The position numbers and the translations under genes were made by a program. Shown piece by piece: positions 1 to 64,000 of a stretch of DNA of 64,000 nt. The first letter of the stretch is position 1. Each line of letters starts with the position of its first letter. The notes under the pieces are model-generated. The model was not told the DNA's origin. It saw only the letters and a program-made list of their open reading frames with translations, and made no database searches. The stretch is from Pseudonocardia oceani (GTDB lineage Bacteria; Actinomycetota; Actinomycetes; Mycobacteriales; Pseudonocardiaceae), in assembly GCF_019263585.2 (NCBI RefSeq), contig NZ_JADQDF010000001.1:558001-622000 (forward strand), read 5' to 3'.

Positions 1-107
1 AGAACGGAGACGTGGTGCATGCCGATCAGGCCGACGAGCAGCACCGCGGTGAGTGCGGCGAGCAGGAGCGCTCGGTGCACCGCCGATGCGGCAGGATTCG
101 TGGCCAT
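1..107 (-). CDS. Partial small membrane protein, DUF6153-like
   Basis: This is the N-terminal part of a gene that runs off the left edge of the window. The minus strand opens with ATG at 107 and reads MATNPAASAVHRALLL followed by a hydrophobic stretch ending LIGMHH. A short signal or membrane helix with GMH just after it is the pattern of the small actinobacterial DUF6153 proteins, which have no known function and often sit near metal genes. Only about 35 residues are visible, so the family call is tentative. Confidence 0.45.
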   Translation of the reverse strand, partial: MATNPAASAVHRALLLAALTAVLLVGLIGMHHVSV

Positions 108-309
108 CAGTGGCAAGATTACTCGCACAGATCGGGGCCGTTCGGCGCCCGTCCCTCGTCTCAGCGCACCTGTCATTCACTACTCCTGCTGATCCGGCGC
201 CCGTCTCGTCGGCGCGGGCTACTGGTTCCTCACCGGCCTCGTTCATCAGGACCGTCCTCCACACCGGCATCACCCCGACGAAGCTGGCCGCCGTCGCCGG
301 TGAGTGCGC

Positions 310-861
310 TCAGCACCGCACGGACGCGAGCGACCCGCCGGGCGCCGTGTTGAAGGAGATGTGCACGTGCTCCATGTGGTTCTCTACGGGAGAGCCGCGG
401 TCCTCCATCATCCGCCATCCTGACCCGCTGTTGATGCGCTGCCGGAAGATGACGTACTTGACTGCGAGCGCCCCGCGATTTCGTACAGCACATTCGGCCA
501 GGGCGTCCCCCGCCGCTCGGTCGACGAAGAAGTCGAGCGCCAGCCCGACGGGATGGTCCGATACGCGCCCGCGCGGACCGACGCCGCCGACGCTCGCAAT
601 GCCGAAGCGGCAGCGCAGGAGCTGCCCGGCATCGGCGACCCACCGCTTCACCGGGCCCCATCGGGGCACCCCGGCTCGGCATGCGTACTCCGGGCCGAGC
701 GTGGCGGCCAGGGCCGGAGCACCGGTGGCATCCGAGTCCCCGGCAGCAACCGCCCGAGCCGCACGCTGCCGTTCCTCCTCCGCGGCACGTGCGGCCCGCT
801 GCTGGTAGGTCTCGTACGCCACCCGCTGTCCGCGGAGTCGTTCGTCGGTATCCCGGAAGAA
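310..861 (-). pseudogene. 5'-truncated VanY/M15-like peptidase domain protein
   Basis: The reading frame ending at 310 carries a charged, probably coiled-coil stretch (DTDERLRGQR onward). Its C-terminal domain has SDHPVGLALD and MEHVHISF, the SxHxxGxxxD and HxH zinc-site pattern of VanY/M15-type D,D-peptidase folds. The same domain ends the proteins at 14780-15865 and 49497-50636, where full-length forms have a signal or membrane segment and a lysozyme-like domain. Here the frame is open upstream of 861, but that part encodes out-of-frame cysteine synthase sequence, so the true start and secretion signal are lost. The domain call is fairly sure; the pseudogene status is inferred. Confidence 0.6.
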
Positions 862-862
862 T

Positions 863-1033
863 CCCGCCGGGGTTGAATCCTTCGAGCTTGGCCCAGAACC
901 CGCGGTCGTCGTCGGTGAAGGGCCGTCCGATCCTGACGAGCGGAGTGCTGCCGACAACGAGCGGGAGCCGGAGCGCCGGCACACCGCTCGAGGTCCTTCG
1001 GGAATCGGAACGAATCGGTGCATGTGCGGTCAC
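863..1033 (-). pseudogene. Cysteine synthase (CysK/CBS family) N-terminal fragment
   Basis: From ATG at 1033 the minus strand reads about 57 residues that match the start of PLP-dependent cysteine synthases: VGSTPLVRI (family pattern xGNTPLVxL) and then FWAKLEGFNPGG (family pattern ExxNPxGSxKDR). The match stops abruptly at NPGG, just before the lysine that binds PLP. The sequence then passes into the peptidase fragment in a different frame. It cannot be a working enzyme and looks like one side of a recombination joint near 861. Confidence 0.6.
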
Positions 1034-1096
1034 AGGAATTCTTCCTCGGACGTGCCGCTACTGCGGCGAGGGACGGGACGGGAACAACCCGTCACG

Positions 1097-1456
1097 TCAC
1101 GTCCGGGCGATGCACACCTCTTGGAGGAAGGTCCGACCTGCGGGCGGCGCCCGTCGTCCTTCGGCCCGGCCTGTCCCATGATGAGAACCCACCGCAACAC
1201 CCTCGTGACCGATGACCGCAACAGTCGGTCCGACGTCGACGGCCGCGCCGACCGCACCACGCCGTGATTCGGCGGGGGCAGCCCGGTCAGGCGTGCCGTC
1301 ATCGACGCAATGGGAGTCGTCGTGGTTCGCCGTGAGGACGCCCGGCGCGCTCACGGGCGTGGAGCCAGAACAGAGACCGGCCGACAGCACGGCGAGAAGA
1401 GCGAGCAGCACGACGACCGCGCCGCCGGCGCGAGTCGTCGCGGAAATGCTGCTCAC
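1097..1456 (-). CDS. Possible small secreted or membrane protein, unknown
   Basis: A GTG at 1456 starts about 119 residues: a short polar head, one strong hydrophobic helix (GGAVVVLLALLAVLSAGLC) and a tail with HDDSHC. A single N-terminal helix followed by a His/Cys-bearing tail resembles small exported proteins of metal-resistance regions. The C-terminal half is of low complexity and may be out of frame. No clear Shine-Dalgarno site is present, and no family is recognised. Confidence 0.3.
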   Translation of the reverse strand: MSSISATTRAGGAVVVLLALLAVLSAGLCSGSTPVSAPGVLTANHDDSHCVDDGTPDRAAPAESRRGAVGAAVDVGPTVAVIGHEGVAVGSHHGTGRAEGRRAPPAGRTFLQEVCIART

Positions 1457-1651
1457 AGTGATGGAAGAGTAACAGCGAGTGCACGCCTCGTCCGAGTGAT
1501 ACCTGTATGTTCGTCGAGCTCCTACCGGACGAGCCGGTGCCGGAGTACCGCTGTTCATCCTCCGCCGCGCAGCGTCTGCGGCAGTGCCTGCGAACCCGGA
1601 CGACGACAGCGGAGCAACTACGGTCGCCGATGTGCGCTCTGCTCGGGACTA

Positions 1652-1663
1652 GTGTCCTGCGCC
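1652..1663 (+). repeat. IS630 left terminal inverted repeat
   Basis: GTGTCCTGCGCC lies directly inside the left TA target duplication and differs from the complement of the right end by one base. Confidence 0.85.
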
Positions 1664-1696
1664 TCAAATTCGGGTCGTAAGTTGTAGGGTCGGGCG

Positions 1697-2788
1697 ATGG
1701 CGAGGACGGGACGCCCGAAGGCCGAGTTGATCGTGACCGACGCCGAGCGTGAGCAGTTGCAGCGCTGGGCGCGACGCAGGAAGTCCTCGCAGGCCCTGGC
1801 GTTGCGGTCGCGGATCGTGTTGGCGTGCGCCGAAGGGCACGACAACAAGACGGTGGCGGCGCAACTGGGTTGTGCGGGCGCCACGGTGGGCAAATGGCGG
1901 TCCCGGTTCGTCACCCACGGCCTGGACGGGCTGACCGACGAGCCCCGCCCGGGGCGCCCGCCCACGATCGGCACCGACCGGGTCGAGGACGTCGTGGTCG
2001 CCACCCTGGAGAGCGTTCCGCGGAACGCGACGCACTGGTCGCGGGCGAAGATGGCCGAGCGGACCGGCTTGTCGAAGTCGACGATCGGGCGGATCTGGCG
2101 CTCGTTCGAGCTCAAGCCGCACCGCACGGACGGGTTCAAGCTGTCCAACGACCCGCTGTTCGTGGAGAAGGTGCACGACGTCGTCGGGCTGTATGTGAAC
2201 CCGCCCGATGCCGCGGTGGTGCTGTGTGTAGACGAGAAGTCGCAGGTCCAAGCCTTGGCCCGGTCTCAGCCGGCGTTCCCGATGATGCCGGGCATGCCCG
2301 AGAAGCGGACCCATGACTACATCCGTCACGGCACGACCAGCCTGTTCGCGGCGTTCAACACCGCCGACGGCACGGTGATCTCCAGCCTGCACCGTCGCCA
2401 TCGATCCACGGAGTTCCGCAGGTTCCTGGCCAAGATCGACGCTCAGGTCCCCGAGCACCTCGACGTGCACCTGGTCTGCGACAACTACGGCACCCACAAG
2501 CACCCGACGATCATCGACTGGCTCGCGAAGCACCCGCGCTTTCACATGCACTTCACCCCGACCTACTCGTCCTGGCTCAACCAGGTCGAGCGGTTCTTCG
2601 CCTACGTCACCACCGACCTGCTCCAGCGCAGCGACCACCGCAGCGTCCAAGCCCTCGAACGCGACATCCGCAACTGGGTAGCCGCCTGGAACGACGACCC
2701 CAAGCCGTTCATCTGGACCAAGACCGCCGAACAGATCCTCGAGTCACTCGCACGATTTCTGCAGCGAACTACTGGCGCGGGACACTAG
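1697..2788 (+). CDS. IS630-family DDE transposase, full length
   Basis: This 363-residue protein has an N-terminal helix-turn-helix (residues about 12-80, with [21 protein letters not shown]), a winged-helix-like second domain (about 95-140) and a C-terminal DDE catalytic domain. The catalytic acids are visible as D179 in CVDEKS, D262 in VCDNYGTH and E298 in NQVERFF, with 35 residues between the last two, as expected for IS630. No frameshift or missing motif is seen, so the enzyme should be active. It starts 45 bp inside the left end and stops at the right boundary. Confidence 0.95.
2774..2785 (+). repeat. IS630 right terminal inverted repeat
   Basis: GGCGCGGGACAC is the right end of the element. 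The TA that follows supplies the first two bases of the transposase stop codon. Confidence 0.85.
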
Positions 2789-2858
2789 ATCAGCGGCGCC
2801 CATCACGCGAGCCACCGGAGACTACGTACTAACTCCGTAGAACGGGAGGGCCACCCAT

Positions 2859-2879
2859 GGGTTCGGATGACACGAACCC
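2859..2879. promoter_or_regulatory. Inverted repeat upstream of the response regulator gene
   Basis: GGGTTCG and CGAACCC form perfect 7-bp arms with a 7-base spacer, ending 12 bases before the GTG of the response regulator gene. A weaker CTACG/CGTAG pair lies at about 2823-2840. The position suits an operator, possibly for autoregulation, or a leader hairpin. No run of T follows, so a terminator is less likely. Confidence 0.4.
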
Positions 2880-2891
2880 TAGGCTCACGGG

Positions 2892-3596
2892 GTGGCCCGA
2901 CTTCTCGTCATCGAGGATGACGCCGAGATCGGCGGTGCACTGCAGGCCGCCCTCGAGCGACACGGCCATCATGTGGCAGTGGTGGCGACGGGCGCTGCCG
3001 GCTTGCGGGCAGCAGCAGGAGATCCACTGGACCTGATCGTGCTCGACCTGGGGCTGCCGGACCTCGACGGCGTGGAGGTGTGTCGTCGGCTGCGCTCGAC
3101 GCTGCCCGCAGTGGTGATCGTCATGCTCACGGCGAGGTCGCGAGAGATGGATGTGGTCGTCGGTCTCGAGGTCGGCGCGGACGACTACCTCACGAAGCCT
3201 GTCAGCTCGTCAGAGCTGGTGGCCCGGATCCAAGCGCACCTGCGGCGCACAGAGCCGTCGCACACGTCCTGGCGATCGAGGTCGCTCGGGGCCCTGGTGG
3301 TCGACGTCGCGTCCCGTCGGGTAACTGTGGCCGGGGAGGAGGTGCCGCTGCGTCGCAAGGAATTCGACCTGCTCACGCGGCTCGTCGCCGAGCCCGGCGT
3401 GGCGGTGACCCGGGAGACCTTGATGGCCGATGTGTGGGACGAGCACTGGCACGGGTCGACCAAGACGTTGGACGTGCATGTTGCGTCGTTGCGCCGCAAG
3501 CTCGCTTCGGTGGGCGCTGATGCGCCGCGTATCGTCACCTTGCGCGGTCACGGCTACCGGCTTGAGGCAGACCCCACCGCCGCTCGTGATCAGTGA
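2892..3596 (+). CDS. OmpR-family response regulator
   Basis: This 234-residue transcription factor has a receiver domain (about 1-115) and an OmpR-type winged helix (about 130-228). The acidic pocket E8/D9/D10, phospho-acceptor D52 (VLDLGLPD), T80 and K102 are all present, so the receiver looks functional. The effector domain ends with the usual TLRGHGYRLE. It starts with GTG at 2892, just after the IS630 insertion and an inverted repeat. It is convergent with the histidine kinase at 3590-4885 and the two coding ends overlap by 7 bp. They are probably partners, although response regulator and kinase genes usually run in the same direction. Confidence 0.9.
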   Translation: MARLLVIEDDAEIGGALQAALERHGHHVAVVATGAAGLRAAAGDPLDLIVLDLGLPDLDGVEVCRRLRSTLPAVVIVMLTARSREMDVVVGLEVGADDYLTKPVSSSELVARIQAHLRRTEPSHTSWRSRSLGALVVDVASRRVTVAGEEVPLRRKEFDLLTRLVAEPGVAVTRETLMADVWDEHWHGSTKTLDVHVASLRRKLASVGADAPRIVTLRGHGYRLEADPTAARDQ

Positions 3597-4885
3597 GGGT
3601 CCGCCGCCCGCAGCAGGAGCGTGAAGACCGGGGGCGCCGGCCGCGCCAGCCGCAGATGGCCGCCCTCGGCCTCCGCCAACCGACGGGCCAGGGCCAACCC
3701 GATGCCGGTGCCTGCCGCCGAAGCGGACCGGCGCTCGAACAACGCACTGTCGGGAAGCGAGATGCCGGGACCCTCGTCCGACACGTCGACGGCGACGACG
3801 TCGCCGGCGTCGCGCACCGTCACTTCGACCGTTCCCGCTCCATGTTCGAGCGAGTTGTCGAGCAGGACTGCCAGCACTTGGCGGAGCGCCGCAACGGATA
3901 CGCTCGCGTGCGGCGCCTCCGGCTCGATCACGGTGCGGAGATCGCGCCGGACGGCGGTGAAGTCGGCCGACCGTTGCTGAACGGCCTCTCCGACGAACCG
4001 ACCGACATCCACGGGAGCGACGTCGGACCGGGTGTCCCGCGCGAGCGAGAGCAGTTCGTCGATGGTGTGCTCGATGCGTTCTGCGCTGCGCAGCCCAGCC
4101 GTGACAGCCGATCTCAGCTCCTCACTCGTTCCATCCAGGGCCGTCTCGAGCCGCAGCCGCAGGCTGGTCAGGGGTGTTCGGAGCTGGTGTGACGCCTCGG
4201 CGGAGAACGCGCGCTCCCGAGCCAGGAGATCGTCGAGCCGAGCCGCCGTGCGGTTGAGGGAGTTGCCCGCAGCGTCGATCTCGAGGACGTCGACTGCGGC
4301 GAGCCGCACGGCGAAGTCCCCGTCGCCCAGGCGCTGCGCCGCCTCCGTCAGTTCCTCGAGCGGGCGGGCGAGCTTGACGGCCTGCCTGCGAGCGATCAAC
4401 CAGACGACGCCGACGGCGAGCACGGCGAGGCCGACCAGACCCGCCCATGCCGCGGCCACCGGCCAGAGCAGCGCCCGCGTAGGCCCTGCGATACGAATGG
4501 CGCCCACGACTTCGCCGTCGTGCGTCACCGGCACGGCGACGACGAGTTCGTCGCGGTCGGTCCCTGCGGCGGAGATCCCGTTCAACGCCTCGTCGACGAA
4601 GCGATCAGCCGGATCGGGACCGCGCCCGCGGACGAACGCGCCGTCGTGGTCGTACACCGACAGGTAGGTGAGTGTGGCGTCGTCCCGGAGTTCCTCGGCG
4701 CTCGGCGCTCCGTCGTCCGACAGCGATGCCGCGACCCGCAGTGCGGCGCGGTCGGCGAGGCGCTCCAGGTCGAGCAACTTGTAGATCTGCGCGTACTGGG
4801 TGACCGCCACGGCCAGTGGCAGACCGAAGAGAACGACCGCCACCGTCGCGGCCAACACGGCCAGACGGACGAGACGCCTACGCAC
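3590..4885 (-). CDS. Membrane sensor histidine kinase
   Basis: This 431-residue kinase has a transmembrane helix (about 8-30), an extracytoplasmic sensor of about 110 residues, a second helix (about 143-165), a HAMP domain (166-220), a HisKA box with phospho-acceptor H233 in SAEASHQLRTPLT, and a HATPase domain with N box LLDNSLEHG, G1 box DVSDEGPG and G2 box GTGIGLALARRL. The GTG at 4885 is preferred because GGGAGG lies 7 bases upstream; a longer frame exists but adds a non-membrane leader. It is a close paralogue of the kinase at 17751-19061. The ligand is unknown. Confidence 0.9.
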   Translation of the reverse strand: MRRRLVRLAVLAATVAVVLFGLPLAVAVTQYAQIYKLLDLERLADRAALRVAASLSDDGAPSAEELRDDATLTYLSVYDHDGAFVRGRGPDPADRFVDEALNGISAAGTDRDELVVAVPVTHDGEVVGAIRIAGPTRALLWPVAAAWAGLVGLAVLAVGVVWLIARRQAVKLARPLEELTEAAQRLGDGDFAVRLAAVDVLEIDAAGNSLNRTAARLDDLLARERAFSAEASHQLRTPLTSLRLRLETALDGTSEELRSAVTAGLRSAERIEHTIDELLSLARDTRSDVAPVDVGRFVGEAVQQRSADFTAVRRDLRTVIEPEAPHASVSVAALRQVLAVLLDNSLEHGAGTVEVTVRDAGDVVAVDVSDEGPGISLPDSALFERRSASAAGTGIGLALARRLAEAEGGHLRLARPAPPVFTLLLRAADPH

Positions 4886-5055
4886 GCAGCGACCTCCCGT
4901 CCGGCGCGCGCCCTCGGCGCCGTCCGGCCGCGATTGTAGATCGCTCGGTGCACGAGTCGGAGGAGGTTTTGCTTTGCGCTCACCTCTGACCCGCTGAGAC
5001 GTTGCCAAGCCCCACCTAGCGTCGGTACTGGGGACGACGACCGAAAGGCACCATC

Positions 5056-5991
5056 GTGCGGAACACCGACCTGGTCGGACAGCGGTTGATCATCGTGTAC
5101 CGCTCGACCGACGCCGAGAACGACAAGCCCCGTCCGAGCTACTACAGCAAGGACCTCGCGCTCGCATCGATCCTGCGGTCAGCGGAGGCGTTGCCGTGCT
5201 CCCCCCGATTTCACTTCCTTAACGACGGCGACCTCCCGATCGAGCGCCTCGCCGTGATGCAGCGCTACGGGAGAGTGCACCGCTTGTCCGGCGGGAGTAA
5301 CCGTGCCACCTTCCGCTCGGCGGTCGCGTGCCACGCCGCCGTCCGAGCCGGCGACCGCGACATCGTCTGGTTCGCCGAGGACGACTACCTGTACCGACCC
5401 GACGCGCTGTCCACTCTGATGGCCGGCGCCGTGCGGTTTCCCGAGGCGGACTACTTCTCGCTGTACGGATCGGACGCCCTGGACACGACCGCCCATGGGT
5501 CAGATGCCGTGCGTCGGACCCAGCCCGGGGCGGAGGGCAACCCCGCAGCGCGCAACACCGGGGATGCGATCTGGTTCCCCGCTCACTCCACCACCAGCAC
5601 CTTCGGGGTCCGCGGTCGAGCACTGCGCGAGGACGCGGCGCTCCTGCGGGCCATGCCGTGGACGGGCGGAGCGTGGGATACCGCCACTTGTCTCGCCCTT
5701 CAGGGCTACCGTCCGTTCCCCGTGCGCGACCAGTGGCCAGGGAGAACCGATCTCTCAGGCCGTCTACTGCTCCGTGCGCTGGTGCGGATGGGCGCGAACG
5801 TCTGGTCCTCGCGACGGTCTCAGCGTCGACGGGTCCTGCTCGGCACGGACCCGGAGCTGATCTGGCACATGGAGGTCCACGACCACACGACGCGGCTACC
5901 GCCGAGCGCGCGCACCCGGGCAACGCCGTGGGCGCTCACCGCCGCGGAGACGTGTGTCTGGGCGAAATCCCGGTCACTGCCCTGCGCCTGA
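5056..5991 (+). CDS. Glycosyltransferase-like (GT-A fold) protein, function unknown
   Basis: This 311-residue soluble protein starts with GTG at 5056 behind GAAAGG. The N-terminal part (LIIVYRSTD) looks like a nucleotide-binding strand. Around residues 110-125, DIVWFAEDDYLYRPDAL resembles the DxD-type metal and sugar-nucleotide site of GT-A glycosyltransferases, in which an acidic pair precedes a 'display' strand. A later Thr/Ser-rich segment (HSTTSTFGVRG) may bind the acceptor. There is no signal peptide or membrane helix. It is divergent from the kinase gene (170 bp between starts). The fold call is moderate; the substrate cannot be named. Confidence 0.5.
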   Translation: MRNTDLVGQRLIIVYRSTDAENDKPRPSYYSKDLALASILRSAEALPCSPRFHFLNDGDLPIERLAVMQRYGRVHRLSGGSNRATFRSAVACHAAVRAGDRDIVWFAEDDYLYRPDALSTLMAGAVRFPEADYFSLYGSDALDTTAHGSDAVRRTQPGAEGNPAARNTGDAIWFPAHSTTSTFGVRGRALREDAALLRAMPWTGGAWDTATCLALQGYRPFPVRDQWPGRTDLSGRLLLRALVRMGANVWSSRRSQRRRVLLGTDPELIWHMEVHDHTTRLPPSARTRATPWALTAAETCVWAKSRSLPCA

Positions 5992-6418
5992 GCAGTGGCC
6001 CCAGCGTCTCCTCGGCTCACTCCACGACATCCAAAAGGGGAGCGAGCAGGGCTACCGGACCCGAGGCACCGTCAGGGCCGCGACCTGCTCGCCGGGTTCG
6101 GCAACCTCCGCGCCCGGCTCCCACCGATCATGCCCTCCGCCGCAGCCGGCGTCGCTCCCTCCAACAATGCGTCCGGGCGAGCACTGCGTCGCCTTCCGCC
6201 GCAGCGGTAACAGGTGGTTGCCGATGGCACCCAGGCACCTCGACGAAGGCCTACTGGACATCACCCACAGAAGACAGGGTGGCCAGTGAGCGCAGGGCCC
6301 CACCCCGTCGCGGGCCAACCAGGCCAGGTCGTCGCGCTGCTCGCGAAACAGGGCCGCGTGAGTCGCCGTCGGCCTTGTCCCTCAGCTCGGACCTGATCTC
6401 TTGTTCGCAAGCGTCACA
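5992..6418. other. Non-coding stretch, nothing recognised
   Basis: No frame in this 427-bp stretch has coding character, a ribosome site or a recognisable motif on either strand. It separates the glycosyltransferase-like gene from a small minus-strand gene. Confidence 0.5.
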
Positions 6419-6622
6419 TCACCTTTTTCTCCCGCTGCGGCCGTCCTCGTCCGCGGTGTACAGCGGAGTGATCCTGATCCTCTGCCCCGGCTGCCAGGGA
6501 TACAGCTCGAGCAGGCGGTACAGGCCGTTCATCGGATTGGCCTCGATCACGCTGGCGGTGGTGCCGTCGATGTAGAACACCTCGAGACGGAAACTGTCAG
6601 CGGCCCTGTCCATCAGCGCCAC
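6419..6622 (-). CDS. Small conserved-looking hypothetical protein
   Basis: This is a 67-residue protein without membrane segments. The sequence FRLEVFYIDGTTASVIEAN, then YRLLELYPWQPGQRIRITP, alternates polar and hydrophobic residues like a small beta-rich domain, and its composition is unlike random GC-rich frames. The start is either GTG at 6622 or ATG three codons later; GGGTGG precedes the latter. No family is recognised and no partner gene is adjacent. Confidence 0.45.
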   Translation of the reverse strand: MALMDRAADSFRLEVFYIDGTTASVIEANPMNGLYRLLELYPWQPGQRIRITPLYTADEDGRSGRKR

Positions 6623-6939
6623 CCTGTCGTCTCGTGATCAAATAAGCGTTCGTATGAGTTTCGCAACAGATCACCATTTCGCTCGGCTCATTGATGACGC
6701 AGCAGGCATAGAGCCATACCGCAGCATCGGAGGTAGTGAAGAAAAGAGGTCGACGTGCAGCGGATTGCGGTACAGTTCGCACACTTCCGGAAGTCGGCGA
6801 TTGACGCCGTTGAATCGCTCCGTATCGGGACAGCGTCACCTCAGGTCCCAAACCGGTCGTGCTCAGGACCGGACGCCGCACCAGTCTCGAAGGGTCCGTT
6901 GACCCTCCGGAACGGAAACGAGTTGGCGCGCCACCCGCC
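6623..6939. other. Lower-GC gap with a possible gene fragment
   Basis: This stretch is less GC-rich than its surroundings. On the minus strand around 6700-6815 one frame reads FNGVNRRLPEVCELYRNPL, which looks like real protein, but it is short and has no identifiable start. It may be a remnant of a larger gene. Nothing else is seen. Confidence 0.25.
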
Positions 6940-7509
6940 TCAAACAGGCAGGAGTGTCCCGCGAATCACGTGCGGCGGTCCTCGCCTGACCACGGCGTCT
7001 CGGCAGACGAGGCGGCTCGACCGCTTCGGTGCCGACGCGGCGCGCCGCAGAACAACAGGTGGTGCAGGACGCACCGGATGCAAGGTAAGTCGGACCCAGC
7101 ATGCGTAGATCGCGCCGGTCAGAGCAAGAACGAGTCGCTCGGCGAGACAGATCGCGGTGACGACAACAATGACCAAGGCGAGTTGGGTGCCACCGACAGC
7201 GACGTCAGCGTAGCCAACCTCGGAACCGTCTGCGTGCTGCAGCGAGCCGTGCGGCACGCGCTTCATCATCGCATGCACGGCCGGCTGGGCGGTGACGCAA
7301 GACGCGGAGAACTGGAGCACGTGCCGGTGGCGGCCGCCGAGACGTACTCGCAGACCGGCCACGGCGGCGACGACGGCACCCAGCGTCGCCACGTGGAGTG
7401 GCGCTTCACCGGCCGCGAGGTCGGAGACCACCGCGACCAGCACCGTGAGTACGGCGGTGACCGCCAGCACTGCTCGGCCAGGGAAGCCGCGCGGGTCGAG
7501 TGCCACCAC
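6940..7509 (-). CDS. Small polytopic membrane protein, unknown
   Basis: This protein of about 189 residues has probably four transmembrane helices: about 10-30 (AVLAVTAVLTVLVAVV), 35-52, a region containing RLGGRHRHVLQFSASCV, and 120-145 (LALVIVVVTAICLAERLVLAL). The loop with HRH and a later HGSLQHADG are His-rich, which may suit a metal-linked role. The start is uncertain: two adjacent GTG codons at 7509 and 7506 follow GCGAGG. The C-terminus is Arg-rich and cytoplasmic-like. No family is recognised. Confidence 0.45.
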   Translation of the reverse strand: MVALDPRGFPGRAVLAVTAVLTVLVAVVSDLAAGEAPLHVATLGAVVAAVAGLRVRLGGRHRHVLQFSASCVTAQPAVHAMMKRVPHGSLQHADGSEVGYADVAVGGTQLALVIVVVTAICLAERLVLALTGAIYACWVRLTLHPVRPAPPVVLRRAASAPKRSSRLVCRDAVVRRGPPHVIRGTLLPV

Positions 7510-7861
7510 CCTCGCAGCATACGTTCGGCAGCCGATCGCGGCTCGATCTGTCACGAGAGGTCCACCTACGTGCCGCAGCAGACCAACGATGTCGGCACCC
7601 TAGTCGATTTGCGTCGCCTGCGGACCACTGCCACGGTCCGTTGGCACCCGTGTCCGTGCCGCGCTCGTCCGGCCTCATCGAGTACCTGCGTCCCGCAGCC
7701 ATGGCCACCCCACGCCGGGAGCCGGACTCCTCGGGCTGATGACGTCGCTCGGGACCCACCGGCTGCTGCTTCTGCTGGGCATGCACACCGGCCGAGCGAT
7801 GTCGCGGCCCGTTGTGGCGGAAGCTCGTCTCAACGACAGCGTCCGATCCGCCCTTCGCTCC
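7510..7861. other. Gap without a convincing gene
   Basis: No complete gene is seen. A short plus-strand frame at about 7739-7810 reads THRLLLLLGMHTGRAM, which recalls the helix-GMH pattern of DUF6153 proteins, but it is too short and poorly framed to call. Confidence 0.3.
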
Positions 7862-8590
7862 TCAGTGCCGCCGCTCGCCCGCACGCGACGCGAGGTAGTC
7901 GCGGACCGCGTCGCACAGGTCCGGCACCAAAGTCTCGACCTCCCCGAACTCCACCCACCGCATTTCGACAGCATCCTCAGGTGCAGCGACTCGGACCGCC
8001 GTTCCGGCTACCGGCGAGCAGGCCACGTAAACGGTCATCTCGCTGGTCTCCGGGCGTCGGCGCTGTCCGATCACCTGCTCCGCTGTGAGGTGCAGGCCGG
8101 TCTTCTCGGCGCATTCCGCACCGCTGCCTCACCCGGGGTGTCGCCTTCGATCCAGCCACCGGGCAACACCCAGGGCGGGATCCTGTCAGGGTGCCGCCCT
8201 ACCAGCACTCCGTCCGGTCCCGTGACAACCGCGACGGCCAGGTCACGCTCCGAGGACAGCCAGTTGCGCGCGGATGGATCGTCCAGTGTCGAGACCTCGA
8301 CGTGGTGCGACAGAGCGGCGAGCAGGGCGGCCAGCCACCGCCGCTCCTGCGCGTCCACCAGCCGGTCCGCCGCCGCGCCCAGGTGCCCGCGCAGCCGGGA
8401 CACCGAAGATCGCCCCGCGCAGGCCGGCGGCCACGTCGTCGACCACACGAACCAGGTCGGGTATCGCGACCGCGACCGTGCGGGGTGCCGGTAGGAAGTC
8501 CAGGCCGCGTTCCTCCGCGACGCGCTGCCACAACTCGGCCACCTCACGCGCCGTCGACGCTCCAGCACCCGCAGACGGTTCGATCGGCAT
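7862..8590 (-). pseudogene. Nudix hydrolase with two frameshifts
   Basis: Three minus-strand frames must be joined to give one protein. ATG at 8590 begins MPIEPSAGAG and an N-terminal helical domain. Near 8385 the frame shifts to LGAAADRLVDAQERRWLAALL and on to WVLPGGWIEGDTPGEAAVR. Near 8110 it shifts again to EKTGLHLTAEQVIGQ and the C-terminal strands ending at 7862. Together they form a Nudix fold whose box is also degenerate: one residue is missing after GGWIE and Asp replaces the first conserved Glu. Two shifts plus a weakened motif argue for a pseudogene, though sequencing errors cannot be excluded. Confidence 0.65.
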
Positions 8591-8670
8591 GACGTCATCG
8601 TCGCGGAAACGCCACGGCGGGCCCGCCCATCCACAGGCCCGCCGCCATCCACACCTTCCGGCCGGATCGG

Positions 8671-9144
8671 TCACAGGATCCGGACCGATGTGCACAACCA
8701 CTCCCCCGCCTCGAGCTCCAACCCGGCCGCGACTGCCCGCACCCGCCCGTTCAGCGCCACCACCGCCGACGCCTCCACCGCATTCTCAGCGGGCCGCGAT
8801 ACCCGCCACGACCGCACCTGCCCCACCCGCCGCGGCCTGCGGGTCGGGCAGGCAGCCCGGACGTAGCGCAGCACCGGGGGCGCCGCGACCCGGCGCAACT
8901 GCTCCACCGGGCGCCGCCCGTCGACCACCTCCACCAGCGCGTTGAACAGCCGGGCCACCGGCGCCCGCACTGATTCGACCTCGAACACCACCACCGCAGG
9001 CACCGCACGCAGGACCGGGAGTACCCGCACCGGCGCGACGTCGACCGGGCCACCGCAGTGCGGGCACCCGACAGTCCGCTCCGCGGCGGCGGGCTCATAC
9101 CGGGTCTGCGCGAGGTGCAGGTGGGGTACGGGGCTGCTGGTCAC
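8671..9144 (-). CDS. DUF6459-like actinobacterial protein
   Basis: This 157-residue protein starts with GTG at 9144 behind a strong GGGAGG five bases upstream. It has a short linker with CPHCG, then a compact alpha/beta domain (RLFNALVEVVDGRRPVEQL, then RVSRPAENAVEASAVV) ending GEWLCTSVRIL. That resembles the actinobacterial DUF6459 family, whose members end in a 'W xCTxLRIG' strand. In many actinobacteria the family sits near secA, but that context is absent here. The function is unknown. Confidence 0.6.
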   Translation of the reverse strand: MTSSPVPHLHLAQTRYEPAAAERTVGCPHCGGPVDVAPVRVLPVLRAVPAVVVFEVESVRAPVARLFNALVEVVDGRRPVEQLRRVAAPPVLRYVRAACPTRRPRRVGQVRSWRVSRPAENAVEASAVVALNGRVRAVAAGLELEAGEWLCTSVRIL

Positions 9145-9483
9145 GGTGGCCTCCCGAGATCGGTGGGAGGGTCTGTCGGCCCGTCCCCCTGGGGTGGCGG
9201 GGCGTTGTTCCCCCGCCGCCTTGGGGCGACCCGGCACGGCCTGCGAGGCTCGCGGTCACTGGAGGAGCCTTGGTTCTGCCGGGCCCGTCGGGTTCGGTGC
9301 GCATCCCGGACCGTCGGGTCATCGCCCAGGCTCGCGTGGCCCTCGAGGCCCGCCTTGACAATCGCGAGGCCCGACGGGACGGGGCGTGCTGACCGGCGAT
9401 GGAGTTGTGCGCCTCGAGCGCTTCAGTGACCGACCGGCAGCCGCGCCCACCCGGGAACGCTCACCCGCGGGACGGGAACGACG
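9145..9483. other. Gap between the DUF6459-like gene and the IS110 remnant
   Basis: This stretch holds the promoter region of the DUF6459-like gene on the minus strand. On the plus strand a short GTG-initiated frame at about 9299-9391 reads VRIPDRRVIAQARVALEARL and looks protein-like, but it is only about 30 residues and could be a gene remnant. Nothing else is seen. Confidence 0.3.
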
Positions 9484-10080
9484 ATGCCAGGAAGCAAGAC
9501 AGAACCCGCCTTGACCAGCTCCGACACCGCCGGCAACGCCGACGCAGGGCCGGTCAGGTGGGCCGGGGTCGACTGGTCATGGTCCGAACACGCGGTCTGC
9601 GTCATCGACGACGCCGGCGCCGCGATCGAACGGTTCACCGTTCCCCACACCGCACCCGGACTGGCCAAGCTGGTCAAGTCGCTGCGCCGCCACCAGGTCA
9701 CCGGGGTCGCAATCGAACGCGGCGACGGCCCGGTCGTCGCCGCCCTGCTCGACGCCGGCCTGGCCGTGTTCGTCATCGCCAGCCGCCAGGTCACCGCGCT
9801 ACGCAGCCGCTACGGCACCGCCGGGAACAAGGACGACCGCTTCGACGCCTACTGCAGCTCGCCCACCCCGGCGTGGTCGGGCTGTTCCACCAGCTCGACG
9901 GGAAGATCTCCCTGGCCTTCCTGACCCGCTTCCCCACCCCGCGCCACGCCCGCTGGCTCTCCGAGAAGCGCCACGCCGCCTGGCTGCACGCCGCCCACTA
10001 CACCCGCCCGAACACCCGCACCCCGGCCCAACTGTTCGACCACCTGCACCACGCCCCGGCCGGGCTGCCCGACGGTCCCG
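9484..10080 (+). pseudogene. IS110-family transposase remnant with internal deletion
   Basis: From ATG at 9484 about 120 residues match the DEDD (RuvC-like) N-terminal domain of IS110 transposases: WAGVDWSWSEHAVCV with the first catalytic Asp, VAIERGDG, and GNKDDRFDAY with later acids. At about 9850 the frame changes and the sequence jumps to ISLAFLTRFPTPRHARWLSE, which belongs well downstream in the family. A middle segment is therefore missing, and no C-terminal helix-hairpin-helix domain is found. The element cannot move on its own. Confidence 0.75.
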
Positions 10081-10368
10081 CCGCCGACGCCGCCCAGGCA
10101 ACGGGTTGACCGTGTTTGTGCAGCTCAGGGGGCGGATCGGCGTTCCCCGGTCGCTTCGAGGGTGGACGGCGATCAGCAGCGCCGCAAGGTCGTTCGTCCT
10201 CGCTGCGCTGCGGGCGCTCCACCTTGCCCCGCTGCCGCTCGCCGTCCGGATCAGCTACTACCCGGGGGCCGGCCAGAAGGAAGGTCAGCGAGGTCGCGTT
10301 CGTGGGGCCCGGGCAGGTCGCTGGCCGATCGCCGGTGGTGGGCACGGCGCGGTGATCAATAAGGCGAC

Positions 10369-10428
10369 GGGGCCTCTGGTAGGTGGGTCGGACCCTTCAC
10401 GATCTTCCCCGAGACCACCAGAGGCCCC
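10369..10428. repeat. Hairpin GGGGCCTCTGGT/ACCAGAGGCCCC inside the left arm
   Basis: Perfect 12-bp arms at 10369-10380 and 10417-10428 enclose 36 bases just upstream of the transposase start. The mirror copy is at 11104-11163. It may be an element end, a leader hairpin limiting transposase expression, or part of the target. Confidence 0.65.
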
Positions 10429-10429
10429 G

Positions 10430-10713
10430 TTGCCCCCGCAGTCTGACACGACGTCCCCTGCTGCCCGTTTCACCGCGCCTGCTCCACCGCCTGCCACGGC
10501 GACGATCACCCGGACGGTGACGGTCGCGGCCGGGGTGTTCGCCCCGGGTCATCTCGGCGAGCTGACCCGCTACCTACCCTTCGAGCTGGTCGACGACGTC
10601 CTCGTCCAGACGCGCACCGTGCAACGCCGGCTGCGGTCGTTGCCGTCAAGGACGGGGGTGTACTTCGTGCTCGCGCTCGGGTTGTTCCCGGACATCGGCT
10701 ACGCCCGGGTCTG
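10430..10713 (+). pseudogene. IS4-type transposase N-terminal fragment, plus copy
   Basis: A TTG at 10430 opens a frame whose second half reads VFAPGHLGELTRYLPFELVD and LFPDIGYARV, the N-terminal domain of actinobacterial IS4-family transposases. It ends at the inverted-repeat breakpoint, after which the frame runs into unrelated Pro-rich sequence. About 94 of an expected 400 or more codons remain, and no DDE motif is present. Confidence 0.7.
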
Positions 10714-11102
10714 CGGCGCAGCTCGCGCAGCGCCTTCTCCGACACCACCGGCACCACCGGCACCACCCCTCCGCTGTTCGGGTCGCGTATGCCGGTGAGG
10801 CCGGCGCAGAGCTTGGCCCAGACCCGGGCGTAGCCGATGTCCGGGAACAACCCGAGCGCGAGCACGAAGTACACCCCCGTCCTTGACGGCAACGACCGCA
10901 GCCGGCGTTGCACGGTGCGCGTCTGGACGAGGACGTCGTCGACCAGCTCGAAGGGTAGGTAGCGGGTCAGCTCGCCGAGATGACCCGGGGCGAACACCCC
11001 GGCCGCGACCGTCACCGTCCGGGTGATCGTCGCCGTGGCAGGCGGTGGAGCAGGCGCGGTGAAACGGGCAGCAGGGGACGTCGTGTCAGACTGCGGGGGC
11101 AA
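10714..11102 (-). pseudogene. IS4-type transposase N-terminal fragment, minus copy
   Basis: This is the mirror copy of the fragment at 10430, starting with TTG at 11102. It reads about 130 residues because it also includes the central segment (WAKLCAGLTGIRDPNSGG, then PVVSEKALRELRRR). It then runs into the inverted left arm near 10713. The catalytic domain is missing. Confidence 0.7.
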
Positions 11103-11639
11103 CGGGGCCTCTGGTGGTCTCGGGGAAGATCGTGAAGGGTCCGACCCACCTACCAGAGGCCCCGTCGCCTTATTGATCACCGCGCCGTGCCCACCACCGG
11201 CGATCGGCCAGCGACCTGCCCGGGCCCCACGAACGCGACCTCGCTGACCTTCCTTCTGGCCGGCCCCCGGGTAGTAGCTGATCCGGACGACGACGAGGAA
11301 CGGGGCAAGGTGCAGCGCCCGCAGCGCAGCGAGGACGAACGACCTTGCCCCGTGACGAGCGTCGTCCACACTCTCAGCGCCCCGGACGACACGCCGCACA
11401 CGGCCACGTCCTGGACCTGCACGCCGACCGGCTAACTCCGCGGCATTGGTCACGCAGTGACGCGCAGCGCAGCGGAGCGCCCCTGACCGGGAGACAGGCC
11501 GTGCGAGCCAAGGGCCGACAGGCCCCGCCGCAGGCGTCCATCAGGGCACTTCCGCTCGGCCCGCCGGCCTTGAGGTGCCCCGTGCCGACCCTTGCCCGTC
11601 GATCAGCTGCCGCCACATGCCGCACCAGGGCAGTCCTTG

Positions 11640-12380
11640 CTGGTCGTGCCTGCACACCTTTGAAGGCGGAGACGACGAGTAGCGCCGCGAGCACCGGGAC
11701 GAGGACGAGGTCGGGGACAAACGCCGAGCAGGAGACGGCCGACGAGGACGATGGCGATCGAGCCCATCGACATGACGAGGACTAACCGGGCCTGCTGTCG
11801 CAGGACAACCAACCCGGCGTCGCGGCTGTAGCGGGCGAACGTGACCAGCAGCGTGGTGAGCAGCGAGACCGCCAGCGAGAGGCTGCCAGCAATACGGATG
11901 CAGGGCGTAGAGCAGGACGATGGTCGGGATGAGCAGCTCGCCGCCGGCGGCCGTCATCAGTGCCGCGACCAGCCCAATGCCGGCACCGACCATGATCTGC
12001 ACAGGCCAGCAAGGTTCGGCGCGAGATGCCTGGCGAGGAGGATCGCGGCGATCAGCAGCACCAGCCCGGCCAGGACCAAGTGGAGAGTGGTCGAGCACAG
12101 CCGGTCGCCCAGGTGGCGCCGGGCCACGCGCCGACCAGGCTCTCGGCGAGCAGGTTGACGACCGCGGGCCAGTGCGGCGCGACCTGGTCGAACGAAACCG
12201 CGATCAGGCGGGCCTGAAGGCGGGGACTATCACGACCAGGCTCAGCGCCTTTCCAGGATTACAGCGGCGAGCGCGGCGAACTCGAACACCCCGATCAGCA
12301 ACGGAAGCCGGGCGCGACCCCGGCCACCGAAGCGAGCGCCCTTCGAGATCGCGAAGCGGCCGCGCGTACCACCGATGTGG
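11640..12380 (-). pseudogene. Sulfite exporter TauE/SafE-family permease, frameshifted
   Basis: Several minus-strand frames must be joined: LPLLIGVFEFAALAAVI (about 12300-12250), an interior stretch with VVNLLAESLVGAWPGATWAT (about 12170-12100), VGAGIGLVAALMTAAGGELL (about 11990-11930) and GSLSLAVSLLTTLLVTFARY through SMGSIAIVLVGRLLLGV (about 11890-11730). The order and the two GAGxxxG-type half repeats fit an eight-helix TauE/SafE anion permease. At least three frame changes are needed, so it is dead. It lies between the inverted repeat and the cobalt genes. Confidence 0.65.
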
Positions 12381-12535
12381 TCAGCAACTGCGCCGCCGCA
12401 CAGGGGTGCCCGGCGCCTCGGTTACGTGCAATGCGGCGGGGTCGACCACGGCAAGAAGCGCAACGGAATCGGCACCGGCCCCGGGGCGCCGAACCTGGTC
12501 AATCAGCAGAGTTCGTCGCTGAGACACCTGATCAG

Positions 12536-13291
12536 CTATGGGTCCTGAACTACGGCGACGGTACCCACAGCGCTGCCGGAACGGCGCCATGAACTGCCGT
12601 CCATCAGTGCGCCGAACACGAGACCGAGGACGGCCCACAGGACCAGTTGACCGCCGATGGAGGCAACCCGGAAGTCGTAGAGCACGTCCGCTGGGAAGTC
12701 GGCGGGCGTCTCAGCGACCGTCGGGAGGAGGAACCCGAGGATGCCCACCGCGACCCAGTAGGCGCCGGTGGACACGAGGGTGGCGTTCCATGCCCCCATC
12801 CGTACGGCGAGGCTGCGGCCCAGCATCACCGCCCCGATTGCGAGCAGCACCGACAGGATGATGACCGCGACAAAGGGCCCGGTGCGCTGGCCTACCGTGG
12901 TGTCAAGGGTCGACGCGGGCGGATTGGCCGGGTACTTGAGGAACGGGACGAGTGTCACGGAGACGAAACCGATCCCCGCGATCACCGCCGCGGTGGCCCG
13001 GGCGCTGAGGCTGCCGACCCGGCCGACAACCGACGCGTAGACGAGCGACAGGATGCCGCCGATCACCGCACCGTAGACCAGCGCAGCAACGGCGAGGCCG
13101 AACGTGCTCTGGATGCCACGGCTGACGAGCGGCGCCTCCGTGGACACTTCGCCCGCGGCTGCGGCCAGCTGTTCCTCGTAGCCGATGGCCGCGTTGACGG
13201 GCGGCTCCCCGAACAGGTAGGCGAACACGAAGTAGGCCAGCCCGGCGACGAGTCCGGCGAGCATGCCCCGGACCAGCAGGGTCTTCACCAT
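12536..13291 (-). CDS. cbtA: CbtA-family cobalt transporter subunit
   Basis: This 251-residue integral membrane protein has about five helices: 8-28 (GMLAGLVAGLAYFVFAYLFG), 60-85, 98-115, 135-155 and 170-190, plus a C-terminal helix. The opening with GEPPVNAAIGYEE is the CbtA family hallmark. CbtA and CbtB are thought to form a cobalt uptake system, often under cobalamin control. The gene begins 17 bp after cbtB on the same strand, giving a two-gene operon. No residue loss is noticed. Confidence 0.85.
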   Translation of the reverse strand: MVKTLLVRGMLAGLVAGLAYFVFAYLFGEPPVNAAIGYEEQLAAAAGEVSTEAPLVSRGIQSTFGLAVAALVYGAVIGGILSLVYASVVGRVGSLSARATAAVIAGIGFVSVTLVPFLKYPANPPASTLDTTVGQRTGPFVAVIILSVLLAIGAVMLGRSLAVRMGAWNATLVSTGAYWVAVGILGFLLPTVAETPADFPADVLYDFRVASIGGQLVLWAVLGLVFGALMDGSSWRRSGSAVGTVAVVQDP

Positions 13292-13308
13292 GGCGGGTGT
13301 CCCGGCCG

Positions 13309-13518
13309 TCAGTGGCAGGGGAAGCCGAGGAGGTGGCGACCGTCGTGCACGAACTCGTGCAGCATGCTGCCCGACAACAGCGACGTGGCGCCCTGGTCCA
13401 TGCCGACCAGGTAGAGCAGCGACAGCAAGATGACCCCGGCGAACACCGCCCAGGGGACGAGCTCATTCAGCGGGATGGCCACCGGAGTGGACGCGGGGAA
13501 TGCTGCCGCCTGGGACAT
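13309..13518 (-). CDS. cbtB: CbtB-family cobalt transporter small subunit
   Basis: This 69-residue protein has one transmembrane helix (about 21-38, WAVFAGVILLSLLYLVGMDQ) and a His-rich tail, HEFVHDGRHLLGFPCH. A single helix with a C-terminal His motif is diagnostic of CbtB, and the tail probably binds cobalt. ATG at 13518 is preceded by GGGAGA. It is the first gene of the cbtBA operon. Confidence 0.85.
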   Translation of the reverse strand: MSQAAAFPASTPVAIPLNELVPWAVFAGVILLSLLYLVGMDQGATSLLSGSMLHEFVHDGRHLLGFPCH

Positions 13519-13565
13519 GGTCGGGTCTCCCTGTCGAGGACGATGGCACCCGGATTCCTTCAGGT
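13519..13565 (-). promoter_or_regulatory. Possible reduced cobalamin-riboswitch-like leader of cbtBA
   Basis: Read on the minus strand, the leader has GGAATCCGGGTGCC (13545-13558), like the GGAAxCCGGTG core strand of cobalamin riboswitches. The sequence just before the cbtB start (13519-13536) resembles the B12 box (consensus near CAGGAGACCTGCC). The middle of the riboswitch, including GCCACTG, is not found, so this is either a vestige or chance likeness. It lies in the 143-bp divergent gap. Confidence 0.3.
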
Positions 13566-13661
13566 GACATCTTTGGTCATATGAAGACATGTTCAGGTAT
13601 CCAGTTTGGGGCGTCGGTCGAACGCCGTCAAGGGGTCCGGCAGGATGCATCGGAGGAGCTG

Positions 13662-14228
13662 ATGAACGGCAGGGTGACGCTGGTGTGTCATTCGTCCACA
13701 TCTGCGACGAACGCCGCGGCGTTCGCCGCCGACGAGCCGCTCGACGCGCGCGGCGCCAGGTGGGCAACGGAGGCGCGCGGGCGGTTGACCCGGGCCGACC
13801 GGGTGCTGTGCGGCCCAGGGGCGGCCTGCCGTCAAACGGCCGAAGCACTGGGCCTCTCGGCCAAGATCGAACCGGCGCTCGGTGACTGGGACCTCGGCCG
13901 TTGGCGTGGCCGGACCCTCGACGAGGTCGCCGCCGACGAGTCGGACGCGGTGACGGCCTGGCTCTCCGAGCCGGACGCAGCCCCACACGGCGGCGAGGCG
14001 CAGGCAACCCTCCTTGCGCGGGTCGCCGCATGGCTCGCGGAGGCTCCGGGCGAGGGGCACACGGTGGTCGTGACCCATGCCGCCGTCGTCCGGGCGGTGC
14101 TGCTCTCCGTGCTCCACGCTCCGCCGACGGCGTTCTGGCGCATCGACATCGCCCCGCTCACGGCCACCCGGCTTCGCGGAGGACCGGGCCGGTGGACGAT
14201 CCGTTCCACCGCGACTCCGCTCCGCTGA
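13662..14228 (+). CDS. Histidine-phosphatase superfamily protein with altered motif
   Basis: This 188-residue protein starts with ATG at 13662 behind GGAGGAG. It resembles the phosphoglycerate mutase/CobC superfamily in layout: N-terminal catalytic strand, ALGDWDLGRWRGRTLDE (like the LxExxxGxWeGxt segment of CobC) and VVVTHAAVVRAVL, with the second catalytic His. The first motif, normally LxRHGxT, reads LVCHSST: the catalytic His remains but the Arg is Cys and the Gly is Ser. It is divergent from cbtBA, which would suit a cobalamin-linked role (CobC-like), but activity is doubtful. Confidence 0.7.
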   Translation: MNGRVTLVCHSSTSATNAAAFAADEPLDARGARWATEARGRLTRADRVLCGPGAACRQTAEALGLSAKIEPALGDWDLGRWRGRTLDEVAADESDAVTAWLSEPDAAPHGGEAQATLLARVAAWLAEAPGEGHTVVVTHAAVVRAVLLSVLHAPPTAFWRIDIAPLTATRLRGGPGRWTIRSTATPLR

Positions 14229-14379
14229 GAGCGCCCAGGATCAGCGCAGAGCGATTGCGACCGCGGCGGCAACCGCGAGGGCGTTGTGGACGCCGTTGTC
14301 GCTGCCTTCTCAAGCCTGAAGCCGTCTCCGCCACCTCATCGGACGACGACCGGGCTGGCCTCACTGATGATGTCACGCT

Positions 14380-14740
14380 GCGGTTCTGCGACGAGCGTCT
14401 CGTCGGCGCGGCTCTACCTGGCGGCGAGGGCACATCTGACCGGCCGAGGTGGTGCTGATGACCAGTTCGGCCCCGGAGGCGACGAGCTGCTCGGTGACGA
14501 GCACGGCGAACGGGCCCGACGGCAACGCCGACGACACCGATCTCGGTGCCGTCGATTTGCACGGTTCACATGTCGTTGTGGTAGCGGGCCCACCCGGGAT
14601 AACGGCGTTCGTCCGTGAAGGCCGGCGCTCCGCGCTTGCGAGCAGGGCGCTGGTGCGCGGCTCCGGGCACCGGGCAAGCCTCCTTCCACTGCAAGGACCG
14701 ACCGTGTCACGCTGGTACCGATGGCAGCCTGCACCTCAAC
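14380..14740 (-). pseudogene. Nucleoside phosphorylase-like remnant
   Basis: The minus strand carries AFTDERRYPGWARYHNDM, then after a stop VQIDGTEIGVVG, then in another frame PFAVLVTEQLVASGAELVIS. These fall in the order seen in actinobacterial nucleoside phosphorylase-like proteins. A stop and a frameshift lie within about 200 bp, and no intact C-terminal part is found down to 14229. It is a decayed fragment, and the family call is moderate. Confidence 0.5.
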
Positions 14741-14779
14741 CCCGCGCACCGCAGTCCCACCCGGAGGAACGGCCGGGTC

Positions 14780-15865
14780 GTGAACGGCTTCGAGCACGCC
14801 ACCGTCGCGGTGCGGAGGCTGGGGCGGCGGATCGTCGTCCTGGGTGTCGTCGTCGCGCTGTTCGCGGTGGCCGGCGTCGCCCTGTTCTTCGCCATGACCG
14901 CGTTGATGACTCCCCCTGGCCGTCCAGGTGGGTGCGTGCCCAACTCGTCCGCGGTGCCGATCGAGGCGGCGGGCGAGGCAGCCGTCGGGCAGGAGCAGCT
15001 GGCCAACGCGGCGGTGATCGTCGCGACCGGTCGTGAGCTCGACGTCCCGGAACGCGGACTGTGGGTGGCGCTAGGCACCGCGTTGCAGGAATCCGGGCTC
15101 AGGAACCTCGACTACGGCGACCGGGACTCCCTGGGCCTGTTCCAGCAGCGGCCGTCCCAGGGCTGGGGCAGCCCGGCGGAGGTTCGCGACCCCCGCTACG
15201 CCTCGACCCAGTTCTACCAGCGCCTCGTCGCGATCCCGGGTTGGACGGACATGCCGTTGTGGCAGGCCGCGCAGACCGTCCAGCGCTCCGCGTTCCCTCT
15301 GGCCTACGCCAAGTGGGAGCAGACCGCCGCCGACATCCTGGCCGCGGTGGGCACCGCGACCGGGGTCCGCGCAGCGACGTACGGATGCGCGCCGGAAGGA
15401 TCGGTAGCCGCGCTGCAAGGTGCCGCGAGCGGATGCACCGAGGACGATCCGACCACCGCGGGCTGCGTCACGCCGACGACGCGGTACGCGTTGGCCCAGG
15501 CGGAGGCCGCTTTCGGTGGGCTGCGCAGCGGGGCCCTGATCCGGTCCACGGGTTGCTTCGCGCAGCGGCCCGGCAACTCCACGAGCGATCATCCGCTGGG
15601 CAAGGGCTGCGACCTGTTCCCCGGTCAGGGCGGTCGGTTCGCGACCGGCGTGGAGATCGAGAACGGGTGGCGCGTGGCCGGCTGGTTCCGAACCAACGCC
15701 GAGGCTCTCGGAGTGTCCTACGTCATCTGGCAGGGCCGGATCTGGGCGCCCGGCGACGACGACGTCAACGGTTGGGGCCGGCGCTACACCGGCGGCGGCG
15801 TCTACGACCCCTTGGACGCGGTCGGCGGACACTACGATCACATCCACGTCAGCTTCCTGAGGTGA
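14780..15865 (+). CDS. Secreted or membrane-anchored cell-wall hydrolase, lysozyme-like plus VanY-like domains
   Basis: This 361-residue protein has an N-terminal membrane anchor (about 18-42, IVVLGVVVALFAVAGVALFF). A lysozyme/transglycosylase-like helical domain follows (about 75-195; ALQESGLRNLDYGDRDSLGL and FQQRPSQGWG, with a catalytic-type Glu in QESG). The C-terminal domain has SDHPLGKGCD and YDHIHVSF, the metal-site pattern of VanY/M15-like peptidases. It probably cuts peptidoglycan outside the membrane. The GTG at 14780 lies 12 bases after GGAGG, a rather long spacing. The architecture matches the VirB1-like protein at 49497. It stands alone here. Confidence 0.7.
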   Translation: MNGFEHATVAVRRLGRRIVVLGVVVALFAVAGVALFFAMTALMTPPGRPGGCVPNSSAVPIEAAGEAAVGQEQLANAAVIVATGRELDVPERGLWVALGTALQESGLRNLDYGDRDSLGLFQQRPSQGWGSPAEVRDPRYASTQFYQRLVAIPGWTDMPLWQAAQTVQRSAFPLAYAKWEQTAADILAAVGTATGVRAATYGCAPEGSVAALQGAASGCTEDDPTTAGCVTPTTRYALAQAEAAFGGLRSGALIRSTGCFAQRPGNSTSDHPLGKGCDLFPGQGGRFATGVEIENGWRVAGWFRTNAEALGVSYVIWQGRIWAPGDDDVNGWGRRYTGGGVYDPLDAVGGHYDHIHVSFLR

Positions 15866-16159
15866 CGCCTCGTTCAGCCGGGCGAAGCACCTGTCGCTCC
15901 GCCCGCCGTCGTTCTCGTGATCGATCCATCCGCCAGCGCGCCGGTCACCGTGCCGCCTATCACGGCGGCAACCGGAGCAGGGACACCCGCACCGCCGGCG
16001 CCGACGACTGGCGGCACGGAGAGACGCGACGAGCGCACTCGAAACTGCGTGAGCAGCTCGGTCCTCGTCGAACTCGTTGTGCCAGCTCAGCGGCGCACGG
16101 GCACTACCTAGCGACCGATGCCGATCTCGGCCGAGGCCACCCGACCGCGACCGTCGCCA

Positions 16160-16690
16160 TCAGCGGCCTCGGACCCATCCAGTCTTCGGACGCTCGACCC
16201 CGCGCCCGAATCTCGTGAGGCCGCGCGGCTTGTAGATCGAGAGGACCATGGGCACGAGCAGGACGACCAGGCCGGCGCCGGCGTGCACGACCAGGGAGAT
16301 CCGCGCCCCTCCGAGGACCTCGTCGGGCGGCTGTGGGCGTGCCATCGCCTCTGCGAGGAAGCCGATCGAGTCCACCTGCAGAAGCAGGACGGCCACGGCG
16401 ACCACGGTGACGAGGAGCTTGACCACGACCCAGTAGTGCCTCAGCAGGCCCCACTCGGTGCCCACGGCCTGCACCAGCCCGGTGATCAGCGAGGCAAGTG
16501 CGAGCGGGACGATCGCGTACCCGGTGAGCAGGTCCATCGCCACGTAGGAGCTCCGCACCACCACGTCGCCGGACGCACTCACGCCGGCGACGGCGAGGAC
16601 GAGGAAGGCGGCAACGGCGCCGATCCACCCCACCGAGCACGCGACGTGAGCGAGGAGCGCCGCCTTCCGCACCCGAGGGCGCATCCTCAC
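16160..16690 (-). CDS. Four-helix membrane protein (DUF2269-like), unknown
   Basis: This protein of about 176 residues has four clear transmembrane helices: about 10-38 (LLAHVACSVGWIGAVAAFLV), 52-72, 85-105 (YWVVVKLLVTVVAVAVLLLQ) and 133-152. The pattern HVxxSVGWxGA, then GLLRHYWVVVK, is common in actinobacterial membrane proteins often labelled DUF2269-like. The GTG at 16690 overlaps the stop of the preceding small gene (GTGA), which suggests translational coupling; ATG at 16684 is the alternative. It is in an operon with the 16687-16854 gene and probably repressed by the adjacent TetR. Confidence 0.65.
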   Translation of the reverse strand: MRMRPRVRKAALLAHVACSVGWIGAVAAFLVLAVAGVSASGDVVVRSSYVAMDLLTGYAIVPLALASLITGLVQAVGTEWGLLRHYWVVVKLLVTVVAVAVLLLQVDSIGFLAEAMARPQPPDEVLGGARISLVVHAGAGLVVLLVPMVLSIYKPRGLTRFGRGVERPKTGWVRGR

Positions 16691-16854
16691 GACGTCGACA
16701 CCGTGCCACTGGAGGGTTCCGTCGACCCGAGGTGCCGACCAGGGCCGTGACCGCCCCCCGTCACCAGCTGGAGTACGAGGAACAACAGCACGAGGGCGAC
16801 CGCGCTGATACCCAGCACCCGCACCCACCGGGGCGCGCGTTCCCGACCATCCAT
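16687..16854 (-). CDS. Small single-helix membrane protein
   Basis: This 55-residue protein starts with ATG at 16854 behind CGGAGGA. It has a basic N-terminus, one helix (about 13-32, VLGISAVALVLLFLVLQLV) and a short tail with GGGHGPGRH. It is the first gene of the operon facing the TetR gene, with a 4-bp overlap with the next gene. The function is unknown; the strong ribosome site and coupling support it as real. Confidence 0.6.
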   Translation of the reverse strand: MDGRERAPRWVRVLGISAVALVLLFLVLQLVTGGGHGPGRHLGSTEPSSGTVSTS

Positions 16855-16883
16855 GACCGATCCTCCGGATTCCGACCGACGTC

Positions 16884-16900
16884 CGAGACAGACTGTCTCG
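16884..16900. promoter_or_regulatory. TetR operator, 17-bp palindrome
   Basis: CGAGACAG-A-CTGTCTCG is a perfect 8+1+8 palindrome located between the divergent small membrane-protein gene (start 16854) and the TetR gene (start 16949). The size and position are typical of a TetR-family operator that controls both directions. Confidence 0.75.
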
Positions 16901-16913
16901 CTCATCAGACGTA

Positions 16914-16942
16914 TTGTCCACCCGAGCGGCGGACCGTATCAT
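16914..16942 (+). promoter_or_regulatory. Promoter of the TetR gene, probably leaderless
   Basis: TTGTCC (16914-16919), a 17-bp spacer and TATCAT (16937-16942) match sigma70-type -35 and -10 elements. The -10 ends 6 bases before the GTG at 16949, so transcription should start at or next to the start codon. The operator lies 13 bp upstream of the -35. Confidence 0.6.
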
Positions 16943-16948
16943 GCCACG

Positions 16949-17533
16949 GTGCCGAGGCTGTGGGACGAGACGGTGGACGCCCACCGCCGTGCGGTGCGCG
17001 CCGCCACCGTGGAGGCCACCGCGGAACTGGTGCATGAACACGGGCTCCGAGCCGTGACGATGTCGCAGATCGCGAAGCGCGCCGGGATCGGCCGAGCGAC
17101 CCTCTACAAGTACTTCTCCGACATGAACTCGATCCTGGTGGCGTGGCACGAACAGCAGGTCACCGTCCACCTCGAACAGCTGGTGTCGATCAAGGACGGC
17201 CCTGGGGAGGCGGGCGCACGCCTTTGCGAGGTGGTCACGCGTTATGCCGAGATCACCCGTTCGTCGCGGTCGCCCCACGCCTTCGACTTCCCGGATCTCC
17301 ACGGGCACGAGCACGCCGTCGCAGCTCAGCGACGCCTGCGCGAGCTTCTGGGCGAGCTCATCGCGGAAGCGGCGCAGTCCGGTGCGGTCCGCGATGACGT
17401 GGCGCCGGCGGAGTTGGCCGAGTACTGCCGACACGCTCTCGCGGCCGCTTTCGAACTTCCGTCCGACGACGCTGTGCACCGGCTCGTCGCAGTGGTCCTG
17501 GCCGGACTGTCGGCGTCCGACGCTCGGTCGTAG
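16949..17533 (+). CDS. TetR-family transcriptional repressor
   Basis: This 194-residue regulator has an N-terminal helix-turn-helix (about 15-60) with VTMSQIAKRAGIGRATLYKY, the classic TetR recognition pattern ending YxYF, followed by an all-helical ligand domain. GTG at 16949 is chosen because the HTH then sits at the usual distance from the N-terminus and the promoter lies directly upstream. It probably represses the divergent membrane-protein pair and itself through the palindrome at 16884. The ligand is unknown. Confidence 0.85.
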   Translation: MPRLWDETVDAHRRAVRAATVEATAELVHEHGLRAVTMSQIAKRAGIGRATLYKYFSDMNSILVAWHEQQVTVHLEQLVSIKDGPGEAGARLCEVVTRYAEITRSSRSPHAFDFPDLHGHEHAVAAQRRLRELLGELIAEAAQSGAVRDDVAPAELAEYCRHALAAAFELPSDDAVHRLVAVVLAGLSASDARS

Positions 17534-17750
17534 CGATCCGGTCTGTCCGACCTGGGGTGAATCGGGGCCGCCGACTCGAGTGCTCGCTGTCTGCGGGCGC
17601 TCAGTGGGCCCTGCGCCAGCTTCCCGTCGCAAGCCCCCTGGCAAAACTTTGGTATGCGCAGAGCATGCGGACAGTAAAGCGCGACGATCGCCGACCACGC
17701 ATGCCTACGATCCGGCCCGGCTGCTCTTCTGCAGCATCGGCAGGGCACCA

Positions 17751-19061
17751 GTGGAGGTGATCGCAGTTCGCGCGCAGATCGTCGGGTTCGCGGTCCTAGC
17801 CGCGGCAGTGGCCGTCGTCCTCTTCGGTTTTCCGCTGGCTGTCACTGCGGCTCACTACGCGCAGCTCTACAAGGTCCTGGATCTCGAGCGCCAGGCGGAG
17901 AAGGCGGCAAGCCGCGTCGCCGCGGACATGTCCGTCGGCGCCGGTCCCGATCCTGACGAACTGCACGACGACGGGGAGCTGACCTTCCTGTCCGTCTACG
18001 ACACAAACGGGAAGTGGCTGCTCGGGCGCGGCCCCTCCCAACCCGACGAGTTCGTGCTGGAGGCCGCGGGAGGCCGGGTGCAGACCGGAGTCGACGGCGG
18101 CGACCTGGTCGCCGCAGCCCCGGTCACCCATGACGGCAACGTCGTCGGTGTGGTGCGGGTGTCGGGTTCGCGCAGCACTCTGCTCTGGCCACTCGTCGTC
18201 GCCTGGGCGGGCATGGCTGCTCTGGCGCTCGCCTCCGTCGGCGGCGTGTGGTTGCTCGCCCGCCGGCAGGTGGTGCGGCTGACGCGCCCACTGGACGATC
18301 TGTCCGAGGCGGCTCGTCGAGTGGGCGACGGCGATTTCAGCGTGCGCCTTCCGGCGGGGCGCTACCCCGAGATCGATGCGGTCGGAAGTTCGTTGAACCG
18401 GACCGCGGTGCGGCTGGACCACCTCGTCACCCGGGAGCGGACGTTCTCTGCGGAAGCGTCGCACCAGTTGCGCACTCCGCTCACGGGCCTGCGACTCGCT
18501 CTGGAGGCGGCGCTCGAGCCCGGCGGCGACGTACGAGGTGCGATCGCGTCCGGGATCGGCTCCGCCGATCGCATCGAGCGGACCATCGAGGAGCTCCTCA
18601 GGCTCGCCCGGGACACCCACCGCGCTCGGCAGGCTTTCGATGTCTGCGGTCTGATTGAGGAGCTCGTAGCTGAACGGAACGCGCAGCTGAGCCGTGAGAA
18701 ACGAGCGGTGAAGGTCGTGGCCCTTCCCGGAACCCCGCGGGTGCAGGCGTCGATGGCTGTGGTCCGGCAGATCCTCACCGCCCTGCTCGACAATGCGGTG
18801 ACGCACGGCGAGGGCGAGATCGAGGTGCGCGCACGTGAAGCAGATACAGCTGTGGCCATCGATGTGTCCGACGAGGGACCGGGCGTCCACGTGCCGCTCA
18901 CCGATCTCTTCGTGGATCGCCCGTCGGTGGCGGCAACCGGTCACAGGCTCGGTCTCGCTCTCGCGCGCCGTTTGGCGGCGGCCGAGGGAGGCGATCTCCG
19001 ACTGGTCCGGCCCCATCCACCGCAGTTCACCTTGCTCCTCCGTGCGGAACCGGCGCCCTGA
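17751..19061 (+). CDS. Orphan membrane sensor histidine kinase
   Basis: This 436-residue kinase parallels the one at 3590-4885 along its whole length: helix (about 12-34), sensor loop, helix (about 145-169), HAMP, HisKA with H238 in SAEASHQLRTPLT, N box LLDNAVTHG and G1 box DVSDEGPG. The G2 box reads ATGHRLGLALARRL where the paralogue has GTGIGLALARRL, so the lid loop is one or more residues off. No response regulator is next to it; it lies after a TetR gene and is convergent with nuoN. The start may be GTG at 17751 or 17757. Confidence 0.85.
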   Translation: MEVIAVRAQIVGFAVLAAAVAVVLFGFPLAVTAAHYAQLYKVLDLERQAEKAASRVAADMSVGAGPDPDELHDDGELTFLSVYDTNGKWLLGRGPSQPDEFVLEAAGGRVQTGVDGGDLVAAAPVTHDGNVVGVVRVSGSRSTLLWPLVVAWAGMAALALASVGGVWLLARRQVVRLTRPLDDLSEAARRVGDGDFSVRLPAGRYPEIDAVGSSLNRTAVRLDHLVTRERTFSAEASHQLRTPLTGLRLALEAALEPGGDVRGAIASGIGSADRIERTIEELLRLARDTHRARQAFDVCGLIEELVAERNAQLSREKRAVKVVALPGTPRVQASMAVVRQILTALLDNAVTHGEGEIEVRAREADTAVAIDVSDEGPGVHVPLTDLFVDRPSVAATGHRLGLALARRLAAAEGGDLRLVRPHPPQFTLLLRAEPAP

Positions 19062-19089
19062 CCGCACAGCACGACGCCGCCGGACACGG

Positions 19090-20532
19090 TCACGGTGCGA
19101 CCGCAGGCGGCCCGGAAAGCAGCGGCAGCAACACGCCCCCGCCTAGACCCAGCGCGACAGACGCGGCCGCAGCGAGGTAGGCGGTGCGGGCCGCGCCGAG
19201 CGCAGGCAGAGTCTCAGCACCGTGTTCGTCGTCGGCATCGCGGAACAACGGCGCGATCCAGCGCAGGTAGTAGAAGACGCTGGCGACGGTGTTGACCACG
19301 GCGAGGACGGCGAGCCAGCCCAGACCCCCCTCGACGGCCGCGGTGAAGACGGTGAGCTTCCCGAGGAACACGGCGGTGGGTGGGGTGCCGACGAGTCCGA
19401 GCAGGCAGACGATGAGTGCGGCGACGAGCAGGGGGTGTCGCCGCGCCGCTCCCCGGTAGTCGTCGAGCTCGCTGTAAGTCGGCAGCGCGGCGACGACGGC
19501 GAAGGCACCCAGGTTGGTGATCGCGTAGGCCGCAAGGTAGAGCAGGAGGGCGGGCTGGGCCAGCTCGGACCTGCCTGCCAGGGCGACCGCCATGAGCAGG
19601 TAGCCGACCTGGCTGATGGTCGAGTAGCCGAGCATGCGCTGCACCGAAGTCTGGAAGAAGGCGGCGAGGTTGCCCAGCGTCATCGACGCGGCGGCCACGA
19701 CGGCCACCAGCAGGGTCGCGTCGACGGCCTCGGGTGGCACGGCGACGAGCAGCAATCGGTAGACCGCGACCAGCGCACCGATCTTCGGGATGGTGCTGAC
19801 GATCGCCGCGACCGCGGGTGGTGTGCCGGCGGTGACGTCGGGGACCCAGAAGTGCACCGGGACGGCGCCCGCCTTGAACAGCAGACCGGCCAGCAGGGCG
19901 ACCACGCCGACCGCGACGACGGCCGTACCGGCGCCGGCAAGACCGTCACGCATCGCGCTGTAGGCCGTGGTGCGGGCGACGCCGTAGAGGATCGCGGTGC
20001 CCGTCAGCATCGCGACGCCGAGGAATGCGCCGGACAGGTAGTACTTCATCGCGGCCTCGGTGGACAGCGCGCGGGCGTCCCACCCCGCGAGTGCGTACAG
20101 GGGCACGCTGGCCAGCAGGAAGGCCGCGAACAGCAGCAGCAGGTCGTTGGCTCCGCCCAGCACGATCGTGCCGAGCGACCCGAGCAGGAGCAGCACCACG
20201 AACTCGGTCTCGCGCCGGTGTCCCCGGGTCGCGTCCGCAGACAGCGCCAGCGCGATCAGCAGGGCCACGAGCACGATCGCCCGGGTGGCGTGGGTGATGC
20301 CGTCGATCGCGTAGCTGGTGCCGAACACGACCTGGTCGGGCTCCCGGGCCGCGGCGGCGGTGGCGGCGAGCCCGGCAACGGCGGCCGCCGCGGCGAGGAG
20401 CCGCACGGGGTACTGCCGGCGCCGTGGGAGCCACGCGCCCAGAAGCAGCCCGACGACCGCGGCGGCGAGCAGCAGCAGCTCCGGCACCAGCGCGCCGGGG
20501 TTCTCGTTCATCGTCATCGCGCCGCCGGTCAT
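19090..20532 (-). CDS. nuoN: NuoN-like antiporter-type subunit of a complex I-like set
   Basis: This 480-residue protein of about 14 helices belongs to the proton-translocating NuoL/M/N family. The two channel lysines are visible (LLFKAGAVPVHFWVPD and VSTIPKIGALV). The conserved Glu of helix 5, expected in 'xxELxSLPLYxL', is not present: residues 135-147 read FAAFLLASVPLYA. It is the last gene of the nuo-like operon and overlaps nuoM by 4 bp (ATGA). The missing Glu could impair or change ion transfer in this subunit. Confidence 0.85.
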   Translation of the reverse strand: MTGGAMTMNENPGALVPELLLLAAAVVGLLLGAWLPRRRQYPVRLLAAAAAVAGLAATAAAAREPDQVVFGTSYAIDGITHATRAIVLVALLIALALSADATRGHRRETEFVVLLLLGSLGTIVLGGANDLLLLFAAFLLASVPLYALAGWDARALSTEAAMKYYLSGAFLGVAMLTGTAILYGVARTTAYSAMRDGLAGAGTAVVAVGVVALLAGLLFKAGAVPVHFWVPDVTAGTPPAVAAIVSTIPKIGALVAVYRLLLVAVPPEAVDATLLVAVVAAASMTLGNLAAFFQTSVQRMLGYSTISQVGYLLMAVALAGRSELAQPALLLYLAAYAITNLGAFAVVAALPTYSELDDYRGAARRHPLLVAALIVCLLGLVGTPPTAVFLGKLTVFTAAVEGGLGWLAVLAVVNTVASVFYYLRWIAPLFRDADDEHGAETLPALGAARTAYLAAAASVALGLGGGVLLPLLSGPPAVAP

Positions 20533-22037
20533 CGCGCCACGAGCTCCACCAGGGTGCGCGACGCCGGCTCGATCACATCGAGCAGGAAGCGCGGCAGGAC
20601 CCCGATCACCGTGGCCAGCACGAGGAGCGGAACGACGGCTGCGGTTTCGCTGGGGCGCAGATCAGCGAACGCGCGTGGTGTCCCAGGTGCGTCGGGCAGG
20701 CGCAGCGGCCCGAGGAAGAGCCTCTGCAGGGCGAGCAGGAACAGCCCGGCGGTGATGACGATCCCGGTGGCGGCCACGACCGTCGGCACCGGTGCGGCTG
20801 GCAGGGCGCCGGTGAAGATCTGGAACTCGGCGATGAACCCGGAGAAGCCGGGCAGCCCCAGTGAGGCGAAGGCGGCGACCGCGAACGCAGCGGCGAAACT
20901 CGGGGTCCGCGCCGCGAGGCCGGAGTAGGCGCGCATGTCGTAGGTGCCGCCGCGGTCGTGCAGCACTCCGGCGAGCAGGAACAGCGCCGCGGTGATCAGC
21001 CCGTGGCTGACCATCTGGGTCACCGCCCCGGTGGTGGCCAACTGCCGGGCCTGCTCGTCGGTGCCGGCCAGCATCCCCGCCGCACCGACGCCGAGGACGA
21101 CGTAACCCATGTGGTTGACCGAGGTGTAGGCGATCATGCGCTTGAGATCGGTCTGGGCCAGCGCGAGAAGCGCTCCGTAGATCACCGACACCGCCCCGAC
21201 GATGACCGCGACCAGGGCGTACTGCCGCCAGGTATCGGGCAGGATCGGCATCGCGATGCGCACGAAGCCGTAGGTGCCCATCTTCAGCAGCACCCCGGCG
21301 AGGATCGCCGAGCCGGTCGCGGGCGCCTCGGTGTGCGCGGGCGGCAACCACGTGTGGAAGGGCACCGTCGGGGTCTTCACCGCCAGGCCCAGCGCGATCG
21401 CGAGCAGGGCCAGTGAGGCGTACGGACCACCTCCCGCGAGCGGGTCCGCGGCGATCAGGTCGACGATGTCGAAGGTCCTCGGCTCGGCGACGAGGTAGAG
21501 CAGGATGAACCCGAGCAGCAGCGCGAGCGAGCCGAGGAAGGTGTAGAGGAAGAACTTCAGCGCCGCGGCGCGAGCCCGGTCCCCGTGGCCCCAGCCCGCG
21601 ATGAGGAAGTACATCGCGACGATCGACAGGTCGAAGAACAGGAAGAACAGGATCAGGTCCAGCGCGACGAACAGCCCGAGGCAGACGGTCTGCAGCCCCA
21701 GGAACAGCGTCACGTAGGCCTTGGTCCGCCGCGTCTCCCGCAGCGCGAACACGGCGCAGGCCCCGAACAGCACGGCCGTCAGCGCGACCAGCGGGAGGGA
21801 CAGTCCGTCCACCCCGACGTGGTAGGAGATCCCCACGCTGGGGATCCACGGCACGCGCTGCTCGAAGGCGAACCCGCCACCGGCCGGGAGCGCGAGCCAG
21901 ACCGCGGCGATGAGGACGAGTTCGAGGACGCTGACGCCGATCCAGGCGCCGACGAACACGCGCGGCGGCGCGGTGCCGGGCACCAGGAGCAGCACCGCGG
22001 CGAGCGCCACGGGCAGGAACACGATCAGCGACAACAT
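20529..22037 (-). CDS. nuoM: NuoM-like antiporter-type subunit
   Basis: This 502-residue polytopic protein has the NuoM landmarks: VKTPTVPFHTWLPPAHTEAP with the channel Lys, and LLKMGTYGF with the second Lys. At the position of the essential helix-5 Glu (E144 in E. coli NuoM) it has Asp (D136, LFFLFFDLSIVAMYF), a conservative change. It starts with ATG just after the nuoL stop. It probably works as one of three ion channels in the membrane arm. Confidence 0.9.
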   Translation of the reverse strand: MLSLIVFLPVALAAVLLLVPGTAPPRVFVGAWIGVSVLELVLIAAVWLALPAGGGFAFEQRVPWIPSVGISYHVGVDGLSLPLVALTAVLFGACAVFALRETRRTKAYVTLFLGLQTVCLGLFVALDLILFFLFFDLSIVAMYFLIAGWGHGDRARAAALKFFLYTFLGSLALLLGFILLYLVAEPRTFDIVDLIAADPLAGGGPYASLALLAIALGLAVKTPTVPFHTWLPPAHTEAPATGSAILAGVLLKMGTYGFVRIAMPILPDTWRQYALVAVIVGAVSVIYGALLALAQTDLKRMIAYTSVNHMGYVVLGVGAAGMLAGTDEQARQLATTGAVTQMVSHGLITAALFLLAGVLHDRGGTYDMRAYSGLAARTPSFAAAFAVAAFASLGLPGFSGFIAEFQIFTGALPAAPVPTVVAATGIVITAGLFLLALQRLFLGPLRLPDAPGTPRAFADLRPSETAAVVPLLVLATVIGVLPRFLLDVIEPASRTLVELVAR

Positions 22038-22040
22038 CTG

Positions 22041-23867
22041 CTACCCCACCACGATGACGAGAACGGCCAGCACCACGAGGGCGACGACGGCCTGGGCGTA
22101 GTACTGGTGGACCTGCCCGGTCTGCGGGCGCCGCGCCAGCCGTCCCAGGCGGCGCGTCCCCGCCGCAACGGCACGCACGGCCCCGTCGACCGACAGCTCG
22201 CCCCGCCGGTCGAGGCTCCGCGCCACGGCCACGGTCGCGCGACCCGCACCGTCCACGGCGCGGTCGAGGACGCGGTCGTCGAAGCGGGCCAGCGCCGCAG
22301 CGAGGACGAGCACCGGACGGACGACCACGGCGTGCGCCGCCCGTCCCATCCCCAGCCAACCCACCAGTGCGCGAGGCGAGGGCAACCGCGAGGCCGACCG
22401 CCAGGTCGACAGCACCACGACGACCGCGATCGACGCGGACACGACCAGCTCCCACACCTGCGGCGCCGGCGCGACGACCAGCGCGCCCGACAGCACGAGC
22501 GGAAGAACGCCGAGCACCGTCGCGAGCACGGCGAGCACGACCAGCGGCGGGGCGAACGCCCCGCTCACCGCGCCGACCGGCTCCTGCTCGACGGGCGGCG
22601 AGCCGCCGGCGACGATCTCGGTGGAGGGCTGCCACACGAACCACACCGCCTTGGCGCTGTAGACCGCGGACACCGCGGCGGCGAGGAGTCCGACGACGTA
22701 GAGCACGACGCTCTGCTCGAGTGCCGCGGCGAGCACGGCGTCCTTGCCGACCCACAGGGACAGCGGCGGTAGCCCGGCCAGCGACGCCGCGCCGATCGTG
22801 AAGGCAACCCCGACGAGCGGGAACCGGCGCGCGGCCCCGCGGAGCCCGTCGAGCTGCTTGGTGCCCAGAGCCACCAGCCAGGCCCCCGCCGCGAGGAACA
22901 GCAGGCTCTTGGTCGCGGCGTGTGCGACCAGCTGAACGGCACCGCCGGCGACGGCCCCGGAGCCGGCGGCCAGGACCATGAAGCCGATCTGCGCGCAGGT
23001 CGACGCCGCGAGCAACTGCTTGAGGTCGGTCTGGGCCACCGCGACCAGGCCCAGGACCACGGCCGTGGCAGCTCCGACCCACGCCACCATCGGCGAGGCC
23101 CATCCACTGCGTTCGAGCAGCGGTACCAGCCGCAGCAGCAGGTAGGCCCCGGCCGCGACCATCGTCGCCGAGTGCAGCAGGGCCGAGACCGGGCTCGGGC
23201 CCCGCATCGCCCCGGACAGCCAGAACGAGAACGGCAGCTGTGCCGACTTGCCCAGCGCGGCGAGCACCACCCCGGCCGTGACGACGTGCAGCCATGGACC
23301 GGAGGCCGCGGGCAGCTCGGCCAGCGCCAGCGACCCGACCCCGCCGGCGAGCGCGGCACCGGCGGCGACGTAGAGGCCCAGATCGGCCAGGCGGGTGGTC
23401 AGAAGAGCGGTGTGCGCCGCGTCGACGGACGCGGGCTCGCGCCAGCGGTAACCGATCAGCACCCAGCTGGTCGCCCCCATCACCTCCCACGCCATGAGCA
23501 GCACGACCAGCGTCGTCGCGGTCACCGTCACCAGCATCGCGCCCGCGAACAGCAGGACGAACCCGACGAAGCGCGCGGTGCGCAGGTCCGACTCCCCGGC
23601 GGCGAACACCAGCACGGCAAGGGTCACGACGGCGACCGTCACGACCATCAGGGCCGAGAGACCGTCCACGGCCAGACCCGCCCGGATGCCGACGAGCAGT
23701 GGGGCGTCGACGGCGGGCCGGACGACGGCGACCGGCACGGCGAGTGCGAGTACGGCAACGCCGAACAGCACACCGATGCCGGCGGAGGCCCGGTCGAGGC
23801 GAGGGCCCGTCACGGTGAGGAGCGCACCGCCGAGCAGCGGGACGGTGACGAGAGCCCACAGCAGCAC
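22041..23867 (-). CDS. nuoL: NuoL-like antiporter-type subunit
   Basis: This protein of about 608 residues has the NuoL core: MAWEVMGATSWVLIGYRW with the helix-5 Glu, LGKSAQLPFSFWLSGAM and GPSPVSALLHSATMV with the channel Lys and His, DLKQLLAAST, and VGKDAVLAAAL with the late Lys. The C-terminal part is hydrophobic and Arg-rich, with a final helix (AQAVVALVVLAVLVIVVG). The GTG at 23867, behind GAAGGG in the end of nuoK, is the likely start; a CTG that overlaps the nuoK stop is an alternative. Confidence 0.88.
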   Translation of the reverse strand: MLLWALVTVPLLGGALLTVTGPRLDRASAGIGVLFGVAVLALAVPVAVVRPAVDAPLLVGIRAGLAVDGLSALMVVTVAVVTLAVLVFAAGESDLRTARFVGFVLLFAGAMLVTVTATTLVVLLMAWEVMGATSWVLIGYRWREPASVDAAHTALLTTRLADLGLYVAAGAALAGGVGSLALAELPAASGPWLHVVTAGVVLAALGKSAQLPFSFWLSGAMRGPSPVSALLHSATMVAAGAYLLLRLVPLLERSGWASPMVAWVGAATAVVLGLVAVAQTDLKQLLAASTCAQIGFMVLAAGSGAVAGGAVQLVAHAATKSLLFLAAGAWLVALGTKQLDGLRGAARRFPLVGVAFTIGAASLAGLPPLSLWVGKDAVLAAALEQSVVLYVVGLLAAAVSAVYSAKAVWFVWQPSTEIVAGGSPPVEQEPVGAVSGAFAPPLVVLAVLATVLGVLPLVLSGALVVAPAPQVWELVVSASIAVVVVLSTWRSASRLPSPRALVGWLGMGRAAHAVVVRPVLVLAAALARFDDRVLDRAVDGAGRATVAVARSLDRRGELSVDGAVRAVAAGTRRLGRLARRPQTGQVHQYYAQAVVALVVLAVLVIVVG

Positions 23868-23872
23868 CGGCG

Positions 23873-24178
23873 TCAGCCCTTCAGGTCCGCGGCGTCGTCG
23901 GTCATGTCGACCTGCCGGGAGCGGTAGATCGCGGTGGCCACCGCGAACCCGGCAGCCATCTCGATCGCCATCGCCGTGATCACCACGACGATCAGCACCT
24001 GCCCGTCGGTGCCGCCGGGCGCGACGTAGTACCAGAACGCGGCCGTGGCGACGATGACGCCGTTGAGCATCAGCTCGAGCCCCATCATGATCATGACGAT
24101 CGACATCTGCGACAGCGCGCCGAACAGCCCGATCGCGAACAGGCCGGCAGCCAGGAGCAGGAACAGCTCGAGGTTCAT
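23873..24178 (-). CDS. nuoK: NuoK-like subunit
   Basis: This 101-residue protein has three helices, with the two conserved intramembrane glutamates in MGLELMLNG and ITAMAIEMAAGFA. It overlaps nuoJ by 4 bp (ATGA). The key acids of the E-channel are kept, so the membrane core appears functional. Confidence 0.9.
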   Translation of the reverse strand: MNLELFLLLAAGLFAIGLFGALSQMSIVMIMMGLELMLNGVIVATAAFWYYVAPGGTDGQVLIVVVITAMAIEMAAGFAVATAIYRSRQVDMTDDAADLKG

Positions 24179-24735
24179 CCGACACCCCCACCGGCCGGGT
24201 CGTCGGCGGGCGAGCGGTCCAGGTCGTCGCCGAACCGGTCGTAGCGACCGCGGCGGGTCGAGAGCACGACGGTCGCGACGATCGTGGCGAACAATGTCAC
24301 GCCCAGGGTCATCATCGTCAGCATCTGCCCGCCCATGAGCGCCTCGCCCAGGGCGAGGGTCAGATCCTGGGCGGGCTCCCCCTGCCGCGTCGGCCAGTCG
24401 ACGAGCAGGATCCCGGCGGCCAGGGCTACGAACACGACCGCTGCTATGACGGCGGAGCCCTTCGTGTTGTGGAACATCGACATGGGCATCAGGCCGGCCG
24501 GGTTCATCATGTACATGATCATGAACACGGCCATGACCACCATCTCGATGATCATCATCAGCACGATCACCACACCCAGGTAGCTCAGACCCAGCAAGAG
24601 CACCAGGCCGGCCACGGCGAGGAACGACGCGAGCAGCGCGAACGTCACCTGGGCCATCGAGTCCAGGCGGAACACCAGTGCGCCGAAGACCAGCGCGGCG
24701 ATGGCCAGCACCCAGAACAGGACGATCGACGACAC
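24175..24735 (-). CDS. nuoJ: NuoJ-like subunit
   Basis: This 186-residue protein has five helices. The Met/Ile-rich helix around residues 57-80 (VLMMIIEMVVMAVFMIMYMM) corresponds to the pi-bulge helix of NuoJ, although the usual Tyr-Gly pattern is changed. It starts with GTG directly after the nuoH stop and overlaps nuoK. The identity also rests on operon order H-J-K. Confidence 0.82.
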   Translation of the reverse strand: MSSIVLFWVLAIAALVFGALVFRLDSMAQVTFALLASFLAVAGLVLLLGLSYLGVVIVLMMIIEMVVMAVFMIMYMMNPAGLMPMSMFHNTKGSAVIAAVVFVALAAGILLVDWPTRQGEPAQDLTLALGEALMGGQMLTMMTLGVTLFATIVATVVLSTRRGRYDRFGDDLDRSPADDPAGGGVG

Positions 24736-25686
24736 CTACATCCCCCCTCGCTGCAGCACGACCACCGCGACGACCAGCGCCTGGGCGATCGTCAACGGGA
24801 TCAGCACGACCCACGCGATCTCGGTCCAGCGGTCCATCCGCAAGGTCGGGACCCGCCGCCGCATCCAGATCAGCAGGGCCAGCACCGCGGCGGTCTTGAG
24901 GCCCGTCCACAGCCACGCGGGCAGCCACGGGCCGGCGCCACCGCCGAGGAACAGCGGCACCGCCATCGCCGCCGCCACCACCAGCAGCAGCCAGCGCCCA
25001 CCGGCGAACACGAGCCGGTCGATCCCGGACAGCTCGGCCACCGCTCCCCCGCCCAGGTCCCGGTGCACGGGCGCGTCGAAGGGCCCCCAGAACGCCATGG
25101 CCGCAGCGGAGAGGAGGTAGGCGCCGAACGCCACGGGCATGAGAACGACGAACCAGAGATCCTGCTGGGCCTCGACGATGTCGCTGACCCGCAGGCTCTC
25201 GGCCGCCAGTGCGACGGTGATGATCGCGAACATGTGGGGCAGCTCGTAGGCCAGGCCCTGCACGACGAACCGGTAGCCGCCCACCAGCGACAGCGCGCTG
25301 TTCGAGCCCCACCCGACCATCCACACCGCCGCCCACGCCACCACCTCCATGGCGTTGAACCACACGACCCCGACGTCGAGGTCCGCGACCGCGAGCCGCC
25401 CCCACGGCAGGACCGCCGCCGCGAGCAGTGCGGCCACCGGGAGCACGGCTGCACCCGTGCGCCCGAGGACCGTGTCGGCGGCGACGGTGCGGCGCCGCTG
25501 CCCGACGAGCAGGCGCGCGGTCTCGCGCACCGGGGTCAGCACGGCTGAGCCGAGCCCGCGGGGGCTCCCGGCGGCGCGGGCGGTCAGCGCGGCGTCGAAC
25601 GCCACAGCGACCCAGGTGGCGACACCCAGCAGCAGTGGGAGCAGCAGCACCGACCAGACCGGGAGAACTCCGGCGGAGTCACTCAT
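24736..25686 (-). CDS. nuoH: Divergent NuoH-like subunit
   Basis: This 316-residue protein has about eight helices. GWGSNSALSLVGGYRFVVQG and YELPHMFAIITVAL match the NuoH pattern (GWaSNSkyaLLGglR, then YEvp). The quinone-site loop, usually 'AETNRaPFDLPEaEsELvaGy', is degenerate: AAMAFWGPFDAPVHRDLGGG keeps PFD but loses the Asn-Arg and most acids. This suggests that quinone binding at the arm junction has been lost or altered. It overlaps the NuoB/D-like gene by 8 bp. Confidence 0.8.
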   Translation of the reverse strand: MSDSAGVLPVWSVLLLPLLLGVATWVAVAFDAALTARAAGSPRGLGSAVLTPVRETARLLVGQRRRTVAADTVLGRTGAAVLPVAALLAAAVLPWGRLAVADLDVGVVWFNAMEVVAWAAVWMVGWGSNSALSLVGGYRFVVQGLAYELPHMFAIITVALAAESLRVSDIVEAQQDLWFVVLMPVAFGAYLLSAAAMAFWGPFDAPVHRDLGGGAVAELSGIDRLVFAGGRWLLLVVAAAMAVPLFLGGGAGPWLPAWLWTGLKTAAVLALLIWMRRRVPTLRMDRWTEIAWVVLIPLTIAQALVVAVVVLQRGGM

Positions 25687-26728
25687 GACGCACCGGGCCC
25701 GTGACCGGATCCAGCGCGGCGACGATCAGGCGGGCAGCAGCCAGCTCGGCCCCGACCACCATCTCGGCGAGGTCCTCCACCACCGCCGGCGCGGGGCCCG
25801 GTACACCGCGCACTGCGGCGCCGGCGGCGGCCAGGCGCCGATCGACCAGAGTGGCGAGGTCGGTGGGGCCGGCCGGTACGCCGCGCACCAGCCGGCGCAG
25901 CGTCCGGGACCGGCGTACCTGCGCCAGCAGCGCGACGGTCCGGTCCGTGACCCGCTCCACCGGGCCACCGGCGTGCAGCTCGTCACGCAGCTTTCGGGCC
26001 CGCGCCGCGGGGTCCGCCCACCCGGCGACGGCGAGCAGCCGCGCGAGCGCGTCGAGCTCTCGTACCGCGTTACGACCGCTGTCACCCAGGTCTTCCGCTG
26101 CCGGCTGATCGCCCCCGTCCAGGACCTCAGCGTGCGCCTGCTGGATGACGTCGCCCTGCAGCGTCACGCGCAGCACCAGTCCGGCGGGCCAATCCGGGAG
26201 CACGGGCCCGAGCGGCACGTGGAGCCGGTCCAGGGTCAGCCCGTCCCGGTCCTCCCCCAGGTCGGCCATCGGCAGGCCACCCGGCATGTCCATCCCCCCG
26301 CCGTGATGGTGATGGCCGCCGTGCTCACCGCCGTGCTCACCGCCGTGCTCACCACCGTGCTCGGCTTCCTGCACCGTCGCGAGGTCGTGCGGTACCGGTG
26401 AATGCGCACGCTGGTGGGCGTGATCCCGCAGCAGTGCAGCCGCGCCGTCGAGTGCAGACACCGCGCGAGACGGGATGCTGATCTCGGTTCGTGCGCGGGG
26501 GGCCGGCACGGTCGCCCAGGTGCGCTCCACCACTGCGGCCAGTTCCGGTCCGGCCGAGCCCGCGACGACCAGCAGGTCGGCATCGGCCGGGCTCGTGGCG
26601 AGCGGCCAGCCCCGGTGGGTCAGCTCCGCCTCGATGGCGAGCCGGACGTCCATCGCGCCGGGCACGGGTACGAGCAGGACGTGCGGGCGGGCGGCACCGA
26701 GGCGCAGCAGCACGGCGGTCAGGTCCAT
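25679..26728 (-). CDS. NuoB/NuoD-like hybrid protein with His-rich linker, no cysteines
   Basis: This 349-residue soluble protein sits where nuoB, C and D would be. Residues 40-80 (ATSPADADLLVVAGSAG, then VVERTWATVPAP) resemble the NuoB segment 'aSPRqADlmiVAG, then vydqMPePk'. Residues 168-200 (HVPLGPVLPDWPAGLVLRV) and the helical C-terminal half resemble the N-terminal region of NuoD/49-kDa proteins. No Cys is present, so cluster N2 cannot form. Residues 123-143 hold four EHGG repeats and four more His, a likely metal-binding loop. ATG at 26728 has GGGAG upstream and overlaps nuoA by 10 bp. The NuoB and NuoD likenesses are read by eye and need a profile search. Confidence 0.55.
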   Translation of the reverse strand: MDLTAVLLRLGAARPHVLLVPVPGAMDVRLAIEAELTHRGWPLATSPADADLLVVAGSAGPELAAVVERTWATVPAPRARTEISIPSRAVSALDGAAALLRDHAHQRAHSPVPHDLATVQEAEHGGEHGGEHGGEHGGHHHHGGGMDMPGGLPMADLGEDRDGLTLDRLHVPLGPVLPDWPAGLVLRVTLQGDVIQQAHAEVLDGGDQPAAEDLGDSGRNAVRELDALARLLAVAGWADPAARARKLRDELHAGGPVERVTDRTVALLAQVRRSRTLRRLVRGVPAGPTDLATLVDRRLAAAGAAVRGVPGPAPAVVEDLAEMVVGAELAAARLIVAALDPVTGPVRHE

Positions 26729-27069
26729 CGCAGTGCTCCCTCCCGCCAGGCGTAGAGCACGCCGGCGAGCAGGATGGCGAGGAAGAGGAACATCTCGATC
26801 ACGGACGCGACACCGACGCGGGAGACGACCAGTGTCCACGGGTACATGAAGAGCATCTCCATGTCGAAGGCGAGGAACACCAGCGTCACGGGGTACCAGC
26901 GGACGTGGAACCGGGACACGGCGTGCTCGGTCGCGGGAAGGCCCCCGGAGAACGGCGGCACGTCTGTGGCGATCCGGGCGACTGCCAGGAGCCTCGACAG
27001 TCCGTAGCCCGCGAGGACCAGTGCGACCGATACGCCGAGCAGGGCCAGGACCGGACCGAACTGCGTCAT
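26719..27069 (-). CDS. nuoA: NuoA-like subunit
   Basis: This 116-residue protein has three helices and the NuoA core RFHVRWYPVTLVFLAFDMEM (family 'RFxVrFYlxAmlFiiFDiE'), including the conserved intramembrane acids. It is the first gene of the nuo-like operon. Its ribosome site and start codon are preceded by a 20-bp duplicated copy that forms a short upstream frame (see 27066-27089). Confidence 0.88.
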   Translation of the reverse strand: MTQFGPVLALLGVSVALVLAGYGLSRLLAVARIATDVPPFSGGLPATEHAVSRFHVRWYPVTLVFLAFDMEMLFMYPWTLVVSRVGVASVIEMFLFLAILLAGVLYAWREGALRWT

Positions 27070-27104
27070 GTCACCGCTCCTCGGGTCATGTCACCGCTCC
27101 TCGT
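27065..27104 (-). repeat. 20-bp tandem duplication of the nuoA ribosome site and start
   Basis: Two adjacent 20-bp units (27065-27084 and 27085-27104) differ only in the last base. Each carries GAGGAGCGGTGACATGAC on the minus strand, that is, a Shine-Dalgarno site plus ATG. The downstream copy drives nuoA. Confidence 0.85.
27066..27089 (-). CDS. Seven-residue leader ORF coupled to nuoA
   Basis: The upstream ATG (27089) with its own GAGGAG reads M-T-R-G-A-V-T and stops at TGA (27068-27066), which overlaps the nuoA ATG as ATGA. This arrangement could couple or damp nuoA translation. It is seen directly in the sequence; its use is inferred. Confidence 0.4.
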   Translation of the reverse strand: MTRGAVT

Positions 27105-27235
27105 GGGGTGTGGGGACGGTCAGTTGATCGTGTCGGCCAGGGGTGTGACTACCCCGAGCGGCCGAGAAGAACCTGACGGGGCCGCCCGGGTGGCGCCGGC
27201 TCGATGACCGAACCGGTGCCATCCGGGCTGCCGGC

Positions 27236-29509
27236 TCAGGTCTGAGCGGTGAAACCGCGCAGGCGCAGGCTGTTGGCGACGACGAAGACCGAGCTGAACG
27301 CCATCGCCGCGCCGGCGATCATCGGGTTCAGCAGCCCGGCCGCGGCCAGCGGCAGAGCGGCCACGTTGTAGGCGAACGCCCAGAACAGGTTGCCCTTGAT
27401 CGTGCCCAGCGTGCGGCGTGACAGCCGGATCGCGTCGGGCACCGACCTCAGGTCCCCGCGCACCAGCGTGATGTCGCTCGCCTCGATGGCGACGTCGGTG
27501 CCGGTGCCCATGGCCAGGCCGAGGTCGGCCTGAGCGAGCGCGGCGGCGTCGTTGACGCCGTCGCCGACCATCGCGACGACCTTGCCCTCGCTCTGCAACC
27601 GCTTGATCACCTCGAGCTTGTCGGCGGGCAGCACCTCGGCGATCACCTCGGTGATGCCGACCTCCGCCGCGACGCTGCGTGCGACGGCGGTGTTGTCTCC
27701 GGTGAGCAGGACGGGGGTCAGCCCGAGCGCGCGGAGCTGCGCGATCGCCTCGGCCGAGGTCGGTTTGACCGTGTCGGCGACGACGAGCACCGCCCGTGCC
27801 GTGCCGTCGACGGCTACCGCGATCGCGGTGCGCCCCTGGTCCTCCGCGGCGGCCTTGTGGACGGCCAGCGCGTCGGGCAGCGGCTGGCTCCACTGCTCCA
27901 GGAGCGCCGTGCGGCCGGCCAGGACCGCGTGCCCCTCGACGACGCCCTGCACGCCCAGGCCCTCGATGTTGGAGAACTCCTCCGCGGGCGGCAGGTCGCC
28001 GACGCGCTCCCGGGCACCGCGGGCGATCGCCGACGCGATCGGGTGCTCGGAGGCGTCCTCGAGCGCGCCCGCGAGCCGCAACAGCTCATCAGGGTTCTCG
28101 CCCTCGACCACGTGCACGTCGACGAGCGCCATGCGCCCGGTCGTGACCGTGCCCGTCTTGTCCAGCACGACGGTGTCCACGCGTCGGGTGGACTCCAGCA
28201 CCTCGGGACCCTTGATCAGGATCCCGAGCTGGGCGCCGCGGCCGGTGCCGACGAGCAGCGCGGTCGGCGTCGCGAGCCCCAGCGCGCAGGGGCAGGCGAT
28301 GATCAGCACCGCCACCGCGGCCGTGAACGCCGCGGCGGTCCCGACGCCCGCGCCCAGCCAGAAGCCGAGCGTCGTGGCGGCCAACGCGATGACGATCGGT
28401 ACGAAGACCCCGGAGACGCGGTCGGCGAGGCGCTGCACATCGGCTTTGCCGCTCTGCGCGTCCTCGACGAGCTTGGCCATCTGCGCGAGCTGCGTGTCGG
28501 TACCGATGCGGGTGGCCCGCACGACCAGCCGGCCGCCGGCGTTCACGGTGGCTCCGGTGACCACGTCGCCCGGGACGACCTCGACCGGCACGGACTCGCC
28601 GGTCAGCATCGAGGCGTCCACGGCCGACGAGCCCTGCTCGATGACGCCGTCGGTGGCGATCTTCTCGCCCGGCCGTACGACGAACCTGTCGCCGACTGCC
28701 AGTTGAGCGGTGGGGATCCGGAGCTCGACACCGTTGCGCAGGACCGCGACCTCCTTCGCGCCGAGTTCCAGCAGAGCGCGCAGCGCTGCACCGGCCTGCC
28801 GCTTCGACCGTGCCTCGAAGTACCGGCCGGCGAGGATGAAGGTGGTGACTCCCGCGGCGACCTCGAGGTAGATGTTGCCCGCCCCGTCCGACGGGGCGAC
28901 GGTGAGCTCGAAGGGGTGCACCATCCCCGGCACCCCGGCGGTACCGAACAGCAGCGCCCACAGCGACCACGCGAAGGCGGCGAGCACGCCCATCGACACG
29001 AGCGTGTCCATGGTCGCGGCACCGTGGCGCAGGTTCGCCCAGGCCGCGCGGTGGAACGGCCACGCCGCCCAGGTCACGACGGGTGCAGCGAGCGTCAGCG
29101 AGATCCACTGCCAGTAGGTGAACTGCCACGCCGGGACCATGGCCAGTGCGATCACCGGAACGGCCAGGGCCGCGCTGGTGATCAAGCGGTCGCGCAGGGG
29201 ACGTGTCGCGTCGACCTCGTCGACGGCGGCGTCACCGTCGCCGGAGGCGGGCGGACGAGGTAGGACGGCGGTGTAGCCCGCCGCCTCGACCTGCGCGACC
29301 AGCGTCTCGGGGTCGACGCCCTCGGGGGCCTGCACCCGGGCCTTTTCTGTGGCGTAGTTGACGGATGCGGTCACGCCGTCGATCTTGTTGAGCTTGCGCT
29401 CGATCCGGTTGGCGCAGGAGGCGCAGGTCATCCCGGCGATGGCCAGCTCGATCTCGGTGACCGGTGTCGTGGGTGCGGCGCCCTCGGGCGCCGACGTGAA
29501 CGTGCTCAT
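27236..29509 (-). CDS. copA: Copper-exporting P1B-type ATPase
   Basis: This 757-residue ATPase has one N-terminal heavy-metal domain with GMTCASC (residues 26-32), then eight membrane helices including [12 protein letters not shown] (the CPC metal site). The actuator loop has MLTGESVPV, the phosphorylation site is DKTGTVTTG, the nucleotide-domain HP motif is SEHPIA, and GDGVND is the hinge. The CPC and GMTCxxC set is typical of Cu(I) export, though Ag(I) is also possible. ATG at 29509 has GAGAGGAG upstream. It is the fourth gene of the csoR-led operon and ends 167 bp before the nuoA start on the same strand. Confidence 0.95.
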
Positions 29510-29529
29510 GGTGCGGTCTCCTCTCGCGA

Positions 29530-30498
29530 TCAGTGGCCGTGGCCGGGCTCGCCGTGCGCGTCCGTCGGGGCGGGCGCGACGACAGGTGCGGCACCTGTGG
29601 TCGAAACGGTGAACTCCGCGGTGCGCACGGCACCGCCGTGCCGGAAGTCCAGGAACAGCCGGTAGGTGCCGGCGCTGGGCACCTCGGCGACGAACGGGAT
29701 CTGCGGTCCGGCCGGGCCGGCCTCGGGGTGCACGTGCAGGTATGCCAGGTCCCCCTGCCGCAGCGCGACCAGGTGTCCGTAGGCACCGAGGTAGGGCTGC
29801 AGGTCGCTGACGGGAACGCCGTCCTTGCTGACCGTGAGGGTCACGGGTGAGGACTGTCCCGGGACCAGGTCGCCCGCCAGTTCGACGGAGTAACCGTCGA
29901 CCTGCGCGACGCGACTCGGCGCGTGGACGACCGGCTCGAACGTTCCGGCCGCCACGAGATCCACTCCGAGGGTTGTGGCCGCGCCACCGGTGGGGACGAA
30001 GTCGGCGAACGCGCGGTAGGACCCGGCGGTGTCGACCGTCGTCGGGGCCGTCCAGGTGCCGTCCGGGGACATCTCCGGGTGGAGGTGCTGGAAGCCGGCC
30101 GTGTCGCGGCGCACCAGGATCAGGTGCATCCGCTTCTCGTGCTCGACGTCGAACGCCGTGACGGCGGTCCCGTCCGGGCCGGTGATGCGGAAGGTCAGGT
30201 CTTGCGTCGTGCCCGGGGTGAGCGTCACGTCGGCGGGGGTGAGGGTGTAGCCCCCCGCGCTGGACGCCAATCCGCCGGGCTGGTCGGTCGCGGCGTCCGC
30301 GACGGTGCCGCTGTGTGCGTCCCCGTGTCCGGCTTCCTCGGCGCCCGCGGGCGCCATGCCGGACATCGTGCCGTTCTCGCCGCTTGAAGCGGCGGATGCG
30401 GTGGCGAGGGGACCGACAGCGGATCCGGTCGCCCAGCCTGCTCCTGCGAGCAGGACGAGCGCCGCACCGTAGGCGGACAGCTTCGCTGTGGTGTTCAT
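29530..30498 (-). CDS. Secreted His/Met-bearing protein of the copper operon
   Basis: This 322-residue exported protein has a signal peptide (about 8-35, ending ATASAASS) and a Met/His-rich segment ([18 protein letters not shown]). Two beta-sandwich-like repeats follow, each with a His motif: [14 protein letters not shown] (about 137-150) and [13 protein letters not shown] (about 253-265). The C-terminus ends EPGHGH. The HxHPE motifs suggest copper binding outside the cell. Similar proteins accompany copA in actinobacteria. It lies 20 bp upstream of copA. Confidence 0.75.
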
Positions 30499-30521
30499 GT
30501 CACATCCTCGGGTCGAGCCCG

Positions 30522-30728
30522 CTAGCTCGCGAGCTTGTAGCCGGCCTCCTCGACGGCGGCGCGGACGCGCTCGTCGTCAAGGGGCTCGGTGCTGGTGACT
30601 GTCACGGCGCCGGATGCCAGGTCCACGACCACGTCCTGCACGCCGTCGATCTCACCGATCTCCTCGGTGACCGAGGCGACGCAGTGGTCGCAGGTCATTC
30701 CCGTCACGGTGTAGGTGCTCTGGTTCAT
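30522..30728 (-). CDS. copZ: Copper chaperone CopZ
   Basis: This 68-residue heavy-metal-associated domain has the ferredoxin-like beta-alpha-beta-beta-alpha-beta length and GMTCDHC at residues 10-16. It should carry Cu(I) to CopA and possibly to CsoR. ATG at 30728 is preceded by GGAAGA. It lies between csoR and the secreted protein gene in the same operon. Confidence 0.93.
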   Translation of the reverse strand: MNQSTYTVTGMTCDHCVASVTEEIGEIDGVQDVVVDLASGAVTVTSTEPLDDERVRAAVEEAGYKLAS

Positions 30729-30745
30729 CAGTTCTCTTCCTTGTC

Positions 30746-31027
30746 TCAGGACTTCACGAGGCGGGCGATGGCGGCGCTCGCCTCGGCCACCTTCTGGTTC
30801 GCGACGTCGCCGCCTTCAGCCGCTGCCTGGGTGACGCAGTGCTTGAGGTGCTCATCGAGCAGACCCAGTGCCACGGCCTCCAGCGCCTTGGTGGTGGCTG
30901 ACACCTGCGTCAGCACATCGATGCAGTACTTGTCGTCCTCGATCATCTTGGCGATGCCGCGCACCTGGCCCTCGATGCGCCGCATGCGCTTGAGGTAGGC
31001 GTCCTTGTCCTGCGCGTAGCCGTTCAT
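30746..31027 (-). CDS. csoR: Copper-sensing repressor CsoR
   Basis: This 93-residue all-helical regulator has the Cu(I) ligand triad C35, H60, C64 (KYCIDVL; DEHLKHC) and the DNA-contact opening RMRRIEGQVRGI. It is the first gene of the copper operon. An inverted repeat that fits a CsoR operator lies 27 bp upstream of its ATG, so it should repress itself, copZ, the secreted protein, copA and perhaps the nuo-like genes. Confidence 0.93.
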   Translation of the reverse strand: MNGYAQDKDAYLKRMRRIEGQVRGIAKMIEDDKYCIDVLTQVSATTKALEAVALGLLDEHLKHCVTQAAAEGGDVANQKVAEASAAIARLVKS

Positions 31028-31053
31028 GGCCACTCCTTCCGCCGGCTCGTTGA

Positions 31054-31077
31054 GTATACCATAGGGGGGTATGGTAC
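31054..31077. promoter_or_regulatory. CsoR operator
   Basis: GTATACCATA-GGGG-GGTATGGTAC has a G-rich centre flanked by TATACC and GGTATGG half-sites, as in known CsoR boxes. It lies just upstream of csoR and covers its likely promoter. Confidence 0.7.
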
Positions 31078-31131
31078 CCGAATGATTCACGTAGGACGCT
31101 GGTGACCGGTGTCCATCGGGGGTCCTCGCCG

Positions 31132-31668
31132 TCACGCCGCGCCGGAGGAGGGTTCGGCCGGGTTCAGACCGGCAACGAGGTTGAACGAGCCGGTCAGCTG
31201 GTTGAGCGCGACGAGGCCGATGACGTCGGCGAGGACGCGGTCGCTCCAGCCGTGCCCGCGCAGCTCGGCGAGGTCGGTGTCGCGCAGGGAGTCGGGTTCG
31301 GTGAGCACCCGCACTGCGTAGGTGATGAGGGCCGCCTCGCGGGCGTCGGTCGCCGTGCCCTCCCGGGCGAGCGCGATGTCGGTCCCGCTGAGGCCGACCG
31401 CGCGCGCGGCGGCGGTGTGCGCAGCGAGGCACAGTTCGCAGGCGATCCACTCCTGCAGGGCGGGTGAGATCTTCTCACCGAGCGGGCGCGGGACGGCAGC
31501 CCGCTTCATCGCGCGGGAGAGCTCGAGGTAGCCCTGGAGCAGGGCCGGGGAGTGGGCCATGGTGCGGACCATGGTTCCGGCGTCGCCGTGCTGGTGGATG
31601 ATCTCGCCGAGGAGCCGGGCTGAAGCGGCGGGTGCGGTGTCGGGATCCAGGGGACGTAGGCGGGGCAT
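31132..31668 (-). CDS. Carboxymuconolactone decarboxylase/AhpD-like protein
   Basis: This 178-residue helical protein has a CxxC redox centre (ACELCLAAH, about residues 76-84) placed as in AhpD/CMD proteins, with the trailing His of the proton relay. It may act as a peroxidase-like or thiol-disulfide enzyme in oxidative defence. ATG at 31668 has GGAAGG upstream. It follows the universal stress protein gene on the same strand. Confidence 0.82.
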   Translation of the reverse strand: MPRLRPLDPDTAPAASARLLGEIIHQHGDAGTMVRTMAHSPALLQGYLELSRAMKRAAVPRPLGEKISPALQEWIACELCLAAHTAAARAVGLSGTDIALAREGTATDAREAALITYAVRVLTEPDSLRDTDLAELRGHGWSDRVLADVIGLVALNQLTGSFNLVAGLNPAEPSSGAA

Positions 31669-31742
31669 GGGGGTGGCCTTCCGTGAGAGGGGATCGGGGG
31701 CCGACCGCCGCGCCGGGTGGCGACCGGCGCGGCGGGCCGGCG

Positions 31743-32231
31743 TCAGCTCGTCCGAACCGAGCGCGGAGCGCCGGTGACGCCGGCGGGCGGGACCACGAGG
31801 GTCGGGCGGTGGCCGTGGTGCAGGACCGTGGTCGAGGTGCTGCCGAGGACGGCGGCCCGCAGCCCGCGGCGACCGCGGGAGCCGAGCACGATCGCGGAGG
31901 CGTCAACGGCGTCGGCGGCCTCCACGATCGCCTCGGCAGCGGTCTGCCCGATGGCTGCGACCCGCGGTGCGGCGTCGAGCCCGGCGGCCCTGGCCTCCCG
32001 GGCACCCTCGTCAGCGACCCGTTCCGAGCCGTCGAGTGTGCGGGCGTCGTCGGCGCGCAACTCCTCGATCGCCGGGTGGTTCTCGAGGTGGGCGGCAACG
32101 GCCTCGAGCGGTTCGCGGGCGTAGAGGACGACAGCCGGCGCGCCGGGGAAGAGGTGCCCGGCGACCTTGACCGCCGCGCGGGCGTCGGGCGATCCGTCAT
32201 AGGCGATGAGGACGGGATGGGTGGTGTGCAT
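31743..32231 (-). CDS. Universal stress protein
   Basis: This is a 162-residue UspA-fold protein. VLIAYDGSPDARAAV begins the ATP-binding fold and VLGSRGRRGLRAAVLGST is the Gx2Gx9GS-like nucleotide motif, so it is an ATP-binding type. It lies between an MFS exporter gene and the CMD gene on the same strand, which suits a general stress set. Confidence 0.88.
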   Translation of the reverse strand: MHTTHPVLIAYDGSPDARAAVKVAGHLFPGAPAVVLYAREPLEAVAAHLENHPAIEELRADDARTLDGSERVADEGAREARAAGLDAAPRVAAIGQTAAEAIVEAADAVDASAIVLGSRGRRGLRAAVLGSTSTTVLHHGHRPTLVVPPAGVTGAPRSVRTS

Positions 32232-32246
32232 GATGGTTTCCTTCGC

Positions 32247-33677
32247 TCAGGCGGTCGTTGCCGGCTGGGACTGGCTGGCGGGGCGGGAGGTGCGCAGGGG
32301 GACGGCGGCCAGGACGGCGCCGGCCGCGGCCAGCACGGCGGCTCCAATGAACGCGGCCGAGTAACCGTCGGTCAGGGCGGTCAGGTCACCGAGCCGGCCC
32401 GCGCCCTGGCTCGTGGCCAGCGCGGTGATCGCGGCGAGCCCGAGCGCGGACCCGACCTGGTAGCTGGTGTTGACGATCCCCGCCGCCAGCCCCCCCTCCT
32501 CGGGGCGCGCCGCGGACAGCGCGGTGCCCAGCGTGGGGATGAAGGCCATCGACATGCCCAGCGCGGCGACGATCGAGGCCGGCAGGACGTCGACCGGGAA
32601 GCTGCCGTCGGGTCGGACCATCGCGAGCCAGGCCATGCCGGCGGCGAGCACCGCGAGCCCGCTGACCGTGAGCGTCCTGGGGCCGAAGCGGGCGATCAGC
32701 CGCGGTGCCAGGACGATCATCCCGAGCATGATCACGATCGTCATGGGCAGCAGCGCCGCTCCGCTCGGGAACGCTGTGTATCCCAGGACCTGCTGCAGGT
32801 AGAGGTTCAGGAAGAACCACATGGGGATCCAGGCCGCCCCGAGCAGGAGCTGCGCAACGTTGGCTGCGGCGAGGTTCGGCGCCCGGAAGATGCCCAGCCG
32901 CATCAGCGGTTCTGCGCGGCGGCTCTGGATGGCGACGAACAGCGCGAGCAGCAGCGCGGCGCCGCCGAGCGTGACCAGCGTCGTCGCGGACGCCCACCCC
33001 GTCTCCGGCGCCTGCACGATCCCGAACACGGCGAGGGCGAGACCGGCGGTGACGGTCACGGCACCGGCGACGTCGACAGCGCCGCTCCGTCGGCCGCCCG
33101 CGGGCATCAGGGCCGGGGTGGCCGCGAGCACGAGCAGCGCGATCGGGACGTTGAGGTAGAACACCCACGGCCAGCTGACGTACTCGGTGATGACGCCGCC
33201 GAGGAACACCCCGGCGGTCCCGCCGGCCGGGGCGGCGGCGCCGTACAGCGCGAGTGCCTTCGTCAGCTCGCGGGGCTCGGACCCGAAGATCATCATCAGT
33301 AGCGTGAGGGCCGCGGGCGCGATCAGCGCGGCGCCCGCGCCCTGCACGGCGCGCCCGAGGAGCTCCCAGCCGGCACTGCCCGCGGCGCCGGCCACGACGG
33401 ACCCGACGAGCAGGGTGAGCCAGCCGATGGCGAAGATCCGCCGCGCGCCGAACAGGTCCGACAGGCGCCCGCCGAGCAGCAGCAGCCCACCGAACGCGAC
33501 GACGTAGGCGTTGAACACCCAGGACAGGCCCTCGGGGGTGAAGCCGAGGTCTGCCTGCATCTTCGGCAGGGCGACCCCGATGATCGACGTATCCATGATG
33601 ACCATGAACTGTGCGGTGGCGATGAGGAGGAGACCCCATCGCCGTCGGAGGGGTGTGGAAGTGGTGGTCGCGTCCAT
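32247..33677 (-). CDS. MFS exporter, DHA2 (14-helix) type
   Basis: This 476-residue transporter has about 14 helices. FMVIMDTSIIGVALP and LGGRLSDLFGARR (motif A between helices 2 and 3) are typical of the DHA2 drug/H+ antiporters. ATG at 33677 is chosen for TTGGAG upstream and because helix 1 then begins at residue 12. The substrate is unknown. Confidence 0.85.
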   Translation of the reverse strand: MDATTTSTPLRRRWGLLLIATAQFMVIMDTSIIGVALPKMQADLGFTPEGLSWVFNAYVVAFGGLLLLGGRLSDLFGARRIFAIGWLTLLVGSVVAGAAGSAGWELLGRAVQGAGAALIAPAALTLLMMIFGSEPRELTKALALYGAAAPAGGTAGVFLGGVITEYVSWPWVFYLNVPIALLVLAATPALMPAGGRRSGAVDVAGAVTVTAGLALAVFGIVQAPETGWASATTLVTLGGAALLLALFVAIQSRRAEPLMRLGIFRAPNLAAANVAQLLLGAAWIPMWFFLNLYLQQVLGYTAFPSGAALLPMTIVIMLGMIVLAPRLIARFGPRTLTVSGLAVLAAGMAWLAMVRPDGSFPVDVLPASIVAALGMSMAFIPTLGTALSAARPEEGGLAAGIVNTSYQVGSALGLAAITALATSQGAGRLGDLTALTDGYSAAFIGAAVLAAAGAVLAAVPLRTSRPASQSQPATTA

Positions 33678-33833
33678 CGAGCGCTCCAAGGTGAAGGGAT
33701 CTGACGCGACGGAGAGTGCGTGCCCGGTCTGTCCTCGTGCTGTCCCACGGCGGGGCGCGCTGTCCACGCCGGACAGCACCCGGACAGCACCGGCCCCCAC
33801 GCTCGTGACGGTCACGGAAGCGATGGAGTCGCC

Positions 33834-34040
33834 ATGCAGACGCTGCGGGTCTCGGTACCGGCCATGTCGTGCCGGCACTGCGTGCGCGCGGTCAGCCGGC
33901 ACCTCTGCGACGTCCCCGGAGTCGAGACGATCACCGCGGACGCCGCTGCCGGCATCGTCACGCTGAGGGGAACGATGACCGTCGCGGAGGTGGTCGTCGC
34001 GTTGCGGGAGGCCGGTTTCCCGGCCAGCGCGCTTCCCTGA
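33834..34040 (+). CDS. Heavy-metal-associated domain protein (CopZ-like)
   Basis: This is a 68-residue single HMA domain with MSCRHC (residues 11-16) and the expected fold length. ATG at 33834 has GGAG five bases upstream. It is divergent from the MFS gene and convergent with the SARP gene, so apart from the csoR operon. It may be a second Cu(I) chaperone; the motif lacks the usual GMT before C but keeps CxxC. Confidence 0.82.
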   Translation: MQTLRVSVPAMSCRHCVRAVSRHLCDVPGVETITADAAAGIVTLRGTMTVAEVVVALREAGFPASALP

Positions 34041-34054
34041 CCATGTTCCCCGGT

Positions 34055-37000
34055 TCAGGGAGTGCGGGCGGCCTCGGCCCTCTCGTGCGGCGGCAACGGC
34101 CGGTGCGCCTCGGCCCGGACCGCCGCGGCACGGGCCGACAACGTCGCGGCCCGCAGGGTGTCTCCGCGCGTCGCCGCGATGCGAGCACGTCCCTCCAGCG
34201 CTCTGGCGGTCAGATCGGGTTCGCCCGTGTCCTCACCCGCGCGCAGAACCTGCTGGTAACGGTCCTCCGCCGCGTCGACCAGCCCGTCCTCCTCGTCGCA
34301 CCGGGCGAGACCCGCGAGGGCGAGTCCAGCGGGGAGGGGCGTACCGAGCGCGCTGAACCCGGCGAGGGCGTCCGCGAAGCCGGCTCGAGCCGCCCCCCAT
34401 TCCCCCGCCGTGCTGGCCAGCACGGCGTACCCGAAGGCGGCGAGCACCTCGCCCGCCCCGTCGCCGACCTGCTCGGACGCCGAGCGCGCCCGGTCGAAGC
34501 ACCGCCGAGCGGATCCGGGATGGCCGAGGTGCACGTGAGCGATGCCGAGGTCGGCGAGCGCCCACTGCACCGTGTTGTGCAGATCCGCCGAGGCCGCGAC
34601 GGCGATGGCCTCTTCCAGGACCGGGACCGCCTCGGTGTACCGCCCGAGCTGCCGCAGACCCCACCCCAGGTGGTACAGCACCGCGGACAGGCCCCACGGA
34701 TCGTCGAGCGCGCGAAACGCATCCGCGGCCGCCCGCCCTGCGGGGAGGGCCCGGTCCTCGTCACCGGCCTTGAGGAAGGTCTCCAGCCGGACGAACGCCA
34801 CAACGGCGCGCCCCCAATGGTCGAAGTCGCGGGTGAACTGCTCCTCGGCCTCCTCCAGCAGCCGCTCGGAGCCGTCCGGGTCGACGCCCGTCACACCCTG
34901 CACGGCGAGCAGGACGCGCGACACCGCCGCCCGTCTCGCGTCCCCGATCTCCGAGAACAGGGCAAGGCTCGTCCGCGCTGCCTCCTCGCAACGGGGACTC
35001 GGATGCACCAGACAGGCCCGAGGCCGCTCCACCAGCGACACGGCTTGCAGCGCCCGCGCCCGTGCGGCCGGTGATCCGCCCTCTCCCGGGAGCCCGCGCA
35101 GGATGGCCCGGCCCTCGATGTGCCGCCCCAGGTGCCAGAACCAGCCCAGCGCGCCGGCCAGACGGAGCCTCTTCTCCAGCCGGGACGGGTCGGCCCCGAG
35201 CCAGGCCAACGCCGCGCGCAGGTTCGACTGCTCGGTACGCAACCGCCGCAGTGTCAGGCGCTGGCCCCGTCCGCGCAGCGAGTCCTCGGCGGTCTCGGCG
35301 AGCTCCCGAAACCAGCCGGCGTGCCGAGCAGCGACGTCGTCGCGCTCGCCGGCTGTCTCGAGCTGCTCGTCCGCGTACTGCTGCAGTGTCTGCAGCATGC
35401 GGTAGCGGGTCGGGAGCCCGGGCTCTGCGATGACCATGGACTGGTCGACGAGCCGACCCAGCAGGTCGAGCACCTGGTTCCGTTCGACCCCGGGACCGGC
35501 GGCGACCGCCTCGGCGGCGTCCAGGGTCCACCCACCGTGGAACACAGCCATCCGTCGGAACAGGACCTGCTCCGGTCCGGTCAGCAAGGTGTGGCTCCAG
35601 TCGACGGTCGCCCGCAGCGCCCGGTGCCGCGCGTCGGCCGTGCGGGCCCCACCTCGCAGCAGCGCGAAGCGGTCGGCCAGCCGGTCGGCGAGCTCGGTGG
35701 GCGACAGCGACGACGCCCGCGCGGCGGCCAGCTCCAGAGCGAGCGGCATCCCATCCAGGGCGGTCACCACCCGGGCCACCGCGACGAGATCGCTGTCGTC
35801 GAGTCGGAACCCGCGGCGGACGGCCGCCGCGCGCTGCACGAACAGCTCGGCCGCCGGGTAGCTCAGCACCCGTTCCGGCGCTGTCCCGACCGGTGGGACG
35901 GCCAGCGGGGCCACCATCACCTGCACCTCGCCCGGGACAGCGAGAGCCTCTCGACTGGTGGCCATGATCGTCACGCGCGGGCAGCCCGCGAGTATCTCGA
36001 CGGCGAGCCGGGCAGCGGCATCGATGACGTGCTCGCAGTTGTCCAGCACCAGCAGCAGCTCACGCCGCGCGAGGTAGGACACGAGCCGCGTGCTCGCCTT
36101 CGATCCGTGCGCCCCGCCGTCCAGCGGCACGCCGAGCGCGTCCGCCACCGCCAGGGCCACGTCGCCCGCGGCCGCCACCGCGGCCAGCCCCACCACCGAT
36201 GCTCCGTCCGGGTACGCCGACGTCCGGCTCCGAGCCAGCGCGAGCGACAATGCCGTCTTCCCCGCACCACCCGGCCCCACCAGCGTCAGCAACCGCGTCG
36301 AGCCGAGGAGCTCACCCATCGAGAAGAGCTCGTCGGCGCGACCGACAAGGGGTGTGACCTCGGCCGGGATGTTGCCTGCGGGTCGGGAGGAAGCAGCGGC
36401 CTCAGCGCCTGGATCAGGGATTGCCGGCGCCGGATCGAGTCGCGGATCCTGGCGCAGGACGCGCTGGTGCAGCGCACGCAATTCCGCGGACGGCTCCAGG
36501 CCGAGCTCATCGGCCAGCACCGCCCGCGTCCGGGCGAAGACCTCGAGCGCCTCGGCCTGTCGACCGTCGCGGTACAGCGCCGTGATGAGCAGACCGACGA
36601 GTCGCTCCTGCGTCGGCTCCGAGGCCACCAGAGGACCGAGATCTGCTGCGACCTCGCCGTGCCGACCGATGCCGAGACCGATCTCGGCCCGTTCAGCCAA
36701 GGCGGCGAGCCGCATCTGCGAGAGCCTCGTCGCCTCGATCGCCGCCCACTCGTGCGTCACGAAGTCGATGAGCGGGTCGCCGCGCCACAGACGGAACGCG
36801 GCATCGTACTCGCCCAGTGCGCGTACCGCGCCGGTCGCCTCCCGGACCCTCGCCAGTGCCCGCCCCCGGCGCACGGCCCCGACGAACCGCTGCACGTCCA
36901 CCGCGTCCGGATCGACGTCCATCCGGTACCCGACACCGTCACGCACGACGACGTCCTCGCCGTGAGCCGACAGGAACCGGCGCAGCTTGGACACCCGCAG

Positions 37001-37201
37001 CTGCAGGGCGTTCATCGGATCAACGGGAAGTTCCGCGGACCCCCAGAGCTGGTCGACGAGCGTCGTCGCGGGTACGGCGTGCCGCCCCGCCAGCAGAAGC
37101 AGCGCCAGTAGCGCCCGCTCGGCCGCACCGGGCACCCGCACCGGCTCACCACCGACGTGGACCTCCAGAGGACCGAGGAGCCGGAAATCGATGCCCCTCA
37201 T
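34055..37201 (-). CDS. SARP-NB-ARC-TPR transcriptional regulator (AfsR-like)
   Basis: This 1,048-residue regulator has an OmpR-type winged helix (about 1-95), a bacterial transcriptional activation domain (about 100-250), an NB-ARC ATPase with P-loop GPGGAGKT (309-316) and LLVLDNCEH, and C-terminal TPR-type helical repeats (about 680-1030). Such proteins act as ATP-switched activators, often of secondary metabolism or stress genes. ATG at 37201 sits behind a strong GGGAGGGG. It lies downstream of the ars operon on the same strand, but with a 217-bp gap. The target genes are unknown. Confidence 0.9.
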   Translation of the reverse strand: MRGIDFRLLGPLEVHVGGEPVRVPGAAERALLALLLLAGRHAVPATTLVDQLWGSAELPVDPMNALQLRVSKLRRFLSAHGEDVVVRDGVGYRMDVDPDAVDVQRFVGAVRRGRALARVREATGAVRALGEYDAAFRLWRGDPLIDFVTHEWAAIEATRLSQMRLAALAERAEIGLGIGRHGEVAADLGPLVASEPTQERLVGLLITALYRDGRQAEALEVFARTRAVLADELGLEPSAELRALHQRVLRQDPRLDPAPAIPDPGAEAAASSRPAGNIPAEVTPLVGRADELFSMGELLGSTRLLTLVGPGGAGKTALSLALARSRTSAYPDGASVVGLAAVAAAGDVALAVADALGVPLDGGAHGSKASTRLVSYLARRELLLVLDNCEHVIDAAARLAVEILAGCPRVTIMATSREALAVPGEVQVMVAPLAVPPVGTAPERVLSYPAAELFVQRAAAVRRGFRLDDSDLVAVARVVTALDGMPLALELAAARASSLSPTELADRLADRFALLRGGARTADARHRALRATVDWSHTLLTGPEQVLFRRMAVFHGGWTLDAAEAVAAGPGVERNQVLDLLGRLVDQSMVIAEPGLPTRYRMLQTLQQYADEQLETAGERDDVAARHAGWFRELAETAEDSLRGRGQRLTLRRLRTEQSNLRAALAWLGADPSRLEKRLRLAGALGWFWHLGRHIEGRAILRGLPGEGGSPAARARALQAVSLVERPRACLVHPSPRCEEAARTSLALFSEIGDARRAAVSRVLLAVQGVTGVDPDGSERLLEEAEEQFTRDFDHWGRAVVAFVRLETFLKAGDEDRALPAGRAAADAFRALDDPWGLSAVLYHLGWGLRQLGRYTEAVPVLEEAIAVAASADLHNTVQWALADLGIAHVHLGHPGSARRCFDRARSASEQVGDGAGEVLAAFGYAVLASTAGEWGAARAGFADALAGFSALGTPLPAGLALAGLARCDEEDGLVDAAEDRYQQVLRAGEDTGEPDLTARALEGRARIAATRGDTLRAATLSARAAAVRAEAHRPLPPHERAEAARTP

Positions 37202-37380
37202 CCCCCTCCCCTCCTCTGCGCGGCGATCCTGCCGGAGCGTCCTCCGAACAACAACCACAGCACGCTCTCGCGGTGGGATCCCCGCAAGTCAGTCATCAGG
37301 CGCTGCGCCACGCCACGACCGAATGCTTAGGTGTCCGCGTCCTTGCCGACGAGAGGCAGGTAATCAGACGCATCCGATGG

Positions 37381-37397
37381 CATCGACACTATCGATG
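37381..37397. promoter_or_regulatory. Inverted repeat between the ars operon and the SARP gene
   Basis: CATCGA-CACTA-TCGATG has perfect 6-bp arms and a 5-base spacer. It lies about 180 bp upstream of the SARP start and just past the end of the last ars gene. It is possibly an operator; the low arm GC and lack of a T run argue against a terminator. Confidence 0.3.
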
Positions 37398-37418
37398 CAA
37401 ACTTCGTCGGGAGCGATG

Positions 37419-37667
37419 TCACGTGGCCGGAGGCAGCTCCTGCAGCAGGTCCCGCACCCGCGGCCCGTCGATGTGGTCGCAGACCAGCCGCGTCTGCTCG
37501 ACGCCGTCGATGCCCCGCTCGGACGGCTCGTCGGTGTTCCAGTGGCGCAGGTCCGTGCCGGGCGGGACGTCGAGCCGCGCCTCCCGGCCCAGCGTGACCA
37601 CGACGTCGACGGCCATCTGGGACTTGCCGCCGTTGCGGACGCAGACGAACAGCACGGACGGGGTCAC
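37419..37667 (-). CDS. Shortened ArsC/LMW-phosphatase-like protein, altered active site
   Basis: This 82-residue protein begins like ArsC (VLFVCVRNGGKSQMA) and ends like ArsC (RLVCDHIDGPRVRDLLQEL), but the middle of about 50 residues, with the catalytic Asp loop, is absent. The P-loop, normally CX5R, is CX5K (C9, K15). It is probably inactive as a reductase; it may be a decayed paralogue or a binding subunit. It overlaps the preceding arsC by 4 bp, so it is still translated with the operon. Confidence 0.6.
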   Translation of the reverse strand: MTPSVLFVCVRNGGKSQMAVDVVVTLGREARLDVPPGTDLRHWNTDEPSERGIDGVEQTRLVCDHIDGPRVRDLLQELPPAT

Positions 37668-38080
37668 CGGACCGTCAGCTCGGCCAGCAGCGCGCGGACC
37701 CGGGCGTCGATGTCGTCGCGGATCGGGCGGACGTCCTCGAGGCCCTTCCCGGCGGGGTCGGTGAGCTCCCAGTCGAGGTAGCGCTTGCCGGGGAAGACCG
37801 GGCAGGCGTCGCCGCAGCCCATGGTGATCACCACGTCAGCCGCCTCGACGGCGTCGGTCGACAGCTTCTTCGGGACCTCCCGCGACAGGTCCAGCCCGAT
37901 CTCGGCCATCACCTCCCGCACGGCCGGGTTGATCGTGTCGGCGGGCGCGGACCCGGCGGAGGCGACCCGCACGGCGCCGGCGGCGTGGTGCGCGAGCAGC
38001 GCGGCGGCCATCTGCGAGCGGCCGGCGTTGTGCACGCAGACGAACAGCACCTCGGGGACGGTCACCGTCTGCTCCGTCAT
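37664..38080 (-). CDS. arsC: Arsenate reductase (LMW-phosphatase fold)
   Basis: This 138-residue enzyme has the P-loop C15-VHNAG-R21 and later VITMGCGDACPVFPGKRY, with the paired cysteines used for resolution or mycothiol/thioredoxin exchange, and DPAGK with the catalytic Asp. It reduces arsenate to arsenite for export by Acr3. It overlaps both neighbours by 4 bp within the ars operon. Confidence 0.85.
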   Translation of the reverse strand: MTEQTVTVPEVLFVCVHNAGRSQMAAALLAHHAAGAVRVASAGSAPADTINPAVREVMAEIGLDLSREVPKKLSTDAVEAADVVITMGCGDACPVFPGKRYLDWELTDPAGKGLEDVRPIRDDIDARVRALLAELTVR

Positions 38081-38730
38081 CGGGCGGCGGGGACGAGCTC
38101 GGCGAGCAGGACGCGGACCCGCCGCTCGATCTCGTCGCGGATCGGGCGGACGTCGTCGACGGTGAGTCCGGCGGGGTCGTCGAGGACCCACTCCTCGTAG
38201 CGGCGGCCGGGGAAGACCGGGCAGGCGTCGCCGCAGCCCATGGTGATGACCACGTCGGCGGCCCGGACGATCTCGTCGGTCCAGGGCTTGGGGTACTCGG
38301 CGGAGATGTCGATGCCCCGCTCGGCCATCGCGGCCACCGCGGCGGGGTTCACCGAGGTACCGGGCTCCGAGCCGCCGGACCAGGCGATCGCGTGGTCCCC
38401 GGCGAGGTGGGTGAAGAACCCGAGCGCCATCTGGGAGCGCCCGGCGTTGTGGGTGCACAGGAACAGCACCACCGGGCGGCCGTCGCTGCTGCGGCCCTCG
38501 ACCCTGGCCAGCGCCTGCAGGCGCTGGCGGGCGAACTTCTCCGCCAGCAGCGGCAGGTAGTTGAGCACGACCGCGCGACCGGCGAACTCGTCGTAGGAGG
38601 AGTGCAGGAACCGCTCGATGGTCTCGGTGCCGAACGTCCCGTCGAACTGCCGGGCGAGGTTGCCCGCGGCGGTCTTCAGGGCGAGCCGCTGGTCGATGGA
38701 CAGGGTGTCGCGGTGCCAGGTGCTGGTCAC
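38077..38730 (-). CDS. arsC: Arsenate reductase with N-terminal helical domain
   Basis: This 217-residue protein has an N-terminal three-helix region (about 1-80, with ALKTAAGNLARQFDGTFG and VVLNYLPLLAEKFARQRL), as found in actinobacterial arsenate-mycothiol-type ArsC. An LMW-phosphatase domain follows with C92-THNAG-R98 and GCGDACPVFPGRRY. It lies 46 bp after acr3 and overlaps the next arsC by 4 bp. Confidence 0.88.
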   Translation of the reverse strand: MTSTWHRDTLSIDQRLALKTAAGNLARQFDGTFGTETIERFLHSSYDEFAGRAVVLNYLPLLAEKFARQRLQALARVEGRSSDGRPVVLFLCTHNAGRSQMALGFFTHLAGDHAIAWSGGSEPGTSVNPAAVAAMAERGIDISAEYPKPWTDEIVRAADVVITMGCGDACPVFPGRRYEEWVLDDPAGLTVDDVRPIRDEIERRVRVLLAELVPAAR

Positions 38731-38775
38731 GACGGCCTTCTTCCTGCTGGAAGCGATGGGCGGACGGGGAGGGAC

Positions 38776-39858
38776 TCAGGTCGTGGGACGGCCGGCGCCG
38801 GTGCGCCAGCGGCGGCGAAGCGCCAGTGAGACGTAGACGAGCCCGACGAGCACGGGCACCTCGATCAGCGGCCCCACCACCCCGGCCAGCGCCTGGCCCG
38901 AGGTGACGCCGAACGTGGCGATCGCGACCGCGATGGCGAGCTCGAAATTGTTGCCCGCCGCGGTGAACGCGAGCGTGGTGGTGCGCTCGTAGCCCAGTCC
39001 GATCGCCCTGCCCAGTGCGTAGGACCCCGCCCACATGACGGCGAAGTAGACCAGCAGCGGCAGCGCGATCCGGGCGACGTCGAGCGGACGCGAGGTGATG
39101 GCGTCGCCCTGCAGCGCGAACAGCACGACGATGGTGAACAGCAGCCCGTAGAGCGCGAACGGGCCGATCACGGGCAGGAACCGCGTCTCGTACCAGTCCC
39201 GGCCCTTGGCGCGCTCCCCGAGCCGCCGGCTGAGGTAGCCGGCCACGAGCGGCACGCCCAGGAAGATCAGCACGGACACCGCGATCTGCCAGGGCGAGAC
39301 GTCCAGGTCGGCCTGGGGCAGGCCCAGCCACCCGGGCAGGACCGACAGGTAGAACCAGCCGAGCACCGCGAACGCGAACACCTGGAACACGGAGTTGATC
39401 GCGACCAGCACCGCCGCGGCCTCGCGGTCGCCGCACGCCAGGTCGTTCCAGATGATCACCATCGCGATGCAGCGGGCGAGCCCCACGATGATCAGGCCGG
39501 TGCGGTACTCGGGCAGGTCGGGCAGCATCAGCCAGGCCAGGGCGAACATCAGCGCCGGACCGAGGACCCAGTTCAGGACCAGGGACGCGACGAGCAGGCG
39601 GCGGTCGCCGGTGACGGTGTCGAGGCGGTCGTAGCGGACCTTGGCCAGCACCGGGTACATCATCACCAGCAGCCCGACCGCGATCGGCAGCGAGACGCCG
39701 TCGATCGCGACCGCACCGAGCGCGGCGCCCAGCCCCGGGACGAGCCGCCCCGCGACGAGCCCGACCACCATCGCGGCGACGATCCAGACCGGCAGGAAGC
39801 GGTCGAGCGTGGAGAGCCGGGCGACGACGGGCGCGTCGGCCTCCGGAGTGGCGGTCAT
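38776..39858 (-). CDS. acr3: Arsenite efflux permease Acr3
   Basis: This 360-residue transporter has ten helices. The signature Cys lies in GLARCIAMVIIWNDLACGD and the conserved Glu in AAGNNFELAIAVAIATFG, both needed for arsenite transport in Acr3. ATG at 39858 overlaps the arsR stop by 4 bp. Acr3 exports As(III) using the proton gradient. Confidence 0.93.
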   Translation of the reverse strand: MTATPEADAPVVARLSTLDRFLPVWIVAAMVVGLVAGRLVPGLGAALGAVAIDGVSLPIAVGLLVMMYPVLAKVRYDRLDTVTGDRRLLVASLVLNWVLGPALMFALAWLMLPDLPEYRTGLIIVGLARCIAMVIIWNDLACGDREAAAVLVAINSVFQVFAFAVLGWFYLSVLPGWLGLPQADLDVSPWQIAVSVLIFLGVPLVAGYLSRRLGERAKGRDWYETRFLPVIGPFALYGLLFTIVVLFALQGDAITSRPLDVARIALPLLVYFAVMWAGSYALGRAIGLGYERTTTLAFTAAGNNFELAIAVAIATFGVTSGQALAGVVGPLIEVPVLVGLVYVSLALRRRWRTGAGRPTT

Positions 39859-40205
39859 GCCGTCACCGCGGCGCTCGACGGGACGAGGACGTCGGAGAGC
39901 AGCTGGATGCGGTCGGGCACCACCCGGTAGTAGATCCACGTCGCCCGGCGCTCGCCCACGATCAGGCCGGCCTCGCGCAGGACCTTGAGGTGGTGACTGA
40001 TGGTCGGGCCGGTCAGCTCGAAGGAGCCGGTCAGGTCGCAGACGCACGCCTCGCCGCCCTCGTGCGCGGCGATGAGCGAGAGCAGCCGCAGCCGCACCGG
40101 GTCACCCAGCGCCTTGAACGCCGACGCCAGCTCCACCGCCTCCTCGGCGGTCAGCGGCGCGCGCGTCCGCACCGACGAACACAGCTGCCGCTCCTGTTTC
40201 AACAC
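39855..40205 (-). CDS. arsR: ArsR-family arsenic-responsive repressor
   Basis: This winged-helix regulator is about 116 residues long. ACVCDLTGSFELTGPTISHH contains the metalloregulatory CxC pair (in CVCDL) and the recognition helix, followed by VGERRATWIYYRV. The GTG at 40205 is used; a longer upstream frame exists but lacks support. It is the first gene of the ars operon and should repress it until As(III) binds. Confidence 0.88.
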   Translation of the reverse strand: MLKQERQLCSSVRTRAPLTAEEAVELASAFKALGDPVRLRLLSLIAAHEGGEACVCDLTGSFELTGPTISHHLKVLREAGLIVGERRATWIYYRVVPDRIQLLSDVLVPSSAAVTA

Positions 40206-40296
40206 CCGCCTATCTTCACCGCGATCTAGCCAGCTTGCCAAGTGAACAGCTGGCGAACTCGACGTTCGTCTAAACAAGGGCCGGGGACGTGCGCGA

Positions 40297-40637
40297 TCAC
40301 GCAGCTTCGGACCCGGGTGCGTACATGATCACGGCGACGCCGGCGAGGCAGACCAGTTACACCCATGACGTCGTAACGGTCGGGCCGGTAGCCGTCGGCG
40401 CCCATGCGCCAGGCCAGCGAATCGGCCACGAAGACCCCTCTGTAGGCCGCGAGGATCCGACCGAACTGCGCGTCGGACTGCAGGGACGCGACGAACCCGT
40501 AGACGCCGAGTGCGACGACGCCGAGACCGATCCAGATCCAGCCGCGGTGCTCGCGGACGCCCTGCCACCAGCCACGCCCCGCCGATCTCGAACAGGGCGG
40601 CGACGAGGAACAGGACGACCGAGCGGGCAATCAGCAC
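40297..40637 (-). pseudogene. YnfA/UPF0060 small membrane protein, two frameshifts
   Basis: Joined frames give a UPF0060 protein of about 110 residues: from GTG at 40637, [20 protein letters not shown], then (after loss of two bases near 40570) [20 protein letters not shown] to [12 protein letters not shown], then (shift near 40365) [15 protein letters not shown] and stop at 40297. The family is a four-helix, small-multidrug-resistance-like membrane protein. Two frame changes make it a pseudogene unless the sequence has errors. Its start overlaps the stop of the fragment upstream. Confidence 0.75.
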
Positions 40638-40783
40638 GGACAGGCTCCCTGCTCCGGGCCGTGGTCGGACAGTGCGGCCACGAACGCTTCGCCACCCTCG
40701 GTCGCACGTGCGGTCAACACGATCCACCTGCTGGCGAACTTCAGGTCGAAGGAGAGGAACGGGCAGCACTGCTGTTTGGCCAC
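40631..40783 (-). pseudogene. C-terminal fragment of a CCPF-motif protein
   Basis: A minus-strand frame of about 50 residues reads QQCCPFLSFDLKF, then GGEAFVAAL, ending GACPC. This is the tail of small actinobacterial proteins found in metal-resistance loci, sometimes next to MerR regulators. The N-terminal part is missing or out of frame beyond 40783. The stop overlaps the ynfA start, the mark of a former operon. Confidence 0.4.
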
Positions 40784-40825
40784 GACCAGGCGGCCCCTCC
40801 TCGGCCCTGCTCACGGGCATTCGTG

Positions 40826-41092
40826 TGGAAGACCGCGCACGAACGCTTGCGAATCTGGACCGCGGACGACACCTGGGAACGCGTCTTGGACCAAGTCACC
40901 GTCCAAGACGACTCGATCGGCAACGTGGATGGACGGTCAGCATCGACTCCAGGGCGCCCGGGGCCACCAGCACGGTGCTGGGGCCCGGAAGAAGGCGGCT
41001 GCACCACCGCGGCTGGGTCGAGGACCTCGCCATCGACGGAAAGCCCTGGGTCGGTCCCGCAGGGGACTGACCAGCAAAATTTACCTGCCGTC
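40826..41092 (+). pseudogene. IS5-family transposase remnant
   Basis: On the plus strand WKTAHERLRIWTADDTWERV, then DDSIGNVD, changes frame to SIDSRAPGA and then to ALGRSRRGLTSKIYL. These are ordered blocks of actinobacterial IS5 transposases, including the segment with the first catalytic Asp (VSID). At least two frameshifts are present, both ends are missing, and no terminal repeats are seen. Confidence 0.65.
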
Positions 41093-41491
41093 GTGTTCGT
41101 TGTCGTGATATGGACGGTGCTGCACTCCCTCGCCCCTCGCGCAGCCGCCCCGCTGCCCACCTGTGCTGCCCGCGGACGCTCTGGGCAGATCGAGAAACGG
41201 TCGTGACCGGGACATAGCGGCGCACGGCCGGGTCGGGCCATTCGACTGCCGCCGAACAGGTCGCGCCACTACTGCAGCACCGCGTCGCCCGGCCGGCCTG
41301 GCGGCGGCACTGCTGCAGTGCCGCACCCACGCCGCCGCATATGAACTGGAACGCGAAGCGCGCGCTACCAACTGGAGTCCGCAGCTGTGCCCCGCAGTTC
41401 CCCAACCCGCCCGACACCCAGGGGGAACGCAGCCGGTCCGAAGTAATCGCACTCTGTTGGTCGACCAGCTCATCTCGATCCAGGGAATCTG
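41093..41491. other. Gap before the conjugation operon
   Basis: No gene is seen here. An AT-richer patch lies at about 41070-41110 and a stem-loop at 41271-41319. The stretch probably holds the promoter of the long plus-strand operon. Confidence 0.4.
41271..41319. repeat. Stem-loop upstream of the conjugation operon
   Basis: ACTGCAGCACCGC pairs with GCGGCACTGCTGCAGT (one 2-3 base bulge) across a GC-rich loop. It could be a protein-binding site, an oriT-type hairpin or a terminator of unrelated transcription. It is 170 bp before the first operon gene. Confidence 0.35.
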
Positions 41492-42037
41492 ATGTCCGAA
41501 CAGGCTACGCGTCGCTCCGACCAGCCCCGCAGGCCCTCCATTGCCGGGGTCGGCGGTGGCGTAGGAACGACGACGGTCGCCGTTGCGTTGAGCGGTTCGG
41601 ACTGCGGGGTGTTCACCGGGCGTGCAGTCGACGTCCTCGTGTGTCGGAGTACCGCCGACTCGGTGATTCGGGCGGGTCGGGCGGCGCAGCTGGTCAATGG
41701 GGTCGGGTTTCGGCCGGTCCTCGCGGTGACGGCGGTCGATGGGACGCGGCCGACCCGCGCGCTCCTCGCGCGGCTGCGCCTGCTCGAACCTCACGCTGCC
41801 GCGGTGGTGTTGTTGCCGCACGTCGGCCTCTGGCGCGCTTCCGCGGCTCCGCTCGACGGCCTCCGCCAGATCCTCGGCCGATCGATCGACGAGATGCCAC
41901 GCCCTGCTCGCGGATACGCCCGCGCCATCGGGGAGCTGAAAGCCGCACTCGGCGCAGGTCCCCGCGCACCCGCGACAGCAGTCGGGCATACAGCAGCACG
42001 CCACACGCCGTTCAGCCGAAGGGAATCCTCATCGTGA
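41492..42037 (+). CDS. Small P-loop-like protein at the head of the conjugation operon
   Basis: This 181-residue protein starts with ATG behind AGGGAA. Near the N-terminus SIAGVGGGVGTTTVAVAL resembles the deviant Walker A of ParA/MinD or CpaE proteins but lacks the lysine before Thr. The rest is an alpha/beta fold (VDVLVCRSTADSVIRAG; VVLLPHVGLW). The tail is low complexity. It may be a degenerate ParA-like accessory protein. It overlaps the next gene by 4 bp (GTGA). Confidence 0.5.
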   Translation: MSEQATRRSDQPRRPSIAGVGGGVGTTTVAVALSGSDCGVFTGRAVDVLVCRSTADSVIRAGRAAQLVNGVGFRPVLAVTAVDGTRPTRALLARLRLLEPHAAAVVLLPHVGLWRASAAPLDGLRQILGRSIDEMPRPARGYARAIGELKAALGAGPRAPATAVGHTAARHTPFSRRESSS

Positions 42038-42330
42038 AGATCGATCTGCATAGCCTGAGCACCGCCTGGCTTGTCGTCGCACCGCCGAACCCTGACGCCA
42101 CGGTGCCGCCCGGGCTCGGCGACTTCGCCGACCAGATTCTGGGCTGGTTGAAGTGGGGGGTCCTGTTCTCCGGGGTGCTCGGCATCCTGGTCTGCGCGGT
42201 GATGATCATCATCGGGCGGCGGAACCGGTCCGCGACCGCCTACGAAGGGCTCGTCGGATCGGCGTGGATCCTGGGCGGGCTCGCGTTGGCCTCCGTCGCG
42301 GCCGTCATCGTCGGCGCGTTCCAGGTATAG
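42034..42330 (+). CDS. VirB2/TrbC-like small membrane protein
   Basis: This 98-residue protein has two helices: about 40-60 (WGVLFSGVLGILVCAVMIII) and 74-96 (LVGSAWILGGLALASVAAVI), separated by a short basic turn (GRRNRSATAY). The size and two-helix hairpin suit the pilin-like VirB2/TrbC subunit of actinobacterial T4SS loci. It starts with GTG overlapping the previous stop. Confidence 0.5.
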   Translation: MKIDLHSLSTAWLVVAPPNPDATVPPGLGDFADQILGWLKWGVLFSGVLGILVCAVMIIIGRRNRSATAYEGLVGSAWILGGLALASVAAVIVGAFQV

Positions 42331-42342
42331 GCGGACGAGACG

Positions 42343-42996
42343 ATGAGCCTCGCGCGAGCTATCGACGACCGCCATCCGCGCCGTCCGCGTCACGCTCTCG
42401 CCGCAGCCGGCCTGACAACCTCCTTGCTGGTGCTCGGCCTGGCACTGTCCGCGCCGACCGACCAGGCCGAGGTCGTTGCACCACCGGATGTGGTGAGCCT
42501 GACCCGGGTTCCAGGCGGGGTTGCCGCCGTCTCCCAACGCCACGGCCCGGCACTCATCGAAGACGGTCGCGCTGCGGGGTTCACCCATGACGAGCTCGGC
42601 GCTGCACTCGCGGCCAGCAACCTCCCACCGCGCGTCAGCTCGGCTGCCGGACCAGCGGTCTATGAGGCGACTCTCACGGAGCAGGCCTGGGGTGACCCGG
42701 CCGGCATGCTCGCGCGCCTACGCGGCGAGTTGCCGGCGTCGGATTCGGCGGCGTCGGGACCCCCGACGGCCGCACGGTCGTTGTACTACCGGATCATCGC
42801 CGGTGATCCGCGTGGCGACTACGTCGTGGTGTCGCTGCTCGCCGACACCGAACAGGCCCGTAACGCCGGTGGCCTGGCCCGCGTCGACCTGACGCTTCGG
42901 TGGGACAACGGGGACTGGCGACTTCGCGTCCCGACACCGCGTCCGTCCCTGCACCCGGACACCACCGGCTACGTCTTGCTCGGAGCCCTGCCGTGA
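42343..42996 (+). CDS. Membrane-anchored conjugation-type protein
   Basis: This 217-residue protein has a basic N-terminus, a single helix (about 20-38, AAGLTTSLLVLGLALSA) and a C-terminal extracytoplasmic alpha/beta domain (LYYRIIAGDPRGDYVVVSLL, then RVDLTLRWDNGDWRLRVP) whose strands recall VirB8/TcpC-like folds. The family is inferred from position and layout rather than a clear match. It overlaps the next gene as GTGA. Confidence 0.45.
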   Translation: MSLARAIDDRHPRRPRHALAAAGLTTSLLVLGLALSAPTDQAEVVAPPDVVSLTRVPGGVAAVSQRHGPALIEDGRAAGFTHDELGAALAASNLPPRVSSAAGPAVYEATLTEQAWGDPAGMLARLRGELPASDSAASGPPTAARSLYYRIIAGDPRGDYVVVSLLADTEQARNAGGLARVDLTLRWDNGDWRLRVPTPRPSLHPDTTGYVLLGALP

Positions 42997-44135
42997 TCAC
43001 GGTGCTGGCCCAGGCGCAGGAGGAGTGCGGGACGTTCGACCTCGGCTGCAAGGCGGGCCAGGCCGTCGGGGGCGTTCTTGATGGGCTGGTCGCCACCGTC
43101 GCCCAGGGCGCCGCGGACCTGGTCGTCTCCACCTCGACGTGGTGGGCGACCACCGACAGCGTTGATCCCCGCGACTCCGCGGTCATCGCCGCGCAGGGCG
43201 CGACGAGCTGGGTCGTCGGCGCGGTCCTGGTCGGCTCGGTGCTGGTCCAGGCGATCCGGCTGATCCTGTCCCGCAAGGCCGAGCCGCTGATCATGGTCGC
43301 CACGGGGCTGTTCCGCTTCGCTGTGGTGTCCGCGCTCGGGCTCACAACGCTGCACCTGGCGTTGCAGGCCGGTGACGCGCTGGCCGTGCAACTGCTGGCC
43401 GACGCCGCGAACAACTTCGCGTTGTTCATGGTCGACGCCCTGACCGCGCCCGGTGACAACGTGTTCGTCACGTTGATCGTGGCAGTCCTCGCGGCCATCC
43501 TGTCGCTGATCCAGTGGCTGTTGATGGCGATGCGTCAGGCCGGGCTGCTCGTGCTGGCCGCGATGCTCCCGCTGGCCGCGTCCGGGTCGCTGACGAAGTC
43601 GACGCGAGGCTGGCTCGACAAGCTCATCGTCTGGCTGCTCGCGATGGTCCTCTACAAGCCGGCCGCGGCGTTCATCTACTACATCGGGTTCTCCTACCTG
43701 TCCTCGCCGAACTCCAACGCGCCGGGCGACGTCTCCACCCAGATCGCCGGGATCATGGTGCTGCTCCTCGCCGTCATCGCGATGCCGATCATGCTGAAGT
43801 TCTTCTCCTGGTCCGGGACACAGATCGCCGGCTCGGGCGGAGGCGGATCCGGCTTCATCGGCGCCGCGGGCGCGATCGCGCTGGCCCAGGGATCCGGGCG
43901 CTCACCCGCCGTGCAGCGGGCCGTGGACCTGGACGCGTCCGGGCCCGGCTCGGCCGGGCCCGGCGCGCCAGCACCGGCAGGCGCCGCCCCGGGTGCCGCC
44001 TCCGGGGGAACCGGGGCCGCAGCCGGCGCGGCGGCCGGCTCCGTGGCCGGTGCTGCAGTTCTCGCGGCCCAAGTCACCAAGACGGTCGGAACAGGCATGA
44101 CGTCGGGCTCCCCGGATTCGGGCGGGCCGCCATGA
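42993..44135 (+). CDS. VirB6/TrbL-like polytopic T4SS protein
   Basis: This 380-residue protein has about six to seven helices between residues 65 and 285 (for example WVVGAVLVGSVLVQAIRLIL, LIVAVLAAILSLIQWLLMAM, IAGIMVLLLAVIAMPIMLKF) and a long Gly/Ala/Pro-rich cytoplasmic tail. The layout fits the VirB6/TrbL inner-membrane channel component of actinobacterial conjugation systems. It starts with GTG overlapping the previous stop and ends overlapping the next start (ATGA). Confidence 0.7.
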   Translation: MITVLAQAQEECGTFDLGCKAGQAVGGVLDGLVATVAQGAADLVVSTSTWWATTDSVDPRDSAVIAAQGATSWVVGAVLVGSVLVQAIRLILSRKAEPLIMVATGLFRFAVVSALGLTTLHLALQAGDALAVQLLADAANNFALFMVDALTAPGDNVFVTLIVAVLAAILSLIQWLLMAMRQAGLLVLAAMLPLAASGSLTKSTRGWLDKLIVWLLAMVLYKPAAAFIYYIGFSYLSSPNSNAPGDVSTQIAGIMVLLLAVIAMPIMLKFFSWSGTQIAGSGGGGSGFIGAAGAIALAQGSGRSPAVQRAVDLDASGPGSAGPGAPAPAGAAPGAASGGTGAAAGAAAGSVAGAAVLAAQVTKTVGTGMTSGSPDSGGPP

Positions 44136-45622
44136 CCGCCCATTCCGACGGGCGCGCGGAGGGTCCGCGGCTCTACGGCAACTGGCGCCCCGAGCGCGGC
44201 TGGGGCATCGGGTCGCTGTCGACCTCAGCGACGGTCGCGGTGTTCCTCGCCGTCCTCGCACCCGTTCTGGCGATCTCGACGGTGCCGCGTGCGGCGCTGC
44301 CGCTGGCCGGGATCGGCGTGGTCGTCGTCGGCGCGGTCGTGGTCCGCGTCGGCGGCGTCACCGCCGCGGAGGCCCTGACGCGACGGTTCCGGTTCAGCCG
44401 GGCCCGCGCCGGCGGGTGGACCGAGCTGTCGGCAGGGGTTCTCACCGATCACCCACGCGCGTACGACCTGCCTGGTGTCCTCGCCCCGCTGGTCCCCCTC
44501 GATGTCGACGACGGGCGCGGCGGGCGGCACGCGCTGCTGTGGGACCGGAACTCGGGGACGCTCACCGCGGTCCTGCGCTGCTCCCCCATCGGTCTCGACC
44601 TCGCCGATGCGGCGCAGACCGACCTGTGGGTCGCGTCCTGGGGCGTGTTCCTCGCCGACCTCGGCTACCAGCCGCTCGTCCAGCACGTCGCGGTCACCGT
44701 GGACACGGCGCCCAGCGGTGGTACCACGATGCGCGACCACGTCGCGGCCGCGCTCAACCCGCGGGCACCCGCGTTGTCGCGAACGGTGCTCGACGAGCTC
44801 ATCGCGATCACGCCGACGACGGCGTCCGAGGTCGACGCACGGATGTCTGTCGTGTTCGACCCGAACCGCGCCAACCCCCGACCCACGGACCTGTTGTCGG
44901 CCGTGGTCGATGTCGGCCGTTGGCTGCCCGGCATCGAGACCGGTCTCGGCGCCTGCGGCGTTGCGGTCCTGGGCCGGGCGACGACGAGCTGGCTGACCGG
45001 GCGTATCCGCGTCGCTTTCGATCCAGCCGCTCGATCCGAGATCACCCGCCTCGACGACCGCGCCGCGATACTCGCCTGGTCCGAGGCCGGGCCGGTCGCC
45101 GCACTGGAGAGCTGGGACACCTACCGCCACGACTCGGGCATCTCGGTGTCCTGGGCGCTGCGCGAGGCGCCCCGCCAAGCCGTCGCCCCCCGCGTCCTCG
45201 CCTCGCTCCTGACCCCGGGCCCGTACCCGCGGCGCGTGACCTGGCTCTACGAGCCGTACCCCGCCGACCACGCCGCCGCCAAGGTCGAGGCCGAGGTCAC
45301 CTCCGGACAGATCCGGCGAGCCTGGGCCGCCCGAACCCACCGCGACGAGACCCAGCGCGAACGCGACGACCGCGACCGCGCCCTCCAGTCAGCCCGCGAG
45401 GAAGCCGAGGGCGCCGGCGTCGGCCGGTTCACCGTGTACCTCACCATGACGGTCACCGACCCCGACGACCTTCCCGCCGCGGTCGCCGACCTCGAGCAGC
45501 GCGCCGGGCAGTCCAAGCTCCGGCTCCGCCGCCTGCGCGGCGCGCAGGCGGCCGGCTTCGCCGCCGCCCTCGGCGTCGGCATCAACCCCGCCGAAACAGC
45601 TCGCAACCGCACACGGCGCTGA
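44132..45622 (+). CDS. SCO6880-family conjugation protein (PrgI/VirB3-VirB4 N-terminal-like)
   Basis: This 496-residue protein has two N-terminal helices (about 30-75, VAVFLAVLAPVLAISTV and GIGVVVVGAVVVRVGGV) preceded by LYGNWRPERGWGIGSL, the usual opening of SCO6880-type proteins. A large soluble domain follows, without Walker motifs. In such systems it is the VirB3-like anchor plus the VirB4 N-terminal domain, with the ATPase encoded by the next gene. It overlaps the VirB6-like gene by 4 bp. Confidence 0.7.
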   Translation: MTAHSDGRAEGPRLYGNWRPERGWGIGSLSTSATVAVFLAVLAPVLAISTVPRAALPLAGIGVVVVGAVVVRVGGVTAAEALTRRFRFSRARAGGWTELSAGVLTDHPRAYDLPGVLAPLVPLDVDDGRGGRHALLWDRNSGTLTAVLRCSPIGLDLADAAQTDLWVASWGVFLADLGYQPLVQHVAVTVDTAPSGGTTMRDHVAAALNPRAPALSRTVLDELIAITPTTASEVDARMSVVFDPNRANPRPTDLLSAVVDVGRWLPGIETGLGACGVAVLGRATTSWLTGRIRVAFDPAARSEITRLDDRAAILAWSEAGPVAALESWDTYRHDSGISVSWALREAPRQAVAPRVLASLLTPGPYPRRVTWLYEPYPADHAAAKVEAEVTSGQIRRAWAARTHRDETQRERDDRDRALQSAREEAEGAGVGRFTVYLTMTVTDPDDLPAAVADLEQRAGQSKLRLRRLRGAQAAGFAAALGVGINPAETARNRTRR

Positions 45623-45651
45623 ACCCCAGGCCCGAGGCTGAGGAGACTCCC

Positions 45652-47127
45652 ATGCAGGACACCCACGTTGACCCCGCACTGAGCTTCCGCGACCGGCCCG
45701 TCCCCCGACGCTGGGGATGGCCGATACGGGGCGGTGGCCGCGCGGCGCATGTCGAGGCGGGCGTCCGCTACGCCGCCACCACCAGCCAGCTCTGCGGGCT
45801 GTTCCCGTTCGCCGTGTCCTCCGGGGCATCGGTGCACGGCGTGCCGATCGGGCGCCACATGCACACCGCGGAACCGATCGGGCTCGATCCCGCCGAGTGG
45901 CTACGCACGGGGCTGGTGTCCAACACCGGCGTCTGGGTCCAGGGCCAGCCGGGCATCGGCAAGAGCTCCATCACCAAACGCATGATCACCGGACTGGTCG
46001 GCTACGGCATGACCGCCGTCATCCCGGGAGACATCAAGGGCGAGTACACCCCACTGATCACCGCGCTGGGCGGCTCGGTGTGGCGCATCGGGCGAGGCCT
46101 GCACGCGCTCAACCCCCTCGACGCCGGCCCACTGTCCGCCGCCCGTGACCGATCGAGCGGAGCCGTACGCGAACGGCTCCACGAAACGATCAGGGCGCGA
46201 CGACTATCGCTGCTCGAGGCGCTGATCACCATCGTCCGCCGGGGAGACGTCGACGTCACCGAACGTCGACTGCTCGGTGCCGCCCTCGACACCGCAGTCG
46301 ACGGCCGGGACCGGTCGGAGCCCGTCATCCCCGACGTTCTCGACGTCCTGGCCACAGGCGCCGGCCCGCTGCAACGGATCGCGGCCAGCAGCGACGACGC
46401 CGACTACCGGCGCGCGACCCGCGAGCTCACGAACACACTCGGCCTGCTCTGTGAAGGCGCGATCCGGGGGATCTTCGACCGCCCGTCCAGCGTCGTCGCC
46501 GACCCACACACGGTCGCATTGTCGCTCGACATCTCGGCGCTTGATGACGACGACGACGAAGTCGTCGCGGCGGCAATGCTCTGCTCCTGGGCCTGGTCGG
46601 CGAGCCTCATCGACGCCACCCACGCGCTCGGACTGCGCCGCAACGTCGTCCAGGTCCAGGACGAGCTGTGGCGCGCCCTGCGGGTCGCGCCCGGTCTGGT
46701 CGAGCGCTCCGACCGGATCACCCGGCTCAACCGGCACCGCGGCGTCGTGTCGTTCCAGGTCACCCACTCCCTCGACGACCTGGAAGCCCTGCCCACCGAG
46801 GCCGACCGCGCCAAAGCCCGCGGCATGGCTTCCCGTAACGGGATCCTGCTGCTGGGCGGTATGGCCGACAAGGAACTCGACGGGCTGCGCCGCATCACCT
46901 CGCTGACCGACGGGGAGGCCTCCCTCATCACGTCCTGGGCGGCCCCGCCGACCTGGCACTCGGGACGCCTGCACCCCGGCCGGGGCAAGTATCTGATCAA
47001 GTCTGGTGAACGGATGGGCCTGCCGGTCGCGCTCACCCTCACCCCCACCGAACAGTCGCTCTACGACACCGACGGCGCCTTCCGGCGTCCCGTCACGTCC
47101 GCTCCCCCGGCCGGGCACCGGCCATGA
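45652..47127 (+). CDS. VirB4-like conjugation ATPase
   Basis: This 491-residue ATPase has Walker A GQPGIGKSS (about 98-106), VIPGDIKGEYTPLI with a FtsK/VirB4-type aspartate, a Walker B strand VVQVQDELWRAL, and late arginines in GLRRITSLTDGE. It corresponds to the C-terminal motor domain of VirB4/TraC. ATG at 45652 follows GAGGAGA. It overlaps the coupling-protein gene by 4 bp and probably energises T4SS assembly. Confidence 0.85.
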   Translation: MQDTHVDPALSFRDRPVPRRWGWPIRGGGRAAHVEAGVRYAATTSQLCGLFPFAVSSGASVHGVPIGRHMHTAEPIGLDPAEWLRTGLVSNTGVWVQGQPGIGKSSITKRMITGLVGYGMTAVIPGDIKGEYTPLITALGGSVWRIGRGLHALNPLDAGPLSAARDRSSGAVRERLHETIRARRLSLLEALITIVRRGDVDVTERRLLGAALDTAVDGRDRSEPVIPDVLDVLATGAGPLQRIAASSDDADYRRATRELTNTLGLLCEGAIRGIFDRPSSVVADPHTVALSLDISALDDDDDEVVAAAMLCSWAWSASLIDATHALGLRRNVVQVQDELWRALRVAPGLVERSDRITRLNRHRGVVSFQVTHSLDDLEALPTEADRAKARGMASRNGILLLGGMADKELDGLRRITSLTDGEASLITSWAAPPTWHSGRLHPGRGKYLIKSGERMGLPVALTLTPTEQSLYDTDGAFRRPVTSAPPAGHRP

Positions 47128-48977
47128 GCAGCCCGAGCTCGTCGATCCTGCGCGATGCCGCTGCGCCGCTGCTCCTCCTGGGCGCCATCGCGTCCGCCGG
47201 GATCGCCGCCTTGGACGTCTGGGTGGCCGCGGCGGTCTCCGCGGGTCCGGGGCCGGTGCCCGCACTGTCGTTCGACCTGCCCCTGCGGGTCGCCCGTGAC
47301 GGCATCGACGTCGTCCTCTCACCCGCCGCGTCGACGACCGCGTTCGTCACGGCCCTGGCCGCTCTCGTCGGTGTCGAGCTCGCTGCCGTCGCCGGAGTTG
47401 TCGTTCTGGCCACCCGCGGTGGGCGCCTCGGCGACCCGCGCCGTGCGCTGCTGCGCCGCCGCGACCTCGGAGATCTCAGCGGCCGCGGGTCGGCTCGGCG
47501 CGCGCGGCACCTCCGCCCGTCGCTCGACCAGCGTGGCGACGTGCCCGCGGCCGAGCGGGGCATCCGCATGGTGCGCATCGCCGGACGCGACGTGTGGATG
47601 TCCTGGGAGGACGTCGCGCTGGTCATCATGGGGCCGCGGTCCAACAAAACCAGCGCCATCGCGGTCCCCGCGGTGCTCTCGGCCCCCGGGCTGGTCGTCG
47701 CGACCTCGAACAAGGCCGACCTCTGGGCGCTGACCTCCGGCCTCCGAGGCCAGGTCGGCGCCGTGTGGACGTTCGACCCGCAGCAGATCGCGCACGCCGA
47801 ACAGCGGTGGTGGTGGGACCCGCTTCGGTCAGTCCGCGAGGCACCGGACGCGCACCGATACGAGGCGGCCAGCCGGCTGGCCGAGCACTTCATGGGCACC
47901 ATCGGCGGCACCCGGCGCGACCCCTTCTTCCACGCAGCCGGCGAGCAGGTCCTCGTCGGGACGCTGCTGGCCGCTGCGCTGTCCGGCGGCAACCTGCGCG
48001 ACGTTCTGCTCTGGCTGCAGTACGGACGCCGCGACGCCATCACCGCGCTGGACAACGCCGGCGCCGGGCTGGAAGCCGCCGACCTGGAAGCGAGCCTGGC
48101 CGGCGCCGACGTCACCACCAAAGGCATCTTCCAGACCGCCCGCACGGCGACCAAAGCCCTCACCTCCGAGCGGATCCTGCGCTGGATCACCCCACCGGAG
48201 ACCTGGCGGACACCACCCAGAGACCCGCAGCGCTTCCTCGAACTCGACCCCTGGCTACTGCTGGCCGAGGCCGCTATTGGGCCGGTGACAATGCACCTGC
48301 TGTCGAAGGAGGGTGCCGGCACCGCGGCACCGGTGGTCGCCGCTCTCGTCGACCGCATCCTGGAGGTCGCCGAGCTGTCCGCGCAGGCCCGCGGCGGGCG
48401 GCTCGACCCACCCGTCGTCGCCGTGCTCGACGAGGCGGCGAACATCTGCCCGATCAAGACCCTCCCCCAGCTCTACAGCCACTTCGGCTCCCGGGGGATC
48501 CAGGTGATCACGATGCTGCAGAGCTACCAGCAGGGCGTCGGGGTCTGGGGCAACCAGGGCATGGACGCGCTCTGGTCCGCAGCCACCGTCAAGCTCGTCG
48601 GAGCCGGCGTCGATGACCACGAGTTCCTGCGCCGACTTTCCGGGCTCGTCGGTGACCACGATGTCGAGAAGATGTCCACCAGCTACGACCGGTCACGCGG
48701 CCCCAGCCGGCAGTACTCGACGACCCGCGAACCCGTCCTGCCGGTGTCGGTCCTGCGCGCCCTGCCCCGCTCCCAGGCCGTGCTGCTCGCGACCGGACGG
48801 CGAGCCGGGCTGGGCGAGCTGCAGCCCTGGTACCAGGAAGACGACGCCGTCGACATCCGCACCTACTCAACGGTCGCCCTCGCCGAACTCCGGGCCGCCG
48901 CACAGGAAGCGCTCGGGCTGGACAACCCGTTCACGACCAGCGCCGGGACATCGACCCGGGGAGGCGAGGCGTCGTGA
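47124..48977 (+). CDS. VirD4/TraG-type coupling protein
   Basis: This 617-residue protein has two N-terminal helices (about 15-38 and 73-97), a P-loop variant MGPRSNKTSA (about 169-178), Walker B VVAVLDEAANI, and SHFGSRGIQVITMLQS typical of TraG/VirD4 proteins. It would bring DNA or protein substrate to the T4SS. The Walker A has Asn before Lys-Thr but keeps both, so it should bind ATP. It overlaps both neighbours. Confidence 0.85.
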   Translation: MSSPSSSILRDAAAPLLLLGAIASAGIAALDVWVAAAVSAGPGPVPALSFDLPLRVARDGIDVVLSPAASTTAFVTALAALVGVELAAVAGVVVLATRGGRLGDPRRALLRRRDLGDLSGRGSARRARHLRPSLDQRGDVPAAERGIRMVRIAGRDVWMSWEDVALVIMGPRSNKTSAIAVPAVLSAPGLVVATSNKADLWALTSGLRGQVGAVWTFDPQQIAHAEQRWWWDPLRSVREAPDAHRYEAASRLAEHFMGTIGGTRRDPFFHAAGEQVLVGTLLAAALSGGNLRDVLLWLQYGRRDAITALDNAGAGLEAADLEASLAGADVTTKGIFQTARTATKALTSERILRWITPPETWRTPPRDPQRFLELDPWLLLAEAAIGPVTMHLLSKEGAGTAAPVVAALVDRILEVAELSAQARGGRLDPPVVAVLDEAANICPIKTLPQLYSHFGSRGIQVITMLQSYQQGVGVWGNQGMDALWSAATVKLVGAGVDDHEFLRRLSGLVGDHDVEKMSTSYDRSRGPSRQYSTTREPVLPVSVLRALPRSQAVLLATGRRAGLGELQPWYQEDDAVDIRTYSTVALAELRAAAQEALGLDNPFTTSAGTSTRGGEAS

Positions 48978-49492
48978 CCGACGACCCGACCACGGCGAGC
49001 CGACTGCTGATCGAGCTGCAGGCCCGCATCGGCGTCCTCGAGGGCTGGCGCGCCCACCAGAGCGAACTCCTCGACGGCGTCATCAACGGTCGATCCGAGC
49101 CGACTACCGAGCACGACGACGACGTCTCCCAGGACGACCTGCCCGATGAGGACACGGGGATCGACGCCGACAGGCTGATCGGCTGGGTTCATCGGCACGT
49201 CGCCGCGGTCATCGCCCGACCCCTGCGCGGCGAGATCAAGTGGTGCCCGCTGTGGTGGGAGCACCCGGAAGCGGTGTTCCGCTTCGAGGCATTGCGGCGC
49301 GCATGGACGCAGCTCGCGCCCGAGGCAGGGGTCGGGATGTCGGTGTGGATCCGCGACCATCTCGACCCGTGCCTGCGCGAGCTGCTCTCGCCGCTCGGCC
49401 CGTTCGCCGACTGCTCGCACAACGAGCGCTTCCGAACGCTCACCGAACACGTTCCGCTGCCCACGCTCCCGACCGCGTCGCCCGACAGGTAG
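48974..49492 (+). CDS. DUF4913-family protein
   Basis: This 172-residue soluble protein has an acidic middle (EHDDDVSQDDLPDEDTG) and the DUF4913 core KWCPLWWEHPEAVFRFEALR followed by WTQLAPEAGVGMSVWIRDHLDP. This family is regularly found beside actinobacterial conjugation genes, probably as an accessory. It starts with GTG overlapping the coupling-protein stop. Confidence 0.85.
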   Translation: MTDDPTTASRLLIELQARIGVLEGWRAHQSELLDGVINGRSEPTTEHDDDVSQDDLPDEDTGIDADRLIGWVHRHVAAVIARPLRGEIKWCPLWWEHPEAVFRFEALRRAWTQLAPEAGVGMSVWIRDHLDPCLRELLSPLGPFADCSHNERFRTLTEHVPLPTLPTASPDR

Positions 49493-49496
49493 CGAC

Positions 49497-50636
49497 GTGA
49501 ACCGCGCCGCCGGGGCCGGGGCCGCTGGACTCGCCGCGATCACCGCACCGATCGTGCTCATCGTCGCGCTGCTCGGCGGCCTCACCGCCGTCGCCGCCGA
49601 GACAGCGACCGGCGGCGTCGACGCGACGAAGATCCCACCCCTGGCCCGGGAGCTACTCCCCCACATCACGGCCATCACCACGGCCACCTGCCCGGAGCTG
49701 CCGCCACTGTGGGTCATCGCCGAGATCACAGCCGAGAGCAGCTGGGACCCGACCGCGTACAGCAGCGACCGCAACGGCGGCGCTGCGGGGCTCTACCAGC
49801 TCAACGAGGCCAACTGGACCACCGCTGGCGGGAGGCCATGGGAGACCTCACCACCACCCGCCGACGCCGACGTCCTCGACGCCCGCCGGCACCTGGAGCT
49901 CGCGATCCCGTTCGTATGCGCGAACCTCAGGGCCGCCGCCACGCACCTGCTGGCCACCGGCAAGTCGACGTCCGCGCTGGACGGGATGCTCGTCTGCCAC
50001 ATCGCCGGCTGTAGCCGGGTGACCGACTCAGCCACCGGCGTCCCCGCCGCGGGCGAGGCCGGATGCGACCGCACCTGCGCCGACCTCATCGCGAACTATC
50101 TCGACCGGGTCCACACCCTCGCCGCGCGGTACAGCGCCGAACCGGGCCCGGTGTCCGTGGACGACCTCCCCGTACCGACACCCTTCGACGGCGTCAGCGT
50201 CCTGTGCACCGCCGACGACCCCACCGGCGGCCGCTGCCTCACCCCCGCCACCCGACACGCCCACGACGAGATCGTCCGCGTCTTCGGCCCCCCTGGCCCC
50301 GATTCGCCGATTCGGTCGGCGGGCTGCTGGGACGAACACGCCTGGAACCCCGACAGCGACCACCCCCGCGGCCAAGCCTGCGACTACTTCCCCGACACCG
50401 CCGGTGGCTTTCCGGAGGGCCAGGAACTCCAGAACGGCTGGCGCCTGGCCACCTGGCTCCGCACCCACGCCGCCACGCTCAAGCTGAAGTACCTGATCTG
50501 GCATGGCCGCTTCTGGTCACCCGACTCCGCCGACACCGACGGCTGGGGCCGCCCGTACACCGGCGGCGGCATCTACGACGCCGACGACGCGACGGGCGGG
50601 CACTACGACCACGTCCACGCCTCGTTCGAGCTGTAG
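49497..50636 (+). CDS. VirB1-like cell-wall hydrolase, lysozyme-like plus VanY-like domains
   Basis: This 379-residue exported protein has an N-terminal helix (about 8-33), a lysozyme/transglycosylase domain (about 48-200; IAEITAESSWDPTAYSSDRN and AAGLYQLNEANW, catalytic-type Glu in ESSW), and a C-terminal domain with SDHPRGQACDYF and YDHVHASFEL, the M15/VanY metal pattern. It probably opens peptidoglycan for the transfer machinery. It is homologous in layout to the protein at 14780-15865 and, in part, to the fragment at 310-861. Confidence 0.75.
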   Translation: MNRAAGAGAAGLAAITAPIVLIVALLGGLTAVAAETATGGVDATKIPPLARELLPHITAITTATCPELPPLWVIAEITAESSWDPTAYSSDRNGGAAGLYQLNEANWTTAGGRPWETSPPPADADVLDARRHLELAIPFVCANLRAAATHLLATGKSTSALDGMLVCHIAGCSRVTDSATGVPAAGEAGCDRTCADLIANYLDRVHTLAARYSAEPGPVSVDDLPVPTPFDGVSVLCTADDPTGGRCLTPATRHAHDEIVRVFGPPGPDSPIRSAGCWDEHAWNPDSDHPRGQACDYFPDTAGGFPEGQELQNGWRLATWLRTHAATLKLKYLIWHGRFWSPDSADTDGWGRPYTGGGIYDADDATGGHYDHVHASFEL

Positions 50637-50643
50637 CCCTTGA

Positions 50644-51198
50644 TCACCGACGAATGATCAGTATCGGTAGGACACGGCCAGCACGAATCGCACTCACCAT
50701 CCCGGCGAGCAGCAGTGCTCCGCCGACCCCAGCGAGGGGTGGAAGGTAGCTCCACGCAACGCGTCCGCCGTCGTCGAACAGGCGCGGAGTGTCGAGCGCG
50801 GCGTCCCGCGGACCGAAGTCTGCGGCCAGCTGCTCCCGCTCGAGGAGGACAGACCGCGGCCGGGTTCGGCGCGGCTCATCAGCCGTCCGATACATGGTCA
50901 CCATGACCGAGTCGAACCGGTACGTCGGTGTCGACCAGATCGCCCGTCCCATGGCTCGGACTGCCTCCGCGTGCCCCACCAGTTCGCCGGTCCGCCGAGG
51001 ATGCGCAGCGACGCATTCCTCGACGCTTACCGACAGGACGACGCGGTTTCGCACCTGCTGGTAGTCGACCGCCGCCGCGCCGCCGCATCCCGTCTCGGCC
51101 AGCGTCCGCACCAGATCCCGCTGCGCCGCCGGACCGGCGCAGCCAGACGCGAGAACCAGGAACGCGAGCGCGGCGAGCGCGAGTCGGAGGTGAGCCAT
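50644..51198 (-). CDS. Lipoprotein with C-terminal helix, unknown
   Basis: This 184-residue protein starts with ATG at 51198, which gives a clean lipoprotein signal: basic start, hydrophobic helix and lipobox LASGC at about residue 20. A second helix lies near the C-terminus (about 158-176, LAGVGGALLLAGMVSAI). It is the only minus-strand gene within the plus-strand locus, so it may interrupt the operon. The function is unknown. Confidence 0.55.
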   Translation of the reverse strand: MAHLRLALAALAFLVLASGCAGPAAQRDLVRTLAETGCGGAAAVDYQQVRNRVVLSVSVEECVAAHPRRTGELVGHAEAVRAMGRAIWSTPTYRFDSVMVTMYRTADEPRRTRPRSVLLEREQLAADFGPRDAALDTPRLFDDGGRVAWSYLPPLAGVGGALLLAGMVSAIRAGRVLPILIIRR

Positions 51199-51469
51199 GC
51201 GCTGACGTTCCGATCCTGAGCGCTCCGACGCAACAATCATCGCCGTCGTTGTTGACCGTCTGCACAGATGTGGACAACTTCTCGGGCACGGCTCGCGGAA
51301 GCGCGTCGGGATGTCAAGCCGTTCCCTCCTGTGCTCCATTCGGGGGACCTGTCGCGATTCGCCCTCGCCCGCCGACGCCGCCTGGTACTCCGTTCCCCGT
51401 CAGCTTATGACGCGGGCCGGACCGGCACAGCAGCCTCGGGGAACGGCAGGGAACGGAAGGGGAACGGTC

Positions 51470-52072
51470 ATGGCGATGATCAGCTACGTGCACGATCGGC
51501 CTGCCGCACCGGCCCGGCGTCGGCGTCTCGCCCGCGCCCGGCAGCACGCTCTGGCTGCCGTGGCAGGTGCGTCGCTGTTGTCAGCATGCTCGGGAACCGC
51601 TCCCGCACCGCCGGAGCCGCAAATGCCGACCGTCACGTCCACGCACGAAATCGCACCGTCCGCCGCGGGAATTGCCGCATATGGGGAGTTCTGGCGGGTG
51701 AGCGAGCTGGCGTTCGCAGCACCGACGGCGCAGGACTGGGAGGCGGAGTTGAGCATGGTGGCCCGTGGGCAGGCATTGACCGACCTCGTCATCGAGGTAC
51801 GGAACTACGCGAGCGTCCCGGCGCATGTCGAGGGAGCGATCACCCACGACGCGCGTCCCGATCCCGTGCTCGCCCCGAAGCCCGATCGCGTCTCAGTGCT
51901 CGACTGCATCGACATCAGCGGGTCGATGCTGGTCGCCGACGCGGACGGCGCGGTGCTCGACGATCAGGCCAGTCAGACCCCGCGCTATCAGTACCGGGCC
52001 GAAGTCGTGCGCGACGCCTCCGGCACGTGGCTCGTCGAGACGACCGCGCCCTCACTGGATCAGCCATGTTGA
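51470..52072 (+). CDS. Lipoprotein of the Tad/conjugation locus
   Basis: This 200-residue protein starts with ATG at 51470 behind GGAAGGGGAA. The signal region ends in lipobox LLSAC (about residue 40). The mature part has a cystatin/NTF2-like alpha-plus-beta pattern (IAAYGEFWRVSELAFAAPT, then YQYRAEVVRDASGTWLV), common in actinobacterial conjugation-locus lipoproteins. Its stop overlaps the next start. It is the first gene of the second half of the locus. Confidence 0.6.
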   Translation: MAMISYVHDRPAAPARRRRLARARQHALAAVAGASLLSACSGTAPAPPEPQMPTVTSTHEIAPSAAGIAAYGEFWRVSELAFAAPTAQDWEAELSMVARGQALTDLVIEVRNYASVPAHVEGAITHDARPDPVLAPKPDRVSVLDCIDISGSMLVADADGAVLDDQASQTPRYQYRAEVVRDASGTWLVETTAPSLDQPC

Positions 52073-52977
52073 GACGAGCGGGTTGTCTGACTCTGGCCAC
52101 AGCGCTGCTCCCGCTGGCCACCGCCGGCGCCGCCTACGCCCAACCCCGGCCGTGCGAGGTGGTGGTGAGCAGCGGGCGATGCCTGGTCGAGGCGATCGAC
52201 CCCGGACGGCCGGGCGGGCCCGCCGAGGCCGACGACACTGGTCCGGATCAGGACGAGAACGGCGGTGTCGGCCCGAGTCGAGGCAACCCGCCGAGCGGGC
52301 GTCCCACGCAACAAGACGTCCCTGAAGAGCCCGCTCCCCGCCGGCCGTCGCTTCAACCGTTGATCGGCGAGAACGGCGGTCCGACGGGGTTCGTGGTGGG
52401 TCCCGATCGCACCGATGAGCTCCTGGCGCTGCTGGCCGAGGGGGGCGACCCCGACGCTCCGGCACCGCTCGCAGTCGATCCGGCGATCCCTGCCCAGCTC
52501 GCGATCAACGAGCTGGAGCTGAGCGGCCCGGTGATCAGGCTGTCCACCAGTGACAACGGATTCGTCGGTGTGCCGGTCTGGTTGTGGATCGAGCGCGACC
52601 AGGACCTGACCGGCCCCCGGAGCGCGACGGCCGCCGTCGGCAACGCCGAGGTCACCGCCACCGGTCGCCTGGCGTCGGTGGAATGGGAGTTGGGTCCGTC
52701 CGGCGAGAGGGTGGTCTGCGAGGGGCCCGGGACGCCGTGGACGGGTCAGGCCGGGCCATCGCCCGACTGCGGCTATGTCTACGAGCTGCGGTCGCTGCCC
52801 GAACGGACCGGTGGATCGGGGCGCTGGCCGATCGTGGCAACGATGGTCTGGCAGGTCGGCTGGGTCGGGATCTCCAGCGGCGCGCCGGTCTCCGGGCAGC
52901 AGACGGTACGGGTTTCCGCCGACACCAGCGTGTCGGTCGGCGAGATTCAGGTTCTCGTTTCCGGAGGTGGATCGTGA
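52066..52977 (+). CDS. Secreted protein of the Tad locus, unknown
   Basis: This 303-residue protein has a signal peptide (about 1-25, ending AAYAQ). A Pro/Gly/Asp-rich linker (about 40-100) follows, then a beta-rich domain (about 150-300) with IVATMVWQVGWVGISSGAPV. Similar secreted proteins sit beside Tad genes in actinobacteria. It overlaps the previous gene by 7 bp and the next by 4 bp (GTGA). No enzymatic motif is seen. Confidence 0.55.
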   Translation: MLRRAGCLTLATALLPLATAGAAYAQPRPCEVVVSSGRCLVEAIDPGRPGGPAEADDTGPDQDENGGVGPSRGNPPSGRPTQQDVPEEPAPRRPSLQPLIGENGGPTGFVVGPDRTDELLALLAEGGDPDAPAPLAVDPAIPAQLAINELELSGPVIRLSTSDNGFVGVPVWLWIERDQDLTGPRSATAAVGNAEVTATGRLASVEWELGPSGERVVCEGPGTPWTGQAGPSPDCGYVYELRSLPERTGGSGRWPIVATMVWQVGWVGISSGAPVSGQQTVRVSADTSVSVGEIQVLVSGGGS

Positions 52978-53621
52978 CAACAGGGATCGCGACGCGTAGC
53001 AGCACCGCAGCGAGCGGATCGCCGATCACGAACGGAACGCCGACGGACATTCGGCGCCGAGGCCGGGCACGACGGTTGTCGATCGGCGCATTGATGATGG
53101 TGCTGGGGGCGGTGGGCAGTGTGGTCGTGTTCCAGCAGATCGGGGACCGCGTGCCCGCGATCGGCATCGCCCGGACCGTCCCGTTCGGCCAACAGGTCAC
53201 CGAGCAGGATCTGCGCCAGATCCTGCTGCCGACCGGGTCGGAGCTGGCCCTCGTCGAATGGGAGCGCTCGGACGAAATCGTCGGCCGGTACGCGGTGACC
53301 GATCTGCTGCCCGGCCAGATCATGACCCGCGACGCCGTGACCGCGGATCGTCTGCCGGGCCCGGGGCAGGCGATCGTGGGAGTGGCCGTGGAGCCGGGCC
53401 AGGTTCCGGTCACGCCGCTGACACCGCAGGATCAGGTGCTGGTCGTCGACGCCGGCGAGAGCAGCGGGTCGGGGGTCGACGCGAGCGTCCTGCGCACCGG
53501 CCCGGTCGACGTGGGTAGCCGGCGGACCGTCGATCTCCTGGTGTCCGATGTCGATGCACCTCGCGTTGCCCGACTGGCCGAGGCGGGACGAGCCGTGCTC
53601 GTCCTGGTCGAGCGGCGGTGA
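52974..53621 (+). CDS. SAF-domain protein (CpaB/RcpC-like)
   Basis: This 215-residue protein has an N-terminal helix (about 37-55) and a SAF domain (about 65-125; IARTVPFGQQVTEQDLRQIL, then LLPGQIMTRDAVTADRL). A C-terminal domain (VAVEPGQVPVTPLTPQDQVL) matches CpaB/RcpC pilus-assembly proteins. It starts with GTG behind CCGGAGG. It is placed before cpaE and cpaF as in Tad loci. Confidence 0.75.
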   Translation: MTTGIATRSSTAASGSPITNGTPTDIRRRGRARRLSIGALMMVLGAVGSVVVFQQIGDRVPAIGIARTVPFGQQVTEQDLRQILLPTGSELALVEWERSDEIVGRYAVTDLLPGQIMTRDAVTADRLPGPGQAIVGVAVEPGQVPVTPLTPQDQVLVVDAGESSGSGVDASVLRTGPVDVGSRRTVDLLVSDVDAPRVARLAEAGRAVLVLVERR

Positions 53622-53624
53622 CCG

Positions 53625-54425
53625 ATGCTGATCTCCTTCCTCTCCGCCAAGGGCAGTCCGGGCGTCACCACCTCGGTGCTCGCGCTCGCCGCGCGATGGC
53701 CACGCGCCGCGATCGCCGTGGACCTCGATCCGCAGGGTGGCGACATCCTGGCCGGGCTGGGCGGAGGCAAGCATCCCGCGCGGCACGGGATCGTCGAACT
53801 GCTCGTCGAGGCTCGCAACGAGAGCCTGCACGCGGCGATGGGCCGGCACGTCGTTCGGCCTGCTCCGCACAGCCCGCCGGTGCTCGCCGGCTTCGGGGCC
53901 CCGGGCCAGGCGGCGAACGTCCCGTGGGACCTGGTCGGGAGCCATTTAGTCGATGTGCCCGGGGCGGACATCCTGGCCGACTGCGGCCGATTCGTTCTCG
54001 ACCATTCGGTGTCGGCGGTGCTGCGCCGCAGTGACCTCGTCGTCCTGGTTGCCGGTTCGTCGCTGCGGGTCGTGCGCGCCGCCGCGCGGACGCTGCCGCT
54101 CATTCGTCGTGAGCTGGGGACAGCCGGCGAGGCGAACCACGGGCACGGTCCGGTCACGCTGGTGATCATCGGCCCCGACATGCCCTACACCGCCGAGGAG
54201 ATCGCCGGCGGTTGCCAGACCGAGGTTGCCGGGACGCTGCCGCATGACCCGGTGGCCGCGAGCGTGTGGAGCGACGCAGCACCCACCGGCCGTGGCTTTC
54301 AGCGGTCCCGACTGCAGCGCGCGGCCGGTGTACTCGCCCGGGCGCTGGCCGAGCGAGCGACGGTATGCCGCGGCGCGGCAGCGTCGCGGCCGGGCGCCGG
54401 GCTCAACGGCAGGGTGCTGCGATGA
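53625..54425 (+). CDS. CpaE-like ParA-type ATPase
   Basis: This 266-residue MinD/ParA-fold protein has the N-terminal motif FLSAKGSPGVTTSVLALA, a deviant Walker A in which the lysine before Thr-Thr is absent (normally KGGxGKTT). AIAVDLDPQGGD is the A' motif and ADILADCGRFV the third motif. Loss of the P-loop lysine makes ATP hydrolysis doubtful; CpaE-type proteins guide pilus assembly. It overlaps cpaF by 4 bp. Confidence 0.75.
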   Translation: MLISFLSAKGSPGVTTSVLALAARWPRAAIAVDLDPQGGDILAGLGGGKHPARHGIVELLVEARNESLHAAMGRHVVRPAPHSPPVLAGFGAPGQAANVPWDLVGSHLVDVPGADILADCGRFVLDHSVSAVLRRSDLVVLVAGSSLRVVRAAARTLPLIRRELGTAGEANHGHGPVTLVIIGPDMPYTAEEIAGGCQTEVAGTLPHDPVAASVWSDAAPTGRGFQRSRLQRAAGVLARALAERATVCRGAAASRPGAGLNGRVLR

Positions 54426-55813
54426 GGGAGAGTGCGACGGCCGTCGCCGACCGGCGACTCGTGAACACGATCCGGACGGCGGTGCTGCACCGTCTGGGTT
54501 CCGATGCCCGCCGGGACGGCCTCAAGGCCACTGATCAGCGCGAGCTTCTGCGGTCCTGGGTCGAGGACGAGCTGGCCGTCGAGTCGCGGCGACGGATGAC
54601 CGACGGGGAGCCGCAGCTCGACCGGTTCACCGAGGTCGCCGTCCTGCGCGCGGTGGAGAACACCGTCTGGGGCCTCGGGCGGTTGCAGCAGCTCCTCGAC
54701 CTCCACGACGTCGAGGACATCCACATCGTCGGCGCCGACCGGCCGATGCTACGCATGGCGGACGGATCGCTGCGACGTGCCGCAGAACCGATCGCGGATT
54801 CCGACGACGATCTCATCCAGCAGTTGCAGTTCATCGCGGCACACCACGGCGCGTCGGAACGAGCGTTCTCCCCGGCGCAGCCGTGCCTGAACCTCCAGCT
54901 GCCCGACGGGTCGCGACTCGCAGCGATGCGCGACGTCGTGCCGCACCCGGTCGTGACCATCCGCCGTCACCGCCTGCTCGACGTCGGTCTCTCCGACATG
55001 GTCCGGCTCGGCACGCTCACCGAGCACGCCGCACGGTTCCTGGCCGCGCTCGTGGGAGCCCGGTGCAGCCTGCTCGTGACCGGAGCACCCGCCTGTGGCA
55101 AGACCACGTTGGTGCGCGCGCTCGCGAAGGAGATCCCGGCCGGGGAACGCATCGCCACGCTGGAGACCGAGTACGAACTGGCCCTGCACCGGCTACCCGG
55201 CGCATCACCGTTGCTGGTCGCGTTGGAGACCCGTCCCGGATCCACCGAGATCGACGCCGCAACCGGGCAACGGGCCGGGGAGATCACGTTGTCCGAACTC
55301 CTGCACCAGACCCTTCGCATGTCCGTCACCCGGGTCATCGTCGGTGAGGTCCGTGGCGCCGAGGCGCTGCCGATGCTGGAGGCGATGAACGCCGGGATGC
55401 CCGGGTCGATGTGCACGCTGCATGCCGGGTCCGCGGCCGACGCCATCGAACGTCTTGTCACCGCCGCGCTCAAGGCGGCCGGCCAGGGCTGGTCGGACAC
55501 CTTCGTGACCCGCCTCGCGGCGCAGGGCATCGACTACGTCGTGCACATGCGCCACACCGCGCATCCCGGATCCGAGGGACGCCGCCGGTTCGTCGCCGAG
55601 ATCGCCGAGGTCACCGACGTGAACGAGAACGGCAAGGTCGCCATGAACCGCATCTTCGCCGAGGACCCGGAGTCCGGCGATCCGCGCGCGGCCTTCCGGA
55701 TGGCCCCGCAGATTCGGTGGCCCTTCCACGAAGCCGGCATCGACATCGGGTTTCTCACCGGCGAGCACCGCGGGACGTCGCCGGTTCACGCGAGGAGGAC
55801 GCCGTGGAACTGA
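54422..55813 (+). CDS. CpaF/TadA-family secretion ATPase
   Basis: This 463-residue ATPase has an N-terminal domain (VWGLGRLQQLLDLHDVEDIH, as in CpaF), Walker A GAPACGKTT (221-229), IATLETEYEL, Walker B VIVGEVRGAEAL and the His-box segment MCTLHAGSAADAIERL. It would power Tad pilus assembly. It overlaps cpaE by 4 bp and tadB by 10 bp. Confidence 0.9.
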   Translation: MRESATAVADRRLVNTIRTAVLHRLGSDARRDGLKATDQRELLRSWVEDELAVESRRRMTDGEPQLDRFTEVAVLRAVENTVWGLGRLQQLLDLHDVEDIHIVGADRPMLRMADGSLRRAAEPIADSDDDLIQQLQFIAAHHGASERAFSPAQPCLNLQLPDGSRLAAMRDVVPHPVVTIRRHRLLDVGLSDMVRLGTLTEHAARFLAALVGARCSLLVTGAPACGKTTLVRALAKEIPAGERIATLETEYELALHRLPGASPLLVALETRPGSTEIDAATGQRAGEITLSELLHQTLRMSVTRVIVGEVRGAEALPMLEAMNAGMPGSMCTLHAGSAADAIERLVTAALKAAGQGWSDTFVTRLAAQGIDYVVHMRHTAHPGSEGRRRFVAEIAEVTDVNENGKVAMNRIFAEDPESGDPRAAFRMAPQIRWPFHEAGIDIGFLTGEHRGTSPVHARRTPWN

Positions 55814-56703
55814 GTCCGATGACCTGGCTGGTGACGGCATCCGGAGCGCTTGTCGTGGCCGGCTTGACGGTCATGATCGCCGGCCCAGACCCCGACCCTC
55901 CCGCAGCCGGGTCGCGAGTGCGCCGTCGGCCGAACTCGCTGTGGACACTGCTGCGGGCAACACACATGGCAGGAACGGAGCGGAGGCAGCACCGCTGGCG
56001 GATCGCCGGGTGGATCGTCGCGGGCCTGCTGGTGTGGATGATCACTGGCTGGCCGGCCGCCGGGGCCGCATTGGCCGGCATCGGGGCCTGGTCGCCGTGG
56101 TTGCTCGGTTCGGCGCACGCGGCGCAGGACCAGATCAGCAAGATCGATGCGCTGTCCACGTGGTGTCGCCGAATGGCCGACACGCTGACAGGCGGCGGAG
56201 CGATCGGCCTCGCGCAAGCGATCACCCTCACCTCCGATCACGCTCCGCCTCAGATAGCGGGCCCGGTGCAGCAGCTGGCCGAACGACTCCGATCCGGGCA
56301 CGGCACTCCGCTGGACGCGGTCCGGGAGTTCGCCGACGGCATCGACGACCCGGTCGGTGACTCGGTCGCGGCCGCGCTCGGACTGGCGCTGCACCAGCAG
56401 AGCAGCGGCGTGGCTCGCGTCCTGCGCCAACTCGCCGACGGCGTGTCCCGGGACGTGCGCGCCCGTCGCGACATCGAGGCGGAGCGCGCCGAAGCGCGCC
56501 AGTCCATCCGGATGCTGCTCCTCATCCAGGGCGGGGTGCTCGCGATGCTGGCCCTGGTTCCCGGTTTCGCTGCTCCGTACGGGAGCCCGCTCGGGCAGCT
56601 CATCATGGCCACCCTGCTGGCCGGCACCTTCGCGCTGCTGATCTGGATGCGCAGGCTCGCAGTGGGATCTTCGGCTCCCAGGTGGTTCGGGGCGAGCCGA
56701 TGA
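55804..56703 (+). CDS. TadB-like inner-membrane protein
   Basis: This 299-residue protein has helices at about 8-28, 65-105 (two) and 240-285 (two). A cytoplasmic type II secretion F-like domain lies between them, with LSTWCRRMADTLTGGGAIGL and ALGLALHQQSSGVARVLRQL. It is the platform protein of the Tad system and pairs with TadC. It starts with GTG inside the end of cpaF. Confidence 0.8.
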   Translation: MELSPMTWLVTASGALVVAGLTVMIAGPDPDPPAAGSRVRRRPNSLWTLLRATHMAGTERRQHRWRIAGWIVAGLLVWMITGWPAAGAALAGIGAWSPWLLGSAHAAQDQISKIDALSTWCRRMADTLTGGGAIGLAQAITLTSDHAPPQIAGPVQQLAERLRSGHGTPLDAVREFADGIDDPVGDSVAAALGLALHQQSSGVARVLRQLADGVSRDVRARRDIEAERAEARQSIRMLLLIQGGVLAMLALVPGFAAPYGSPLGQLIMATLLAGTFALLIWMRRLAVGSSAPRWFGASR

Positions 56704-57599
56704 ACGCGCTGCTCCTGGCCACTATCGGTGCCGGCGCACTCATCGGCGCAGGGTTGGCGGTCATCCTGGCCGGGCTGACGAGATGGCATCCGGTCCTCTC
56801 GGACGCGTTGGCGATGCTCGATGAACGCCATCCCCTGCCAGCCACCGAAGCAAGCGGAGCACCCGGGACGCGCGCGGCGGTATTCCGCGTCCTCGTCGAC
56901 GTTGCACGGCGCCTGCCCGGGTCGGTCGGCGAACGTGATCTGGAGGTCCTCCAGCTCGACCGGGACCGCCACCTGATCGGACGGCTCGGGACCGCGCTGG
57001 CGTACGCAGGGATCGGACCGGCGCTCGCCGTTGTTCTGCTGGTGCTGAATGCGAGCCTTCCCGTCGTCGTGCCGACCGGGTTCTGCGTGGTCGGCGCCGT
57101 CGTCGGCTGGACGAGCTACGGGCGCCGCACCCGAGATCGGGCCGACGACGTCCGAGAAGAGCTGCGGTACGTCCTCGTCGCCTACCTCCAGCAGGTGAGC
57201 CTGCTGCGCCGCGGTGGGGCGGGCATCGCCACCGCGCTCGGCCTCCCACCCCAACTGCTCGACGACAGCGAGCCGATGCGTCGCATCGGCCGTGAACTCG
57301 AGCTGGCCGAACGCGCCGGCCTGATGCCGTGGGAGGGCCTGCGTCGATTCGGTACCCAGATCGACGTCAGCGAGCTCGAAGACCTCTGCACGATCGCCGA
57401 GACGGCGGGACACGACGGCGGCGCCGTGATCGACACCTTGCTCGCCCGGGCCGAGAGCCTCAACGACGAGCTAATCGCCGACGCCCACACAGCCGCGAAC
57501 CGGGCGACCGGCCAGATGAGCACACCCGGCGCGATCCAGGTCTTCCTGATCGCGGCGTGGGTGCTGTTCCCGGCTGCGGCCACGCTGCTGAGCTCGTGA
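56700..57599 (+). CDS. TadC-like inner-membrane protein
   Basis: This 299-residue protein has helices at about 5-27, 100-140 and 275-297 and a T2SF-like domain (LVAYLQQVSLLRRGGAGIAT and DVSELEDLCTIAETAGHDGG). It is the second platform protein of the Tad module. It overlaps tadB by 4 bp; a 25-bp gap with a strong ribosome site separates it from the pilin-like gene. Confidence 0.8.
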   Translation: MNALLLATIGAGALIGAGLAVILAGLTRWHPVLSDALAMLDERHPLPATEASGAPGTRAAVFRVLVDVARRLPGSVGERDLEVLQLDRDRHLIGRLGTALAYAGIGPALAVVLLVLNASLPVVVPTGFCVVGAVVGWTSYGRRTRDRADDVREELRYVLVAYLQQVSLLRRGGAGIATALGLPPQLLDDSEPMRRIGRELELAERAGLMPWEGLRRFGTQIDVSELEDLCTIAETAGHDGGAVIDTLLARAESLNDELIADAHTAANRATGQMSTPGAIQVFLIAAWVLFPAAATLLSS

Positions 57600-57624
57600 C
57601 GACATCGAATCAGAGGAGGAACCG

Positions 57625-57831
57625 ATGGAGAAGATCCGTATGACCCTGACCCTGCTGGTGATGGATGTGATCGGACGCCTGGGCGCCCGACTGGGCCCGG
57701 TCGACGAGCGCGGCGGAGGACGCAATACCGACGAGGGCTTCCACATCTCCGGCGGCGCCATCGTGGCGGGCGCGATCGCCGCCGGCGTCGGGGCGTTCAT
57801 CGCTCAGAAGCTCGGCGCCCTCGGCGAATGA
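57625..57831 (+). CDS. Small pilin-like protein of the Tad locus
   Basis: This 68-residue protein has a very strong GAGGAGG five bases before the ATG, as expected for an abundant subunit. An N-terminal charged region ends DEGFHISGGAIVAGAIAAGV, a Gly/Ala helix like the mature part of Flp pilins. The usual cleavage motif with Glu at +5 is not obvious; cleavage could follow EG. It sits between tadC and the TadE-like genes, the Flp position in some loci. It is probably the main pilin. Confidence 0.6.
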   Translation: MEKIRMTLTLLVMDVIGRLGARLGPVDERGGGRNTDEGFHISGGAIVAGAIAAGVGAFIAQKLGALGE

Positions 57832-57843
57832 TGCGGAGTCGCC

Positions 57844-58239
57844 ATGACGACGCCGACAGACACCGGAGAACGGGGCGGAGCGACCAGCGTGCAGATGGCG
57901 CTCCTGTGGATCGCCATGATCACGTTCATCATGGCCGTCGTCCAGACCGCGCTGCTGTACCTCGCCGGCCAGCTCGCACTGACCGCGGCCGAGGACGGTT
58001 TGCGGTCGGGCCGCTACTACGGCGTCGGATCCGCGGAGCAGGCCCGCCGCAACGCCCAGGACTTCATCGCCCGCACCGCGGGCACCACCCTCGGCGCACC
58101 GACGGTGGAGGCCGTGCTCAGCGACGACGGCGCAACGCTGCAGGTGACCGTCAGCGGGACCGTGCTCGCGGTCGTTCCCGGCCTGGAGCTGCACGTCGCC
58201 AAGCAGGCGACGGGCGCGATCGAGCAGGTCACGCCATGA
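57844..58239 (+). CDS. TadE-like pseudopilin
   Basis: This 131-residue protein has GERGGATSVQMALLWIAMIT, the short basic leader plus 'G-x-E-x-x-xLL' helix of TadE proteins, then a globular domain with VTVSGTVLAVVPGLELHV. It probably forms a minor pilin or tip component. It overlaps the next gene by 4 bp. Confidence 0.75.
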   Translation: MTTPTDTGERGGATSVQMALLWIAMITFIMAVVQTALLYLAGQLALTAAEDGLRSGRYYGVGSAEQARRNAQDFIARTAGTTLGAPTVEAVLSDDGATLQVTVSGTVLAVVPGLELHVAKQATGAIEQVTP

Positions 58240-58679
58240 TCGCGCCCGTTGACGCGCGAGGGGAACGGGGAGGCGGGCCATCGGTCGAGGCCGCGTTGCT
58301 GGCCACGTTGATGGGTTTGCTCATCGGTTTCGTCATCGCCGTCGGACGTCTGGTGGCTGCCGAGTCGGCCTGTGACCAGGCTGCCCGCGCGGCCGCGCGC
58401 ATCGCCTCCATCGAGCGCGACGCGGCCCAGGCGCAGGTGCAGGGCCAGAAGGCGGCCGAATCCGCTGTGGCATCCCAGGGCCTGACGTTGGCGCAGCTTG
58501 CCGTCACGATCGACACCACCCAGTTCGGCCGACCACTCGGCGAGCCGGGCGTCGTACGAGCCGACGTCGCGTGCCAGGTGCGATGGTCAGACCTCGCAGT
58601 GCCGGGCGCGCCTGGATTTCACGATCTTGAAGCATCGTTCACCAGCCCGATAGACCAATTCCGGGAACGACAGCGATGA
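58236..58679 (+). CDS. TadE/TadF-like pseudopilin
   Basis: This 147-residue protein has RGERGGGPSVEAALLATLMG and a helix to about 45 (LLIGFVIAVGRLVAAES), followed by AARAAARIASIER and a mature domain. It is the second of three minor pilin-like proteins. It overlaps both neighbours by 4 bp. Confidence 0.7.
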   Translation: MIAPVDARGERGGGPSVEAALLATLMGLLIGFVIAVGRLVAAESACDQAARAAARIASIERDAAQAQVQGQKAAESAVASQGLTLAQLAVTIDTTQFGRPLGEPGVVRADVACQVRWSDLAVPGAPGFHDLEASFTSPIDQFRERQR

Positions 58680-59110
58680 CCCGGACCGAGGACGAACGGG
58701 ACCGTGGCGGCGGATCGGTCAGCGCACCGATGGCCATCGCGATGCTGACGCTGATCGCGGTCAGCGGACTGGCGATCGACGGAGCCCGCAAAGCCCAGCA
58801 GATCGCCACTGCCGACGCCACGGCCGAGGAAGCCGCACGCGCGGGCGGTCAGGTCGTCGACCTGGCCGCGGTCCAGCGCGGCGAGGCGGCGCTGGACCCG
58901 AACAATGCACGCGCAGCGGCCCAGGAGTACCTGGAGGCCGCTGGCGTGACCGGCGAGGTGTTCCTTGTGGCCCCGGACCGGATCCGGGTAGAGGTCGTCC
59001 TCCGGCAACCCACTGTGCTCCTCGGGCTGGTGGGTGTGGACGAGATCTCGGCGACGGGCTCGGCCGAGGCCGATGTCGTGCCGTCGCAGCCCGGACCGGC
59101 TGGTGGGTGA
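58676..59110 (+). CDS. TadG/pilus-assembly-like protein
   Basis: This 144-residue protein has RDRGGGSVSAPMAIAMLTLI, a TadE/G-type helix, then AIDGARKAQQIATADATAEE, typical of the helical part of TadG-like proteins, and VRVEVVLRQPTVLLGLVGVD. The large VWA region of full TadG is absent. It is the third minor component and overlaps the next gene as GTGA. Confidence 0.7.
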   Translation: MTRTEDERDRGGGSVSAPMAIAMLTLIAVSGLAIDGARKAQQIATADATAEEAARAGGQVVDLAAVQRGEAALDPNNARAAAQEYLEAAGVTGEVFLVAPDRIRVEVVLRQPTVLLGLVGVDEISATGSAEADVVPSQPGPAGG

Positions 59111-62100
59111 TGATCATGTTGCGGCTGGTGCGCGGGCTGATCGCGCTCGTCACCCTGGCCGGGCTGGTCGCGGGAGTCCCGGCAGCGCTGTGGTCGCTCG
59201 GGTCGCCGTTCCTCCCCGACCGACTGCCGACCGTGGACCACGTCGTCGTGGCGCTCACCCGACCCGATGACGGCAGCCTGCTGCTCGGACTGCTCGTGCT
59301 CGTCGGCTGGATCGTCTGGCTACAGCTCGCCTACTCGATACTGGTCGAGACCGCGGCCCAGGTTCGCTCGCTGCCGATGCACCGTCCCGATCGGTTCGGG
59401 TTCCGGACGACCCGCACGCTCGCCGCCCTGCTCATCGGCTGGGTCCTCACCATGGCCGCCACACCGGCGACCGCATCCACCCCGGCTCCCGTCACGGTGA
59501 GCACATCCTTACTTCCCGCTGCCGCTGCGTCGGCGCGGTCGGCACCCGTGGACGGGCCCATCCACGTCGTGCAGGCTCGTGACACGTTGTGGGACATCGC
59601 GGCCCGCGTCCTGGGCGATCCGCTGCGGTGGCGCGAGATCTTCGATCTCAACGACGGACGTCTCCAGGCCGACGGCGGCCGGCTGAGCGACGGATCGGTC
59701 CTGCATGTCGGGTGGGAGCTGCGCCTGCCACCCGAGCCGGACCCTTCCGACATACGAGTGCGCGTCGAGGTCGGGGACAGCCTCACCGGTCTCGCGGACC
59801 AGCACCTCGGCGACCCGGCCCGGTACCCGGACCTCTACGAGGTCAACGTCGGTGTCCGGCAGCCGGACGGCGGCTATCTGAACGACCCCGACGTGATCCG
59901 ACCCGGCTGGCTCCTCTCCGTCCCCACCATCGACGGACCCGTCGATCAACCGATGGACGACATCCCGCCGCCTGTTGACGGCACCGGTCCCGATCCGCCA
60001 CCCCTCACCACCTCGACACCGACACCCGAGCTCCAGGTCCCGACCGGGGATCCGCTGACGTCGATCCCGCTGCCCGAGACATCGACACCGACCCCGCCGA
60101 GCAACCCGACTGGCGGCACCGACACCGCACAGACGTCGTTCGCAGTTCCAGCAGCGCTCGTCGTCTCCGGGCTGGCGGCCAGCGGGATCGTCACCGGAAT
60201 CGTCGCCTACCGCCGCCGTCAGACGCGCTGGCGCCGCGCCGGCCGTCAGATCGCCCTGCCGGATCTGGACCACTCCCGGCTCGAGTCCGCCACCTTCACC
60301 GCAGCGCAGACCGCCGGGACACGGTTCCAGGACACCGTGCTGAGATCCCTCACCGTCACGCCCGGCCTGCGGCACGGGTTGCCGTCGCTGGAGGCTCTCT
60401 GGCTCGCACCGGCGGGTATCGATCTCGTGCTCACCGAGCCACGGGACGCGGTCCCGCCGTTCGTCGCCGAGGACGACGGATCGGTGTGGCACGTCGATGC
60501 GGAGGCGGCCTTGCCGATCACGGAACTGGAGGCTGTCGGTATCGCGAACCCGTTCCCCGCTCTCGTCTCCCTCGGCACCAGTGAGGACGGCGCGACCCTG
60601 CTGATTGACGCCGAACGAGCCGGGGCGCTCCACCTCGTCGGCGATCCGACCAAGACGATCGACCTGGTCAGGAACATGGTGGTCGAGCTCGGCACGTGCC
60701 GTTGGGCCGATGACACCACGGTCATGGTCGTCGGACTGGAGGCCGGCCTGACAGACCTCCCCCCGAACCGGGTCGAGCACGTACAGGACGTCCGGACCGC
60801 GGCCGGTCGTCTACGAGCGGCGATATCAGCGACGCAGGAGCACCTGGCGAGGGTTGACGGCGGCTCCGTGGTGGACATGCGGGTCCAGGACCAGCTCAGC
60901 GACTCCTGGGTCGTCAGCGTCCTGCTTGTGGCCGAGCCCGACGAGACGCAACTGCAGATGCTCAGCGAGCTGTGCCGGGAGCTCGCAACCGGTGAACGAA
61001 CCTCGGCCGCCGTCATCACCGCCGGAGCATCGACAACGCTGCCCGGGGAACAGGTGCACATCGACTCAGACGGCACGATGCAGATACCGCGGCTGGACAC
61101 GGGAACGTTGCGCGCCGAGCAGATGCCCGCCGACATCGCCCTCGGGCTGCTCTCGGTCATCGGCACCGCGCTGGAGCACGACGTACCAGTACCGTCCGCG
61201 ACCGAACCTCAGCCCTGGGCCGACAACATGCGCAGCGACGGGTCCCTGCAGCCTGACACGGATTCCCCAGAGGCCGGTCCGCTCGTGATCGAGATCGACG
61301 ATTCGGATGAATCCCCGGCTCGCCAACCGCTCCTTACGGAGGTTGCTGGTCAACAGCCTGACCCAGCTGCCCACCGGCGGCTGCTCCTGGCGGAGAAGCA
61401 GGACCCCGAGTTGGACGACGACATCGCGCTATGGCGCGCCCAGGGACCGTCAGCGCGCCCGCTCGTCTCGATCCTCGGCGAACCGGCCTTCGCCGCTGCC
61501 GGTCCCCTGCCCGAGAAGCGGCACAGCTGGTACGTCGAGGTCGTGGTTTACCTGGCGCTGCACCCGACGGGCGTCGACCGGGACAAGATCACAACGGACC
61601 TCTGGCCGGAAGGGAGCACCGTGCGGCCCCCGACCATCCGGCGGGCCGTCGCGGAGGCGCGGCAGTGGGCCGGCAAGAACCACAGCGTCGACCCGCCCGT
61701 CGACCACATCCCGAGCATCTCACCCGCCGGCGGTGACCGATACCGGATCACCGGGCACCTCATGGACTGGGACCTGTTCCGGCGCCTGCGCAAACGCGCC
61801 CAGGCCCGCGCCGCCGCCGGTCGACGAGCCGACGCGACGCACGACTACGAGAACGCCCTGCGGCTTGTCCGCGGCCCGGTCCTCCACCCGCTGCGGCAGC
61901 GGGGATACGGCTGGCTGCACAACCCCGACCAGCGCCACGAGCACCTTATCCCCGGCTTCATCATCGACACCGCCCACGAGCTGGTCGACCTCGCACTCGA
62001 CGACGGCGACATCGAGCTCGCCCGGTTCGCGGCCGAGACGGCCCAACGGGTCGACCCGGACCGCACCTTCGATCGCCCGTTCACCGACCTGATGCGCATC

Positions 62101-62253
62101 GCCCACGCAGCGGGCGATCTCGCCGAGATGCGCGAACACGCCGAGCTGCTCCTCGCCGAGCGAGGGTTCGAGGTCGGCGAGGACCTTCCACCCGAGAGCT
62201 TCGCCGTGTTCGACGCGCTGTTCCCGCACGGCCTCCGCGTCCCGACCAGCTGA
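59107..62253 (+). CDS. Giant LysM-membrane-BTAD protein of the Tad locus
   Basis: This 1,048-residue protein has helices at about 5-28 and 58-80 and near 105-120, then two LysM-like modules (about 152-210, VVQARDTLWDIAARVLGDP; about 217-280, VEVGDSLTGLADQHLGDPA). A Pro/Thr linker and a further helix (about 345-367) lead to a long cytoplasmic alpha/beta region, an OmpR-type winged helix (about 789-885) and a bacterial transcriptional activation domain (about 886-1048). It could bind cell wall outside and regulate inside. It starts at GTG overlapping the previous stop. Confidence 0.75.
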   Translation: MMIMLRLVRGLIALVTLAGLVAGVPAALWSLGSPFLPDRLPTVDHVVVALTRPDDGSLLLGLLVLVGWIVWLQLAYSILVETAAQVRSLPMHRPDRFGFRTTRTLAALLIGWVLTMAATPATASTPAPVTVSTSLLPAAAASARSAPVDGPIHVVQARDTLWDIAARVLGDPLRWREIFDLNDGRLQADGGRLSDGSVLHVGWELRLPPEPDPSDIRVRVEVGDSLTGLADQHLGDPARYPDLYEVNVGVRQPDGGYLNDPDVIRPGWLLSVPTIDGPVDQPMDDIPPPVDGTGPDPPPLTTSTPTPELQVPTGDPLTSIPLPETSTPTPPSNPTGGTDTAQTSFAVPAALVVSGLAASGIVTGIVAYRRRQTRWRRAGRQIALPDLDHSRLESATFTAAQTAGTRFQDTVLRSLTVTPGLRHGLPSLEALWLAPAGIDLVLTEPRDAVPPFVAEDDGSVWHVDAEAALPITELEAVGIANPFPALVSLGTSEDGATLLIDAERAGALHLVGDPTKTIDLVRNMVVELGTCRWADDTTVMVVGLEAGLTDLPPNRVEHVQDVRTAAGRLRAAISATQEHLARVDGGSVVDMRVQDQLSDSWVVSVLLVAEPDETQLQMLSELCRELATGERTSAAVITAGASTTLPGEQVHIDSDGTMQIPRLDTGTLRAEQMPADIALGLLSVIGTALEHDVPVPSATEPQPWADNMRSDGSLQPDTDSPEAGPLVIEIDDSDESPARQPLLTEVAGQQPDPAAHRRLLLAEKQDPELDDDIALWRAQGPSARPLVSILGEPAFAAAGPLPEKRHSWYVEVVVYLALHPTGVDRDKITTDLWPEGSTVRPPTIRRAVAEARQWAGKNHSVDPPVDHIPSISPAGGDRYRITGHLMDWDLFRRLRKRAQARAAAGRRADATHDYENALRLVRGPVLHPLRQRGYGWLHNPDQRHEHLIPGFIIDTAHELVDLALDDGDIELARFAAETAQRVDPDRTFDRPFTDLMRIAHAAGDLAEMREHAELLLAERGFEVGEDLPPESFAVFDALFPHGLRVPTS

Positions 62254-62260
62254 GGACCCG

Positions 62261-62884
62261 GTGGCGGCGATCCTCGTGACGGCAAGCTGCGCCGTCGGCG
62301 CGGCCGCACTTATGCCCCTGCTGGTGCGCCTTGCAGCGGCGACGGCGCATCGCAAAGCCGTGACCACGACGCCGGTTCGCCTTGCGCTGGCCGCGGCGCT
62401 CGGAGGCGTCGGTGCCGCAGCGGGCGCACGGCTCGACACCGCCCACGCGGTGGGGCTGTTCCCCATACTGATCCTGGCCGGTGCTGCAGCGCTCGTCGAC
62501 GCCCGTGAGCGCAGGCTCCCCGACGTTCTCACCGGCTGCCTTGCGGCCGTCGTCGCGGTGGCGATCACTCTGGCTGTCGTCGGCGGGCGCGCCGACGGCA
62601 CACGCGCGATGTACGGCTTTCTCACCGGTCTCCTCCTCGCGATCATCGGGAAGTGGGTGAGCGACCAGGCGGTGGGGTGGGGCGACGTCAAGCTCGCGCC
62701 GAGCCTGACCGCGTGCCTGGCCTGGAGCGGCTGGTTCACCGTGTACCTCGGCCTGCTCGCCTGGGCATTGCTCATCCTGGCGACCGCAGCCCTGCTGGCC
62801 GCTCGTTCAGGTCGGGCCGTGATCGTGCCGTACGGCCCCGCGATGGTCACCGGAACTCTGATGGCGGTGCTGGTCACGGCCTGA
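62261..62884 (+). CDS. Prepilin peptidase (TadV/CpaA type, A24)
   Basis: This 207-residue protein has about six helices. The catalytic aspartates of A24 peptidases are visible in LVDARERRLPD and GWGDVKLAP (GxGD motif). It would process the pilin and pseudopilins encoded upstream. It starts with GTG. Its end overlaps the convergent minus-strand gene by 11 bp. The N-terminal methylase domain of full PilD is absent, as usual in TadV. Confidence 0.85.
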   Translation: MAAILVTASCAVGAAALMPLLVRLAAATAHRKAVTTTPVRLALAAALGGVGAAAGARLDTAHAVGLFPILILAGAAALVDARERRLPDVLTGCLAAVVAVAITLAVVGGRADGTRAMYGFLTGLLLAIIGKWVSDQAVGWGDVKLAPSLTACLAWSGWFTVYLGLLAWALLILATAALLAARSGRAVIVPYGPAMVTGTLMAVLVTA

Positions 62885-63767
62885 TCGCGCCGCGACCGGG
62901 CTCAGGTCGGTGGCTTGATGGTTGGGCGGGGCGCGGGGAACGGCCGGGCCCGTCGCCGAGTGCTGCGCGGGCGCCGGACGCTTCGTTCTGCTGATTGAGG
63001 AGTTCGACGGCGTCGTCGTCGGCTTCAACTGCCAGTGCGCGGGATGCGGCTCGGAACGGCTGCCGCGTCGCCTCCCCGCCGGGGGCCGGCGAGGACGCGG
63101 CCCGTTGGGGCGTTCGTGCCGGGGATGCGGACGCTGCATCGAGGTCGACGTCGGCGAACCTCTCGGCGATCGCCCCGTCGACCTCGCTCAACATATCCCG
63201 CAGGTTCCGCGCGACCGCCTGGTGCTGCGCGCGTCGTGGATCGAGGTCGGCTACGGCAGCGGCCTCATCTGCGGTGCCCCACCGGTCCTGGCCCAGTCGA
63301 AGCGACCGATCGGTCACGCTCCACCCGACGAGCTCATGGGCAGGCCGAGTGAGGATGTGCTCCCGCAACGCTCCGGCCAGGTCGTGGTTCGCCAGCTCGG
63401 CGCCGACGGGACCGAGCCCCGGAACGAACCCGACGACCGCCCAGCTGTCGCGGCCGAGGCTGGACAGCGACACGACCATCGCCTCACGCTCCATCTGCCC
63501 AGCCAGCAGCCCACGCGCAGCGCGATAGGTGTCATTGTCGAGCGGACGCGGTAACGGTCCGGCCGCTGCGGATGGATCGCCGGTGGCGTTGGCGAGGGCC
63601 GCCCGCCCTGCGTGCACGTCGCGCGCCGCCCGTCGCCGACCCGGGCGGTCCCGCGCCACGGCCGCACGCCGGTGCCGGACCAGCCCGTCAGCGATGAACG
63701 TGGCGACGTGCGCGAGCTGGTACAGCTCGTAACCGGGAACCGCGAGCAGCGGGTAGTCGGTGGTCAT
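62874..63767 (-). CDS. Unknown soluble protein at the right end
   Basis: This 297-residue protein starts with ATG at 63767. The N-terminal part (GYELYQLAHVATFIADGLVRHRR) is helical. The middle has ELVGWSVTDRSLRLGQDRW and the tail is low complexity (AASSPAPGGEATR). No known family is recognised. It overlaps the upstream gene by 4 bp, so the two form an operon facing the Tad locus. Confidence 0.45.
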   Translation of the reverse strand: MTTDYPLLAVPGYELYQLAHVATFIADGLVRHRRAAVARDRPGRRRAARDVHAGRAALANATGDPSAAAGPLPRPLDNDTYRAARGLLAGQMEREAMVVSLSSLGRDSWAVVGFVPGLGPVGAELANHDLAGALREHILTRPAHELVGWSVTDRSLRLGQDRWGTADEAAAVADLDPRRAQHQAVARNLRDMLSEVDGAIAERFADVDLDAASASPARTPQRAASSPAPGGEATRQPFRAASRALAVEADDDAVELLNQQNEASGARAALGDGPGRSPRPAQPSSHRPEPGRGAIRP

Positions 63768-64000
63768 GGCGCCATCCCCGACGTCGGCGGCCGGAGACGC
63801 GACACCGACGCCGGAGCCGGCGGCGGAGCCGCCGCACCGGATGCCTTGGGCCACAGCCGCGACGGCGTCGCCCGCAGATCCCGCTTGACCAGCGCCGGGA
63901 AGAAGGCGTCCGACGCGATGTCGACGGCACCGCGCAGTACCCGCTCGGAGCCCGGCGGCACGAAGACGTGCCGAGCGAGGTTGTAGGCATCGCGGAACGC
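63764..64000 (-). CDS. Partial unknown protein cut by the window end
   Basis: The C-terminal 78 residues of a gene enter from the right edge in frame. They read AFRDAYNLARHVFVPPGSER, then a helical stretch and a Pro/Ala-rich tail ending SGMAP. The stop overlaps the next start as ATGA. Neither product nor start can be determined from the window. Confidence 0.45.
   Translation of the reverse strand, partial: AFRDAYNLARHVFVPPGSERVLRGAVDIASDAFFPALVKRDLRATPSRLWPKASGAAAPPPAPASVSRLRPPTSGMAP

Follow-up and report, generated by a model that had tools for sequence, protein, structure and literature searches.

A redox-free, complex I-like gene cluster linked to copper genes is a candidate proton-driven copper(I) exporter

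A complex I membrane arm with no redox arm

What chemistry could be coupled to a complex I-like membrane arm that has no redox arm? The question is raised by eight genes at 19090..27069 on the minus strand of the 64-kb stretch of Pseudonocardia oceani DNA analysed here (the window), which Pfam and NCBIfam annotation resolves into the order NuoA-X-H-J-K-L-M-N with the redox arm absent. The original prediction had described an ion-translocating module working with something other than NADH:quinone chemistry and left the nature of that chemistry open; the copper(I) clue was missed there.

The predicted composition, NuoA, H, J, K, L, M and N plus one NuoB/D-like protein, was confirmed by Pfam/NCBIfam matches and by comparison. 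All on the minus strand, the genes encode a NuoA-like subunit (26719..27069; PF00507), protein X (25679..26728; assigned by sequence comparison), a NuoH-like subunit (24736..25686; PF00146), a NuoJ-like subunit (24175..24735; PF00499), a NuoK-like subunit (23873..24178; PF00420) and three antiporter subunits matching PF00361, namely NuoL-like (22041..23867), NuoM-like (20529..22037) and NuoN-like (19090..20532). As had been claimed, NuoC, E, F, G and I are missing, and the eight genes are contiguous in the window with no room for them between consecutive genes. No redox subunit was found among the scanned genes flanking the cluster, and no cysteine-bearing NuoB within the 64-kb window.

Residues were compared in alignments excluding L038 (a copy of L037), L055 (split frames), L060 (a remnant), L067 (at a contig end) and L061 (an ordinary nuo locus). 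The listed membrane Lys, Glu, His, Arg and Asp residues of the NuoL-, NuoM- and NuoN-like subunits were retained in 46–47 of 47 rows with a few named exceptions: the helix-5 Glu of NuoN is replaced by Leu, one Glu of NuoM is replaced by Asp and another by Gln, and NuoL keeps its main Lys, Glu and His residues and loses one Lys and one His conserved in ordinary NuoL. The NuoK-like subunit retains the E-channel Glu pair and gains four invariant Met, and the NuoA-like subunit, which has gained Met and His, has its kept Glu flanked by Met (FDMEMLFMYPW). The quinone loops of the NuoH-like subunit are degenerate, with E, K, Q, D, K, K, E and a later E and R gone that are present in 18–20 of 20 controls. 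The alignments thereby bear out the retained NuoL/M/N lysines (less the one in NuoL) and NuoK glutamates, the NuoN change, the Asp of NuoM and the degenerate NuoH loop of the original prediction. Invariant Met gains are confined to J, K and A plus one in H, with none in L, M or N. The His gains beyond A, J and K (one in L and one in M), together with the conserved residues lost in L (the Lys and His), M, N, A and J, mean that the proton route is altered.

Protein X is a cysteine-free NuoB/NuoD-like shell

Protein X resembles a NuoB-like part fused to a NuoD-like part, the latter spanning residues 155–348 (25685..26266, minus strand). The window protein contains no cysteine, cysteine is absent from the invariant and 90% columns of alignment A1, and the four N2-cluster cysteines of NuoB are missing. 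A His/Met-rich linker (EHGGEHGG..HHHHGGGMDM; 26276..26365, minus strand) is predicted from its sequence to bind metal. In the linker and cysteine comparison, which also excluded L059, the His-rich linker was uneven across the family, with 2 His in L081 and 3 in L058. The Pfam heavy-metal-binding domain (HMBD) occurs in the linker region of 6/6 sister-clade proteins and in 0/43 main-family X proteins. Pfam gave no match to the window protein at E 0.01 and, for the 43 X proteins, nothing but weak matches (two to the NuoD family, one to the NuoB family and one to an unrelated family); Foldseek returned nothing for X at E ≤ 0.001 (best 5e-3), and X was assigned to NuoB and NuoD by other comparisons.

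Copper genes and predicted CsoR-type operators

On the same strand, the window reads in order RicR-CopZ-secreted protein-CopA-A-X-H-J-K-L-M-N. The first four are a RicR/CsoR-type copper-sensing repressor of 93 aa (30746..31027; NCBIfam RicR, E 1.4e-48, at 163.4 bits slightly below the cut-off of 175), a CopZ-like copper chaperone of 68 aa (30522..30728; NCBIfam CopZ, E 1.6e-17, at 63.4 bits below the cut-off of 91), a putative secreted His-rich protein of 322 aa (29530..30498), and a CopA-like copper-type P1B ATPase with an N-terminal HMA domain (27236..29509; TIGR01511 at 538.8 bits against a cut-off of 397, PF00403 and a CPC motif). Pfam and NCBIfam give no confident match to the 322-aa protein, homologues of which occur at 11 of 50 loci, counting the window and its duplicate. 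Cu(I) export is already provided by CopA, a point that we counted against reading the neighbouring cluster as an exporter.

Copper-island genes were found nearby at 34/56 main-family and 6/6 sister-clade loci, compared with 1/20 random and 0/15 ordinary nuo loci, in a sample of related loci searched with queries from family loci and with random controls from the window's genus only. The main-family figure is 28/50 after removal of the six query-source loci and 25/46 after removal of near copies too. These neighbourhood counts exclude L038, L055 and L060, leave out P-type ATPases without CPC, and ignore matches to the IS/other, M23, LDT, DsbA, cytc, F510glyco and DUF6153 queries; they include the 322-aa neighbour, and dropping it did not change the result. 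Chance linkage was rejected, given the near absence of copper genes at random and ordinary nuo loci. At 22/56 main-family loci the stretch examined held none of the copper genes sought; five of these have a CsoR-type box and 17 have neither (L084 being unscorable for the box). Multicopper oxidase genes adjoin 9/56 main-family and 4/6 sister-clade loci, and DUF305 genes are also among the neighbours. On plasmids of both Actinomycetes and Alphaproteobacteria, family loci are accompanied by multicopper oxidase, P1B ATPase, CsoR- or CueR-type genes, a Novosphingobium locus has TolC-family, CusB-like, CusA/CzcA-family and CusF genes upstream, and merB lies near the cluster on one plasmid.

A predicted CsoR/RicR-type operator (31057..31071, no strand assigned) lies 29 bp upstream of the repressor gene, with one mismatch to TACCCN5GGGTA, the S. 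lividans CsoR consensus given in the available text of PMC3902906. It is the sole match with at most one mismatch in the window, but chance alone predicts 0.34 such matches there, and one or more turned up in 32 of 100 shuffles; the evidence therefore lies in its position and not in its presence. Across the family, a box with at most one mismatch lies within 350 bp of nuoA at 19/45 loci versus 16/1000 random stretches; none lies within that distance of the window's own nuoA or its duplicate's. Like a copper-resistance determinant, the cluster is linked to copper genes and, through its putative operators, is predicted to be regulated with them, if not at every locus.

A methionine-lined helix 3 in NuoJ

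Helix 3 of NuoJ is the gate helix in complex I, and the E-channel and NuoJ/ND6 helix 3 are central to complex I coupling. In the family, this helix has 11–13 Met in 49/49 rows versus 1–3 in 30/30 controls. Met 60, 61, 65, 68, 72, 76, 77, 85 and 87, together with E64 and H89, are invariant in all 49 rows, and M61, 65, 68, 72 and 76 fall within 80 degrees of one another on a helix wheel. Residues 60–89 (24469..24558, minus strand), comprising the Met-lined helix and the MNPAGLMPMSMFH loop, are the proposed Cu(I) path; the structure model of NuoJ is of moderate quality (pLDDT 73.5). A chance origin of the Met helix was rejected on its absence from the 30 control NuoJ proteins. No phage record matches this NuoJ at E 1e-5.

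A proposed proton-driven Cu(I) exporter

The gene neighbourhood, the CsoR-type operators, the NuoJ Met helix and the metal-binding linker of X together point to copper(I) as the other chemistry. The idea of an ion-translocating module outside NADH:quinone chemistry is itself supported, as neither a cysteine-bearing NuoB in the window nor random decay was found. With a probability of roughly 0.6, judged from sequence, we propose that the cluster encodes a complex-I-derived copper-detoxification complex, most likely a Cu(I) exporter driven by the proton-motive force (an H+/Cu+ antiporter), whose assembly, transport, direction, metal and stoichiometry we infer. X would cover the cytoplasmic face of NuoH, A and J at the position of NuoB and NuoD in complex I, with no FeS cluster. 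Cytoplasmic Cu+ would be gathered by its His/Met-rich linker, or by the heavy-metal-binding domains in the sister clade, and passed to the Met/His-rich NuoJ loop (MPMSMFH), where the E-channel opens to the cytoplasm. From there it would move outward via the helix 3 methionine stripe, past the acidic residues that Met flanks in NuoA and NuoK. Energy would come from protons returning through the antiporter-like L, M and N subunits, so that the whole would resemble complex I in reverse, with metal replacing electrons. We give an even chance to the idea that a Cu(I) conduit has evolved from the complex I coupling channel, making a redox-free, ATP-free, eight-subunit proton-driven exporter.

Met/His ligands do not tell Cu(I) and Ag(I) apart, and the complex might instead perform another copper-related task: it might provide periplasmic cuproproteins with Cu(I), take Cu(I) up, or export Ag(I) or other soft metals; the multicopper oxidase and DUF305 neighbours and the plasmid-borne merB would suit such a task. 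We consider this unlikely because the linked RicR/CsoR- and CueR-type regulators, CopA-type ATPases and Cus system are efflux-side functions. A redox version, in which X binds Cu(I), Cu(I)/Cu(II) and quinone chemistry is coupled to protons, and copper is detoxified by oxidation and not transport, would accommodate the resemblance of X to NuoB/D, the copper linkage and the multicopper oxidases at 9/56 main and 4/6 sister loci. However, NuoH has degenerate quinone loops, X lacks the NuoB cysteines and the membrane methionine stripe of NuoJ is left unexplained, which makes this reading distinctly unlikely.

Relation to known systems

A nuoA,H,J,K,L,M,N operon has been described in marine Salinispora, Streptomyces and Kocuria, where, in the available parts of the papers, it is a partial NDH-1 pumping protons or sodium for salt adaptation (PMC3314556, PMC4018334, PMC6002675, PMC6676996). 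With the same seven nuo genes and no redox genes, it very probably belongs to the same family as the window cluster, matched by gene set; X goes unmentioned in those parts. The word 'copper' occurs 0 times in the available text of PMC3314556 and PMC4018334, and in that of PMC6002675 and PMC6676996 it concerns solely other genes or habitats, including the mine of strain SM254. The set of seven nuo genes is already in print, and no published copper link for the gene set was found in the literature searched, which included few subscription papers. A role in marine or osmotic adaptation, as read by Penn and Jensen (2012) and later authors, fits the description of the gene set in marine Salinispora, Streptomyces and Kocuria, but a pump without a redox arm has no evident energy source, soil isolates and plasmids are among the carriers, the copper linkage and CsoR-type boxes go unaccounted for, and one published carrier came, according to the available text, from copper-rich mine fluid; we regard this reading as very unlikely.

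The proposed Cu(I) exporter has counterparts of subunits A, H, J, K, L, M and N that are homologous to those of the complex I membrane arm and keep the main antiporter lysines and the NuoK glutamates, but lacks C, E, F, G, I and a full B or D, has lost the NuoB cysteines and NuoH quinone-loop residues, and is Met-rich in A, J and K. Mrp antiporters likewise perform redox-free cation/proton antiport with complex-I-like subunits (compare PMC7419157), whereas the cluster has NuoA, NuoH and X, and for N, M and L the Mrp models of NCBIfam score lower than its Nuo models. Copper linkage, Met/His-rich stretches and the sister-clade HMBD recall CopA P1B ATPases and CusCFBA, and a Cus-type gene set adjoins one cluster locus, but an eight-gene complex without an ATPase or RND component differs from both.

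Conservation and distribution

The cluster is present on plasmids and chromosomes across many actinomycetes, soil isolates included. A survey of 289 alphaproteobacterial genomes gave no new full-length member, the centre genome alone, and one partial match with two stops (L146). Across relatives, all eight genes stand in the same A-X-H-J-K-L-M-N order on one strand at 48/53 loci, and the family NuoM forms a single clade apart from complex I (support 100/99 in the NuoM tree), which together argue against random decay. Although some copies are broken, a decaying, functionless nuo copy is extremely improbable and already contradicted by that order, the NuoM clade and the invariant new residues.

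Implications

How an event near the quinone site drives distant proton movement is an open question for complex I. Evolution seemingly retained the proton half of the machine here and swapped the redox half for metal passage at the E-channel and NuoJ helix 3; if so, coupling could be examined in a system free of electrons and quinone. The operon now in print as a pump for salt adaptation would be reassigned, and actinomycete plasmids and chromosomes would carry a new kind of copper-resistance machine, at once a metal pump of a new class and, within the complex I superfamily, a new module for energy coupling.

Cluster composition and upstream copper genes

The minus-strand cluster (19090-27069) comprises eight genes for NuoA, X (the Cys-free NuoB/NuoD-like shell protein), NuoH, NuoJ, NuoK, NuoL, NuoM and NuoN. 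All seven Nuo-like proteins exceed their Pfam family cut-offs, and X has no significant Pfam match. Nuo models rank first in NCBIfam; among the matches listed, curated cut-offs are exceeded only by M, for its NuoM subfamily, and by K, for one NuoK model and by 2 bits. Because the best models mostly score below their curated cut-offs, we regard these proteins, by profile score, as divergent family members. The original prediction of a membrane arm lacking a redox arm held for NuoB: the single PF01058 match in the genome belongs to an ordinary nuo operon at a distance of 1.5 Mb, and a PF01058 match lies elsewhere in the genome in 53/53 tested X-bearing genomes. This family also includes hydrogenase small subunits.

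Upstream on the same strand are genes for a RicR/CsoR-type repressor (RicR model, 163.4 bits; cut-off, 175), a CopZ-like chaperone (CopZ models, scores under their cut-offs), a putative secreted His-rich protein of 322 aa and no known family, and a copper-type P1B ATPase (copA; TIGR01511, 538.8 bits versus a cut-off of 397) upstream of nuoA. The His-rich protein gene (29530-30498, minus strand), with homologues at 11/50 loci, sits between copZ and copA. Gaps of 17-23 bp separate these four genes and 166 bp separate copA from nuoA, and we infer that the cluster is co-transcribed with them. Across the 64 kb, a single TACCCN5GGGTA-like site (≤1 mismatch) occurs, positioned 29 bp upstream of the repressor gene. 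Chance predicts 0.34 such sites and, since 32/100 shuffles also contain at least one, it is the position of the site that constitutes evidence. CsoR of S. lividans binds ATATACCCCTNAGGGGTATAT (PMC3902906). No CsoR-type box was found within 350 bp of the window's nuoA.

The island, copper genes included (19090-35522), is duplicated in the same genome at about 2.44-2.46 Mb of G000:C3 (locus L062; 98.5% identity over 16.4 kb within the stretch compared), and a third, diverged copy lies at C3:5.43 Mb (L063). An ACR3 arsenite exporter (over cut-off) and an arsenate-reductase-like phosphatase (38077-40047, minus strand), together with a CbtA-family protein (12536-13291), perhaps mark a wider metal-resistance region.

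Distribution and phylogeny of the family

X was present in 21/60 genomes searched as relatives and, at ≥92 bits, by our reading of the matches, in 17/396 sampled genomes of the phylum, the window's own genome being counted in both. In the alphaproteobacterial class, the centre genome alone among 289 had a full-length match; further carriers turned up among contigs and plasmids, and another alphaproteobacterium has a partial X-like match with two stop codons (G505:C11:74054-74518; L146). The A-X-H-J-K-L-M-N order proposed for survey was recovered on one strand in 48/53 loci, ordinary nuo loci being left out of the count; two of these 48 have split genes, namely most of those in L055, which are broken across frames, and J and H in L075. 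Of the five that remain, four lie at contig ends (L032, L033, L067, L084) and one is a remnant (L060). Plasmid copies L055, L060, L236 and L238 are broken or truncated, with split frames, gene loss and an IS3 transposase beside X; on a Mycobacterium avium plasmid (L235), an annotated eight-gene cluster adjoins a P-type ATPase, an HMA protein and an ISMav6 transposase.

A sister clade of six loci (L229-L234; five genomes, one family of the same phylum), picked from weaker X matches, has the eight-gene set and the NuoJ Met helix of the main family. In a NuoM tree, 47 family and 6 sister rows group in a single clade (100/99 support) that excludes the 14 complex I rows. All six sister X proteins (551-746 aa) have NuoD-family matches and a Pfam heavy metal binding domain (HMBD; E 5e-12 to 2e-27), a domain found in 0/43 main-family X. 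In one sister locus, a gene for a Na/H exchanger-family protein (L229:5717-6946) separates the copper repressor gene from the cluster.

Residues lost, kept and gained

The losses first read from the window recur in the family: the NuoH quinone-loop residues are gone, the NuoN helix-5 Glu is absent from 47/47 rows and a NuoM Glu is replaced by Asp. A further NuoM Glu has become Gln; a Lys and a His are missing from NuoL, a Lys and a Glu from NuoA and a Glu from NuoJ, and several Tyr and Asn are lost as well. The remaining conserved Lys, His and acids of L, M and N are retained.

NuoJ positions 57-90 hold 11-13 Met in each of 49 family rows, whereas 30 ordinary NuoJ hold 1-3. M60, 61, 65, 68, 72, 76, 77, 85 and 87, H89 and the newly gained E64 do not vary among the 49 family and 6 sister rows, and on a helix wheel M61, 65, 68, 72 and 76 span no more than 80 degrees. 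NuoA has gained three Met around a conserved Glu (44-48 of 48 rows) and two invariant His, one common to the sister clade; NuoK, four Met around two kept Glu (47/47); and NuoH, one Met (49/49) absent from the sister clade. The same test found no Met gains in L, M or N; L and M each gained one His. Relative to controls, Met content is higher in A, J and K but lower in H, L, M and N. In complex I, as described in sections of PMC7613608 and PMC10036122, the A/J/K region forms the E-channel, which ND6 helix 3 gates, and loops of ND3 and ND6 sit at the peripheral-arm interface.

Linkage to copper genes

Using phmmer with queries from six of the loci and the window, we found at least one copper-island gene at 34/56 main loci, at least two at 26/56, and such genes near 6/6 sister loci (copper-type P1B ATPase, CsoR-type and HMA genes at each), compared with 1/20 stretches of 20 kb drawn at random from seven congeneric genomes and 0/15 ordinary nuo loci. 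Linkage was 28/50 after removal of the query-source loci, 25/46 after removal of near copies too, and 24/50 when restricted to P1B ATPase, multicopper oxidase, CsoR, CueR, CusA and CusF; a previous count (50 loci versus 21 controls) was similar. CsoR-type boxes occurred at 7/45, 19/45 and 31/45 loci at 0, ≤1 and ≤2 mismatches, versus 4, 16 and 237 of 1000 random stretches. Five of the 22 copper-gene-free main loci have a box upstream of nuoA (L036, L037, L048, L066, L083); three copper-gene-free loci outside the box count (L236, L237, L238) have none. Neither copper gene nor box occurs at 17/56 main loci, including L084, whose box region is missing. We caution that the linkage and box counts are not independent because the loci are related.

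Annotated Arthrobacter, Curtobacterium and Pseudonocardia plasmids, and the alphaproteobacterial plasmids of Roseivivax and Acuticoccus, surround the cluster with varying sets of multicopper oxidase, P1B ATPase, HMA, CsoR- or CueR-type and DUF305 genes; none of those on the search list flanked it in Gordonia, both Rhodococcus plasmids or Pseudarthrobacter. A Novosphingobium contig carries TolC-family, CusB-like (under cut-off), CusA/CzcA-family and CusF genes upstream of nuoA.

A putative copper exporter

Judged by gene content, the family very probably corresponds to the seven-gene 'second partial NDH-1 operon' of Salinispora, which Penn and Jensen (2012; PMC3314556) suggested pumps protons or sodium in seawater. 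Later Streptomyces and Kocuria papers treat the partial operon (PMC4018334, PMC6002675, PMC6676996), one invoking possible osmotic stress for strain SM254, a carrier from copper-rich mine fluids (PMC6676996), and a 2025 survey records partial Nuo sets on plasmids (PMC12361115, section 11). The portions available of these five sources do not tie the partial-NDH-1 genes to copper.

We consider it highly probable that the cluster is associated with copper. Its most economical reading, to which we assign a probability of roughly 0.6, is a putative proton-driven Cu(I) exporter, in which Cu+ would be collected by X and conducted by the loop and Met helix of NuoJ, with L/M/N supplying the protons.
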